Source: Arachis hypogaea (Eukaryota > Streptophyta > Magnoliopsida > Fabales > Fabaceae). Taken from it: 64,000 nucleotides of DNA. Under the pieces are notes generated by a model. The model saw nothing but the letters and a program-made list of their open reading frames with translations, did not search any database and was not told where the DNA came from. The DNA lies in assembly GCF_003086295.3 (NCBI RefSeq), contig NC_092053.1, positions 118,750,445 to 118,814,444 of the forward strand, in the 5' to 3' direction. A program made the translations under genes and the position numbers. Shown one piece after another: positions 1 through 64,000 of this stretch (the first letter of the stretch is position 1; each line of letters begins with the position of its first letter).

Positions 1-782
1 TTTTTTATGTTTCAGAGAATCAATAATACTTCTCTAAATTCACTGTTCTTTTAAGAACCAATATGCTCAACCTCAATATCAATTATGCACAGTTAATTTA
101 TACATTTAGAAAATAAAGGTAAAGCCATAATTTTGAGGTAAATAGAACAACTCATAATATATAACTCAAAATCTCATGCATTTTACTACTTCTTTTTCAA
201 AAATTTTCTTTTTAAGCTTAGTGGGCAATTCATGAGACATCTTTAACCATAAAAAAATTGAAAATAAACTAATAAAGCAAAATCCTAAGAGTGATCATGC
301 AAAAGCTAGAATAGAAAACAAAAAATAGAATAAAATACTGAAAAACAGAAAGGGGGGTGAAACTCAACCACCTCGGTGCTGATGGTTGCTCAAGCTGTAC
401 TCTTTTGTGAAGATGATTCACCTTCCTTTGGTGCCATTGATGATAATGTACACCTAGAGCTCGTTCTGCAACACTAAACTTAAAAAGTTTGCTTGTCCCT
501 AAGCAAAAAAAACTTGGTCCCCTGTTGGCGTTTAGATGCCAGGACTGCTTCCCTTATGGGCGTTGAACACCCATGCTCTCCTCTCCCTTCTGGCGTTGAA
601 CGCTAGTAAGGGGCACCCTCCGGGGTGTTCAGTTTCTCTCCTATGCGTTTCTGTTTCTATTCTAATGGCTACACATGATCACAAACGTTAGAAAAACTAA
701 GAAAACTATGAAAAATAATAGAAAATAAAATAATATGAAATCAAACTAAAATAATAGAAGAAAAATAGAAAAGAAGAAAATA

Positions 783-1784
783 CTATAGGATATTTATGGT
801 TGGGTTGCCTCCCAACAAGTGCTTCTTTAATGTCATTAGCTTGACACTTGATTGTTGACTTTTCTTTGTCTTCTTCCAGTTGCTTAAAAGAAATGACTCC
901 AAGGAAAAAGAGGAGGAGATTAGTGCCCTTAAATTTGAATTCTTCCTAACAAGTTTTCTTTTTTTGTTTTCAGCTTGATTCTCCTTGCTTGTTAGGATAG
1001 GAGTTAGATTCTTTTTTGCTGACCTTCTCTTTTTCATGGATATCATCTTTGGTTCCTTGGTCACAATCCCTTTTTCAGTACATTTCTTAATTATCTCTAC
1101 CACCCTGAATTCAGGATTTGGGTGTTGTGTACTGGGTGGAGTGTACCCTTCATTAAGAACCTCTGGAATTGGTGGTTCAGTGAACTCACCCTCTATGTAG
1201 CTCTCTGCTTCATTAGAGTGTACATTCCCATAATTGTTTTTCTCATTTACAACTTTTCTTGTTTGTGCATCTTTTTCTTCTTCCATGTGTAAGGGTGAAG
1301 AGTTCTCTAATTCACTGGGGTATAGACTCCTTTGAATATTTCCCTCACATTCTTTTGTATGAATTTGCATTGCTTCTCTTGTGAGGGAGTTTGCTTGTTT
1401 CTCTGCCCAACGCTTGGTAATCACCTCCGCATGCCCCTCTATATTTTTGACACTCATTCTCATATCTTGTATGCAATCTTGGGCGACATCCCCTAATTCT
1501 TTTATGGTAAGCACTAAAGCTGATAGTTCTGAATAAGAAGATGATAATTCTTGATATGAATAATGAGATGGTGGCTCTTGATATGAGTAAAAGGAGCATA
1601 GTTCTTCGTATGGATAGAGAGATAGTGGTTCTTGGTATGAGCAAGCAGGAGATGAGGATGGAAATTTTTTAAAAATTTCCTCTGTTATTTGCTCCAGTTC
1701 TTGGCAGGCAAGATCAAAAGATGATAGTTCTTGATATGAGCAAGAAGATGAAGGTTTTTGATAGGGATAGAGAGGTGGTGGTTC
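783..1784 (-). pseudogene. Retroelement ORF with YQEP-type repeats, function unknown
   Basis: One frame stays open on the minus strand from an in-frame TAA at 1785-1787 down to 783, about 333 codons. Its first third is a degenerate repeat of the form SYQEPPSxYSYQEL (at least four copies), followed by a hydrophilic, Lys/Glu-rich part with an SMKKRRSAKK-like basic stretch near the middle. The same frame continues above the stop to about 1940, with residues resembling YYCGWRNYPNFGWQGQ, a pattern I associate with gag-region proteins of legume Athila-like elements. There is no convincing ATG at the head, so the frame was probably once longer. The enzymatic role is unknown; a gag-derived structural protein is the best guess. 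Confidence 0.45.
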
Positions 1785-1974
1785 TTAGTATGAATATGGA
1801 GATAGTGGTTCATGATAGATGGAGTATAGAACATTGACTTCTTGTTGCTCTTGACCTTGTCAACCAAAATTCGGGTAGTTCCTCCATCCACAATAATATA
1901 AATCACTTCTTGGATGTGAGTAGTAACCCATGTGATCTCTTTCCATGATTGGCCTTCAGCATAAAATACCAAAC

Positions 1975-3389
1975 AAGATTAAACGCACCAGGTGGTAAAC
2001 AAAAAAGCAAGAATTTTTTTTAAACTAAAAAGTCAAAAATAAATAAAAAATAGAAAAAAGTAATTAAGAATTTCGAAAAAAATTAGAAAGAAAGGGGTGT
2101 AAAATTTTTCAAAATTCAAAAAGTAAGAGAAAATACTAGAGAAATACCAAACTTAAAATTTGAAATTAAATGAAAGTAAACTAACTAAAACAAAATTCAA
2201 AAATCAATAAAAAGATAATTAAGGTATAAATCGAAAATTAAAAAGGATAAACCAGATAAAATTCAAAAATCAAAAGGAAAGGTAATTAAACAAAAACTAT
2301 TACGAGACACCAAACTTTTAAAATTAAAATAGGATAAAGCAACTAATTAACTAACAAGTTTTTGAAATTAAAAATGAAATTTTCAAAAATTAGAGAAGAA
2401 AAAGTCAAATCAAGATTTTGAAATTCAATTTTTGAAAGAAAAAGTAAAGAAATACCAAACTTAAAATTTAAAACAAGATGAAGCAAACAATTAATTAAAA
2501 ATATTTGAAAATCAAGATAGAAGATTTGGTTTTTAAAAAAAAAATTCGAAAATTAAAAGGAAAATGTCAAATAAAGATCTTGAATTTCAAAATTACAGAA
2601 AGAAAAACTAAAGAAACTCTAAACTTTGAAATTTGAATTTAAAATATGGAAAAGATGAGATAAGATATCAAAGTTTGAAATTTAAAAAAAAAAAGATAAA
2701 GATTAAAGATCAAGAAAGATAAACAAGATATGATTTGAAAATTTAAAAAAAAATTGATTAAAAAAAGAAAAAAAAGATTTGAAATTTTTGAAATTTAAAA
2801 AGAAAAAAATATTAAAAGACACCAAACTTAAAATTTGAAATTAAATAAAGATAAGATAACTTAAAACAAAATTTTGAAAATAAAGAGAAAGATAAGTAAG
2901 ATAAGTACGAAAATTTAAGGAAAATAAATAAACTAGTAACCAAAAATTAAAAAGAAAATCAATATACAATCAAGACAAAATCGAAAATCAAGAGAAAGTT
3001 GAGAATTAAGAAAAAGATAAATAAGATAAAGATCAAAAATCAAGATATTCGAGAATTAAAAAGAGAATTAATTAAAAGAAAAACTAACGGGACACGAAAC
3101 TTAAAATTTAAAATTAAATCAAAATAGGACAACAACAAAAATTCGAAAATTAAAAAAAAGAAAGATAAACAATATTAATTATAAAAATTTAAAGAAAAAA
3201 AACTAAAAGAACACCAAACTTAAAAATTTTGAAATCAAACAAGGAAAAACACCTAAGAAAATACGAACAAAAAGAAAGCAAACAAGAACAATTTTCAAAA
3301 ATCAAAAAGAAAAAGAAATTAAATGAAAACTAATAAAAATGCCTGATCTAAGCAGCAAGACAACCGGTAGTTGTCAATCACGAACAATT
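1975..3389. repeat. AT-rich, A-biased internal spacer with recurring 'accaaacttaaaattt' motif
   Basis: About 1.4 kb of strongly A-rich plus strand (T-rich on the element's coding strand) with no reading frame. A short phrase like accaaacttaaaatttgaaatt recurs irregularly near 2145, 2310, 2455, 2820 and 3210, so the spacer probably grew by slippage or local duplication. It lies between the primer-binding site and the ORF, where long untranslated leaders occur in Athila-type elements. Confidence 0.6.
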
Positions 3390-3405
3390 CCCGGCAACGG
3401 CGCCA
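3390..3405 (-). other. Primer-binding site, tRNA-Asp type
   Basis: On the minus strand this reads TGGCGCCGTTGCCGGG, complementary to the 3' end of plant tRNA-Asp. It lies a few bases inside the LTR edge and sets the orientation of the element. Confidence 0.85.
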
Positions 3406-3411
3406 AAAACT

Positions 3412-4974
3412 TGGTGCGCGAAATTAGAACTTGCACAACTTCACCGGCAAATGTACCGGGTCGTCCAAGTAATACCTCAGGTGAGTGAGGGTCGATCCCA
3501 TGAGAATTGTTGGATTGAGCAAGTAATAGTTATCTTGCTAGACTTAATCAGCCAAAATAGAAAAAGAGTGGTTGTTGTAGGCGCATAAAGCAAGGAAATA
3601 AAGAAAGCAGTGAAGAATTAGTGCAGAAACAATGGTGAGAAATAGTTAACGCCTTGGAGATGCTTATCTTTCTGGATTAATACCTCTTACTGACTATTGT
3701 AACAACGAATGATTCATTCTATGGCAAAGCTGTAAGTGATTAAACCCCAATTCCTTGAACCCTTCTAATCTCCTCTGATTCTCATCAAAAGCCAGGGTCA
3801 GTGGTCATTCGAATCGAATGAGGGTGAAGCTCAACGCAATTCAATCACTCTTAATCCTACTCAAAATATCACAGACAAGGTCAGATCTTTCGGATCAGAG
3901 AATGAAGCTCAGTATTCTAGCCTTAGCGCCATAGAAACCTCAATCACCCAAAGCTAACCGGATTTTATGTCACTTATCTAATTAGCCCAGGCAATTTACA
4001 ATTTAGGAGATATATTCTCAAGCTGTAATTCAATACTATCCGGTCAGGGACTCGCAAGAACTCATGTAGAAAAAGCGGTCATACTTTCGTTCCACCTCAG
4101 ATTTATTTAGATGAAGAACGACAATACATCATAGAATGGAATCAAACATATATGAAAATAGAAAAGTAATAGTATTAATCCATGGAAACAAGCAGAGCTC
4201 CTAACATTAACCAGGAGGTTTAGTTACTCATACTTTATAGAGAAAACAAAGAAGATCTGAAAATAATATTCCGTGTGTGTCTGAATCTCCCCTCCCGAGA
4301 GGCGTGATCCTCAGGAGAAAAGAAGTCCCTTATTTATAGTAAAAACCTCTAAGACTAAACCTACAAGATGTTAATTTTAAATTTAAAAGTTACAAAGATA
4401 AGACTAGATAAGCTAAGGAGTGCTAAAATCTACGTTGGGCCCACTTTGGTCATGTACTTCGGTCAAGCCTGGCGTTCAACTTGGAGTATGGGAGTTGAAC
4501 GCCTATAAGGGGGATGATCTCACTGTCTTCTGCTCCCTGGCTGGTGTTGAACGTCAGTTTTGGGCGTTCAACTTAGGAGGTTGGTCCTTCTTGGGCATTG
4601 AACTCCAGATGTGGACGTTCAACGCCAGTTGTGGGCAGTGTTTATAGAAAAGAAGTAAAAACTATTATATATTGCTGGAAAGCTCTAGAAGTTAGCTTTC
4701 CAACGTCGTTAAGTCCACGTCAATTGGATCTCTATAGCTCAAGATATGCTCATTCAAATGCACGAAGGTCAGGATTGACAACATCTGCTATCCTTTCTTC
4801 GTCTCTGAACAAGATTCTGCCAAATTCGCCTAAAAATCACCTAAAATAATAGAAATAACACAAAAACTCAAAGTAGCGTTCAAAGATGAATTTTGTACTA
4901 AAACATAGTAAAAATTAATAAAATCTAACTAAAAACACTTAGAAAATGCTAGTAAAAAAGGTATAAGATATTCA
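3412..4974 (-). repeat. 5' LTR of the Athila-like element
   Basis: About 1.56 kb. On the coding strand it begins near TGAATATC (4974) and ends at GCGCA next to the primer site. It contains repeated 'gcgttgaacgcc/gttcaac' phrases at 4440-4640 that recur at about 535-625 inside the element. A TATA-like TATAAATAAGG is on the minus strand at about 4328-4340. Exact borders are inferred because the partner LTR is outside the window. Confidence 0.65.
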
Positions 4975-5038
4975 CTTACCATATTAACACAAGAATTCTA
5001 GAAGAATGATTGATAGAGAGAATTAATCAAGTTGTTAC

Positions 5039-5195
5039 CTTTGTCGATCTGGTAGTCTTGACCGAAACTCTTTGTGCTTTTTGTCTTGGATGTTTGGAAG
5101 TTTCAATGGTCTCGATTTTCCTCTTTTGAGTTCTTTTTGGGGATGCCTCAGTTCCTGGAGGAGTTTTAATCGAGGATTCCTTTATTTCGTCCAAT
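5039..5195 (-). pseudogene. PMD gene, C-terminal exon segment beyond the CACTA insertion
   Basis: On the minus strand the frame reads LDEIKESSIKTPP..., basic and Ser/Thr-rich, and stays open to a splice-donor-like AAAG|GTAAC at 5039. Joined at the AAT duplication to the segment at 11302-12823, the frame continues without a break, so this is the downstream part of the same exon. Disordered basic tails of this type are common at the C-terminus of plant PMD proteins. The Athila-like LTR begins ~65 bases further on, apparently in the intron. Confidence 0.6.
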
Positions 5196-5555
5196 CACTA
5201 CAAGAAAACACGTTTTTTGCTACGCTTTTAAAGCATGGCGAAAAGTTGAAAAAAGCGTAGCGATAGCTTTTCACCACGCTTTTGAAAGGGTCACAACTGC
5301 AAGGGTGCCGGTTGCTCTATCGCCACGCTTTTCGTGACCTATCGCCACGCTTTTTTTTGTCTCATTTTTCACAAGTTGCCACGTTTAAAAGCGTGGCCAT
5401 ATGTGGGAGATATGGCCACACTTTTGAAGTGCAGCAATACTAAGACATGGCCACGCTTTCAAAGCGTGGCAATAACGAGATATGGCCACGCTTTTAAAAA
5501 GCGTGGCGATAGCGAGAGATACGGCCACGCTTTAAAAGCGTGGCGATAGCCTTAT
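5196..5555. repeat. CACTA subterminal repeats, left end
   Basis: Many copies of a 10-18-bp palindromic unit around gccacgctttt/aaaagcgtggc, in both orientations, spaced 20-40 bp apart. They are matched by the array at 10945-11301 and probably form the transposase-binding region. Confidence 0.9.
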
Positions 5556-5812
5556 CAAATTAAAAAAAATTATCTTTTTTCTAACTTTACCTTCATCGCT
5601 GCACAATATAAATTTTCAATCTTTTTTATTACCAAACCTATAAATATAATATGCAATTTTTATAACAAGACAAATCAAACAGTAATTAGTGACATATAAT
5701 TTTTGCTATAATTGTTTTATACATTAAAAAAACTAATACTCAAATACAAAATAAATCTCGAGTTCAAATTCCAAAACTAAAAATTGAAGAAAAATACAGA
5801 ATTAATACAAAC

Positions 5813-5966
5813 TTAAACCCCAAGTCCTTTGCTATTCTTCCTTCCTCTAACCTTCTCAAACTTCCTTAGATCGTACATAAGGGTTGATATAGCTGTAAGG
5901 AACACCAGAAGCAGGACCCAAGTGTTTCATAGCTTCCCTGAAGTTCTTTGGGCCTCTAAGAAGGAC
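5813..5966 (-). pseudogene. RPL18: Captured last exon of 60S ribosomal protein L18 (eL18)
   Basis: After an AG acceptor (5967-5968) the minus strand reads [20 protein letters not shown], then [14 protein letters not shown], and after a small deletion that shifts the frame, [17 protein letters not shown] and a stop (TAA at 5813-5815). This follows the C-terminal third of eukaryotic RPL18 ([42 protein letters not shown]). Only this exon is present and it carries the frameshift, so it cannot make a ribosomal protein. It lies in the CACTA, downstream of and co-oriented with the SLP and EH fragments. Confidence 0.85.
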
Positions 5967-6303
5967 CTACATTCATGCAACAATATATAAACCATTTCCT
6001 AAAATTAACTTTTAAACACGAGAAGATCAATCTACATTTCTAGTATTTCTATAAAATATGAATCCGTAGAAAAGAAATCCATCAAACATATTCTTTTCAT
6101 ATCGATGCATACAATATATTTCTGGTAAAGAGACTTAAATGGAGATGAAGGTTTAACATTTAATAGGTGAAGCTATACTGTTATGAGTAAGAAATTGTCA
6201 TCTCCTTGACATTCAGTTATTTGAGACAATAACTTGAGTGGTTCATGAGTTTGTTTACAATGGCCAAAGTTGTGTCACATGGTCAAAGTTAAAAATGGCA
6301 AAC

Positions 6304-6694
6304 CTGAAATACAGCTCAACCTTTTGCCTTTGCCTGTTTATCCAATGATCGCAACAAGGACAAGATAGCAATTTCTTCTTCATCTGGATCTAGTACATCT
6401 CCAACTTGAATCAACACCTAGAACAAGAAACAAAAATAAACGTCCACAATGTTAAAGTGATAAATCTTAAACCAAAACCTTACAACTACTTTATAACTTC
6501 ATATTCTGATTCTATGCACATTGACAAAAGAGACTAGTGAATAAATTAAAATTAAAACTAAAAGCTATCAGTTTCTAAAAACAGGACACGTACCGTTTCT
6601 CCACCAGTCCATAAGTCTTGACCATCAGAGCTCAATACACCAGCCATTTGAAGTGCATATCTAGCCTGCTTAAGATCTCCATGTAGATCTTCAA
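6304..6694 (-). pseudogene. Captured exons of a Shewanella-like protein phosphatase (SLP-type calcineurin-like phosphoesterase)
   Basis: Two minus-strand exons with GT-AG borders. Exon 1 (6594-6694) encodes EDLHGDLKQARYALQMAGV and continues LSSDGQDLWTGGET. Exon 2 (6304-6417) encodes VLIQVGDVLDPDEEEIAILS, then LLRSLDKQAKAK and AVFQ. The order matches chloroplast SLP phosphatases, where GDLHGDL and GDVLDRG are metal-binding motifs. Here GDLHG has become EDLHG and DRG has become DPD, and GGAVFQ has a TGA stop (G*AVFQ). The catalytic metal site is thus damaged and later exons are absent. The intron is retained, so capture was from genomic DNA. Confidence 0.85.
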
Positions 6695-7254
6695 CTATTA
6701 AAGAAAAATTGGTTTTAGTGAGATGCATAACAATAGAAAAACTTGTAACGAAGTTGAACATTATCTCTAAAGCTAATTAACAAGAAGACACTCATAAGCA
6801 GGTTAATAGAATCAATCAGTGAAAAACATCCCCATCCACTGAAACTTTCACTTTGACATTGAGAATTTCATACTAAAGTTCCACCATACAAGGCAATCAA
6901 ATTAGAAGAACATAATAACAATTATCTTTTGTAGATTGCAAATAAATGAAGAACATAATACTAGATTAATAACATTGATAATTTTTTTTCTCTTTGGTGT
7001 AGATTGCAAATAAATGAAGAACAGCAAAGGTCCTTGTAGCAGCAGGGAAGAAAGTATTAGGACACAGAATGAGATGACTGAGTAATAATTATAACAGTTA
7101 GAAAGTTGATCAAAGTAGTTGAATATTTTTTCTAATTGGTATTAAAAATTTCATTGATCAAGTGTTATGTTCAATAGAAGCATGCAAACTGAATTTGGTG
7201 GATAATATGTTGAATCAATTTGGATCATAATTTTTCAGGTGCAGAGACATTTGA

Positions 7255-7470
7255 AGCTTAAAATTTAAGCATAAGGAAAGTACTTGCAATCATAACACAT
7301 TCAACAAAAATGATATTAAAGCTTAAAATTGAAGCATAAGGAAAGTACTTGCAATCATAACACATTCAACAAAAATGATATTAAGCTCAATCTGTCATAT
7401 TCTTTCAAGCTTAAAAGCTTAATCTGTCATGTTCTATTAAGCTTAAAAGCTCAATCTGTCATGTTCTATT
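7255..7470. repeat. Short tandem duplications inside the CACTA
   Basis: A ~64-bp unit (gcttaaaat...aaaaatgatatta) occurs twice head to tail at about 7257-7383. It is followed by three copies of a ~30-bp unit built on agcttaaaagctcaatctgt. Near-identity of the copies suggests recent slippage. Confidence 0.85.
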
Positions 7471-8567
7471 CTATTCGATAATTCCATAACACCCAAAAAT
7501 AATATTAAGCAAACAAAATAAATCAATTCAACCAACACATTCAACACAACACAGCCACAACCAACTCATGCACTTTTAAAACATTCATATATTAAAAACT
7601 GTAATTTTTAAAAAAATTCAATTACAAAATTACAAAAATTATAGAAACTTGTAGATTTATTAAACCTATATTTGATTAAGTATAAATTAGCAATTACATA
7701 AGAATAGCTTTAACGAATTATCATTCGAACAAAATTTACTTTAACAGATTTTGAAAGCATTTAGCAAAGAGTAATGCCATGAATCAATATGAAATTTGGT
7801 AGAACTCAACCAAAATTTCTCAAGATTCAAATAAAAATTCACTCTCAACTAGAATTACATAGCATGTCTTTGATCATCATAGTAGAAATCCACCTCACAA
7901 GAATTTAAAGCAAGGATATTGGATCTAATAATACAAAGTTTATTAATAAATCTAAATACAGGACATAGTTTTCTAAATCAAATTAAATATGTTGATTAGA
8001 AGGTGCTAATCATGTGTTGCGCAATAACTAAAAGCAATTTAGAGTTGAAAAGCCTGAAAGCAATTGGATATGAAAAGCTCCATAGTAGCTAAATAATGGA
8101 GATAGAAAGTTGCTAAGATTCCTCCCATAAACCTGAGTCCCAGGCTTTATAAATATACACATGGACATATATATCCCTATATATATAACTCTTAGCTAGA
8201 AATAATGGATCAGCAGCTATCTAGAAATTTTTATATTATTAAAATTTTCATATAGTCTCCTAGCTAGTCCAACCTAACAATACCTTTATTAATGATATAA
8301 AAGTAGAGAATTTTAATTCAAAATGCTAGATTTTAATTAATAACATCAAATACATGAACACTTTTGTATTTAAAAGAATTTCTTTAGAGCACTAATTGGA
8401 CTGAATTTTCTTTTTAAAACTTTTAATGCGAGAAACTGAGAATTATAGCAAAGTGAAAATAGCAAAGAAGCAGCAAAACAGAAAGTGAAAAAAAAACTAT
8501 AGAAATCCCTGTCAATAATTAAAAAATGAAATGAATATTTCATATGAAACGGTAACAAGATTGTTAC

Positions 8568-9527
8568 CTTTTTAGTTGACTTCAAAGAGAACCAACTACT
8601 TGAAGATGGTGATGGCTGCAATGGAGAACTACCTGCATTATTGCTAACTACTGAAACTGGATTTTCAAGACGAAAGAAGGAATATAGAAACCAAAGGAAT
8701 ACAAATGCCCATATTCAGTAATAGTGGGAATAAATCACCATTTGAATCAACTTCTTTTTCTTTATGCCTTTTCTTCTGGATAAACAAACCCAAATAGTAA
8801 GCACTTTTCCTAAATAAACATTAAGATATCAATTACCACAATAATACTAAAAGTTAGAAAATATTTACAGCTATTAATACATCCAAACCATCTATTGTGG
8901 GAGGTTTCAAGTTTTTTAGCTCAACTGAAAAACAGAAGTTCACAATCAACATATGCCAACAGCAACAAGAATTACCATCGTGAAGTCTTCAACTACTAAA
9001 AAAATTTATATTCAAACCAAACAATGGCAAACAAATCTAGAAGTACAAAAACTCACCACCACTAGAAAGAAGATCTTGTGTTATTGGTTGGCCGGATTGT
9101 GCCAAAGAAATGAGCTACATTTCAGAACACGTAAGCACTCTAGAAAGAGTTCAACATCACATTCCAACTAAAAAATAACATGAATTCACCTGCATAGCAA
9201 TGATGAACTCTACAAAACCAAGATATCTTTGTCGCTTTGAATCAGCGATAGCCCACACCTTCAATTTTGGCAAATCGGAGCACATAAATAAACAATTCAG
9301 TTAAAACTTGAGAAGAAATCAACTGTGATACATATCAGCTAAGCACAACTCCTACAAACAACTCAACCATTCATAGCCAGCCAGCATCTATATAATCAGA
9401 AGCTAGAGAGTTCAAAACTAATCAAATATAAAGCTGAAACTAACCACTATCATTAGAATCAATAATTGCAATGAAAAACAAAAAATACAAAACCTGCTTA
9501 AGATCCTGGCGAGACAAATAGAACATA
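8568..9527 (-). pseudogene. Captured exons of an EH-domain (EF-hand, endocytic) protein
   Basis: Six consecutive minus-strand exons, most with GT-AG borders: 9494-9527 (YLSRQDLKQ), 9190-9258 (VWAIADSKRQRYLGFVEF...AMQ), 9057-9114 (LISLAQSGQPITQDLLSSG), 8869-8924 (ELKNLKPPTIDGLDVLIA), 8739-8775 (KKRHKEKEVDSNG) and 8568-8656 (SPLQPSPSSSSWFSLKSTKK). The first three give the second half of an EH domain, in which a W-x-(L/I)-AD helix precedes an LGF-EF--AMQL-SLAQ EF-hand half. The rest matches the linker of plant EH proteins. The N-terminal half of the domain and the remainder of the gene were not found. The family call is confident; the particular paralogue is not. Confidence 0.75.
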
Positions 9528-10299
9528 CCTCAAAGTTGCACCTGCTAATACTTATATGGATAGTATAATTATACAAATAAATTCTGATAAACTGGGAATT
9601 GATGAAGCCACAGCTCCAGAACCATTCAAACTCACCTGCAATGTAAAATTACATTATTCTCGTTATTTAAGAGTTACTACTCTATTCGTAAATCTAATCA
9701 AGTTTTTTTAACTATACAAGAAATCAAAGATACATAGTATAATTCGAGTAGCATATGCAAAACTGTCAATACTTTAGTTTATATACGGATAACAAATTTA
9801 AACTTTTTGACATCAACAAGGACAGGGAAGCAGTACTCACTTCATGCACAACACAGACTATGATCTTTTGTCATTCAAAGTGTGAAATGAAAGTATCAAG
9901 TCAAGAAACAAAGATGACTATTCATTTAATATGGTATATTATATTTAATCATTCTGAATTTGTAACAAAATAGGTACTAATTAGCTACGAATGTAAACAA
10001 GGTGTTTGCTTTTCTTTATTCCAGGTTTTTCTGAACATTAAATTAAGAAAAATCCTAGCCAACCCTCAATAGTCAATATTATAATAGCTATGCAATTACA
10101 AGGCAGAGATGTAACCATGTTGCCCAAGTCAATTTGAATCTAAATTGTTTTTGTTTTTACTCTGTTGCTTTCAGATTTTATTAATGGCTATGAAAACGGG
10201 ATAAGTATAGCACCTCCTAATCAGAATTTCATGTAAGATATTCAAATTATTTGGTTACAAATAAAATTTAATCAAAAGACACTTACATAAGGACCATGA

Positions 10300-10900
10300 A
10301 ATTCCTACCACCACCTGCCCAGGGACCAACTCATGGCGAAGAAAGTGTTGATGGCCGAAGCAGAGCTTGCAACAGAGCACGACAAAGCAGCGACGATGAC
10401 AGAGCGCAACGACCTTGACGACAGAGCACGACAGAGCAGCGATATAACGGAGAGATAGAGAGGTCGATGGTGAGACCAGCCGTGAGAGAGGTGAGACTCA
10501 GTGAGCTTGAGGGTGAGAGTGGCGAGTGAAGAGAGAAGAAACTCAAAGGAGGTGTAGGGGTTCTTCGTCGTGGTTAGGGGTTATTCGACGGAGGCATTGC
10601 GAGCGCCGGCGACTGGCGACGTTCCTCGCAGAGTGCTATTAGGGGTTCTTCGTTGTGGTTAGGAGTTTTTTGATATGGGATTCTTTGTTGTGGTTAGGGG
10701 TTCTTCATGAGGCACAATGAAGAGAGAGTTAGGGTACAGTGAGGCACAATGAAGACAGCGTTAGGGTTAGCTAGGGTTAATCGTCCGGGTGTTCTTCATG
10801 GAGGGCTTTCAACTGAGCTAGGGCAATTGGAAGAAGGAGAAAGACTGGAAGAGTAGATGACTTTGTAATTGGAAGCTAGCTAGGGCAATTTTAACTTAGA
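10300..10900 (-). promoter_or_regulatory. Putative leader/promoter side of the CACTA transcription unit
   Basis: A GC-richer, purine-rich (plus-strand) stretch with repeated 'gacagagcacgac' and 'ggttcttcgttgtggttaggg' phrases. It lies between the right subterminal array and the captured exons, upstream of all of them on the minus strand. The position fits a 5' leader. No clear TATA box or start was assigned. Confidence 0.3.
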
Positions 10901-10944
10901 ATTTCGAAGCAAGGGATGACCTTGTAAAATTTTTTTTTTGGAAC

Positions 10945-11301
10945 TTTTTGGCAACGCTTTTGAAGCGTGCCAAAATAGTAATAAGAAACGGCCACGCTTT
11001 TAAAACGCTCCAGTAGCAAAATCCTGTCGCCATGCTTTGAAAGCGTACCTATTTCTCTCTATGGCTATGCTTTTTGAGCGTGGCAAAAAAAGCATGGCTA
11101 AATCTCGAATCAGTTGTCACCCTTGTAAAAGCGTGGCTGTTGATCCCTTTCGCCATACTTCTAAAGTGTAGCAAGGAAAAACGTAGCCAAATCTCTATTT
11201 AATCGCCTCCCTCAAAAAAGCGTGGCCATTGATCACTTTTGGCTACGCTTTTAAAGCGTAGCAAGAAAAAAGTGTGGCCATAGGCCTTTTTTCTTGTAGT
11301 G
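10945..11301. repeat. CACTA subterminal repeats, right end
   Basis: An array of gccacgctttt/aaaagcgtggc units ending in TTTTTTCTTGTAGTG, mirror of the left array. Several units here carry substitutions (catgcttt, tacgcttt). Confidence 0.9.
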
Positions 11302-12823
11302 AATGAGCGATTATATTGAGAATAATAATTTCTCCACCATTCGACAAAAGATTTGGTGACAAAGTCACTATGAACATAAGGAAGATGAGAGTAATGACTC
11401 CGATTCTTGTCACTAATATCGAGGCATCTTTTGATTTCCTCTTTCGATTTGAATTCGAAATGACAAAGAGATTTGCTTTTCGAGGAAAGGGAGACGGTAG
11501 AGCTTGTGAAAAATCCATTTGTCTTGCAACATAATGGGGGGCTTGAAGGGTCATCTTGAATTGTTCTTTTTTGTATTGAGGTATTTCTAACAGCAAGAAA
11601 AATAGCCCAACTTGCATTATTCAAAGTATTGTCATTATTGTCGGTAGGAAAAAGGAGGCGTTCAAACCAAGCTGGGCCACAATTTCGATATAGGAAAAGA
11701 GCAAACATCAGTTCTTCATTTCAAAAACTCTTACATAAATGAAGTATTGAAAAAACTACCCAAAAGAGTTCTTCAGTCGAAGTGGTGTCTTTAAAGTTTG
11801 GTTGGAGAGTGACCAATCGAAAACCTTCAATATGTTGCTTTTCCGAAGTAGTGATCCCAGCTCGCTTCATATGCTTTTCGAAAATGGCATTTAGCCAAAG
11901 TTGTAAAAGCCATAGGGGACCCCCTGCATTAATCAAAGACCTCTTTCGAAGGCAGTCGACTAGATGCCCCCAATTCGTCATATAGATTCCCTAAGATTAG
12001 TTTGGCCAAATTGAACTTATGGCCTTCAAGAAGTAGGGCAGCTAGAGGGATAAATAATTTCTGCATCTAGATACTTCTCGAGCAAAAGATGATAGCATTC
12101 AGCCAGTAATACAAAAAGGCCATGCTTTCGTCATCGGTGACAGGACTGTCTTCTTGACCCATATTATGTTTGATAAAATCACCATAAGAAATTTTCTAAA
12201 TTATCTTGTAAGATTTGGTAGGTTTTGTGTCAAATGTAGCTATAGAATTGCTCATCGAGACCCTAGTAATAGCAGCTACATCGAACAGTGTGGGTCCAAC
12301 CATTCCACAAGGGAAATGAAAATTGTTTTTGATTTTATTCCAAAAGTAGAGTGCAGCACCATTCATCCAATGATGGGTAGTTGGATTGAAATGAGAAAGG
12401 CGAAGAAGTTTGTGAATACCTTGCGCTTTCCAAGCCTCACCTTTTACTGGTTCGAGTTGTTGTAGCAAGAAAATCATCATTTTTGAAAGTGATTTTGGGA
12501 TTATTTCTGAATGGTTTTTTGCCCTCGATGAAAGGTGCTATGAAGAAGAGTTGTTTGATAAGCAAGTCTTCCCCTTCGACACTTGGGAAGATTTGGGCAT
12601 TCTTCTTGGATTGCTCAGATGTTTGCAATGGACTAACAAAGCAACAAGTATCGTCTTCCGCGACAAGGAGCCTTTTGTCATTTGGTACACTCTCAACGTC
12701 CTTAATGACAGTGTCATCGAATTGAGATAGTATTTTCAAGTCATATTAGTCGAAAGTCTCCGTCATAACTTGTTTACCTTTGTCTTGGGTAGTTGAAGTT
12801 CCTGGAACTAAGGAAGAAGCCAT
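11302..12823 (-). pseudogene. Plant mobile domain (PMD, aminotransferase-like) gene, degenerate
   Basis: The start ATG is at 12821-12823 (MASSLVPGTSTTQDKGKQVM). The chain runs through MKILSQFDDTVIKDVESVPN, a segment at 12200-12480 with HHWMNGAALYFWNKIK and FPCGMVGPTLFDVAAIT, then NAGGPLWLLQLWLNAIFEKH at 11880-11950 and CGPAWFERLLFP near 11660. The 'W-N...F-FP-G...TLFDVAAITGL' and 'GPLWLLQLWLNA' blocks are diagnostic of the PMD family (MAIN-like), found in plant genes and in MULE and LTR elements. Damage: stop TAA shortly after the start, frameshifts near 12470 and 11980, a stop near 12070. At 11301/11302 it is cut by the CACTA; the remainder is at 5039-5195. Whether this PMD was a host gene or a TE gene is unknown. 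Confidence 0.8.
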
Positions 12824-15307
12824 TGGTGTATGTGAAAAAAAGGAAAGTTAATGTTGATTTGGTTTTGGAGGAAGGAAGTTGTACGATAAATTTGAGGAAA
12901 AGATTGTTAAAACTATTGAAAGGAGATAGATTTGGAAAGAAGAATGAGAATTTGAAGGTGAATAATTGACGTTGTTCAAATGGCAAACGTGCTGTTAAGT
13001 GAAAGTAAAGGATGTAAGTAAAGTTTCTTTACCATTTTATATTTCATTTTCTCAAAATTTAAAAGAGGAAAACTTCTTTGAGAAGGGAAAGTGGAAGAGA
13101 GAGAGACGGTAGTTAATAGAGAACGTGCCGTAGTGGGCGCTAGTAAATGGGCGGTTAGTAAATGCATTTAAAATCAAATTTGTTGATTGTGTTTAAAAAG
13201 TCAAGTGAAATAGAATTAAGCGTTTCATTTTCAAATGGTATAAAAAAGACGCATTAATCCTAAAAGGGCAATTCGTTGGTCGAAAAATATGATTTCAAAG
13301 ACACTAGGGTTGAGGTACAATAAATATCTTTTTGAGGAATATAATTCTTATCGAGAAGGATTTGTTGAAGAAAAGAGGTGGAGCTCAATCGATGATCCTG
13401 CTCGAAGGGAAGGAACCAGTGGAGCTGAAGATTGACAGTTACCCATATTGTACAAAAGAGCGAGAACGGTTATTCAAAGATTAATGCACGTGGGAGTTAT
13501 ATTTGAATCTAATTGGTCGAAGATTTCTATAAATAAGTGAAAGATCAAAGAAATAAGGGTTGAAATTTCTTACCAGAAAATGCTCTCGCACACTCACATC
13601 GCTAGTAAATTTCTGAGTCTGTTAAGAGCTTTCTTTTTTATAGGGGTTCCTTCTATTGTCTTTATTTTTCCTTTAAATTTTTGTAATTTTTATTCTTCTT
13701 GCAAATTTATTTTTCAAGCAAGTTTTTTTTTTGTTTACTTTTAAGATTCAGTATTTTGTCTTTGATTTTAAAAGTCCTTCGATCTTATCAGAAGCAGTTT
13801 ACAGCTTTATTTAAATTTAATGTTATTCATTTTAGTTCAAGTCAATTTATTTTTAAGTTTACTTTGTTTATCTTTCAGATTTTTTTTATTATTTTATCCA
13901 ATTAAAAGATTCTTTTGATGTACTTTTAAAAATTAGTACTCAAAAAGAATAGATTTTATTCCTAAACTATTAGATATCAAACTATATTCGATTTGCTAAA
14001 AATTGATAAAACAGATAAATAAACAAAACAATTTTGAGAGGGATTTATATTTTGATGGATACTACAATGAAGATGGCAAAAATATCTTCTCATGAAGATG
14101 CTTTGGTTAAAAGTGTGGTTTATTTATTTAGCCACACTTTAAACAAAAACAACATTTTTATAAATATTAAAATCTAACCATATAATCCATCATCTAAGGA
14201 TCAAAAAAAAATATATTCACATAAAAATAATTATAAAATTTTCATTGTAGTATCCACCTTATATTTTATACCAATATTCCAGTGATTTTCTCGCTCCTAT
14301 ATACATTACAAAGTCCACTGTCCTCTATTATTAATTTTTTAAATTTTGCACGTTCTTTTCTCATATTTCTAAACAATGTATTTTTCTTCCGGCCAAAATA
14401 TACCCCTCGTTACACGTATTAAAAAAATATCATAATTAGAAAATTTTCACAAATAAATTTTGAAAGTTAATTTATGTGTCAAAATGAAAATATTTTTACA
14501 ATACATTTGCCGTTTACTTTTGACTGTTAATACTTATTAAATATCAACAAAAATACTGTCAACTTGCTAGCAGTTTTGATAATTAGTCAACACGTAAATA
14601 TACTTTTTCTCTGATATTATATTATTGAAGAGTTTTAAAAATAAATCTAATAGTTAATTTATTTTAATAACAATATTATATAATTAATAAATATTATTAT
14701 TTTAGAAAAATATTTGACTAATAATAATTTATAAATTGATACACATAAAAATATATAATTTATATCTATATTTATTAAAATTTGTATATATGACACAATT
14801 TGTATTTATATTTTTTGGCATGACTTATTAAATTTTTTAAATATTTATTAAAAAAATATTAGTAGATATTATAATCAAATTAATTTTAAGGTTAAGTTAA
14901 ATTTATTGATTTTTAATATGGTATTTTTTTAAAAAAATTATTGAATCATGCTTATTACATATACAATTATAAATCTAACAAAAACAGATATACTAACTCT
15001 TACAATTAGGCTAACTTAACATACACATTTATGTGGCACATATATTTTATTTTTCTTTGATTTATAATGTGTGCAAAAATTATGTTAACAAAAAAAAATA
15101 TATGTCAAATTTGTAACTTAATTCCACATGCATAATGTCAAATTGTCAACAAAAATCTGACAATGTCCCATTTTAAAAAATATGTTTGTATTAAAAAATA
15201 TATTTTAATTTGGATTTTAAAGCATCATTATTCACTTTTCTTGTTTTTAACGAAAAAAGTGTATTAATATGTTGGTGTCATCATCTACATGCACAAAGCT
15301 AAGCTAA
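12824..15307. other. Non-coding stretch upstream of the PMD gene
   Basis: No gene recognised. A TATAAAATGG-like box lies on the minus strand near 13030, ~200 bp above the PMD start, and a plus-strand TATAAATAA is at 13528-13536. From about 14050 to 15300 the sequence is AT-rich without structure I can name. Confidence 0.5.
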
Positions 15308-15583
15308 TAATAATAAGAGTAATTACCCAAATCAGTTCCCAAGAATTTTAAAAGCAGACATTTTAGTCTCCAAAAAAAATTAATACACAGATCAATCCCT
15401 AAGATTTTATTTCAACAGACAAATCAGCCTCTATTTTATTTTCTGGCAGAATAATTACCCAGATCAGTCTCCAAAGATTTTAAAAGCGGACATTTTAGTC
15501 CCAAAAAAATTAATACACAGATCAATCATCAACGTTTCTCTTTGTCAGACATAACAGTTCTCTGTCGAAAAAAAGTAAAATAA

Positions 15584-15584
15584 A

Positions 15585-15647
<63 letters not shown>
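15584..15647. repeat. (ATT)n microsatellite
   Basis: About 21 uninterrupted ATT units inside the MITE. Confidence 0.97.
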
Positions 15648-15770
15648 GATTGTGTAATAAAATAATACTGTACCATAATTTTTTATATTTTTTAGATAAA
15701 AATAATAATAAATTCATTCATTAAATTCTTATGTGTGTATTTATAATATAAAAAGTATATATATATTCAT

Positions 15771-15841
<71 letters not shown>
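15771..15841. repeat. (AAT)n microsatellite
   Basis: About 23 uninterrupted AAT units inside the same MITE. They are roughly the reverse complement of the tract at 15584-15647, so the two can pair as a hairpin stem. Confidence 0.97.
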
Positions 15842-15842
<1 letters not shown>

Positions 15843-16474
15843 TTATTAGAGATTATTTTACAAAAAATTCAAAGTTGAAACTATTTGATATTTTTGTATT
15901 TAATATAATCAAAAGATATCCTATTTTAAAAAATATGTTTGTATTAAAATAATATTACGAAAACTAAAATGTCTGTTTTTAAAATTCTTGGGATTGATTT
16001 GGATAATTACTCTAATAATAAAGATTGACATATAATAAAAGTAAAAACATATATAAGTTTAGAGTAACTCTCCTGCAGGTTATTAAGTCTCATCCACTAC
16101 AAATGAAATTTTCATTTTAAATTAAACAAAGAAGAACCATTTTTAATCTCATCTACTTAATTATTACGTGTGCGAATTTGCGTGTCAAATCAGTATTTTC
16201 TATTAGTGAGTTACATCAAAAAATGAACCGAAACTATTATGTCTAACAAAAAAAAATATTAGAATTAATGTGTGTATTAATGTTTCTTTAGGACTAAAGT
16301 GTCGATTTTTAAAATTTTTTAAAATTGATTTAAGTAATTATTATGCCAAAAAATAAATTAGAGACTGAATTATTTGTTGGAATAAAACTTTGTGAATGTT
16401 TTTATGTATTATTTTTTTGGAGACTAAAATATTTACTTTTAAAATTTTTGAAAATTAAATTTAAATAATTATTC

Positions 16475-17080
16475 TTTATTTTTTTAAAAAGCTTTAAAAA
16501 CTTGAAAATAAATATCAAATAGTTAATTAAAAATCAAAGGTACAATAAATTTAAGTGTATGCAACAATTTGGTCAACAATTAAAAATTAATAAATAATCC
16601 ATATTTAAAAATCCCTTAAAAGTTAATTTTTGCTGTGCCAACACTCTGCAACTTGCTTTTTTATGTTTTGAATATTAAAAAGTCCTTAATTTTACATTTT
16701 ATTCACTCCCTATTCAGAAGAATTGTATATTCAGTGTTTTGACGACTTATTCCATAGTTGTGAATAAAAAATTTACGATGTAATTGTTTTATCTTTTAGG
16801 GATATTTCAATAATATAATAATATTTTTAAATAACTTTTAATAAAATATTTTATTTTTATAATACTGTTAAAATATGTATAATAAAAATACATGTTAGCA
16901 AGATCCAAAAACTTAATATGTCGTATGCGTAAGCCGATAAGCACGCCAAAGGTCTCAACTGAATTTGATTTCTTGTTTTGAATCCATGCATTGACCAGTG
17001 TTGTTCATTCCAATAAGTAAAGCACCCATTAGTGGCACGTATATTTTTTTAATGCCGCCTCCTCTGACAATATATTAAAT
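16475..17080. repeat. Large inverted repeat, left arm
   Basis: This ~600-bp stretch is repeated in inverse orientation in three pieces to the right. 16920-17080 (gtaagccgataagcacgcc...ccgcctcctctgac) matches 25885-26056. 16590-16866 (ttattccatagttgtgaataaaa...) matches 40985-41279. 16475-16590 (aaaaagctttaaaaacttgaaaat...) matches 41737-41835. The pieces are collinear, so this was one arm of a single inverted repeat. There is no ORF. Confidence 0.85.
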
Positions 17081-18125
17081 ATATATTCACTGTGGTTACA
17101 GATTTACAGTATAATATTTTGATACTATTTTGGTCAATGACTCAATTCTATAGTGTTTATGAATTAGTGTCTAAATTTTATCTAATTTAATTTTTGTAAT
17201 GAATTTTAATTTTTTAAAAATTATTTATTATTATATTTTTTAAATTAAATATTATTTTTTAATATTTTTAGTAAATAGATATCAACTTTTAAGCACTATA
17301 ACATTCACCATTTTTATGCCCCCAAAAAGGTAAAATTCATAGAAGATCTAACGTTGTTTTAACCAAAATTAAATGGTTAAATATCTGAGACATGGTGCGT
17401 AGTCTCTATCTTTGAGGTTTTATAAAAGCAACTGCTCGGACTAAATCACTACAACTAAAAACAATTACTAAAATTGATTAAAATAAATTTTATTAAAATT
17501 ATAGTTATTTTATTTCTAAGACAATCAGATCATTTTGATATTGTAATAATTTAAATAAGTAAATTATTCTTTATTAAAATAATTTATTCTAATTAATTTA
17601 AACATAGGGTAAACTATCATTTCTATCCACAAAAGTTCTAAATGCGGACAAATCTACTCATAAAATAACGAAATTGAAGTTGTACCCATAAAAAATAGGT
17701 TTTGTACGACAAAACTATTCAAAGCTAAAAAACAACCGAAAAATTTCATAATACCCTTCTTCTAATCCTAATTTTTCTCATTTCTTATCCCCTACCTATT
17801 CCCACTGCAAATATTGTAAGCAACAAAATTAATTTTCTAAAATTGTCAAAACTAAGAGAGGAAGGAAGGAGCTGCTGGTGGAACTGAGAGCGGCCGTCGC
17901 CATTGCCATCGAGCAAGGGAGGAAGAGTGAGAGAGAAGGCTGAAACAGAGAGACTAAGAGAGAATGACAAAACGCGAGGAGAGGAAAGAAGGGATGTGTT
18001 GTCGCAACTGAAGCCTCCTTCGAAGTTGCGGCTATCAAAGCTTCCGCTGGAGGAGGACTTTGTCGTTGTCGTTGTAGCTGGAGGTGCAGAAAGGGGAGGG
18101 TTGCGATGGAGGCCAGGAATCGTTC

Positions 18126-18420
18126 TGTCACTGCCGATGAAGCTCGTCGTTGGAGGCATTATCCTTGCTAACGGCTCCAACTTTGAAGGCCACAACATCA
18201 CTGTCAACAGGCCTTAATTAGTGGTGATGGCGGAGGTGATGGTAGTGGCTTCAGAAATGAAAGAGGCTGTGGATATGGTGGTGGTGGTGGTGAATTTCAC
18301 CGCCGTGGTGGCTATTGTGAAAGTGGATACAAAAGAAATGGTGGTGATGAAAGTGACAGTTATGACAGTGGCAAGGACTGTGGTTTTGAGGATGGTGGAA
18401 GTAACTGGTATTTAGTTATG
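18126..18420 (+). pseudogene. Captured fragment of a glycine-rich RNA-binding protein
   Basis: The frame reads NGSNFEGHNITVNR, matching the end of an RRM of the type NG-(D/E)-L-GRNITVN-A. After a frame change it continues as SGDGGGDGSGFRNERGCGYG, GGGGEFHRRGGYCESGYKRN and SYDSGKDCGFEDGGSNW, the Gly/Tyr/Arg-rich tail of GRP7/8-type proteins. A TAA follows VNRP in the first frame. Family members bind RNA and act in mRNA processing. Only the RRM end and tail are present, and no start or promoter was found. Confidence 0.65.
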
Positions 18421-18756
18421 TTTTCATGGTGTTGTTGCGGTTCTATCTAATTTTTGACCTATGAATCTGGTTGTTTGTTGGGAGAAAATGATGGTGGTAA
18501 AATGAAAGAGGCGACGGGAATGGTGGTTGGGGTGACGGTAGTACTGACAGTTGTGGTAGATGTGGATGAGAGTTGAAGAGGAAGAGTTTAGTGGTGATAA
18601 AGCTATAAAGGGGTTAGGGATTAGGATGGGTTAGGTTAGGCTAAGAAGGGTAATTTAGAATTTTTGGGTAATATTTTAGGGTTTGGATAGTTTTGTCGTA
18701 CGAAACCCATCTTTCATGGGTAATGTTGAGTTTAAAAAACTAAACTATGATTAAGA

Positions 18757-20447
18757 TGATGGCTAAACATTATTGGATTAAAAGCCAATTGTATGTGTGA
18801 TTTGTTTTGTTTAGTGTGTAGAAAATAAATTGAATTGAAACTAGCCTAAGAAACAATGATACCAATCAAATAGCATCTAGCACACACAAACACACATAAT
18901 GGCCCAAGAATATATTTACTACCATCACAAATCCTTCCTATCAGCAACAAAACAAGCCTCTAACAAAATGAAAGAAAGAAAGAAATTGGCCCAAGTTCAT
19001 CACAAGTCCAACCGGTGGTCCATATCAAATCCAATTTTCTCACTTAGTTTCTAATTAAGTGATTCATTTTTTATTTCATTTGAACCAATTCACATTACTA
19101 CCGAACCAAAACACTCTTCACCAAAACCAAACTCTTTCTTCTCTCTCTTCTCTTTTTTTTCACATCACCCACATAAAGACTCTGAAGTAAAAAGGAAAGA
19201 AAAAGGAAGCTTTGTGCTAGGGCACAATTGAAGAACGAAAAAAAAGTTTTCGATTTCAAGCAAGAAAAGAGAAGGTCAAACAGGCTAGGACAAAAGGCAA
19301 TATCACATCCAAAGGCAAATCACAGAAATAGAGTTTCTACATTTTTTCTTCGTTGAAGATTGCTGAAGAAATCCTCTGTGTTACAAGCACTAATTTGGAA
19401 AAATAAAGAAATCAAAGATGATGAAGCTCTGCTGTGAATCAACGCTCAAAAATCAAACTTGGAGCCAAAGTAAAAAGACGCGGTCCAGATTCAATAAGCA
19501 AGATGAAAAAGGTTGAAAGAGAAGATGGAAGGTATGGTTGTATGTTTGATTCGGTCACTGCTTCTACCTCGTCTCTCCTCTGTCACGCTGTTGCTATATC
19601 TGATTTTGGGAGAAGAAGTCAAACAAGGTGCTAAAGCAAGTTTCAAGCCTAGAAAGCTTCATTCCTCAATTAAAGGGATGAACGGCCAAGAATTGAAGCA
19701 AGAAGTGAGAGCACAACATTTGGATTCCCATAGCTCACTGAGCTGTTTATTCTTTTCCTTCATTATTTTCATTGAGTGTCTCATTATCTCAGTCTAGTCT
19801 TTCTATGTTTCAATGTTAAAAGGTAAAATGGTGAGGTTTACATGTAAAGCTATTGAGTGGAAAAAAAGTAGAGAGTTAGACTTGAAGAAAAAGCCTAAGT
19901 TTATCTCAGAAATTCTTTATTAATTTTTCTGTTTTGTTGTCATGATCCTGAGAGGATTTTCTTACAAGTTGGGTTAGCACTTTGCTGTTGAAAGCTAGGG
20001 TGAGTTCCTAGTCAAGTCTAGTTTGGTTTAGAAACTGGATTTGTCGCAGATAGGATTTGTTAGAATCCTAAGGAGAATTGGTGATTATAATTCTATTGAA
20101 AGATAGTGAAATTCCATCATTGTTGTGATGGAGACTGGATGTAGGCTACATTGGAGTGAGTAATTGAACTAGGATATATCTGTGTGTCATTTCCCTTTCT
20201 CTTCTCTATTTTTAGTTCTGCACTAGAGGAGACAAAACAAAAGTATCTCCTGATTCTACTATCCAGCAATACTTCACTATAATACACCTTGCACATAAAT
20301 ATGTTTGACTCTTAATGCGTCATGAGACAAAATCAAAGTATCCCCTATTTTATACTCAAAATTTCTTAATAGAATTCATGGTTTGAAAGCAAAGTTAAAA
20401 GGAGGCTAAGATTCAACCCCCCTTCTATTAGCCACTGATAACCATCA
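18757..20447 (+). repeat. Copia LTR 1 (long copy)
   Basis: Starts near TGATGGCTAAACATT and ends ...GATAACCATCA, directly before the Met-initiator type primer site. About 1.69 kb. It includes pyrimidine-rich leader-like sequence (19130-19160) and the terminal 190 bp that recurs at 22375-22561 and 24482-24667. The start is inferred. Confidence 0.6.
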
Positions 20448-20449
20448 AT

Positions 20450-20461
20450 TGATATAAAAGC
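20450..20461 (+). other. Primer-binding site, tRNA-iMet type (degenerate)
   Basis: TGATATAAAAGC stands where TGGTATCAGAGC is expected, two bases after the LTR end. The second unit has TGGTATAAAAGC at 22564-22575. Confidence 0.75.
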
Positions 20462-20519
20462 TTGGTCTCAAAAAGATCAAGCTTCACAGATTGGAGAAAA
20501 GATCCTGATAGCAAATAAC

Positions 20520-22064
20520 ATGGGTTCCAACATAGTGACTTATACTCTGACAGAAGGACAATCCAACAACAGACCTCCATTCTTCAATAGAAAAAATTAC
20601 AACTACTGAAAAGAAAGAATGAAGATCTTTGTTCAATCAGTAGATTACAACCTTTGGAAGATAATCATGAATGGTCCTTAAATCCCTACAAAAACTGGCG
20701 TTGATGGTGTTGTTACTCCCAAAATCGAAGTAGAGTGGAATGAAGATGACTAGAAAAAGGTGGAACTCAATGCCAAGGCTGTCAACATGTTGAACTGTGC
20801 AATCAGTTTCAAGAAATACTGGAAGGTTTCAAGATGCAAAACAACAAAGAAAATCGGAGATAAGCTCTAGGTTACACATGAGGGCACCACATAAATAAAG
20901 GAAACAATGATTGACATGCTGAGCAAAGAGTATGAGATGTTTTCTACAAAGGAAGGAGAATCAATTGATGACATATTTGAGAGATTCTCTATCATCATTA
21001 ATAGCTTAGATGCTATAGGAATTACTCACTCTGAACAAGTTTTGGTGAGAAAAATCTTGAGAAGTCTGACTAAAGAGTGAGAAACTATGGCTACTGTGAT
21101 CTCTGAAAGCAGTAACCTAAGTCAAATGACCTATGATGAGTTGAGAGAAAAGTTACTAGCATATGAAATCACTCACATAAAGAATGATACAAAAAATAAA
21201 GGAATGGCTCTTAAATCTTATACTGAATCATTGGATGATGAATCCAGTAACTGTTTATCAGATGACGAGTTTGTGTTTTTCGTTAGAAAACTTAGAAGAA
21301 TGATGAGACTCAAAAAAAGAAGTAGAAAAGGCAACTCAAAGGAACCAAAGAATGACCTAAGCAAGGTCATTTGCCACAACTGCAGAGAGGCTGGACACTA
21401 CAAATATGACTGTCCGAAGCTGAAGAAAGAAGATAAGTCTCGAAAGGACAAGAAGAAGGGACTTATGGCTTCTTGGAAAGATTTGTAAAATGACACTGAT
21501 GATGATGATGAATCTGACCACAACTCTCAAGCATGCTTGATGGCCAACCACAGCTACCATAATGAGGTAATCTTTCTTGAACCTTCTAATGAAGAACTCA
21601 ATCTTATGATTCAGTAATTAAGAGAAGCCGAAACCACTATTGATCTTGTTGAAGAAAACAAGCGGCTTAAATCTGGAATCAAAAGTCTTGATGAAAAGCA
21701 TCCTGTTGTTTCCTATTTGAATTACTTTAAAGAGAATAAAAGGTTGCATAAAGTAATTAAGGGTCTAAATCAAGACTTAGCTAAGTTTTCTCAAAGTTCT
21801 AAAAATTTAGACAAATTGTTCACTAGTCAAAGACCTCTTTTTGAAAAGGCTGGGTTGGGGTATCATGAAAAACCTAGACTTATTTTTGAAAAATCATGCT
21901 TTGAAAATGAAGCCTCAACTTCCAAAGACAAAAGATTTCAAATCCCAAATCACTTTAAAAAAATCAACAAGTAACAAATTCTGTCGTATATACAATCGGG
22001 TTGGTCATTTGCCTATTCAATGTTTTATTTTTGAAAAAAAATTGGTGATAAAGTTTACAAAGTA
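20520..22064 (+). pseudogene. gag: Copia gag, unit A
   Basis: From ATG at 20520: MGSNIVTYTLTEGQSNNRPP..., then a UBN2-type gag with KEYEMFSTKEGESIDDIFER and VLVRKILRSLTKE. A CCHC zinc knuckle at about 21370-21415 (CHNCREAGHYKYDC) binds nucleic acid in the particle. A Glu/Lys-rich coiled tail (FKENKRLHKVIKGLNQDLAK) and a second knuckle-like CRIYNRVGHLPIQC follow. The lineage resembles SIRE/Maximus. Several tryptophan codons are TGA stops (for example NYNY*KERMKIF) and there are frameshifts, so it is dead. Unit B (22622-24170) is a close copy. Confidence 0.85.
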
Positions 22065-22194
22065 ATTGGCAAATACAATGCTCTTGGGTAACCGAGAAGG
22101 TTTAACATTAAAGGATCCAAAATTATTTTGGATACCTAAGGTCACTTAAAGGCTTTGTGTAGTTTTTCCTAGCATCCAAGAAGAAGAATGACAT

Positions 22195-22374
22195 GTGGTA
22201 CTTGGATAGTGGATGCTCTAGGCACATGACCAGAAAGCCCACAATTCTTCATCAAGCTTGATAAATACTATAGAGGCTTTGTGACTTTTGGTGACAATAG
22301 AAAAAGAAAGATAGTGGCCATAGATAAAGTGGGTAAGTGTTTCTCCACATTTATTAATGATTGTATTTTTAGTT
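22195..22374 (+). pseudogene. Copia protease start, unit A, truncated
   Basis: Reads WYLDSGCSRHMT, the retropepsin active-site neighbourhood (DSG) of copia pol, then DNRKRKIVAIDKVGK in a shifted frame. It breaks off within the protease/GAG-pre-integrase region, at the joint with the LTR 3' end. No integrase, reverse transcriptase or RNase H follows. Confidence 0.75.
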
Positions 22375-22561
22375 GATGTATTTTTAGTTCACTGTAATAC
22401 ACATTGCACATAAATCTGTTTGACTCCCAATACGTCAAGAGACAAAATTAAAGTATCCCCTATTCTATACTCAAAATTTCTTAACAGAATTCAAGGTTTG
22501 AAAGCAAAGTTAAAAGGAGGCTAAGATTTAACCCCCTTCTATTAGCCACTGATAACCATCA
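22375..22561 (+). repeat. Copia LTR 2, 3' ~190 bp only
   Basis: Matches the last ~190 bp of LTR 1 (ttcactgtaatacac... to ataaccatca) and is followed by the second primer site. The joint to the protease fragment carries the repeated phrase tgtatttttagtt, a likely microhomology scar. Confidence 0.85.
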
Positions 22562-22621
22562 ATTGGTATAAAAGCTTGGTCTCAAAAAGATCAAGCTTCA
22601 CAGATTGGAGAAAAGATCATG

Positions 22622-24170
22622 ATGGCAAACAACATGGGTTCCAACATAGTGGCTTACACTCTGACAGAAGGACAATCCAACAACAGACCTCCATTCTTCA
22701 ATAGAAAAAATTACAATTACTGAAAAGAAAGAATGAAGATCTTTGTTCAATCAGTAGATTACAACCTTTGGAAGATAATCATGAATGGTCCTTAAATCCC
22801 TACAAAAACTGGCGCTGATGGTGTTGTTACTCCCAAAACCGAAGTAGAGTGGAATGAAGATGACAAGAAAAAGGTTGAGCCAAGGCTGTCAACATGTTAA
22901 ACTGTGCAATCAGCTTCGAAAAATACTGGAAGGTTTCAAGATGCAAAACAACAAAGAAAATCTGGGATAAGCTCTAGGTTACACATGAGGACACCACACA
23001 AGTAAAGGAAACAATGATTGACATGCTGAGCAAAGAGTATGAGATATTTTCTACGAAAGAAGGAGAATCAATTGATGACATGTTTGAGAGATTCTCTATC
23101 ATCATTAATAGCTTAGATGGTATAGAAATTACTCACTCTGAACAAGTTCTGGTGAGGAAAGTCTTGAGAAGCCTGACTAAAGAGTGAGAAACTAAGGCTA
23201 CTGTGATCTCTGAAAGCAGTAACCTAAGTCAAATGATCTATGATGAGCTGAGAGAAAAGTTACTAGCATTGAAATCACTCACATAAAGAATGATACAAAA
23301 AAGAAAGGAATTACTCTTAAATCTTGTACTGAATCATTGGATTATGAATCCAGTGACTGTTTATCAGATGACGAGTTTGTGTTTTTTGCTAGAAAATTTA
23401 GAAGAATGATGAGACTCAAGAGAAGAAGTAGAGGAGACAGCTCAAAGGAACCAAAGAATGACCTAAGCAAGGTCATTTGCCACAACTGCAGAGAGGCTGG
23501 ACACTACAAATATGACTGTCCGAAGCTGAAGAAAGAAGATAAGTCTCGAAAGGACAAGAAGAAGGGACTTATGGCTTCTTGAAAAGATTTGTAAAATGAC
23601 ACTGATGATGATGATGAATCTGACCACAAATCTCAAGCATGCTTGATGGCCAACCACAGCCACCATAATGAGGTAATCTTTCTTGAACCTTCTAATGAAG
23701 AACTCAATCTTATGATTCAGTAATTAAGAGAAGCCGAAACCACTGTTGATCTTGTTGAAGAAAACAAGCTGCTTAAATCTGGAATCAAAAGTCTTGATGA
23801 AAAGCATCCTGTTGTTGCCTATTTGAATTGCTTTAAAGAGAATGAAATGTTGCATAAAGTAATTAAGGGTCTAAATCAAGACTTAGCTAAGTTTTCTCAA
23901 AGTTCTGAAAATTTAGACAAATTGTTCACTAGTCAAAGACCTCTTTTTGAAAAGGTTGGGTTGGAGTATCATGAAAAATCTAAACTTGTTTTTGAAAAAT
24001 CATGCTTTGAAAATGAAGCCTCAACTTCCAAAGACAAAAGATTTCAAATCCCAAATCACTTTAAAAAAATCAACAAGTAACAAATTCTGTCATATATATA
24101 ATCGGGTTGGTCATTTGCCTATTCAATGTTTTATTTTTGAAAAAAAATTGGTGATAAAGTTTACAAAGTA
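22622..24170 (+). pseudogene. gag: Copia gag, unit B
   Basis: A near copy of unit A displaced by ~2.11 kb. It has the same start region (MANNMGSNIV), the CHNCREAGHYKYDC zinc knuckle at about 23476-23520 and the same tail. Many of the same stops are shared (for example the TGA in NYNY*KE), so the inactivation predates the duplication. Private differences include small deletions near 22875 and 23270. Confidence 0.85.
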
Positions 24171-24298
24171 ATTGGCAAATACAATGCTCTTGGGTAACCG
24201 AGAAGGTTTAACATTAAAGAATCCAAAATTATTTTGGATACCTAAGGTCACTTAAAGGCTTTGTGTAGTTTTGTCTAGCATCCAAGAAGAAGAATGAC

Positions 24299-24481
24299 AT
24301 GTGGTACTTGGATAGTGGATGCTCTAGACACATGACCAAAAAGTCCACATTCTTCATCAAGCTTGATAAATACTATAGAGGCTTTGTGACTTTTGGTGAC
24401 AATAGAAAAAGAAAGATAGTGGCCATAGATAAAGTGGGTAAGTGTTTCTCCACATTTATTAATGATTGTATTTTTAGTTGA
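24299..24481 (+). pseudogene. Copia protease start, unit B, truncated
   Basis: Open frame MWYLDSGCSRHMTKKSTFF...FGDNRKRKIVAIDKVGKC with the DSG retropepsin motif. It stops at the same LTR joint as unit A. Confidence 0.78.
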
Positions 24482-24667
24482 TGTATTTTTAGTTCACTGT
24501 AATACACATTGCACATAAATATGTTTGACTCCCAATACGTCAAGAGACAAAATTAAAATATCTCCTATTTTCTATTCAAAGTTTCTTAACAGAATTCAAA
24601 GTTTGAAAGCAAAATTAAAAGGAGGTCAAGATTCAACCCCTCTTCTCTTAGCCACCGATAACCATTA
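24482..24667 (+). repeat. Copia LTR 3, 3' ~190 bp only
   Basis: Third copy of the LTR end (ttcactgtaatacac...gataaccatta). It closes the LTR-gag-LTR-gag-LTR array. Its terminal CA has decayed to TA. Confidence 0.85.
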
Positions 24668-25309
24668 GATATAATTTTAATTTTAGTTTTTATTGCTAAA
24701 TTTGTTAATGTTTAGAACTTTCATAGATAGAAATGATAGTTTATCCTTAAATATACGTAAATATTTTTTAAAAATTATTATGGATAAATTTTTAATTAGT
24801 AAATTAAATTAAAGCATAAATAAAATCTTCCAATTCTGGATATTATTAGAAAACAAGGTATTGAGCAGTTTATAAAAATTTCCAAACCGTTTTTCAAATA
24901 ATAAAATTTGTAAATACGGTTAAACTTTTGTACGAAAAATGTGCTGACTTGAGATTTTTTGTAGTTTAAAGAATAGGTATTTAATTTTCTTTTTAAAAAT
25001 TAAAATGTTAACCGACTAACAATTCTTTAAGAATTCAAGTCTACACATCTAGTATTTTAATAATTGAAGTGTTGAAATAAAGACTTTTATAATAAAATAA
25101 TTTAATTAACTATCATGTGCTATAAAAATATATATTAAAATTATTATTGTAAATATTTTTAAATTTTTTATTTAAATAAATAAATAATAAATATGTTAAA
25201 AATTTAAATTTTGTATTTTTGTATAAATTTTTTAATTAATAATATTAATATGTGATTTTAGGATACATGTTCGATAAGTCGATAATAAAAATGTTTTACT
25301 CAAAATTAT

Positions 25310-25812
25310 GAGATAATATTCAATTTGGTCTTCATGTAAGTTACAATTTAGTCCTTAAAATTTTAATTGTTTTATTTAATTTTTAAATTTTGTGAACATA
25401 ATTCATGTTAGTCTTTGAAAAATTTTTTAACATACAAACGTTAATAGAACACTGTCATGAACAGTTAGATACCACATTAAACCTTATAAAATAATATCGT
25501 TTTAGTTTTGACACTCAAATAACCCAAAAACAACCTCGTAAATAGTATTTATTAAAATTTTACCTAATAAAATAAATGATATGATGTCGTTTTTGAGCTA
25601 TTTAAATGTCAAAATTAACACTATATTATTTTATAAGTTTTAATGTGACATCTGATAACAGCGTTCTATTAATATTTTTATACTAATAATAATCTTAAAA
25701 ATTAATATAAAGTATGCTTATAAATTTTAAGAATTAAATAAAGACATTTAAAATTTTAAAGATTAAATTAAGATTTATGTATAAGTTTAGTGACCAAATT
25801 GAATATTAATTT
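25310..25812. mobile_element. Foldback MITE with 9-bp target duplication
   Basis: The ends GAGATAATATTCAATTTGGTC and GACCAAATTGAATATTAATTT are inverted repeats that extend inward for >150 bp. Flanking CAAAATTAT at 25301-25309 and 25813-25821 is a perfect 9-bp duplication, pointing to the Mutator superfamily. There is no ORF. Confidence 0.85.
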
Positions 25813-25884
25813 CAAAATTATTGAAGAAAAATATTCGGCTAAACCCATTGAATTCCTCGAAGTTCAAAGCTGTTTTTTATTTTA

Positions 25885-26056
25885 GTGATTTTAATATATC
25901 GTCAGAGGAGGCGGCGTTTAAAAAATATAAACGTGCCAGATGCCACTGATGGTGTGCTATACTTATTGGAATGCACAACCCTAGTCAATTCTTGGATTCA
26001 AAACAAGAAATCAAATTCAGTTGAGACCTTTGACGTGCTTATCGGCTTACACATAT
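25885..26056. repeat. Large inverted repeat, right arm piece 1
   Basis: Inverse copy of about 16915-17080 (gtcagaggaggcggcg...cggcttacac). It is followed by an AT-rich insertion and the Tat element that separate it from piece 2 at 40985. Confidence 0.85.
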
Positions 26057-26302
26057 TAAGAGTAAGCTTGTTTAGAAAGTTTTAAAAATTATTTTTTTTA
26101 ATTTTTAATTTATAAAAAATAATAATATTAATATTTAGTGTATTTTTAAAATTAAATTGTAATGTTTTAAAAAATTATTTAAGTATTTATGAAAAAGTTA
26201 AAAAAATAAATTTTTTTATAATAATTTTTTTATCATATTTATTTAAAAATAAATACTTTTAGAATTAAAAAATCAAATACAAAATAACTTATTTATAAGT
26301 TA

Positions 26303-26835
26303 TGTTATGTAGGTAACTTGAGATAGGTGGGTTGGGCTTGTAAGATTGGCCCAAATGCAGATAGAAGATGGTCTCCGACTTGTACGCGTTCGAGAGCCGC
26401 GCGTCCGAGTTGTGTATGTGAAGGAATGAGGGAGTGGTACTTGCAATGACACTCCGATACCTAAGTTAGCAAGGGAGCAAGCAGGTTTAGAAAGTATTGG
26501 AACTTAGTTTTATTTGAGTGGGTTAGTGTATTTATAGTGGTGATCCAATAACCACCGTTCGAGTAGTTCCACTTCTGAAGGTGGATAACCGTCATTTTAT
26601 CTTTGGGTTGTTGAATATTGCTTCTGGAAGGGGATAAGAGATTTTAGGAGGCAGTTACTTATTTGAATAAGTGCTATCTGCCAGCTCATCTCGAGCGCAA
26701 CCTCTTTGGGGAGGGGCTCACGTTGAACCCGACCTCTTTCCTGGGAGGTCGGTTAGGTGGTGAAGGCCAACCTTTTGATTTGGCCTTTTTGGCTTACTTG
26801 GACCTGGATCATAGTGTGGGGTCATGGTATGAACA
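26303..26835 (-). repeat. 3' LTR of the Tat element
   Basis: Pairs with 37458-37989. Contains a minus-strand TATAAATAC near 26527-26535. It borders the polypurine tract at 26836-26850. Confidence 0.95.
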
Positions 26836-26850
26836 GTGCCCCTACTCGAG
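26836..26850 (-). other. Polypurine tract
   Basis: Minus strand reads CTCGAGTAGGGGCAC immediately before the 3' LTR. The GAGTAGGGG core is the expected plus-strand primer. Confidence 0.7.
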
Positions 26851-27082
26851 TCCGATTTCTTTGCTATGAGTCGGGTTCGACTAATAACTGAACTCGGGTT
26901 GTCCAAGTCGGGAACCGACGTGATTTAAGTTAAAAACCGACGTGATTTTGAATTTCTCAACCGTCGTGTCTAATCAAACGTCGCGTCCGTTTGGGATTTC
27001 GCATTTACACGTGGGGGCAGTTACATTGGTAACGGCGCGTTTCTTTTAATGAGTGTGTCATTTTACCGTTGTGCCCCTGGCG

Positions 27083-27092
27083 TATTATAAAT
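27083..27092 (+). promoter_or_regulatory. TATA box of the antisense ORF
   Basis: The plus-strand sequence here contains TATAAATAC, followed by a pyrimidine-rich leader (ccctcttctttctttg) and, ~440 bp on, the ATG of the extra ORF. The leader is long and may contain an intron (GT near 27247). Confidence 0.5.
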
Positions 27093-27535
27093 ACTTTTTC
27101 CCTCTTCTTTCTTTGTTTTCTTTCGTCTTCTCTTCAAAGTTTCTTGCCTTCCTTTCTCATTCAAAGATTTCTTTTAGTCTTCCGTCTCGGGGCACTTCGT
27201 TGCTTTCCACTGCTGCGACTATTTCTCCTTGATTATTTAGAGAAAGGTTAGTCTTTCTTTTACATTCTTCAGTTAATTGTGTAGTGCTTTGTCTTTGTTC
27301 GGAGTGCTTTTGTGTGTTTGAGGAGATTTTTGTGTTTTTACTACTCCTTTGCTTGCATTGTGAGGTGTTAGCATTTTCGCAAGTTTATTAGATGTCGTTG
27401 TTGTCGTCTGGTGGTTTTCTTTATTTTGCTTTTGGAGAAAGATTGTCTTGTCTTTGGGAGCCCTGTTTTTTGATGATTTTATTTTTTTTTGTAGGTCTTA
27501 TCACCTTTATACCTACTTCCTTTTTGTCGGAAAAA

Positions 27536-30500
27536 ATGTCTTCCCATATCCCTGAGACCCTCTCGAGATGGGTAGATGATTCTGTGCTTGATGAGAAACC
27601 TTTAGTAGATGTCGATTTTATTACTGAGCTCCGTACCCATCATAGGATTTGTAGTTTGGAGGATGATGAGTGATGAATCCATATTTTACGATATATTTTG
27701 GTTTGATTTGAGTGGATTCCATCACATAAACCCACATTTATTCACCTAAATAGCATGCTTTTGACATTTCTTCCTAAATTGTGCTTGAAAGTGAAAACAT
27801 GCTCTTTTGTGCTTAATTTAGTCAATGTTATTCACTTTAATCCCATTTGGTGCCTTGATGTATTTGTTAAGTGATTTTCAGGTTTCCAAGGCAAGTATGT
27901 GTTGAAGAAGTGAGGAAAAGAGCATGCAAAAGGGAAGAATTCAAGAAATGAAGGATTTGGAAAGCTGCCAGCCCTGACCTCTCTGTACTAAATTTATCAT
28001 AACTTGAGCTACAGAGGTCCAAATGAGGCGGTTCCAGCGGCATTGGAAAGCTAACGTCCGGAGCTTCAAAATGGTATGCAATTTACTATAGTGGACATAA
28101 GTCTACGTGTGCGTACGCACAGGTACTTGTGCGTATGCACAAGTCGGGATTCAGCATGTGTGCGGACGCACATGTCTGTGCGTCCGCACAGGTCCTTGCA
28201 CGTGAGCTCATTAATGCAAATCGTTGGGGGCGAATTCTGGGCCTCCAAAACCCAATCCAACTCACTTTCTGAAGCTATTTAAGGCCAAATTGAAGATGAA
28301 TGAAGGGGAGGGCAGTTAGGTTTAGTTTTTATTATGTTTTCTCTTAGTTTCTAGAGAGAGAAGCTCTCCCCTCTCTCTAGAATTAGGGTTTTATTAGTTA
28401 ATTTCCTTTTAATTTCAGCTTTTAATTCTTATTCTAGTGTAGTTTCATTTATGTTTCCATGTTCTTCTATCTTGTTCTTCTTCATTTCTCTTGTTATTTC
28501 CTTTATTTTGTCATTTTTATGCTTATGGATACTCTTTGTTACTTTAATTTTAATTAATGTAAATTTATGTTTCCATGTCATTTATTGCTTTCTCTAGTTG
28601 TTATTGTCACTTTCTTGCTTTGGTAGTTTTAGAATTTATTTTATTGCAATTTAATATTATTTTATTCTCATGCACACAAGTATTTGATAAAATGTTTGGC
28701 TTAGTTTTTACTTAGTTTTTCTCCACTCTTGGCTTGAAATTGTTGGCTTTGGCGATCCTTGAGTCATTGATGTCCATTCTTATTTGATATATTAGAGTAG
28801 TTAGTTGATTTGGTTTCCCTTGACTCTATGTGACCCCTTAGTGTTGACATAGGACTTAGGGATTGAAATTAACTATGCCTATTTGACTTATTTTCGATGT
28901 AAGGTTGACTAAGTAGGATTAACTCTTCATAATCATCATTTGTTTGTGGTCAATGTCTAGGATAGGTAGCCTTAGCTCTCAATTACTTGCCAAGATGCTT
29001 TCTTGCATTTGAAGTTTTATTTCCTTGCATTTAATTGCTTTGACTTTTATTGCTTTGATGTTTAATTTCTTGCATGTTTAGTTTTTCACACTCTTGGTTG
29101 AGAAATTGGATGTCTGGGGGGAATTGAGTTGTGGATGTCCATTCCGCATTGTGTGAGAATAGTTAATTGGTTTGGTTTCCATTGACGCTAGTTTTTCACT
29201 AAGTAATTAGTGAGTTGACTAGGACTTATGGATTGAGATCAATTATGCTTTTGACTAATTCTCAAGGAGGATTGATTAATTTGGATTGATTCCACACAAT
29301 TGCCATGTTTGTGCTCCATAACTAGGATATGAATCCTAAACTCCCCAATTCTTGCCAAGAGTTGCCATTTATATTCCTTGCATGTTTACTTGCTTTCTTG
29401 CTATTTACATCTCTTGCTCTCTCTTGCTTTCATTCCCCAATCCCCCATGCTTTTCTCCTTCATAGCCAATAATATTACATTTTATTGCAACTCCTAGGGA
29501 AGACGACCCGGGAGCTAAATACTCTCGATTTATTTTGTATTGTGACATTATTATTTGATCGTGAGAATTCATTATTGGTTTGGACTATGCTACCACCAAA
29601 ATGATGCTTGTTTTGATGATTGATTCTGAACCATACGATAATCCTCATTCTCAATGAGCCTAAGTATGAATTGGTGGCCTCGGATCCTGAGGACCGGGTT
29701 TGTTATGGGAGGGTTGCTGATTCTGATCCTCATTTTTTCTTTATGTACGATTGCCTTTTTACCCATCTGGGGGTTTCCTTTCCTTTCTCTGACTTTGAAA
29801 TGGAGGTCTTGGGCCATTGCCGAGTTGCTCCTACCCAACTCCACCCCAACTCTTGGAGTTTCATGAAAATCTACCAACTCATCAGTCAAGAGCTGGACTT
29901 CTCGACTTCTTTAAAGATTTTTTTCTATCTTTTCCATCTGACCAAACCATTTAGCGCTCAGAATAATAAGCAACAGTGAGTATCCTTCCGAGCTATTCAG
30001 GGACGAAAGGTTTTTTCAATCTTTGTTGAATCTTTTCACGATTTTAAAAACTTCTTCTTTAAAGTCTAAGCTGTGGAGGGCCACCATCCCTTTTTTCTAG
30101 ATGAGAACAATTATCCTCGATTTCCTTTATACTGGTCGGAGGTCTCCCCTGTTGAAAAGTATGGCCTGAATGATTTGGACGAGGTTGAGGAGGCCATTGT
30201 GGGGTTTTTCCGGGAGGCTTGGGGGAGAGCTCCCAATCTGGATACTAAGAAATTTCTCCTTGGTCCTCGGAGTTTCGTTCACTATGAGCTAGGTAGTTTT
30301 GATTTCTTTTGTGGTTGTTACTAAAGAATCTCGACTTGTGATGTTTTCCGATTTGTAAACTGATTGATTTTTTATTTCTTCCTTTTAGAAATGGTGAAGA
30401 GTGGATCCAGCGCTGCCTATCAGAAGGTCTAGGAGGCCAAGAGGAAGGCTCGGGCCCGAGCTGATGCTGCGAGGTCAGAGCTACTGGCATTCCTCCTCCT

Positions 30501-31440
30501 CCTTCTCATGACTCGGGGACCTTCTCTCGCCCGATTATGGTAACCTCTGCCTCTGCTTCTCCTCTTCCTCCTCCTGCCCCTATCCCCCCCAGTCCAACCT
30601 CTTTTCGAACCCGAAAAAAAGAAATGTAGGACCTTGGAGCCCGGTTCTATTGCTGGAGAGGCCGGCTTCGACGGTTCGAAGTTCATTCGGAAGCACATCT
30701 TCCCTCATAGCCAAATCACTATAGATGATGCTTCCCTTCGAAATCATCTTCAGGTTTTGGTTTGGGGAGGGGTTCGGACTGCTGGGGTTTGAACTGCGCT
30801 TCTTGACATCTTGGACAAAACTCCTTTGAGTTCTTTGAGCTTTTCCCAAAAAACTGTGGAGGAACTTCAGGGGAGGATTGTTCTTTATCAAGAAGAGGAG
30901 CAAAGGCTTCAAGGGGAGAATACCTGGCTAAAGGAGGAGTTGACCCGACTTCAGGAGAGGGAGAAGAAGCTAATGGGTTAGTGTACCATGGCGGAGGGCC
31001 TGAAGGAGAAGGCAGAGTAAAATTATGTCAGGTTTTTTTTTTTGAAAATATTGATCTTCAGAAGCAGCTGGAGTCGAATTGGGAGGCCTATCAGGAGCTG
31101 GAGGATTCAATTGTTTAGAGCTCAGAGGAGGCTTGGAGGGTGTTTAAGGAACAGGTCGGAGTCATTGCTCCTGGCTTGGACCTTTTCCTTCTCTATCCCG
31201 ACAAGATCGTTGTTGATGGAGCTATTTTCTCCCCTCCTCGTCCTGAAACGAACTACGAGCTGAAGACTCGTGGGCAAAGGATTGTTTAGTCTCCTCCTCG
31301 TGAGGAGCAACAGGAGAGATTCCTGCCGAGTTCTTCAGAAGCTCCGACTTCAGTTGCCGAAGAGACTACTCCGACCCCCCTAACCTCAGTAGCAGATCCG
31401 AGCTCTTCTCCTCTTGATGACCCCAATCTTCCTTCTCAAT
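27536..31440 (+). pseudogene. Antisense extra ORF of the Tat element ('putative gypsy type transposon' family), interrupted
   Basis: From ATG 27536: MSSHIPETLSRWVDDSVLDE... to SLEDDE. A solo LTR then intervenes, after which the frame resumes PKYELVASDPEDRVCYGRVA, FPFSDFEMEVLGHCRVAPTQ, LHPNSWSFMKIYQLISQELD, and (30073 onward) the EGHHPFFLDENNYPRFPLYW block. This is the pattern of Pfam PF04195 (Transposase_28), as I recall it. The 3' part (30390-31440) has Ser/Pro-rich and coiled-coil sequence (EELQGRIVLYQEEEQRLQGE). Several stops replace Trp (for example NNKQQ* before VSFRAIQGRKVF). Extra antisense ORFs between integrase and 3' LTR are known in Tat elements; their function is unknown. Confidence 0.75.
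27671..29653. mobile_element. Solo LTR (1.98 kb) nested in the antisense ORF
   Basis: Begins TGATGAATCC, ends CATTCTCA, and is flanked by ATGAG at 27666-27670 and 29654-29658. Deleting it with one duplication copy rejoins ...SLEDDE and PKYELV... in frame. It contains a palindromic GTGCG/CGCAC tract at 28100-28205 and repeated 'ttcttgcatttaattgcttt' phrases. No primer site or coding region remains. Confidence 0.88.
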
Positions 31441-32248
31441 GATTTTAGCTATTTAGGGCCCGGCTTGTGGGCCCTTTTTGAACAATTTATTTTTTATGTT
31501 TATGTGGTGGTAGTTCCTGACACTTTTGACCTTTTATGGTACGTTAACAAAAAAGTTGCTTTGTTGGGTTCGTCCTTTTTGGATAAGGGCTTTTAAGAAA
31601 TACTTTGTGTGTGCATGCTTTGTAGTCGTTGTGATTTTTTATAAGGCTTTTATGAAAAACCCTTGATTTTGTGAAAAAAAATCTTTTAACTAAGTAGGCT
31701 GTTTTGTCTAAGTTATTGTAAAAAAATTTCGAAGACTTGAGACAGCCTTTGCTTCTATCTTTGAGAGATTTTCTTATCTCTTTTGTATTCCTCACATATT
31801 CAATTTTTGCTTATAGAATTATTTTCGTGACTTAGGTTATTTTTGCGATGCATTTCGATTCTTCTCGGGTTTTCCGACTGGTAGGTCGTTTAGTGGTAAT
31901 GTTCCCGAGTTATCATGATCGTCTTTGTAACCTCTTTACACCGACTTGTAGCTCGTAGTTTCATCCTGCCGACCATTTAGGTCAGTCATAGGATTTTCAC
32001 GCTTTTTTGAGCTTAAATCGGTGCATTTCGTAGAACAATGATGACAATAATGGAATTATAAAGAGACAGAATAAAATCTTTATTTATAGATGGAGGTAAC
32101 TTTTGATCTTAGCTACTAAGGGATTTTAAGACTTATTAACCCTTAGACCCCACTTTGATGCCTCATTAAAATCCCCTTTGGGAAAACCATCTTTGGAAAA
32201 AAACTATGAAGTCGGGAAAAAGAGTACATCAGGGAGTGGAGTTCGCTT

Positions 32249-33760
32249 CTAGCTATAATACCTGCTCATGTTACAAGCATGCCACGATCTTGGAAGCACG
32301 GTACCACTCAAGTCAGATACCTTATAGTATCCTTTTCCTAAGACTTCACTTATCTTATATGTCCCTTTTCAATTAGCAGCGAGTTTTTCTTCACCCGACT
32401 TGTTAACGCCGATATCATTCTTGATCAGGACCAAGTCGTCGGAGGTGAAGCTTCTTCGAATGGCTTTCTTGTTGTATCTGTTTGTCATCCTTTGCTTCAG
32501 CGCTGCTTCCCTTATCTGGGCTTGCTCTTGGACTTCGGGGAGTAGTTTAAGTTCTTCTTTGTATGCCTGAATGTTGCCAACCTCGTCGTAGAATCTCACC
32601 CTTGGACTTTGCTCGTTGATTTCGACTGGTATTATGGCCTCTATGCCATAAGCAAGTCGGAAGAGTGTTTCTCCTGTGGCAGATTGAGGTGTAGTCCGAT
32701 ATGCCCATAATACTTGAGGGAGTTCTTCAGCCCAGGCTCCCTTTGTATTTTGTAATCTTTTCTTTAATTCAGCCAGTATAACTTTGTTGGTTGCCTCAGC
32801 TTGTCCATTTGCTTGTGGGTGCTCAACCGAGGTGAACTGATGCTTGTTCTTCATGCTAGCTACCAAGTTTCTGAATGTAGAGTCGGTGAACTGGGTACCA
32901 TTATCCGTGGTGATGGAATGGAAAATTCCATACCTTGTAATGATATTCTTGTAGAGGAACTTTCGACTTCTCTGAGCTGTGATGGTGGCCAATGGTTTTG
33001 CTTCGATCCATTTTGTAAAATAGTCTACTCCCACTATGAGGTATTTTACTTGTTCGGGTTCTTGGGGGAAGGGTCCGAGTATGTCCAACCCCCATTTGGC
33101 AAAAGGCCATGGAGAAGTTATGCTGATGAGTTTCTCAGGGGGAGTGACATGGAAGTTAGCATGCATTTGGCATGGTTGGCACTTCTTCACGAACTCGGTG
33201 GCATCTTTCTGCAAGGTCGGCCAATAGAACCCGGCTCGGATAACTTTCATAGCCAAAGACCTTGCTCCGAGATGGTTTCCGCAGATACCATTGTGCACCT
33301 TCTCTAAGACCTCTGTTGTCTTGGAGGTCGGGACGCACTTCAACAATAGTGTAGATATTCCTCTTTTATAGATGGTATTTTTCACCAAGGTGTAGCTTTG
33401 TGCCTCCCTCCAGATTTTTTTAGCCTCTTTTTCCTCTTTGGGTAGGATGTCGAATTTTATATATTCGATAAAAGGGGTCATCCACCCGAGTTCCAATCCG
33501 GATACCTCAAGGACATCTTGTTTAGCCTCAGTTTTTGTGACAGAGGGTTCTTGGAGAGTTTCCTGAATTAGGCTTCTATTATTCCCTCCTAGCTTGGTAC
33601 TTGCTAACTTGGAGAGGGCATCTGCTCTGCTGTTGAGGTCCCGAGTTATGTGTTTGACCTCAGTCTCCGAGAACCACCTAAGGCACTCCAAAGTTTTATC
33701 TAAGTACCTTTTCATATTTGGGTCTTTAGCTTGATACTCCCCATTGATTTGAGAGGTCAC
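32249..33760 (-). pseudogene. pol: Integrase with C-terminal half of the second RNase H
   Basis: Begins in the archaeal-type RNase H end (HITRDLNSRADALSKLAS). It then has the HHCC zinc finger (VHNGICGNHLGARSLAMKVI ... CQPCQ) and the D-D-E core: WGLDILGPFP, TDNGTQF, and the glutamate in HPQANGQAEATNK. A C-terminal domain ends in a LPRSWHACNM-type tail. A single TGA replaces Trp after EEKLAAN (near 32369); beyond it the frame runs on to the natural TAG at 32249-32251. At the head a stop near 33763 (VVFNDS*) separates it from 33764-34030. The integrase core itself looks intact. Confidence 0.92.
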
Positions 33761-33763
33761 TAC

Positions 33764-34503
33764 TTAAGAGTCGTTGAAGACCACTACTTTTGTTGCACCG
33801 ATTTTTTGTGCTAGTTTTAATCTGGCGATCAAGGCTTCATATTCTGCTTGGTTGTTGGAGTCTGGGAACTCAAATTTGAGGGAGACTTCTATTTGGGTTC
33901 CCTCTTGGTTGGCCAATATTATGCCTGCACCACTTCCAATTTTGTTGGAAGAACCATCCACATACAACTCCCAAGCTGTGGAGGCCTCCTCTTGATCTCC
34001 TGCATATTCTGCCATGAAGTCGTGAGGCATTGAGCTTTTATTGCTGTCCGAGTTTCATACCTGAGGTCGAACTCAAATAGTTCTATAGCCCATTGAACCA
34101 TTCTGCCCGCAATGTCTGTTTTTTGAAGAATTTGCTTCATGGACTGATTCGTTCGAACTTTTATTGTGTGAGCTTGAAAATAAGGCCGTAGCCTTCGAGA
34201 CGCCACTATTAAGGCATACGCAAACTTCTCGAGTTTTTGGTACCTTAACTCGAGGCCTTGTAGAACTTTGCTGGTGAAGTATACTGGATGTTGCCCAACC
34301 TCATCTTCTCGTATTAGTGCTGATGCAACAGCCTTTTCGGCTATAGACAAATATAGGACGAGATCTTCCCTGATTTTAGGTCGGGTCAGAATGGGAGGTT
34401 GGCTTAAAAACCTTTTGAACTCCTGAAAAGCTTCTTCGCATTCTGGAGTCCATTCGAACTGGCATCCTTTTTTTAGTAGAGAGAAAAGTGGTAGGGATCT
34501 CAA
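33764..34503 (-). pseudogene. pol: RNase H plus start of archaeal-type RNase H
   Basis: The first block (34503-34060) is the retroviral-type RNase H: FEWTPECEEAFQEFKRFLSQ, LYLSIAEKAVASALIRED, QKLEKFAYALIVASRRLRPY. After a frameshift near 34025, the second (WELYVDGSSNKIGSGAGIIL, NNQAEYEALIARLKLA) is the archaeal-type aRNH with its DGSS and E-x-EAL motifs. The doubled RNase H supports Tat lineage. Confidence 0.88.
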
Positions 34504-34554
34504 TGCTGATCTTGCTAAGAACTTGGAGAGAGTTGTAAGTCGGCCATTCAGCTG

Positions 34555-35287
34555 CTAGACTTCTCTTAAACAGGTCGGGCTCTTCATTTCTAGGACGGTT
34601 CTACACTTGTCGGGGTTAGCTTCTATCCCCCTTTGTGTTAGCATAAACCCTAGAAATTTTCCAGCCTCTACTGCAAAGGTGCACTTTGCGGGATTCAATC
34701 TCATCCCGTGCGTCCTTATGGTGCTAAAGACTCGTGAGAGATCGGTCAAGAGGTCTGCCTCATCCTTGGTTTTTATTAACATGTCGTCCACATATACTTC
34801 CATTAAGCTCCCAAGGTGAGGTGCAAACACCTTGTTCATTAGCCTTTGGTATGTGGCTCCTGTATTCTTTAGCCCAAATGGCATAACCACATAGCAATAA
34901 TTTGCTCTAGGCGTGATGAAGGATGTCTTCTCCTGGTCTGGCTTATACATCGGGTCCATAATAACAAGTATTGATATCCCGAGCTGGAATCTACTAGGGT
35001 AACAATATTTGGAAGAGGATATGGGTCTTTTTAGGTGCCTTGTTCAAGTCGGTGTAGTCAACGCACATTCTCCACTTGCCGTTCTGTTTCTTGACTAGCA
35101 CTACATTTGCCAGCCAGGCTGGATATTTGACCTCTCTGATGAAACCGGCTTCTAGGAGGGCTTGTATTTGTTCTTCGACCACTTGAGCTCGTTCAGGACC
35201 GAGTTTCCGCCGTCTTTGCTGAACAGGTCGAGATCCTGGGTAGACTGCTAATTTGTGCGCCATGAGCTTGGGATCTATCCTGGGCAT
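34555..35287 (-). pseudogene. pol: Reverse transcriptase, frameshifted
   Basis: The N-terminal part (35287-34994) has the fingers motif GKWRMCVDYTDLNKA. The C-terminal part (34959-34555) has VVMPFGLKNTGATYQRLMNK and the catalytic YVDDMLIK, then KCTFAVEAGKFLGFMLTQRG. Between them a small deletion removes the 'YSGYNQI' block that usually carries the first catalytic aspartate, so the enzyme is inactive as read. A stop ends it near 34555. Confidence 0.9.
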
Positions 35288-35299
35288 GTCGGAGGCTTT

Positions 35300-35928
35300 C
35301 TAGGCGAAGAGGTCGGCATTCTCTTGTAGGAGCCTTATTAGCTTCTGTTTCAAGTCTTCTTTCAAGTTGGCTCTTATGTTGGTATTTTTTCCGTCCTCTT
35401 GCTCGATCTGCACTTCTTCAGTCTTCCCTCCGGGCTGTGGTCGCAACTCTTCTTTAGCTCGGATTCCTCCGAGTTCAATGGTATTAACCTCCTTGCCTTT
35501 ATCTCTCAGGTTTAGGCTTTCATTGTAGCACTTTCTCGCTAGCTTCTGATCTCCCCTGATGGTGCAATTCCCTCTGGTGTTGGAAACTTCATGCAAAGAT
35601 GGGGGGTGGATACCACTGCTCCAAGCCGATTTAGAGTCGTTCTACCTATTAAGGTATTATAGGACGAGCCCACATCAATGACTATGAAGTCGATGCTTAG
35701 AGTTTTAGATTTCATCCCCTTTCCAAAAGTTGTATGTAGGGGTATGAATCCTAGTAGTTTTATGGGAGTGTCCCCCAAACCATAAAGGGTATCGGGGTAT
35801 GCCCTTAACTCTTTTTCGTCCAATCCTAGCTTGTCAAATGCTGGCTTGAACAGGATGTCTGCCAAGCTCTCCTGATCCACCAGGGTTCTGTGTAGATGGG
35901 CATTGGCGAGAATCATGGTAATTACCAC
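35300..35928 (-). pseudogene. pol: Aspartic protease region
   Basis: Reads LVDQESLADILFKPAFDKLG, where family members have a DxGS(S/A) active site, so the conserved glycine is replaced by Glu. KSKTLSIDFIVIDVGSSYNT and LIGRTTLNRLGAVVSTPHLC are the flap-side and C-terminal blocks. A frame change near 35560 leads into the connecting segment at 35300-35596. Confidence 0.82.
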
Positions 35929-36083
35929 TGGATCATTATGTCCAAGGGAAATATCCTGCTTGTCTTCTTTGGTGAAACAGATTGTTGGAAGGTCGGGTAG
36001 TTCACCCCCGACCTGGTAGACTTCTTTCAGGTGTCTCTTACGAGATCACTTTGTGAGACCTCCTCCAGCAAACCCTCCTGAGA

Positions 36084-37422
36084 TCATATGTATATGTCGC
36101 TCGTCCGTGGTTGGTCTTTTCGATCTTCTTCATCTCGCTTCCTTTTCCCATGATTGTCCAACCTTTTCATGAGATATCTATCAAGTCGGCCTTCTCTGGC
36201 CAGCTTTTTTATCACACTTTTCAAGTCATAACAATCATTTGTTGAGTGCCCATATAACTTGTGATATTCACAGTATTCGCTACGCCTTCCCCCTTTTTTG
36301 TTCTTGATGGGCCGAGGAGGAGGTAGGTTTTCAGTGTGATAAATTTTCCTGTAGATGTCAACTACGAAAACCCACAGAGGAGTATAAGAGTGATATCTGC
36401 TGGGCCTTTCAGGCCCGACTTCTTCTTTTTTCTGGGCTCTCTCTCTTTCTCCTTTGATGAGTGAGAGTGCCCAGGTCGCCAGCTTGGTTCTCATAGCCTG
36501 GCATTTTTTTCCATGTTGATGTACTTTTCAGCTCTTTCTTGTACATCACTTAAAGAAGTCGGATGCCTTTTGGAGATGGACTGAGAGAAGGGACCTTCTC
36601 GGAGTCCATTTACCAGGCCCATGATTACTGCTTCTGTAGGCAGGTCTTGAATTTCTAGGCACGCCTTGTTGAACCTTTCCATGTAGTCTCTTAGGGGTTC
36701 TCCGACCTTCTGTTTTACCCCCAGGAGACTAGGCACATACTTGACTTTGTCCTTTTGGATTGAAAACCACATAAGAAACTTACACGAGAGGTCGTCGAAA
36801 CTGGTGACCGACCTTGGAGGGAGGCTATCAAACCACTTCATCGCTACTTTTGTTAGAGTTGTCGGAAAGGCTTTGCAGCGGGTAGCATCAGAGGCATCAG
36901 CTAAATACATCTAACTTTTGAAGTTGCTCAAATGATGATTTGGATCAGTGGTTCCGTCGTAGAGATCCATGTCAGGACTTTTGAAATTTAACGGGTCTTC
37001 TCCCCTCAAAGGGGAATATTCTCAGTCAGCGCGAGAGCTCTTACCTCGGAGGTTGGATTCTAGCCTCAAGAGCTTTTCTTCAAGCTCTTTTCATCGCTCA
37101 ACCTCTCTCCTTAGGTTTCTTTCCATTTTCCTCTGTCATTTCAGTTCTTGTTCCAGCTGTTCTAACCGTCTCTAGTGGCTGTGAAGTAGCCCCATGAGGT
37201 TGGCGGCGTGAGGTTGGCGGCGTGAGGTTGCCCCCCTTTTTCTGGTTCGTGAACTTCAGAGGGGATTCCCTTTGGGTCTTTTACCCCTGAGGGGCATTCT
37301 CCATGCTGGTTATTCGCTCCTTGCAGAGTGATTATGGCTCTGTCATTGTTACCTGTGTCTTGGTGTTCTTGCTCAGATTCGGACGCGGTGTTTTTGTCCT
37401 CGTTCAGGTCGTCCACCTTCAT
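36084..37422 (-). pseudogene. gag: gag of the Tat element
   Basis: Starts at MKVDDLNEDKNTASESEQEH (ATG 37420-37422), with a Glu/Gln-rich N-terminus and coiled coil at about 37000-37160. The Retrotrans_gag core is at 36910-36491 (KWFDSLPPRSVTSFDDLSCK, GVKQKVGEPLRDYMERFN, VNGLREGPFSQSI). A CCHC-like EYCEYHKLYGHSTNDCYDLK follows at about 36250. Stops are near 37165, 36911 and 36494. Confidence 0.85.
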
Positions 37423-37440
37423 GCATTGATCTCCCAGGTC

Positions 37441-37456
37441 CCCAGAAACGGCGCCA
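37441..37456 (-). other. Primer-binding site of the Tat element
   Basis: Minus strand TGGCGCCGTTTCTGGG, one base inside the 5' LTR. It shares TGGCGCCGTT with the Asp-type site at 3390 but differs beyond; the exact primer tRNA was not assigned. Confidence 0.8.
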
Positions 37457-37457
37457 A

Positions 37458-37989
37458 TGTTACGTCGGTAACCTGAGATAGGTGGGTTAGGCTTGTAAGA
37501 TTGGCCCAAATGCAGATGGAAGATGGTCTCCGACTTGTACGCGTTCGAGAGCCGCTGTCCGAGTTGTGTATGTGAAGGAATGAGGGGGTGGTACCTGCAA
37601 TGACACTCCGATGCCTAAGTTAGCAAGGGGCAAACAGGTTTAGAAAGTATTGGAACTTAGTTTTACCTGAGTGGTTCAGTATATTTATAGTGGTGATCCA
37701 ATAACCACCGTTGGAGTAGTTTCACTTCTGAAGGTAGATAACCGTCCCTTTATCTTTGAGTTGTTGAGATATTGCTTCTGGAAGGGGATGAGAGATTTTA
37801 GGGGGCAGTTACTTATTTGAATAAGTGCTATCTGCCAGCTCATCTCGAGCCCGACCTCTTTGGGGAGGGGCTCACGTTAAACCCGACCTCTTTCCTGGGA
37901 GGTCGGTTAGGTGGTGAAGGCCAACCTTTGGATTGGACCTTTTTGGCTTACTTAGGCCTGAACCATAGTGTGGGGTCAAGGTATGAACA
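37458..37989 (-). repeat. 5' LTR of the Tat element
   Basis: Pairs with 26303-26835. The minus-strand TATAAATAT at 37681-37689 is the likely transcription promoter. Confidence 0.95.
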
Positions 37990-38094
37990 AGTTATTTTTA
38001 ATATAAGTATTTATTGCTTAAACTATTTCTTCAAAAAGAACTTAATTAAATTATTTACCCAAACAAAACTTAAATCATCCAATTAATTTTTGAA

Positions 38095-38610
38095 AGATCA
38101 CTCATTTTTTTAAAATTAATTTTAATTTTTTTTAAATTAAATTCATCTTAAAGGTTTTAAATTAATCATATGATCCTTCTATCACTTTCTTTACTAATAA
38201 CATAGAATTTTTTGATATAATACGTTAAATAATATCATAGTACACATCTAATAATCTTATTTAACTATTAACATGATTAGTTTATGAAATTAAATCAAAT
38301 CAATCTCAAATTAAAAAATTCTAAAGCTTCAAGTTCTTTTTTCAATTAAGTTTTGATTTGATCTAATTTCATAAATTTATTATATTAATAATTAATTAAG
38401 ACTCTTAGGTGTATGTTATAGTATCACTTAACGTGTTATATTAACAAATTTTGACAACATTAATAAAAAAAACTAACAAAAGAACTAACATGATTAACTT
38501 AAAATTTTTAAAAAATAAAATTGATTTAAAAAATTTTAAAAACCAATTTAAAAACTAAATAATTTTTTAGAAATAAATTTAATCATTTATTTCACATATT
38601 AAATTATTTA
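38095..38610. mobile_element. Foldback MITE
   Basis: Long imperfect palindrome. 38130-38335 (aaattaatcatatgatccttc...tttatgaaattaaatcaaatca) pairs with about 38348-38560 (tgatttgatctaatttcata...catgattaac), loop near 38340. AT-rich with no ORF. No target duplication assigned. Confidence 0.65.
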
Positions 38611-38739
38611 ACTGTTCACTATTAACATGTGAATATTCTCTTTAAATTTTTGGATCTTTTTAAAAAACTTTTGGAAAGTGAAAAAAGGAAAAAATAAGTG
38701 TAAAAATAATGTGAATATGTTAGAATTGATAGAGATAAA

Positions 38740-39447
38740 GAAGGAGGTGATTACTAAGTTTGATGTATTGTAATTTTGGGATAATAATGCGTGGGTTTGG
38801 AATTTGTGGGATCGGAAGGTGCTTCTGGAAGTTTATTAATAATAGGGGATGATATGATGTTTAGGTTGAGTAATTATTATAAAGAGGAGAGATTGTTGTG
38901 TATAGAAGAAAATTGACAAACAATAATTTTTATTTGTGCGGTTTGCTTAGTGTATGGTGTGTATACAAGAGAAAAGAAGCTTGCTGTGTGGGAAGAGTTG
39001 AGTTTTTTTTTATCGAAAATATGTCAAGTTTCTCTTTACTACTTGGGTATCTTTAATGAGGTTGTGCAGTTGGAAGAAAAGAAAGGCACTAGTGTGTTAA
39101 GAGTAATATGGAACTGGTGGATATAGAGTTGAATGACCGTAAGTTTACGTGGTTCAGGAGTCAATCGTACAGTCGATTTGATAGAATGTTGGTGAATTTG
39201 GTTTTGTTGTTATCTTTTGGAGCATTTGGGTAAAAAAAAATGATAGAATCTTTAAGAATCAAGAAACGGGTGTTGCAAGAGTAGTCAACAGGTGGATTAG
39301 GAGTTACAAAAAGTGGAATGATATTTAATCTTTTGAGTTGGTGATAATTTTTGTCAAAGATAATTAAAAATTAATTTATTTTTTCTGTTAGTACTTTTTT
39401 ATTGATGCTCCATCTTATTGAGTTGAAGTTTTTGTTTCCAAAAAAAA
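38740..39447 (+). pseudogene. LINE (L1) relic: endonuclease joined to C-terminal tail
   Basis: In changing frames reads SLLIIWDDMMFRL, VYGVYTREKKLAVWEELSFF, FNEVVQLEERKGTS and LNDRKFTWFRSQSYSRFDRM, the apurinic-endonuclease region of plant L1 elements. At about 39205 it jumps to FWSIWVKKNDRIFKNQETGV...RWIRSYKKW, a block normally after the reverse transcriptase. The whole reverse transcriptase is thus missing. It ends with a short A-run (39438-39447). Confidence 0.7.
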
Positions 39448-40984
39448 CATGCACGGCCCTTGTTATGGTATGGACCTCAAAAACATACATACATGTAGAA
39501 GTGATTTGTGATGACAGCTGCACTGCTGCGGCTGAATTGGGAGTTGGTGAAATGACCTTGCACCAGCTTTTTCAGATGAATCTGAACGCAACAAGGGTTT
39601 GTGCTGGTGTAATTGTGATTAGTCATCTGATTAGAATGTCAATTAACTTAATTATTTTTTGGTGAGTATTGGGCTAAATAAGTTGTGGAAAAAACATGTG
39701 AAGGTAGGCCAATCGATGGGCTTCGAACTCACATAGAGGTATCACTAAAAAATACACAGTGGTCTTGATTCCTAAGGTAAGACAACCACTAAAAAATACA
39801 CAGTTTTAATTCCAAAACACAAAAAAACAATAATACACAGGTATTTATCATCATCATCATCATTATACAACATCTCCAAAATATAACGTGAAATACCAAA
39901 TCTTTCACAAAATATAAAAACCACTTTCTACTTTTTTTTTTTTGGTAAGTAAACCACTTTCTACTTAAAAAAGGAAAAATTACCCCAAATCATAGGTAAC
40001 GAAAATGCTTCTATTTTGTATAACAACAAATTTATATGTACCATGATTTGTGATTCCAATCAAAATTTAATATCCGTAAAAAATATAGCGTTTTCCCAAA
40101 CTTATATCCGAAATTGGATTTATATTCAAATTTTTTATAACCAAGGCCTTTTCACATTTTTCAATTTAAATTTAAATTTAAAGTGAATAACAAAACAACA
40201 CGTAGAGTGGGTTTGGATTTTCCTTTGAAACAAATACCTAATTTTTCTAACTTTTTTAAATGGATCATTTCAAGATACAAAAGATATTTTATATTTAGAT
40301 AATATTTTTTAAAAATAGTTTATAAAAAATAATTTTTTTAAAAATTATAATATTTATATTTGATAAATTAAATTAAAAATATTTTTTAATAAAAATAAAC
40401 AATAATAATTATATTTGATAAAATAATTTTTAAAAGATAACCAAAGATGGTTTTTCTTGGTCCATTCATGTGTCCAACAAGAGCCCATATCACCAAAAAA
40501 TTGAATTTCTCTTAACATCCTCTATCTATCATCTTATATTATTTTTTTTTTATTTTTCACATTATTCCCTAATCTGTCAGACTAAGAACTAATCCGTTGC
40601 ATGCAATTCGTCGCATGCAATACTAAATCCTATTTAAGGATTTGCTGTTGACCAATAAATTACTGCATGTACAAAATGAAATTCGAATTCCCAACACATA
40701 CTTAATGAGGCTAGTGATATCATCTTATGTTTTATTAAGTACCAAAAAATCATATGTTTTTTCTGGCCCAAACACAACAAAATAATTATCACATCATCAA
40801 TAACTATTCTCTAGTTCTTTGCACGGACAAAATTTTGCCTTTCCAGAGTGCATTTGACAAAACCGAATGTACAACAGTATACAAAGTGACCAACATTAAA
40901 TTGATCACACCCATGTGTAATTCAAAAAGCCGCAACACTTATAATTCTACAAATATGGATATTTTTTGAATCTATAACTTAGAA
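39448..40984. other. Non-coding, AT-rich stretch
   Basis: No gene recognised. A phrase at about 40625-40710 (ttgctgttgaccaataaattactgcatg...) recurs in diverged form at 49960-50030, so it is probably a short dispersed repeat. Confidence 0.5.
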
Positions 40985-41279
40985 AAATCCGAACTGTTAT
41001 AGGTATTTTAAGAGTGTTATAAAAAATATTATTATATTATTGAAATATATGCTTTAAAGATAAAAGTACTAAATCCTAAATTTTTTATTCACAATCATGG
41101 AATAAGTCGTCAAAGCACTGAATATACAATTCTTCTGAATAGGAAGTGAGTAAAATGTAAAATTGACGACTTTTTAAATATTCAAAACATAAAAAAGCAA
41201 GTCGCAGAGGGTGTTGGCATAGCAAAAATCAACTTTTAAGGGATTTTTAAATATGAATTACTTATTAATTTTTAATTGT
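40985..41279. repeat. Large inverted repeat, right arm piece 2
   Basis: Inverse of about 16590-16866, including ttcacaatcatggaataagtcgtc and agcaagtcgcagagggtgttgg. Its outer edge is cut by the solo LTR at 41280. Confidence 0.85.
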
Positions 41280-41731
41280 TGTTATTTCGAAGATTACCTG
41301 AAATGTTGATTTGGGCTTGAACGTGAGGTCCAGATCCCTTTATATGACAGCATCTGACTTGTTGATGTTGAGGTATCGCCTATCCGAGTTCCTCGTGAGG
41401 AGGTAGGAGATGATACCTGCAAGATACTCCGATGCTTAAGTTAGCAAGAGTTTTAGCCAGGTTTTTAGTAGATTAGAAAGTACTTTATACCTGAGGGGTG
41501 TCAATGTATTTATAGTAGAGTTGATAACCACTTTTGTTAGAGTAGTTTTACCTTTATTGATGGATGACCGTTCCCTTTATCTGTTACTTGTTTGAACAAG
41601 TAGAGCTAAGCTCCCTATACAACGTCCGATCTCCTTAAAGAGGTCGGGTAGATGATGCAGACCGACCCTCCGAGGTTGGACCTTTTATCTTTATTAGACC
41701 TGATTTTATGTTTTGGGCCAAGGTATAAACA
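41280..41731 (-). mobile_element. Solo LTR, relative of the Tat element LTR
   Basis: TGTTATTTCG...GGTATAAACA, 452 bp. It is flanked by ATTGT (41275-41279) and ATTGC (41732-41736), a 5-bp duplication with one change. It shares 'gatactccgatgcttaagttagcaag' and 'tatttatagt' landmarks with the LTRs at 26303 and 37458 but is clearly diverged. It lies inside the inverted-repeat right arm. Confidence 0.82.
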
Positions 41732-41736
41732 ATTGC

Positions 41737-41835
41737 AAACACTTAAATTTATTGTTCCTTTGATTTTTAATCAACTATTTGAGATTCATTTTCAAGTTTT
41801 AAAGCTTTTTAAAAAATAAACTTAAATTAATGAGA
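41737..41835. repeat. Large inverted repeat, right arm piece 3 (outer end)
   Basis: Inverse of about 16475-16565 (cacttaaatttattgttcctttgatttttaatc...agctttttaaaaaa). Similarity ends at about 41835. Confidence 0.8.
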
Positions 41836-41960
41836 GACTTAATAATTTTTAACCATATACACGAGTAAATTATCAGTTTTATTTATAGAAATACACAAAC
41901 TTAACAAATTAACAAAAATAAATTATATACCCATGAAAAATAGCTTCCGTGCGACAAAAA

Positions 41961-42463
41961 TAGGAGTAGTAAACGGGCCTAAATGCGTTGGGCCGGCCCG
42001 CGTAACCCGCCGAAAAAGGCTGGCTGGGTTTTAAAATTGAGACTGCTATACTTCGAAAGGCCGCCTAACTCGCACCGCTTAAACCGCGGGTTTTGACGGG
42101 CTTTGGCGGGCGGGGCAGGCCTCCTCGGCTTGCCCAACCCATTTTTTTGCAAATGTTAATTTTATTTTTTTGTTTCAAAAAACTTGATTTTATGATTATG
42201 TTTATTACATATTTATAATTACAAGACTTCAATATTTATGAATTTAGAAATTATAATTTTTTTGTCTTTAGAAATTATAAATTTATTAAAATAGTTGCAA
42301 AATTATATATATTATTTAATATTTAATAATAATAAAAATTTGACGGGCTTGGCCCGCCAGCCTGCCGTTAGGTGGAACGGGATGAAGTTTCAAGACCGCC
42401 TTATTAAGCGAGACGGGGTGAACTTTTGGCAGGACAGGACAGCTTTCCCTTTTGCCACCCCTA
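41961..42463. mobile_element. hAT-type MITE nested in a MULE-like fragment
   Basis: Ends TAGGAGTAGTAAACGGG and its imperfect inverse ...TTTTGCCACCCCTA, with an 8-bp duplication GACAAAAA/GGCAAAAA (41953-41960, 42464-42471). Subterminal GC-rich blocks (cgggcctaaatgcgttgggcc; gacgggcttggcccgcc) surround an AT-rich core. The host sequence (41850-41960) resembles the subterminal region of the element at 17607 (acccatgaaaaatagcttccgtgcgacaaaa). Confidence 0.75.
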
Positions 42464-42648
42464 GGCAAAAATGTCCAAAAGTTAAATGAGCATTATTTTG
42501 TAATCATCTTATGTGGTCCGTTAACATCTTAGCTAATTGAACTCTAGCAAAGTTCGTCTTTTCAACTTCCCTAACTTGTTTTCTAATTAGAGAAAAAGCT
42601 TTGCTCGATTATGGCGCAACCATCCTCCCCAACCCATGACACTACGAG

Positions 42649-42858
42649 AAGGGCATTGATTATTGACAACCATTCCGATGCATAGCCGTTGGAAAAACAA
42701 GAGGACATCGCTAAATTATGCTAGTTTTATTTTTGTTCGAGGCTTATATTTATAATCGGTAGTTGTTTGTAAACTTTGGCATAATCTTGGTGCCAATCGG
42801 TAGTTGTTTGAGGCTTATATTATCAACGTAGTATTGTTGACAAACAAGCTGTCGGTAG
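42649..42858 (+). mobile_element. CACTA left terminus, fragment
   Basis: CACTACGAGAAGGGC at 42649 followed by repeated aatcggtagttgtttg phrases (about 42755 and 42798). The matching far end may be the decayed terminus at 44373, but flanks do not show a shared 3-bp duplication. Confidence 0.5.
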
Positions 42859-43191
42859 TGTTGTGATAAGATTGCCTGAGGTGGATGCCCATTTTCCACA
42901 AGGCTCAGGTTTTCAAGGGGAATCATATTTAATGAAGTTTGAAAATGATGTCCATATATGCCTATAAATAGAGAACCTGATATGAAGTAATATACACAAA
43001 CATAACAATAAACAAATCAATTCTCTCTCTTTCTTTACGAATACTTCTCTCTCTTTATATATATACATTACAACATATAATATTAGTAAATACATATATG
43101 AATTATTGTTATTGAGTTAATTATATTAATACTAGAGTCTTCTATTTATACATCTTTATTTTATATTTAGTATATCTTTATTTATTTTACA
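42859..43191 (+). repeat. Copia LTR (5')
   Basis: TGTTGTGATAAG...ATTTTACA with a TATA box (cctataaatag, about 42961-42971) and a CT-rich leader. The primer site ACACGTTATCAGCACGAG follows directly at 43192. The start is approximate. Confidence 0.65.
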
Positions 43192-43254
43192 ACACGTTAT
43201 CAGCACGAGACTCTGATCAAATTTTTAAGAAGACTCAGGTAACAAATTTTCATT

Positions 43255-43890
43255 ATGTCGAAGCTATTTCATCTTGAATTCAATGCTCTTGATATATTTG
43301 AAAACAATTATTTATCATGGATATTAGATGCTGAAATCCATCTTGATTCAATGGATCTTGGAGATACCATTAAGGCTGAAAATAATGCATTCCAGAAGGA
43401 TAAAGCCAAAGCCTTGATTTTTCTTCGTCGTCATCTTGACGAAGGATTGAAAAATGAATATCTCACATTAAAAGATCATGCAAATCTTTGGAAAGACCTT
43501 GAAGAAAGGTACAATCATCAAAAGACGGTGATACTTCCTCAAGCCCGATATGAATGGACGCACTTGCGTCTACAGGATTTTAAGTCTATAAATGAATATA
43601 ATTATGCAATGTTTCGAATCACCTCACGAATGAAATTATGTGGGGAAAAGATAACTGATAATGATATGTTGGAGAAAACTTTCTTGACCTTCCATGCCTC
43701 GAATGTGCTCCTGCAGCAGCTGTATCGAGAAAAAGAATTTAAAAAATATTCCGAGTTAATTTCTTGCCTTCTTGTTGCTGAATGCAACAATGAATTACTT
43801 TTAAGGAATCATGAAGCGCGTCCAGCTGGCGTAGCCCCATTTCCTGAAGTAAATGTGGAAAATCATTACCCCAGAAGAGGAAAATGGTAA
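43255..43890 (+). CDS. gag: Copia gag (UBN2 type), truncated element
   Basis: A clean 211-codon frame: MSKLFHLEFNALDIFENNYL..., LWKDLEERYNHQKTVILPQA, HLRLQDFKSINEYNYAMFRI, TFLTFHASNVLLQQLYREKE. This is the UBN2/copia gag domain. The zinc knuckle that should follow is degraded (YFRCGGKC at about 44000) after a stop at 43888. Nothing of protease, integrase or reverse transcriptase remains before CACTA-like sequence begins near 44150. It is the longest intact frame of the copia type in the window, but its element is dead. Confidence 0.8.
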   Translation: MSKLFHLEFNALDIFENNYLSWILDAEIHLDSMDLGDTIKAENNAFQKDKAKALIFLRRHLDEGLKNEYLTLKDHANLWKDLEERYNHQKTVILPQARYEWTHLRLQDFKSINEYNYAMFRITSRMKLCGEKITDNDMLEKTFLTFHASNVLLQQLYREKEFKKYSELISCLLVAECNNELLLRNHEARPAGVAPFPEVNVENHYPRRGKW

Positions 43891-44149
43891 CAAGAAAAAT
43901 TATGGAAGGAAAATGAATTATGTTCAAAAGAGAGGATCTCACCAGAAGTGGGATAAAGAAAGAAATATTGGGTAAAATAAATCAATAGAGGATAAGTATT
44001 TCCGTTGTGGTGGAAAGTGTAATTGATTATTTAGATTTCTTTTTCAAATATTAATATTAATTATCGTCGAATTTTATATTGACCATATCTCATAATAATC
44101 TTAATTAAATTTATTTTAAGTGTTTTTTTGTTTCTCATTATTGTTGGAT

Positions 44150-44373
44150 ATTGCGTCGAATATATCTGACGGTAACTGATATTTGAAATTTTTTTTTCGA
44201 GTTGTTTTCGTTGACATTACTGTCATATTTTTTTTGTCGGTAACGACTACTCAGATTTGTCATTTTGCACATCATTTTTGTCGGATTAATCCAACAGTAA
44301 TAACTATAACCGTTGATTTCGCATATGAAATTTGATAGTAAATCTGACGGTAGTCAGCATTTTTTTTGCAATG
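44150..44373 (-). mobile_element. CACTA right terminus, decayed
   Basis: Repeated 'gtcggattaatccaacagtaa' / 'atctgacggtaact' units, closing with ...GCATTTTTTTTGCAATG. Reversed this is CATTGCAAAAAAAATGCTGACTACC, a worn form of a CACTACAAGAAAA terminus. Confidence 0.55.
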
Positions 44374-46299
44374 AACCTTCCCTTCTTCTCACTGTATGTG
44401 CCCCTTCTTTCTAGGTTTTCTCTCTCTTCGTAGCTCCAATCAAAATTCTATTATTGCCATTGTATTCATGGTGATTTTCTCTTCAATTTTGTTGGTTTAC
44501 ATTTTTTTATTAATCATATTTTTTCTATCGTTTTTAGTGTCCTTATTTTTTGACACTTTGACTTTGGGTCTAAGTGAATTTTAATTTTTTGTAAATTTTG
44601 GGGTCATTTTCAAGAGTTGTGTGCTGTTGTTTTTGCTGTTATTGACGAATTTAATAGGTTAATTTGCCCAATAAATTAGTTTCTATTGGTATTAAACATT
44701 AATTGAAATAGAGAATTATAGATTAATACAAGTGAAAATAATTTATGCATTGAAAAATGTTTCTTTTATAAATTATTGTATGCTTAGGATAGAGATTTAA
44801 GTTCTTAGAATAGAGTTGTAGAATGAGAGAGGCTAAATAATACTGTAAGGAAGCTAATTCCTTCGCCTCATAGTAATTCTTAGGAATGTTGTTTGTTTCG
44901 GAAACTTGTTCATTAACAAAGGTGCCCCACTAGTCAAATGAATATCGGGTTTGATTTGCCTCAGTCTTAATACCATCATTCTAACCGTGACAAACAATCT
45001 AGAATGAACACAATCATCAAACCTAGCTGCTTTCGGATAAATCTCTTATTCAACATTCTCCATATTACTAACACGAATTGCATTAAATATTATATTATCT
45101 CATTATATTTCCTACAGTTACCTCCCGATTAATTTCTTTCAAGAGATAACTTCTCTTACATTAGCCTTTCTTGACCGACCTTTAAACCTATTGGCTATTA
45201 ATGCAAAACAATTAATCTCGTCTACATTAACTTCTCCATATTTAGTCCATATGCAAGACCAAGGCTTGAACCCATGACAGTAAAAGTGGTTGGTTATATC
45301 GCCAGCACGTAAATACTTTGTGATCGATGCTTACTAGACGGACATCTAGATACCGCTTTCGACAAAAAAAGATTTGGTGTTAAACACATACGCCACAAAA
45401 ATACTCAGATTTTATTCTACCGTTGAGCGTTACTTCTATCTATCGTACATTCACAAATAATAATTTAAAATTATCGTACCACAAAGTTCAAACAACTTAA
45501 GTATTAACAAAATTATAACATTAATTTTTTTACAAAATTTTGACAGTATTTTCCTTAAATTAGAAGCATCCACCAAACAATATTCTAATTTCTTTTAGAA
45601 TTAAAGCAACATAAACATCAGTGACATCAGAAATTCAAAACTTTTTAGAAAAATTATGGCTGAATTTTTTCTTAAATTAGAGGTCTCAACCAAACAACAT
45701 TTTCAATTTTCACAAAGTAAATAATATCAAACAAGCATTTAACTAAACATAGGGACAGACTCAAGGGGGACCTCCCAAACAAATTTTAAACTCATATACT
45801 ATTATAATAGATGCATTGTATAAAGTAAAACTTAATAGTATAGTGATAGTAAAAAAAGTTGATATTTTTTATGCATTAAGATCCAAATTTCTCTACATGT
45901 ATTTATATTATTTGTATTTTTATATTTGATTTAGAGTTTTTTTTAACATATTTTTAAATATTAATTTTAATATCTATAATCATATAAAAAATACTTTAAT
46001 ATTATTTATAATAATATTATTCTTTTTCTAATTTTATTTAGTTGTTTCTTTTGTATTATTTTTCTATTAATTTTTACTCCTATATATTATTATATAAAAA
46101 TACTTTAATATATTTTAAATTCATATAACAAAATTGTTAGTGCAATTAATTTATATTATTTTATGTCGTATCTTTTAATGATATAAAACACAAAAATATC
46201 TCACTATCACATAAATACTTAATAAAATAATAGATAATTTTATATTTTATTAGATGTAAAACCATAAAAAAATTATAAAAACTTAGATAATTCTTTGAT
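44374..46299. other. Non-coding stretch
   Basis: No gene recognised. A CT-rich leader-like patch lies at 44380-44560; the rest is AT-rich (45780-46290). Confidence 0.5.
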
Positions 46300-46306
46300 T
46301 TGACAA

Positions 46307-47657
46307 GTAGAGTATCGTTTTTGTCCCCAACGTTTGAGGTAAGTCTTAAAATTGTCTCCAACATTTGAATCGTCCTATTTAAGTCCCTAACGTTTCAAAA
46401 TTGACTCAATGTTGTCCTGCCGTTAAGAATCTGTTATCGGAATTGACGGTGGGACAAAATTGAGACGATTTTAAAACGTTAAGGACTTAAATAGGACGAA
46501 AATGTTGGGGACAAAAACGATACATGGAAATACATTTTAATTTTATCCTTTACTAATATCAATCTTTTACTGTACATAGTTATTCAATTATTTTTTAATC
46601 ACATTTAAGTAAATTACACTTAATCACATTACTTTCCAGGGGAGGTTGGTGCAACAATGCCTCTGATTGTTTGGATCGCAGGGACACTCGCTTAGGTTCA
46701 TCTAAGAAAATGGATCAGACAGCTTCCTTTTCTGGATATTTAAGCAACAAGCAAAAATTTAACCCAGGTATATTCTTCACTGGTCACAATTTTGATTCTT
46801 TTTCCTCATTAACACAAACATTTTTTAATTTTATGGATCTTAAAAGTGCTGCATATTTCAGATTTCTACAACTGGAACAGAATCAAGGTTTGATACTGTG
46901 ATGATTCATTGTTTACCGGTGACGTCGAAGCAGTTGATCCTATAAGTATTGCAACATTGAAAATTCTGTTCTAAGTGATAAGATTTGTTATTTTGTAATT
47001 TCCATTCTGATGAAATTTTCACAACATGATAAATAAATTAGAAAACCAATTTGCACCACAGAAGAGGAAGAATTTTCGTTGCTGTCATTGAAGACTTGCT
47101 GGCAAAAGGAATGAGAAATGCTCAAAATGTAAGTGACATTATTTATTTATGTTCTAAATGATTTCTACTCAACATGAAATGTTTGTAAAATAACTAGAAT
47201 CACATTACTTTATTGTATATATATAATTTTTTCCCACAAGTTTATGTATTAGTCATTCTACAAATATTTTATGATGAGTAAAAATTTTTAAGAGTAAAAT
47301 TATAAAAAAATAAATTTATTTAGAATAAAATTAATGTGATTAAGTGTAGTTTACTTAGATGTGATTAAAAAATAATTGAATAACTATGTACCGTAAAAAA
47401 TGATATTATTGAAGGATACAATTAAAATTTATTTCTATGTAACGTTTTTGTCCCCAACGTGTTCGTCCTATTTAAGTCCCTAATGTTTCAAAATTGTCTC
47501 AATTTTGTCCTGCCGCCAATTCCGTTAACAGATTCCTAACGGCAGGACAACATTGAGTCAATTTTGAAATGTTACGAATTTAAATAGGACGATTCAAACA
47601 TTAGGAACAACTTTGAGACTTACGCCAAACATTGGGGACAAAAACGATACTTTACTC
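46307..47657 (+). mobile_element. Pack-MULE-like element carrying a pectin acetylesterase fragment
   Basis: About 330-bp arms at 46307-46640 and about 47325-47657 are inverted copies. They start at gtatcgtttttgtccccaac and include 'gtcctatttaagtccctaacgtttc', 'cctgccgttaagaatctgtta' and the inner 'aattacacttaatcaca'. Each arm also folds on itself. Flanks share TTGACAA (46300-46306, 47658-47664), a worn remnant of a 9-bp duplication. Between the arms lie three host exons with introns (46640-47128). There is no transposase. Confidence 0.85.
46640..47128 (+). pseudogene. Captured exons of a pectin acetylesterase (PAE, CE13) gene
   Basis: Exon 1 (46640-46767): GGWCNNASDCLDRRDTRLGS, SKKMDQTASFSGYLSNKQKF, NP. 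Exon 2 (46862-46941): DFYNWNRIKV*YCDDSLFTG, DVEAVDP. Exon 3 (47042-47128): TNLHHRRGRIFVAVIEDLLA, KGMRNAQN, then GTAAGT. This follows plant PAE in order, a wall esterase that removes acetyl groups from pectin. Arg before YCD is a TGA stop and the exon 2 donor GTAAGT has become ATAAGT. The catalytic GCSAGG block would lie in the next exon and is absent. Introns are retained. Confidence 0.9.
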
Positions 47658-47664
47658 TTGACAA

Positions 47665-48510
47665 ATATTTATTAATTTTTTAATTAAAAAATTAATTATA
47701 ATGATATCTATTATCAACTATATGACATTATATTTAATTATACAAGATTTTAATTTTCAACCTCTCCACTCTTAGATTTCTAAATCCGTCCGTAATTAAA
47801 CATACATATAATCATAACCACTCTAGTCTATATATACTCCTTTATTACTCCACAATTTTTAATAAACAAAAGGTCAACAAGGAGACACTAGACATCCTTC
47901 GACCTCCTACTTCTGTCCTACAAATCTACCTTGAGAAATTAAGTATATCATAAAGTAACAATACTTATAAAATTTAAATATAATTATAGAAAAGCAACCT
48001 GAACTCCAAACAACGGGGTAGCAAACTCATGTTAAAAGAAGTCCACGAACAAATCTCCAATCGAACCAAAAGAAAACAGACAAACCCTAAATTTATATAA
48101 CAATTTGGTAGCAACTCATGTTAAAAGAAGTCTCAAGCTATATTATAAATAATTAATATAAAATAACCAAAAAAAAATGTGTGACTCTAAAATAAATTAC
48201 CTCTAGGACAACTTTAAATTTATCTTTGTCAATAGCTTAATGCTACTCAATTTAACTCATCTACTTCAACAGTCAAATTATCTAATTAAAGTCATTCCAA
48301 ATAACTTAACTAGAGGATTAAGAAAAATCATAAATCTGATGAAAGGAACAAAAAGAACGAGTGAAAGGGGAAAAATTACCAGAAGGTGGTAGAGAAAAGG
48401 GAGGCCAAAGAGTGTGGTGGCACGGCGTAGGAGGCAACAGGGATAGAGAGATGGCGCGGCGGAACCTGGTGGAGAGATTGTAATTGTGGGCGTATTTTTT
48501 ATTTTTTCAG
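47665..48510. other. Non-coding stretch
   Basis: No gene recognised. A GC-richer patch at 48380-48480 has short spurious frames only. Confidence 0.5.
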
Positions 48511-49265
48511 CAGTGGCGGAACTTGAAACAAAATTTTGGGGCCACATAGAAGATAATTATCAAAATGCTTTTGATATAGACTCTATTTAAGATAAGTTCG
48601 TCTAATCTCATCTCTCTAGTTTGGGTGATATTGCCAAATTTAAAGCCGTTTTTTAGGGTCTCGTTCCAAAAAATTAAGGTCAAACTCATCAGATGTAATT
48701 TTTTAAACTTTTGAAGGTTGTATCTCACTTTTTTCGTAATTCATTAAAGTAGAAGAACTACAAGTGTTAATATTATAAAAATTATATGTTCTCCTTCTTG
48801 AATATTAGCATTCCTATTAAAAAATACATCAATTCTTTGATTTTTTATTATTATTTTATATAAAAATTTGAATATATATCCTGTAGAATATGTAAAGAAG
48901 AAGTTAGAAGGACAAATATTAAAATTTATAATATTTATTGAAATTTTTTTATCAATTTATACAAATACAATAATATTAATACTTATTGAATATTTTATTA
49001 TTTTTTATCATATAAAAAATTAAATTAAATAAATAATAAAATATAAAATAATATTAAATTAAATAAATAAAAAATATTTATTTTTTTATATTTGAACTTA
49101 AAAGTAAAAAAAGTGTTGCTTATTGAACTTATTGGATACTTTAAGTCATAATAAAGTATTTAAACCAATTGAATTATTTTTTATCTTTTGAAAAAGTACT
49201 ACTAATTTTTTTATAAAAAATTTGGGACCATAATCCCCTCTTGTCTGAATTAAACTCCGCCCCTC
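48511..49265. mobile_element. hAT-type MITE
   Basis: Left end CAGTGGCGGAACTTGAA and right end GAATTAAACTCCGCCCCTC are imperfect inverted repeats of the CAGTGGCGGA type. The body is AT-rich. A duplication could not be fixed; TCAGCA occurs at both edges. Confidence 0.6.
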
Positions 49266-51351
49266 TCAGCAACTTCTAAGTTCTACCTATGTCGCCAATT
49301 ATTGTTATCAGGTACGAAGCGAATTAAAAGAAAAATAAAATAAAACGAGAAGAAAAGAAAACAGAAACAAAATTTTAATATACATGACCAACGGTTTACG
49401 TATATATTACAAACTCAAAAGAAAAGCTCTAAGCACTTCCAACTGAGTCACCAAAAGATATAAGAGATTAATGCTCTGCTATAATTTATGTTATGGTGTA
49501 TTTGGAATATAATGAAGTTGAAATTGATTTAATTTTAAAATAAACTTTTTTTTTTTTTTGGAATGGAGATAAAAAATAAGTCTTTAAATTGATTTGTAAA
49601 TTCATGAATTTTACATTATAATTAGACCACTCTAAGAATAATTCATTAAAATAGGAGTTACAATATTCTTTTTTAATTATAAAATCAAATCATTATATTA
49701 ATATTCAAATCTAAAAATTTATATTTTACACAATTTCAAACCCAATAATTTATTTTTAATTCATTCAAATCGAATCAATTCCAAAAATAATTTATTTTAA
49801 ACGCTCTAAACACATTTATAATCGCATGTTATATAAGATCTGGTGAAAATGCCACCCCTAATAACTGTCTTGAAGAATAAGAATTATGATGTTTTATATA
49901 GAAACCTAATCTTTTATCATCAAATTATATTTGTTAGTTATTTTTTTTAAGTATTTTTTATTTAATAATTTGTTACTAACCAATAAATTATTATATATAA
50001 GAAGAAATTTGAATTTTTTAACACTTGTTTAAGTAAATGAATGAATTAATTATTCAAATTATTAATTTCTCAGTATTTTCTAGTTTTCTAATTAATTCTA
50101 GCGACTCATCATTGTCTAATCATCATTTTTTTGGTGACTAGTCTTATCATCATTATTTGACAGAAGCCAATTATTTCCGTGAAATTATTATATCCTTATG
50201 TAATTATACAAAGCCTCGAAATCTCATCCTCACAAGTTAAACTTTTAGCTTTATATATAATGTTTAATTCTAACTTCAATTTAAGCCTAATTGCTCTATA
50301 GTTTGACTATTAGTTACACCAATGATCTGGCTTCTAAGGCAGCAACTCTATTGGCAAATAAATTACTCTCTATAATCTAATTTTTCTAACTTTTATTCTT
50401 AGTTTCCTAAATTAATTAATCAATTTATTTTTAAAGTTACTTAATTATAATTTGATAAAAATTTGTACTTTTCAAAAATTATAACAGTTTTGTTTGATAA
50501 AATTAAACAAAATGAAAGAGGCTTGCAGTAAGTATAAGATATAACAATAATGCTTGGTAAAATTACAAGAGTAAGAATAAATCTGGATATATAGACGAAG
50601 AAAAAGAGTAGAAATAATTAAACACAACAATTCAAGAAATTAAATGAAAACAAAATAATGATAAAAACAATAATAAGAAAGATGAAAGAAGAGATACCGG
50701 TGGTGATGGGAGAAGGAAATGATGAATCTAGAAGCCCAAAAGCCAGTGTTCTTGGTTAAATCAGCATAATCAGTTGGAACTGAAAGAAAAAAGAATGCAA
50801 TATATAGAAGCGAAATTCTCATAAAGCAAGACGAAAGGGACAAAGAAAAAATCTCGTTGTGCAATCTAATACGGACCACAAACTCTTTAAAGAACTGTAC
50901 CTTGTGATGGCATAATGAATAGTCAACAGCTGAATTATCAAATTTTGTCAAAAGCGTAAAGGTCGATGAAAGATATGTTGAAAACAGTAGCATGACTAAA
51001 ATTCAATTTATAATGTATTAAATAATTTGTTATTATTATTATATATATTATTTAAATAATAGATTAATAAAATAAGCTTTTTTATTAAATTTATAAATTT
51101 ATTATATATTATAAATAAAAATTATAATATTAACAAGTTTTTTTTATAATTTAGTCTAAATAATTATTTTGACTATAAAATTATTAACAAAGGCATTAAT
51201 AATCCACACACAAATATATATATTCTTTACTGAATGAGAATTCATAATAGTGAATAATAATATTGTATATTTGTTAATAGAATATTTTTAAAATAAATAT
51301 AATATTAGAGATTTTCTTTTACTATTTATCAGCATTCTAATGAACTAAGTG

Positions 51352-51402
<51 letters not shown>

Positions 51403-51691
51403 TTAAAATAAAAAGCTCAACACAACAAGGTGGAGCATCAACGTCTCAAAAAAAAGTATTAAACAGATAAAATAAACTAATTTCTACTCATCTTCGACTT
51501 AATGTCTTATGGATGCTAGTTGAATGAATGTGAAGTATCATTTAAATATTTGTGAAATTAATGATTAGTTGAAAATATATTTATTAACTCTCAATAATAA
51601 ATTCGAGCTATACAATTATTATGATTGAAGTAAAGCTTTGACCAAAGAGATTGAAGGAATAAAGAAATTAACAAGCTAACTGTTTGAAAAG
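49266..51691. other. Non-coding stretch with SSR and a possible exon relic
   Basis: AT-rich. At about 50690-50780 (minus strand), after a TTTCTTTCAG acceptor, VPTDYADLTKNTGFWASRFI is open and unlike its surroundings, but I do not recognise it. (TTA)n occupies 51353-51402. Confidence 0.45.
51353..51402. repeat. (TTA)n microsatellite
   Basis: About 16 uninterrupted units. Confidence 0.97.
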
Positions 51692-51696
51692 CTTTT

Positions 51697-54600
51697 TATA
51701 ACACCCTACCACATAAAGTTTTACACCTAGGATGTAAAACAGATGTGGCAAGGCGCTACGACTTCTAAAATAAAATACATACATATAATAGCAGAAAGAA
51801 TATAATAAATTAGGAGTCTTGAAAAATGGGTGAAACAAAATCGCAAAATAAAAAGCGCAACGCTTCGGAAACGGAATAACTTGCATGTGAAGAAACTTAA
51901 AGATCATAGTTATGAATAAGTGAAAGAGTGAGTAGAGAGTCAAGAATACAGCATAACTAGCTCCTGACTCAGCCTGCGAAGTCAAGGCTGGCCGGAGAAT
52001 ATTTACATACATATACAAGTATCCCAAAATACACAAAATATAGAAATAAGACCCTAACTCTCCTTTAACCTCTATGAGGGACAAAATAATCAAGTTTCTT
52101 GGAGAGAAAGCTAAATACATATATACATAAGCTACATAACAAAATAACCCAGAAATCGCTCTGCTTCAGGAATCCAGACGCTTAGCGGGGTACCTTTCGA
52201 CTTGCATCTGAAAATAACAACGCAGTATGGGGTGAGAACCAGAGGTTCTCAGCATGGTAAAGGTGCCACGCACATAATATAGAAGGTCCTGGGAATGCCA
52301 GAGGTAATCCTAGAACGCCGACACTCAGATTTTAAAGCTTAAGTTATTAACCAGCAACAAAAAAAAAAGTGGTCTTCTAAGAATATCTAAGCCTAGCTTA
52401 AATCTGACCCTAATACTAAGTCTTTTCCACCATTTCCTCCATCCCTCCATCTCCGATTAGTTTACACAGACAAATAAGCAAACAAGGCAAACACAAGTAA
52501 CTTACAAGTAATACAGATAACAAGTACAACAAATAGCATGTTATAATCACGTAGGCATTCCCAAATAGTTCACAAATAAGCAAACAAACATTGTGCACAT
52601 GATGCATGCCTGTCCTATGGCTGTTGATATCAACTGTCGGTTACGTAGCCATCCCGACATGTTCTCAAGTTCAAGAATACACCATAGGGAGAATTCCCAA
52701 GCTGACATAGGGAAGAGAACGCCCCCAAACTCAATAATATCCATGGGACGAGTCCCAAACTGACATGGGGAGAAGAGACAACACCCCAAGCTGACATGGG
52801 GAAAACAATACCCCAAGCTCAAAATATTCAATCATTTCTCATAATCATCGCTTTCATTCTCGATACTAATTCATATCTCATCTCATCGTTCTCACTTTTA
52901 CTTAATCCATTGATCATACATTTTAATATTCTTGATTAATTAACATCATCAATTCTCAATTTCTTACATTATTCTCTTACTTGCCTCATACATTTCATAA
53001 TGTAGAAAATCAATCATTCAAGCCTTAACATCATAATTCGTTCATATATACACCTCCTTCTTATATAATTCATCATTTTTAACCTTTACTTCATTCCCAA
53101 GTTATCTCTATTTCCTAGCTTCAACTAATTACTAGGTTTACTAGTAAGATCTAAGGTTAAAAAGATAAAAATAGAGGCTTAGAGGTTCGAAACCATGTTT
53201 GAGTCATAAAAATATAAGTGATGAAAAAATAGAGTGTGTGCGGACGCACACAATTGTGCGTGCGCACAATTTGTGAAAAGCAGAGCGTGTGCGTGTGCAC
53301 GAGTGCATGCTTGCGCACACCAACCAGGAACTACTTGGTGTGCGTGCGCCTCACCTATGCGAGCGCCACCAGCAGAAAATATTTCCTGGTGCATGCGTGC
53401 GCACAATGGCGTGCGTACGCACATTTTCTGTAAAACACCAGGTGTGCGTGCACACAAAGGCGTGCGTATGCACAAGTGAAGTTATTGCTACTGTTGGGTG
53501 CGTGCGCAAATCAGTGTGCGTAGGCACACACCAGAAATTCTGATTATTTTGCTGTTCTTTAAAAATTTTCAGTTTTTGCACCAGATTTTTGGTGTCCATA
53601 ACTTCCTCTACAGGATTCATTTTTCCGCAAAATTTATATTGTTCTCAAGCTTATAAAACCCTCTTTGATTTCAAACAAATCTCATCTTCATCCAAATTTT
53701 GAGGTTCGAGTTATGGACTGCCAAAGTTCATAAAAATCAAGTTTTTGTTCTAAACCTCAAACCTCCATTTTCTTCAACATTAGGTTCAATATCCATTTCC
53801 TATACATATATTCATCACAATACCTATCATAGTATGTCCATACAACTTTACACCCCACTTGCCAATTCAAAACCCATCAAACATCAAATTTTTACCAAAT
53901 TCATACCTTAGTTCTTTTACCTCTATCAACATAACCATCACATTTTTCCATACATACATTTACAATCAATTTCATCAACTTGCCAACAATATTCACACAC
54001 CAAGGATTATAGTTACCAACACAATATACTTATATCATCAATCAACGCAATTAATGCTAAGCCTCCAATTTACATGATCATTCCAACTTATCCTATAGTT
54101 CTCTAGCCTAAGTATTCACACAACATTATATATTAAATACGCGAAACCTAAACCATACCTTGGCCGATTTCTGCATTTGGTCCAAGGAAACACTTAAGCC
54201 ATACACAGCTCCAAGGTCCAAAATCACCAAAGCATCAAGACTAATCCTCTACCAAGCCTTTCAATGCCCAAAATCAAACTCCAATATATGTACACACACC
54301 TAATTTTACATACCCACATTTAAAATTCAATTCTCACACACTAATTTAATGAATTAAAATAGGGTTAATAATCCTCACCGTACTCACAGATTCGGTGAGT
54401 CAAGTTCAACGAATTCCGCAAACTAATTCGAACCTAGAAAACCAAAATTGACAAATTTCTCAAGTTAGACACTCTTAATTTTCAAAAATTAGGGATAGAA
54501 GAACTGGAATCATAGAGAGACTTACCTAAGAAATTGTTCCAATGGAATCGTAGGGCTCAACGGGGTGAATGCGTGGCCGCAAACGGTTCGTCAATCGGAG

Positions 54601-54949
54601 CTCTAGATCAAAAGTTATTGAGAAATGAAATTTGAGTGAGGGTTAGGTTTTGCTTTTGTTCTTCTCCCTCCTTGAAATGTTTCTCAGCGTAAATGATGAA
54701 GAAGAAGGGAAATAAGAAGCTGTGTCTTCTTTAATGGGTTGGGTTTGGTTGGGCCTTGGGCTCATTTTGGGACCGGTTCAACCAGTTCGGCCCGTCCGGC
54801 TCAATTTTGGGCCAAATTTTTTAAAATTGGTGTCAACATTCTCATTTTGAAGAGCTTTATCCTATTTTAATATTAGATTTATATTTTTAATTTCCTTTAT
54901 TAAAATTTAATTTATTGACTAATTATTCGCTAATTTAGCGGAGTTTACA
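51697..54949. mobile_element. Very long solo LTR (3.25 kb)
   Basis: TATAACACCCTACCAC...GGAGTTTACA, flanked by a perfect CTTTT duplication (51692-51696, 54950-54954). TG at the first end has become TA. Internal landmarks are 'ggggtgagaaccagaggttctcagcatggtaaagg' at 52230-52265, repeated 'ccaagctgacatgggg' phrases at 52690-52810, and a GTGCG/CGCAC tract at 53233-53530. No coding domain or primer site was seen, so it is a solo LTR or a short non-autonomous unit. Confidence 0.8.
53233..53530. repeat. Alternating GTGCG/CGCAC tract
   Basis: At least ten imperfect palindromes of the type gtgcgtgcgcac, with alternating purine-pyrimidine runs that could adopt Z-form DNA. Frames running through it on both strands are by-products of the repeat. 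Confidence 0.85.
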
Positions 54950-55313
54950 CTTTTCTCCATTGTGCTCTGGACTAAGTTTAACACTTTCAACAAAAAGGAA
55001 GCATAAGTAATACCCAAACCAGGAAACTAGTCACACAATGAAATAGGATGAGTTTTAAAAAGATCATTAATGTTTCTATGCATATAAATACAAGACCTTA
55101 ATAAATCTCTAAAAGACAAGAAGTTGTAAAGAGTTTTCATATAAGATTTTTAATTCATATTTTAGTTTATATTATGTTCTTACATATTTGAGATGGTTCA
55201 TACACATTAGATAACATTTTTGAATGAGACTTCAGAAGTTATAAAAGATTTTTATACTCATTCCTTCAAAATTTATTATAATTAATTCAGTAATAATTTT
55301 TAGTTTTGAGAAA

Positions 55314-56342
55314 CACTATAAGAAAGTACCAAAATAGCGACTGAAAAAATTGGTTGCTAATAGCGACTGATTTAGCGACTGATACAGAATTTTCAGGACC
55401 AAATCAATATTGCTCACTAAATCGGTCGCTAAATTACATTCAGCGACCGATTTTAGCGACCAATAAATTCGGTCGCTAATTGCAACTGAATTAGCGACCG
55501 ATAAGTTTTAAATACAACTAAAATAAAATCGGTCACTAAAATCGATCACTATTTTTTTATTTAGTGATCGATTTAGCAACCAAAACAGAAATAATGTCTT
55601 TGGAACTGTTGGTCAAAAAAGCGGTCACTATTTTTATTTTAGCGACCGATTTTGCATCTGATAGTGAAATAGGGTGGACAACTGTTTGGTCGCTAATTCA
55701 ATCGCTAAATTGGTTGCTAATTGTTAATTTAGCGACTGATTTTAGTGACTAACATAATCTATCATTAATAGCCACCAAATTAATGACCGACTAGTTTTAT
55801 ACAACTAGAATATAAACCGTCGCCATTTTTTAATTTAGCGACCGAATTAGCAACCAAAACAAAAGAAGGAATGTGATTGGAACTCTTGGTCAAAAAATCG
55901 GTGCTATTTTTTAATTTAGCGACCGATTTTGCAACCGATTTATAGGTAAATAGAATAACGTGGTTGGTTACTAATTCAGTCGCTAAAGTTATGGTCATCA
56001 AATAGGTTGCTAATTTTAAATTAGCGACCGATTTTATAAATTAATCAGTCACAAAAGCAGTTGTTAAGTAAAAAAAAAGATGTTATCTAAATTACCCTCA
56101 CCAATCCTAAGTCGCCCACACCATTCTCATCTCCTCTAATCTTCTGCGCGCGTTGTCGTCTTTTTCACCGCCGTCTTCTACGCGCGTCTCGCCGCCGTCT
56201 CCTGAGGTCCTGTCGGCGTCGTCTTCTCCAGTATCAGCGCCATCTCCTGAGGTCTCCTCACCGTCTTCTTCCTCCTACAGAAACCGCCCCCTCACCTCCC
56301 ACCTCCTCCACTCGCTCCGGCCAGGTTCACACATTCATCCAC

Positions 56343-56391
<49 letters not shown>

Positions 56392-56864
56392 TTCGAATTC
56401 TTTTTCTAATTATCGCTTTTTGTCATTTACATTGAGGCCAGCTCACAGAGGAAGAAGCTTAGGCTCTTTCAAAGAGGTAAATAAAAATGCTCTTTCACTC
56501 AAATCAGATCTGTTTTCAGGTTTTTTTTTGTTCTCTATTTTTGATTTTTTCGTTCTATGATCTGATTTCTTCATTTTGATGGCTTTCAACGATTACTTCC
56601 TAAATCATGGCTTGACCGATGATAGCTGCAGTTTCAGTAATACAGCTGCTATTACTTCTTTGAACCCTAGTTAGTAAATAAAACCCCTCATTTATTTTTT
56701 TCTCCTATTTTTATCTTACTCTTTTGGATCAGAACTTCATGCAAGGTAGATTGGGTTCTATTCGTTATAGATTCGTTCGTGTGAATTCAGCTTATTTTGT
56801 TTTTAATTTGCTTAGAGTAAGATAAGATTAAATTAAATTAATGTCGAAATCTAAGGGAAAAAAG
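55314..56864 (+). mobile_element. CACTA terminus with TTAGCGACCGA repeats
   Basis: CACTATAAGAAAG at 55314 opens ~730 bp of direct and inverted copies of a tttagcgaccgatttt unit. A GC-rich, pyrimidine-rich leader (56100-56400) with a (CT)n run then leads to an AG/GT-bounded segment. This is the 5' side of a CACTA element, cut by the hAT at 56865. The opposite terminus was not found. Confidence 0.75.
56346..56386. repeat. (CT)n microsatellite
   Basis: About 20 CT units in the CACTA leader. Confidence 0.97.
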
Positions 56865-57583
56865 TAGGCGTGGGCATGGTTTGGATTTTTATAAATCCAA
56901 ACTAGATCCACTTCAGAACCAGTTTTATGGTTCATGAAACCAATCCAGAACTGGATTGAAGAGAGAAACCGGTTTGAAAAAATAAAAATCGGTTTTAAAT
57001 CGGTTTTAGAATTTAAATCCGGTTTTTTTTTATAAAATCCAGTTTTAAAACCAGTTTCTTCAACCAAAAATCCAATTTTAAAACTAGTTTTTAAAAATCT
57101 AATTTTCAAACCAGATATTTAAAAAAAAATCCACTTTTAAAACCAGTTTTTAGAAATTCAATTTTCAAACCATAATTTTTTTAAAAGTAAAATTAATACT
57201 AAAGTCATTTTAAAGTGTATAGGTTCATTACAACTAGAATTTGGTTCTTTATAAATCTAATGACAATAGCTAATCTATATAACATTTAATCATTCTCAAA
57301 CTATCAAAAGGATACCACCAAAAAATTTCTCTAAAACAACAACCACAAAGTATCAAAAGATGCCAAGTTGCCAACAAAATCATCAAACAACCACAACCTT
57401 TGAGGAAAATATATCTGCAAATAACAAAATATACCTTTGTCATTTTAAAACAAATCTTCGAATGAAAGTATTAAACCAAATGAGAATATTAAGCATACCG
57501 AGTCATCATCACGATTATCAATTGATGCCGCCATAGAACAAGCACCATCATTAGAGGAAAATATATCTGCCAAGGGAATCAAA

Positions 57584-59703
57584 TTAATTATCAAGTCTAT
57601 ATTCAACAACTTTTAATTGGTAACTAATATCTAAATTATAAAATAGAAAGATGACAAAAACAAAAATAAAATAAAATGAGAAGAAATATGAAAAAAATTC
57701 TATATCTTGATCAACTTGTTGAAGAACTTCACCATCATCATCTAAAGCAGAGAAAAGATCTTCCTTAAGCCAATCTCCTGTGCAGACTAAAGCCTCTACC
57801 ATTCTAGGTATTAAGGAACTGCGGTATGGATCGAGGACTCTTCCTCCATTACTAAATGCAGACTCTGAAGCTACCGTAGAAACAGGTATAGCCAATACCT
57901 TACGGGCCATATTTCCAAGAATTGGAAATCGGGTTGAGTTAACCTTCCACCAGTTTAGTATATCGAATTTATGGGAATATGGCTCGCATTCTTCTTGTAA
58001 ATATCTATCAAGTTTAGATCTTGTATTTGTGCTACGACCGGTTGCTTGTAGAAAAAAGTCCATGCCATGAAGTTCGGTATTAATGTTGTTGGCTTGAACA
58101 TTTTGCGTATCAGCTTCACTTGCTTCCTCAGAACTTGGTATTGCTGATAAAGTAACTTTATGCACTTGGACAACTTTGACTTCAATTCGCCTCCTTTTTC
58201 TTCTCCAAATAAGTAATCCAAGAAATAATTGACATACTCAATCTTTTGCATTGGATTAAGTACGATAGCAATCAATAATAACATATTCACCGAATCAGGA
58301 TTGCCCCAATACTTCTCATACTTAACCCTCATCCTTTTTGCCATTGACATAGTACTAAAATCAACAGAATCACAAGAATGACGAATAAATCGTCCAATTG
58401 CAAATACTTCCTTCATAGACATATCACTGGTAACATATAAGGTACCAGAAACACGTATAGTGGCATCACTGAACACTCGCAAAAATGGTACAATGGACTC
58501 AACATACTCCCAGTCTGAATCAGAAGGAACACCTCTCCCTTTTCCTCAATTCATCTCTCCTATATAGGTATTATCTTTTAAAGCAAGCAACTCAAATGCT
58601 TTGTGATGCTTCAAAACTATCTCTAACATTTGATAGGTAGAGTTCCACCTAGTCTCAACATCCATACAAGGCAAGCCTTTATATTGAATTTTTTCTAGTT
58701 CAATACACTTTTGAAACCTACTAGCTCTAGATGGGGAAGATCTAACATATTTTACTGCACTATAAATTCTCAAGACTGATTCATCAATCTCTTTCAACCC
58801 TTCTTTTACAATTAAGTTTATAATATGTGCACAACACCTAATATGAATAAATTCACCATTCAAAATAATGCTATTCCAAGAACTCAATCGCTGCTTCAGA
58901 TATTTAATTGCAACATCATTAGACGAGGCATTATCAACTATCACACTAAATACCTGATTCAAATTCCAATTATTTAAACAAGATTCAATTGTTGCTCCTA
59001 TAAACTCTCCTGAATGACTTGTCACTTGACAAAAATCAAGTATTTTTTTATGTAATTTCCAATCCAAATTAACAAAGTGTGCTGTCAAACTAATATAAGT
59101 AAAATTTTAAATTGAAGTCCAAGTGTCAGTGGTTAGACATACTCTACCACAATTTGCTGAGAGAAAATCTTGCAACTTCATTTTCTCTTCAGCATAAAGA
59201 GCTCCAATGTCACGTGTTAATGTAGTTCGTGAAGTAACTTTGAATCTTGCTTGTAGGGCATGAACAAATCTTCGGAATTTTGGACTTTCAACAAAGCGAA
59301 ATGGTAGCTCTTCCCCAATAAACATTTCCACAAGTGCCCTTCGAGCCTCCTCTTGGTCAAATTTGGAAGCACTGGGTGAATTTAAAATACCACGCTCATC
59401 TATAGTTAGTGTGGTCGATGTTTTTCTTCTTTTGTTCGAATCATTATTAGGATTTTGCTTGCATCTTCTCAAATGACCACCCATTGAGCTGGTTCCATTC
59501 CCATATTGTATTAAGCTTCCACAATATTTGTATTTAACCTTCTTCTCGGTAGCATTCTCTACATCAAAATGATCCCAAACAGCTGACCGATTCTTACGAA
59601 TACCTGACGGTGGAGAAGATGATTGAGTGCTAGCGGACATCTCTGCTGCTTCAATATTACTGTTTTCAGTCATCTTGCTCTGCATATAAAGCAAGGTGTA
59701 CAT
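57584..59703 (-). pseudogene. hAT (Ac/Tam3-type) transposase
   Basis: Starts near MTENSNIEAAEMSASTQSSS. Domains: BED-like finger (WDHFDVENATEKKVKYKYCG...GHLRRC), in which the first Cys is Tyr; the TTDTWTS motif with a catalytic Asp; CCAHIINLIVKEGL; DVETRWNSTYQML; and the C-terminal hAT dimerisation domain (NMARKVLAIPVSTVASESAF, GGRVLDPYRSSLIP). Length is ~690 codons, normal for the family. Breaks: TAA right after TWTSI (near 59109), TGA after YIGEMN (near 58546) and a frameshift near 58180. It is one of the best-preserved transposases here, yet inactive. It catalyses cut-and-paste transposition in the nucleus. Confidence 0.92.
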
Positions 59704-60350
59704 AACTCAAAATTTGGTGCCAAACATGCTAAAATTAACACAAACTAATCCAAAGAAACAACATCCAATAAAACTTTAGCATGATTCATAAACTAATCTA
59801 TGTTTATATATCTCGCAAAGAAAACACGACCCAAAGATTGTGAAATTAAAACTTCATATTAAGAATGATTTTAGCATGATTCATAAACTAACATAGCCCA
59901 AAGAGAGACAAACAACTGATTTACCAGCTTAGTATCTTGCATTTTATGAAAATAATATGATATTTGCAAAGAGATATATGAACATGGATTATGAGGCTAT
60001 TTCACATAAACTTAAACAGTCTAAGCAAAAACAGTACCCATTTCTTAGAAAGTTACTAACATGAACCCATGTTATGAAGATAGACCTAAGAATAAGAAGA
60101 AATTAATAAATTTGGAAAATATAAGATTAGTTTTGTACTATTGACATCAGTTATAAAACAAATGTAGTAAACCAAAATGAAATAAATAACAATATCTCAT
60201 TATAAATCCAAACAATCACCTGTTATAATAATGGCTATAATTAAAGCCTCATCAAATTTGGTTATGAAGAGAGAACACAAATACAACGACAAATAGATAC
60301 AAAGATATGTTGAAACTAGACATGTATACATAACACAAAATTTTCCCTGT

Positions 60351-60830
60351 TCATGTTCTTCTAATGACATCATCATCCACATTAATTCTCAGTGCAATTG
60401 GAGCCTCCATGACATGATTTTTCTGTTTCTCTCCAGAATAATAATGATGATAATCGGAGTACTCTTCAGACCAAACCTTATTAGACAAACTAGGACTGCT
60501 CCAAAGTGAAGAAGAATTGAACATTCCATGATTCTGACTTTTGCATGAGAATTCATCTTCAACTATGTCATAGAATTCCACTATTCTAACTTCTTGTGCA
60601 AGAGAACACCAACAACACAATAGCCATTGCATGCAATCACTAACATTTTGATTCCCACAACAAAGTTTATTATCATTTGGTGGCAAATTGAACCTTTTCC
60701 TCATTTGAATCCTCCAATATCCACCGTAGAGTAAAAAAAAAAAAACTGAAAGCAATATACCAATGAATCCCATGATTCTTCTTAGATTCTCATCATCAAT
60801 GTGCAACAAGATTATGGAGGGCGTATGTGT
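60351..60830 (-). pseudogene. PLAC8-family (Cys-rich) protein fragment inside the hAT
   Basis: Frame HIDDENLRRIMGFIGILLSV, FFFLLYGGYWRIQMRKRFNL, KLCCGNQNVSDCMQWLLCCW, CSLAQEVRIVEFYDIVEDEF, ending VDDDVIRRT at 60351. One membrane segment is followed by the CC...C..WLCCWCSLAQEVR signature of PLAC8/cell-number-regulator proteins. The N-terminal exon(s) and start are missing, and the first segment runs into unassigned sequence. It lies between the right hAT end and the transposase, co-oriented with it, so capture by the hAT or a nested copy are both possible. No internal stop. Confidence 0.6.
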
Positions 60831-62193
60831 TATTATCTTTAATATAATAAGATTATGAAAAAATTAAAGTGGACAAGATATTTAGAAAAAGCTTTAATTT
60901 CTTTGGGAAATAAGATGAATGAATAACAATAACAAAATCATATCTTGTTCCTAAATATAAAAACATAATCACAATCAACGCAGATTAATGGTTGGACAAA
61001 GAACTAAGTATGAAAATCAATTAATCAAAATGCAATTCAAACTCAAGAATTCCAGCAGCAATATCTCAATAGGATTAAACAATCTTAGCCCAGTTTCTCA
61101 TCAAAACAGCCCAGTTTCAGCAACAATTTCAGCAATTTTGCAATAAAGTATTAAATTTTCACACAAGCAAACAATGTTCAAACCATCTCAGCCCAATTTT
61201 TCATCAAAACAGCAATTCCATCATAAACCTAACAATCTAAAAAAAATCATCCTAACCTAACCACCTATAATCAACTAACAGTAACTAATCTAACTAAGCT
61301 AATTAACCAAAATTAACTAATTAACCAAAATTAATCAAACTTAATAAAAATAAAAAGGAAAATGGACAAAAACCTAGAAGCAGAAAACTAGAACAGGGGC
61401 TACTGCTTGTTCTGGTTTAGTTTCACGAACTTTGTTGTGCTCTTGGGTGGAAAAACAAAATCTACAATGCAATCAATTACAAAATCAGATACGACAACCC
61501 AAAATTCCTCTAGAAGAAGAACGAGCAGAGGTAATGGTACTAACGCTGTGACCCAGTGGCAAGAAGCACGAGCAAAGGCGAATGGAAAGCCCACACCTGT
61601 GACGGCAAGTCGGCAAGACGGAGACGATGAAACCAAAGAATGACAACGGCGAACGAGAAAGGAGAAGACCGAAGAAGAAGCGCCGAAGGAGAAGGCACCA
61701 CAGTTGAAGGAGAAGCACCGAAGGAGAAGACACCACAGTTGAAGGAGAAGCGTGACGCCACAGTTGATTTGTGCATAGTGTGAACTGTTATCTGGGTCAC
61801 TAAATTAGGGTTTTTCCAAATTTGGATCCGGATCTGGATTTAAGTTGGTTAAATGGTTTGGATTAAAAAACCAAACTATAAAATTGATGCAATGTGATTT
61901 GGATTTTTTTTTAAAACTGATTTTCTTAAAATGGTTTGGTTTGGATTGGGTTTAAAATCCAAGATTTATATTTTTTTGCGCAGCCTTAGAAAAAAATATG
62001 AGTGAAGACTTATGCGTTAATGGTTTTTGATTTTTCAGGTAATGATAAATGCAAGTTTCCTTCCAAGTGAATTGAGCTAAAATTTCAGTTTATTGAAACT
62101 GCTTTCTTTCTGCCTTTTTTTTGGATAGTAAGAAGTAAAACTATTTTTAGTAGCCGCTTGAATTGGGAAAGGAATATGGCAAAACATAAAGAT

Positions 62194-62341
62194 CACTACA
62201 AGAAAATGATGTATTTGTAACAAAAAAATTGTATTAAATTTAAAATTGTTATAAAATTAGGATTTTTTCGTAACAATAATTAGTTATTATTACAAAAATA
62301 AGAATATTTTGTAACAACATAATTCCTTTTGTTACAAATTA
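62194..62341 (+). mobile_element. CACTA terminus, truncated by LTR
   Basis: CACTACAAGAAAATGATG followed by 'tttgtaacaa' repeats in both orientations. It stops where the LTR beginning TGTGATGCATTCG (62342) starts. Confidence 0.6.
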
Positions 62342-64000
62342 TGTGATGCATTCGCATTTTAACTAGATTAGCTAGTTAGTTTAGTTAATTTTAGTTCAAT
62401 TTCATGTATTTTAATCAAAATAAACAAGCACTTAGATGGATTCTCTCATCATATTTTGATATGTTAAGAACTAAGTGAATTATGCTCAATTTCATGCAAA
62501 CAATTCAAGAAAAGTATGAATGAGTGAGCTATCTAAAATTAGCTGCTCAAGAGACAGAGCTTTGATGTATTGCTATTTGTTTGATCATGACAGGGGAGAA
62601 GAGCACCAAGTTTCCTTCAAGAACACCCCACAGCCAGCATAGCGCTATGCCCCCTTGAAGAGCGCTGCGTCCTCCTGCACCATACATGATTAAAAAGAGC
62701 GCCTTTGGCGCTACGCTCCCTTTCAAGAGCGCACTGTGCTTGTGTGTGTACGCACAACCGAGTGTGCGTACACACAGGAGGAGCGCCTTTGGCGCTACGC
62801 TCTTCACCAAAGGGTGCCTGTGATAGTTTCAAAGTTGGTATTGAAAAATTGGCCAGTGACGCGTACGCGTAGACGACGCGTATGCGTGAGAGCGATATTT
62901 TTGAAGGGTCGCATGCACGCATGGATAAAGCGTACGCAAGAATTTGACATTTTTGATGGCCACGCGCACGCATGGATGAAGCGTACGCATGAGTGTGAAG
63001 TTTTTGCAAGGCCACACGCACACATAGACGAGGCGTACGCGTGGAAGAGCGCCCTTGGGCGCGAACACTACGCTCTTTTCAAAGAGCGCTGAAGATGACG
63101 CACACGCGTGGGTGACGTGTATGCGTCACAAGTGCTAAAGTGCTGAATGACGCGCACGCTTGGGCAACGTGTACGCGTGAGTACACGAGCGCTACGCCCT
63201 CTCAAGAACGCTACGCCAGCCTGGGAGAAGAATTTTTCATGAACCAAAAAGCCCACTTTGAAGAGTTTCCAAGTACACCTGAAGAAGCAAGTACACTAGT
63301 ATAAATAGATGGCATCTTGAATTATTAAGGGGCTTCTTCTGGATCTTCTTTTTTAGCTTTTTTCTTTTATCGATTTGTACTTTTGCACTTTACTTTCTGC
63401 TAAGACTTTATATCACTTTCAGTTTTCACTTTTGATTTACAGTTTTCTTTTCTTTTTCTTCTATGCTTAGTTTAATTTTCAGTTTTAGATTTCTGTTTGT
63501 ACTTGGAGCTATGAGTCACTAAACCCCATTTTCACTAGGGGAAGGAGCTCTGTTGGTTTTTAATGAATTAATACTTCTTCTTTTCTTCTCAATTCAATTT
63601 GATTTATCTAAGAAGAAACTCCTGTTCTTCACAGATTCAATTACTATCGAGAGAGGAATTGAATCTATTTGAATTGTGTGATGAACCTGAGAAAGGAGTC
63701 ATAGAATTCAGTTTGGAGTTTGTCCTCTCATAATTCTCTTGATTGATATATTCTGGGTTTGGTATGTGAGATGTAACCACCCTGAATTGAAATTCTGGGA
63801 ATTGTGTGGCATTTGGGATTAGCAATTGATCTTCACCTCTTCTCATGAGCAATTAGATCAAGAGATTGGCAATTGTTTGTGATAAGAGAAATTGAATCAC
63901 CAAGAGATTAGGATCCAATTATTCACAATCCGCCATAGATCTATCTTACATGATTGAGAAGGAATTGATCACCATTAATTCATGAGAAATCAACATCTCT
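62342..64000. repeat. LTR of a further retrotransposon, runs off the window
   Basis: Begins TGTGATGCATTCGC. Contains two palindromic tracts: gcgctacgctc / gagcgc units (62640-63215) and cgtacgcgt / acgcacgc units (62855-63180). A pyrimidine-rich leader at 63340-63490 and a 'ttcaattactatcgagagagg' part follow. No coding region is visible before the window ends. Confidence 0.6.

Follow-up and report, generated by a model that had tools for sequence, protein, structure and literature searches.

The window, a 64-kb stretch of peanut (Arachis hypogaea) DNA, holds a complete non-autonomous CACTA element of 6,106 bp that carries pieces of three unrelated host genes, encoding the EH-domain ATPase EHD1, an SLP-type phosphatase and RPL18 (eL18) (Table 1). 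Its TIRs start with CACTA, the flanks carry a 3-bp duplication and subterminal repeats are present at both ends, as in the CACTA superfamily at large. Within the window, exact copies of the 10-mers GCCACGCTTT and GCTACGCTTT are confined to the two ends of the element. Folded as single-stranded DNA, the left subterminal repeats give z = -9.4, a value equalled by 0 of 100 shuffles; inverted subterminal repeats are usual in CACTA ends. When the empty site was rebuilt by joining the flanks at a single AAT, an unbroken 194-codon frame was found to span the insertion point; it is without a Pfam match and may resemble plant mobile-domain genes.

Table 1. Features of the element and its immediate flanks (coordinates are those of the window)
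Feature	Position	Strand	Remarks
Left TSD	5193..5195		AAT, flank letters
CACTA element	5196..11301		6,106 bp; C18:118755640-118761745; TIR pair and AAT duplication
Left TIR	5196..5208	+	13 bp, CACTACAAGAAAA
Family core	5196..7833		common to L009, L010 and L011; 86-88% identity with gaps
Left subterminal repeats	5214..5550		GCCACGCTTTTAAAAGCGTGGC type, direct and inverted
RPL18 piece	5628..5992	-	3' flank, last exon (5966-5813, frameshifted), part of preceding intron; 327/372 columns identical to L038 (C12)
Gene model P0006	5813..9526	-	NCBI, chimeric, 157 aa; seven GT-AG exons: 9526-9494, 9258-9190, 9114-9057, 8924-8889, 6694-6594, 6417-6321, 5892-5813
SLP piece	5982..6818	-	introns retained; exons 6694-6594, 6417-6304 (second with in-frame stop); 740/889 columns identical to L037 (C7)
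Tandem repeats	7254..7470		65 bp x 2 and 32 bp x 2.8, within family core
EHD1 piece	8451..9526	-	with introns; exons 9526-9494 (end of one exon), 9258-9190, 9114-9057, 8924-8869, 8775-8739, 8632-8568; 1,029/1,081 columns identical to L036
Dispersed repeat	9516..9660		found elsewhere in the peanut genome
Stretch not from EHD1	9527..10290		its start is the dispersed repeat
GC-rich stretch	10290..10935		adjoins right end; one sibling (L034) matches weakly, at 69%
Right subterminal repeats	10936..11282		match right ends of sibling elements
Right TIR	11289..11301	-	13 bp, exact complement of CACTACAAGAAAA, ending at 11301
Right TSD	11302..11304		AAT, flank letters

An earlier note on this DNA had described a Pack-CACTA with perfect termini, a perfect AAT duplication and no transposase, and our analysis bears this out. 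A six-frame Pfam scan of the element yielded no transposase family, TNP2-type or other, although EH and SLP, whose exons are split, went undetected in it too, and small or split transposase remnants could escape likewise; its sole matches were RPL18, at 26.7 bits just below the cut-off of 28, and a sub-threshold match to Myb. The missing TNP2-type transposase is expected because this member is non-autonomous. Its TIRs and subterminal repeats would act in cis, letting a transposase made elsewhere move the element, and siblings with different target duplications suggest mobilisation in trans by an enzyme of the TNP2 type. A second CACTA end lies in the window at 55314; a search for transposase near it, from 55314 to 64000, returned no CACTA family. 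No relatives in viral contigs were confirmed.

Captured gene pieces and their genomic relatives

The three pieces were identified by Pfam, PDB and genomic-locus matches. The EH domain scores above the Pfam cut-off (24.5 against 22 bits), the RPL18 piece matches plant eL18 chains in the PDB (E = 3.8e-17), and the SLP piece has a weak PDB match (E = 0.0065) to 1v73 and two similar phosphatase entries. All lie on the minus strand, as the note had said; taken alone this is weak evidence, with a chance expectation of 1 in 4.

The search for parent loci that the note had proposed was run and found relatives of every piece elsewhere in the genome, as expected of a Pack-CACTA. Source-like loci for EHD1 lie on C17 (L036, C17:2.48 Mb) and C7 (C7:2.41 Mb), while an SLP-like locus is found on C7 (L037, C7:21.26 Mb) with a second match on C17 (C17:24.94 Mb). 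The SLP piece was mapped upstream as far as 6818, the end of the source stretch compared. L036 is collinear with the EHD1 piece in its introns, and L037 with the SLP piece in exons and introns alike, confirming that introns were retained. Insertion of retrocopies of spliced mRNA, which would lack introns, is vanishingly improbable against this background. The nearest genomic copy of the RPL18 piece, L038, carries a stop in its exon and so may not be the donor, in which case the age of the capture may be overstated. Further copies of the RPL18-SLP block occur at C11:10268038 and C14:59527752.

We had also considered whether the shared upper boundary, at 9526, of EH copies on C18, C10 and C19 marks one capture event. 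This was dropped: the boundary is uninformative because any EHD1-derived copy stops matching at the end of the element's EH piece.

Sibling elements and the staging of captures

From 1,739 first-look candidates 40 were scored; the left end of the element matches the 39 other scored places at 76-85%, and the best 27 of these were compared as siblings. In 19 of the 27 loci both TIRs are present and the flanking 3-bp duplications match. With DNA queries from the window, the RPL18 piece was found in 6/27 siblings, the SLP exons in 3/27, each also with RPL18, and the EH piece in 0/27. L009, L010 and L011 are complete elements, each with its own target duplication and each carrying the RPL18-SLP block; the core that they share with the window breaks off sharply at 7833/7834. 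L010 and L011 are 99% alike over shared parts and differ in their duplications (TGG vs TTG). These three elements make the cargo multi-copy, as in Pack-CACTA families, whereas the EH-bearing form was seen in the window and in none of the 27 siblings. The EHD1 piece lies within an interior region that these siblings lack.

Judged from sequence divergence and sibling content, the cargo was acquired in at least two rounds, RPL18 and SLP as one older block and EHD1 as a younger addition. Divergence from the source-like locus is 45/1074 (4.2%) for EH, against 10-12% from the nearest genomic copies for the RPL18-SLP block (SLP, 97/837, Fisher p = 1e-9; RPL18, 36/363, p = 1e-4). The EH-source distance is similar to that between element and sibling (3.3%, p = 0.23), and the distances do not order EH gain relative to the sibling split. 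The several independent captures proposed in the note stand insofar as there was more than one event and, of the loci compared, this copy alone has EH, but RPL18 and SLP travel in siblings as one block.

Capture of three genomic neighbours in a single event would explain the common strand, the abutment of the RPL18 piece (5628-5992) and the SLP piece (from 5982) at 5982-5992, and the co-occurrence of these two in siblings. It is nonetheless extremely unlikely, given that on C7 and C17 a distance of 19-22 Mb separates EHD1 from SLP in their nearest copies, that RPL18 has its best copies on other chromosomes, that divergences are unequal, and that siblings carry RPL18 and SLP without EH. Staged capture in peanut has left earlier forms surviving, with RPL18-SLP-only elements alongside this element, to which EHD1 was added.

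Gain of RPL18 before SLP was considered for L012 and L013, which seemed to be RPL18-only. In both, however, the match extends beyond the point where RPL18 meets SLP, reaching 6295 and 6065, so that they look like deletion derivatives, and we claim no order for these two pieces. Cargo may have been acquired by fusion of neighbouring insertions or by aberrant repair. A hybrid origin of the two ends, predicted by the fusion model, was rejected: divergence is indeed higher at the ends than in the core, but the compared sibling pairs show this too, and the trees gave no fork above the set support.

Coding potential and possible transcripts of the cargo

The spliced EH-SLP-RPL18 chimera envisaged in the note has a predicted counterpart in the NCBI peanut protein P0006, of which 157/157 residues derive from the window. 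The donor at 8568 and the acceptors at 6694 and 5966, positions that the note had singled out, are GT/AG borders, but the native 8568-6694 join is out of phase and meets a stop after 20 codons; an in-frame stop in SLP exon 2 and a frameshift in the RPL18 exon interrupt the native frame further. P0006 escapes stop, frameshift and phase clash through three cryptic splice sites, 8889, 6321 and 5892, which differ from the borders given by homology. Across four copies, codon positions 1, 2 and 3 vary alike (8/122, 9/123 and 5/123 variable sites vs 78/1904 outside exons), and no coding constraint on the SLP-RPL18 frame was seen in this small test, which draws on 22 variable columns in exons (p = 0.125 and 0.354 for the contrasts).

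Translation of a spliced EH-SLP-RPL18 mRNA into a new chimeric protein would fit the GT-AG exons of P0006 and the EH exon chain (9526-8568), which is open throughout with intact borders, and comparable cargo is reported to be spliced chimerically in soybean Tgm-Express1 (PMC1947982). We consider it very unlikely that P0006 is made in this way: splicing at the native junctions gives phase clashes or interruptions, the three cryptic sites happen to sidestep these lesions, the EH piece is absent from all 27 siblings, and there is no third-position excess. Our preferred reading, with a probability of roughly 0.92, is a Pack-CACTA, a non-autonomous element that gained genomic DNA of three host genes in stages and shows no visible coding constraint. 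Any transcript of it would be non-coding or a target of silencing.

It is possible, though on balance unlikely, that transcription of the cargo gives mainly non-coding RNA, a source of small RNAs that could target the element family and, to a weak degree, EHD1, SLP or RPL18. The 95% identity shared with EHD1 across 1.1 kb and the strong foldback of the left end are consistent with this, as is a suggestive excess of transitions among left-end differences from L010 (29:5, vs 48:23 in the core), such as methylation would give; in maize, captured sequences give small RNAs according to a review (PMC13317346). Against it, such inverted repeats are commonplace in the superfamily, and in the L010-L011 and L009-L010 pairs the right ends lack the transition excess. 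A more specific proposal, which we regard as improbable, is that transcription from the GC-rich right end, sense to all cargo, would splice the EH chain to SLP-RPL18 and yield a stable chimeric RNA that lowers EHD1 via small RNAs. If true, a single element would have newly linked the regulation of endocytosis (EHD1) to its own silencing.

Multi-gene capture by CACTA elements and chimeric splicing are already known from soybean Tgm-Express1 and maize Pack-CACTA, and the peanut element, which is not named in the titles and abstract openings searched, is a well-resolved example of this phenomenon. Among the systems compared, the closest is Tgm-Express1, a 5.7-kb CACTA element of the soybean wp allele with five host-gene fragments (PMC1947982). 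Both are legume elements of similar size with CACTA ends, and both carry several unrelated host-gene pieces that keep introns and have GT/AG borders fit for splicing. Tgm-Express1, however, sits in an F3H intron rather than an unnamed reading frame, its captured genes differ, and RT-PCR has demonstrated its chimeric transcripts, whereas the peanut chimera is a database gene model. Pack-CACTA and other Pack-TYPE elements of Arabidopsis, rice and maize (PMC8903248) belong to other hosts and another TIR family, and in peanut the staging, RPL18 and SLP before EH, is read from individual siblings. Chenopodium CACTA elements likewise combine subterminal repeats with captured host-gene fragments, which are described there as lying beside a transposase domain, whereas none was found in the peanut element (PMC8978399). 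The pvCACTA1 family of common bean shares legume origin and 3-bp duplications, but consists of small elements with TIRs of 145-158 bp (PMC4938662).

Six Arachis protein records (P0001-P0006) have a fused transposon-cargo makeup; P0002 and P0003/P0004 find their nearest counterparts in two further complete CACTA elements. Some of the six are named calcineurin-like phosphoesterase or ribosomal protein, and such records are a concrete annotation hazard.

Structure of the element and its siblings

A complete CACTA element occupies window positions 5196–11301 (6,106 bp). Its 13-bp terminal inverted repeats, CACTACAAGAAAA, match each other perfectly, and AAT flanks it on either side. A clean insertion predicts an unbroken reading frame over the site, and fusing the flanks at a single AAT copy gives one such frame on the minus strand; the interrupted frame had no Pfam match. 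Subterminal clusters of direct and inverted repeats of the GCCACGCTTTTAAAAGCGTGGC type lie at both ends, the exact 10-mers GCCACGCTTT and GCTACGCTTT are confined, within the window, to these ends, and left-end folding is far above that of shuffled sequences (z −9.4; 0/100 shuffles as good). A Pfam scan of the element's six frames, which small split remnants could escape, detected no transposase family. The same scan scored RPL18 at only 26.7 bits, just below the cut-off, and failed to detect the EH and SLP exons, which are split; short remnants of a transposase may therefore remain.

The genome searched comprises 2.557 Gb in 440 contigs, with the window at C18:118750445–118814444; the closest proteins belong to Arachis hypogaea and A. 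ipaensis, and the host is taken to be cultivated peanut. Searching with the left end gave 1,739 first-look candidates, of which 40 places were scored; one is the window itself, and the best 27 of the other 39, each covered over up to 9.9 kb, form the sibling set (L009–L035). A terminal inverted repeat pair with a matching 3-bp duplication was found in 19 of the 27 and, by this test, not in L012, L013, L020, L027, L031, L033, L034 or L035. With DNA queries, an RPL18 piece was present in six of the 27 siblings (L009–L013, and partially in L026), SLP exons in three (L009, L010 and L011), and the EH piece in none of these best 27 of 39. L009, L010 and L011, with target duplications AAA, TGG and TTG, respectively, have in common window 5196–7833 plus the right end; the window element breaks sharply at 7833/7834 and continues with its own 3.1-kb interior. 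L010 and L011 are 99% alike across their common parts, indicating that the family moved recently. The whole RPL18–SLP block occurs in at least six genomic places including the window (scoring covered 40 of 330 candidates). Four of these places are complete elements; the others are at C11:10268038 and C14:59527752.

Several siblings carry further sequence of interest. Exons that start gene models P0004 and P0009 lie in the interior of L010 (reverse complement, about 3167–3683) and also in L009, L011 and L013, and a sub-threshold RPS31 match in this interior hints at one more captured gene. L014 and L024 contain a piece resembling the start of model P0180 (58% and 74%), which also includes EHD1 exon sequence. 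In L026, an RPL18 piece at about 1042–1161 has 85% similarity, across 40 residues, to P0105, the peanut RPL18 protein; the window piece is less close to it (37/50), and the L026 piece is possibly a separate capture. The RPL18-bearing L013 has unequal flanks (TAA/CAA) and a nested LTR retrotransposon, apparently Ty3-like from its reading frames.

Source-like loci and order of capture

The EH, SLP and RPL18 pieces all lie on the minus strand. The EH piece exceeds the Pfam EH cut-off, and its best relatives are plant EH domain-containing protein 1 records, which identifies its gene as an EHD-type ATPase. The RPL18 piece matches plant eL18 chains in PDB (E 3.8e-17). The SLP piece reaches E 0.0065 at best in PDB, where it matches 1v73, a psychrophilic phosphatase, along with two similar entries; these are presumably the Shewanella enzymes after which the SLP family is named.

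The earlier note had read the interior as captured host genes, and a search of the genome gave source-like EHD1 loci on C17 and C7, source-like SLP loci on C7 and C17, and copies of RPL18, with EHD1 and SLP collinear through their introns. The EH piece (8451–9526) is identical to C17:2476255–2477333 in 1,029 of 1,081 columns, exons and introns alike, and the match ends within an exon at 9526 and within an intron at 8451; its second match, on C7 near 2.41 Mb, is presumably the homeolog. One stretch of the Arachis EHD1 isoform P0167 also extends into what the other exon chain treats as intron; the element retains this stretch with 1 difference in 24 residues. The SLP piece (5982–6818) is identical to the C7 locus, from 21259590 onward, in 740 of 889 columns. 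The RPL18 piece (5628–5992) shows 88% identity to a copy on C12, which may not be the true donor because its exon carries a stop. The RPL18 and SLP matches share about 11 bases (5982–5992), and the two pieces therefore abut.

Mismatches to the nearest genomic copy number 97/837 for SLP, 36/363 for RPL18 and 45/1,074 for EH (Fisher p versus EH, 1e-9 for SLP and 1e-4 for RPL18), and protein differences are in line with these counts (EH 5/89, RPL18 13/50; p 0.001). By this measure, the SLP and RPL18 gains look older than the EH gain. Between the core and L010, 71 of 2,122 sites differ (first 365 bp left out), a distance not different from that between EH and its nearest genomic copy (p 0.23). This places the EH gain close to the divergence of this copy from its siblings, in either order. 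L012, L013 and L014 do not show an order of RPL18 before SLP: matches to the first two carry on across the boundary between the pieces, as far as 6295 and 6065, and L014 matches only to 5867.

Most likely, a transposase made elsewhere would move the element via its ends, with the cargo as passenger DNA. Cargo may be gained by fusion of neighbouring insertions, as proposed for Pack-CACTA in passages of PMC8903248 and PMC13317346; this would fit shared ends with a new interior. No direct trace of fusion was found in the element, and comparison of ends and trees did not show a hybrid origin of the ends. The ends diverge more than the core; between the window and L010, transitions and transversions number 29:5 in the left end versus 48:23 in the core, an excess that suggests methylation and that some sibling pairs lack.

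Coding potential and relation to known elements

The chimeric spliced transcript raised in the earlier note exists as a gene model, the 157-aa NCBI peanut protein P0006, which can be derived letter-perfect from the window through seven GT-AG exons with cryptic splice sites at 8889, 6321 and 5892; the record itself lies on a contig whose length (136,776,503) is not that of C18 and is from another assembly or place. The native-border version did not hold: the 8568–6694 join disrupts the phase, with a stop 20 codons on, SLP exon 2 is interrupted by a stop, and a frameshift affects the RPL18 exon. At what is presumably the metal-binding motif of SLP, the window copy has DPD, compared with DRD in sibling-type models and DRG at the C7 locus. 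Variable sites among the four copies number 8/122, 9/123 and 5/123 at codon positions 1, 2 and 3, and 78/1904 outside exons, with neither contrast significant. This is the pattern expected of unconstrained DNA, one in which weak constraint could escape with 22 variable exon columns in all.

Arachis models P0001–P0006 and P0009 have an SLP or RPL18–SLP cargo makeup (P0009 SLP only); the names they bear are calcineurin-like phosphoesterase, ribosomal or hypothetical. In L010 and L011, SLP and RPL18 exons are 91.9–100% like P0003/P0004, which are closest to L011. The element nearest to P0002 is L009, with 100% in the RPL18 exon; L009 and L011 are complete CACTA elements.

Soybean Tgm-Express1 is described as a multi-gene CACTA element with five fragments, introns and chimeric splicing; no fewer than 12 different transcripts were found, and 11 of them include its cassette exons (PMC1947982). 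Pack-TYPE elements of maize frequently contain more than one locus, Pack-CACTA the most (PMC8903248). The peanut element resembles Tgm-Express1 in being a CACTA element with several intron-bearing gene pieces, whereas its chimera is known from a gene model alone. None of the titles and abstract openings listed in the literature searches named it. CACTA elements that combine several host genes, introns and chimeric splicing have already been published; the peanut element is a new multi-gene CACTA element, with clear staging of its cargo.

Other repeats in the window and partial gene copies

Further features of the window
Feature	Window positions	Strand	Description
Second CACTA-type end, CACTATAAGAAA	55314–56350		TAGCGACCGATTTT-type subterminal repeats, then C-rich stretch and TC run; exact partner end absent from window; no CACTA transposase family found in 55314–64000
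Further exact CACTACAAGAAAA end	62194		Inner sequence differs; as far as 64000, no partner end with 2 or fewer mismatches
hAT transposase pieces	57766–59584	minus	zf-BED, hAT RNase-H and dimerisation domain, over two frames
Tandem array	20270–24665		About two 2.1-kb units plus a partial third, 82–97% alike by stretch
Direct repeats	26302–26835 and 37457–37989		91–96% alike, 11.15 kb apart; looking like LTRs of one element
Long inverted repeat	46306–46635 and 47328–47656		87–93% complementary

Beyond the C17/C7 pair, partial EHD1 copies (91–95%) lie at C18:106546320, C10:90035468, C19:58267387, C17:61757385, C19:149076904, C13:3718119, C14:19974810, C12:91906452 and C12:112587533, with recurring boundaries (346–967; 1–315 plus 416–579 of the query). 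Partial SLP copies at C6:115748562, C16:142912496, C18:94958616 and C20:116351338 have one internal deletion in common (255–364 joined to 760–991 of the query) and are therefore not spliced copies.
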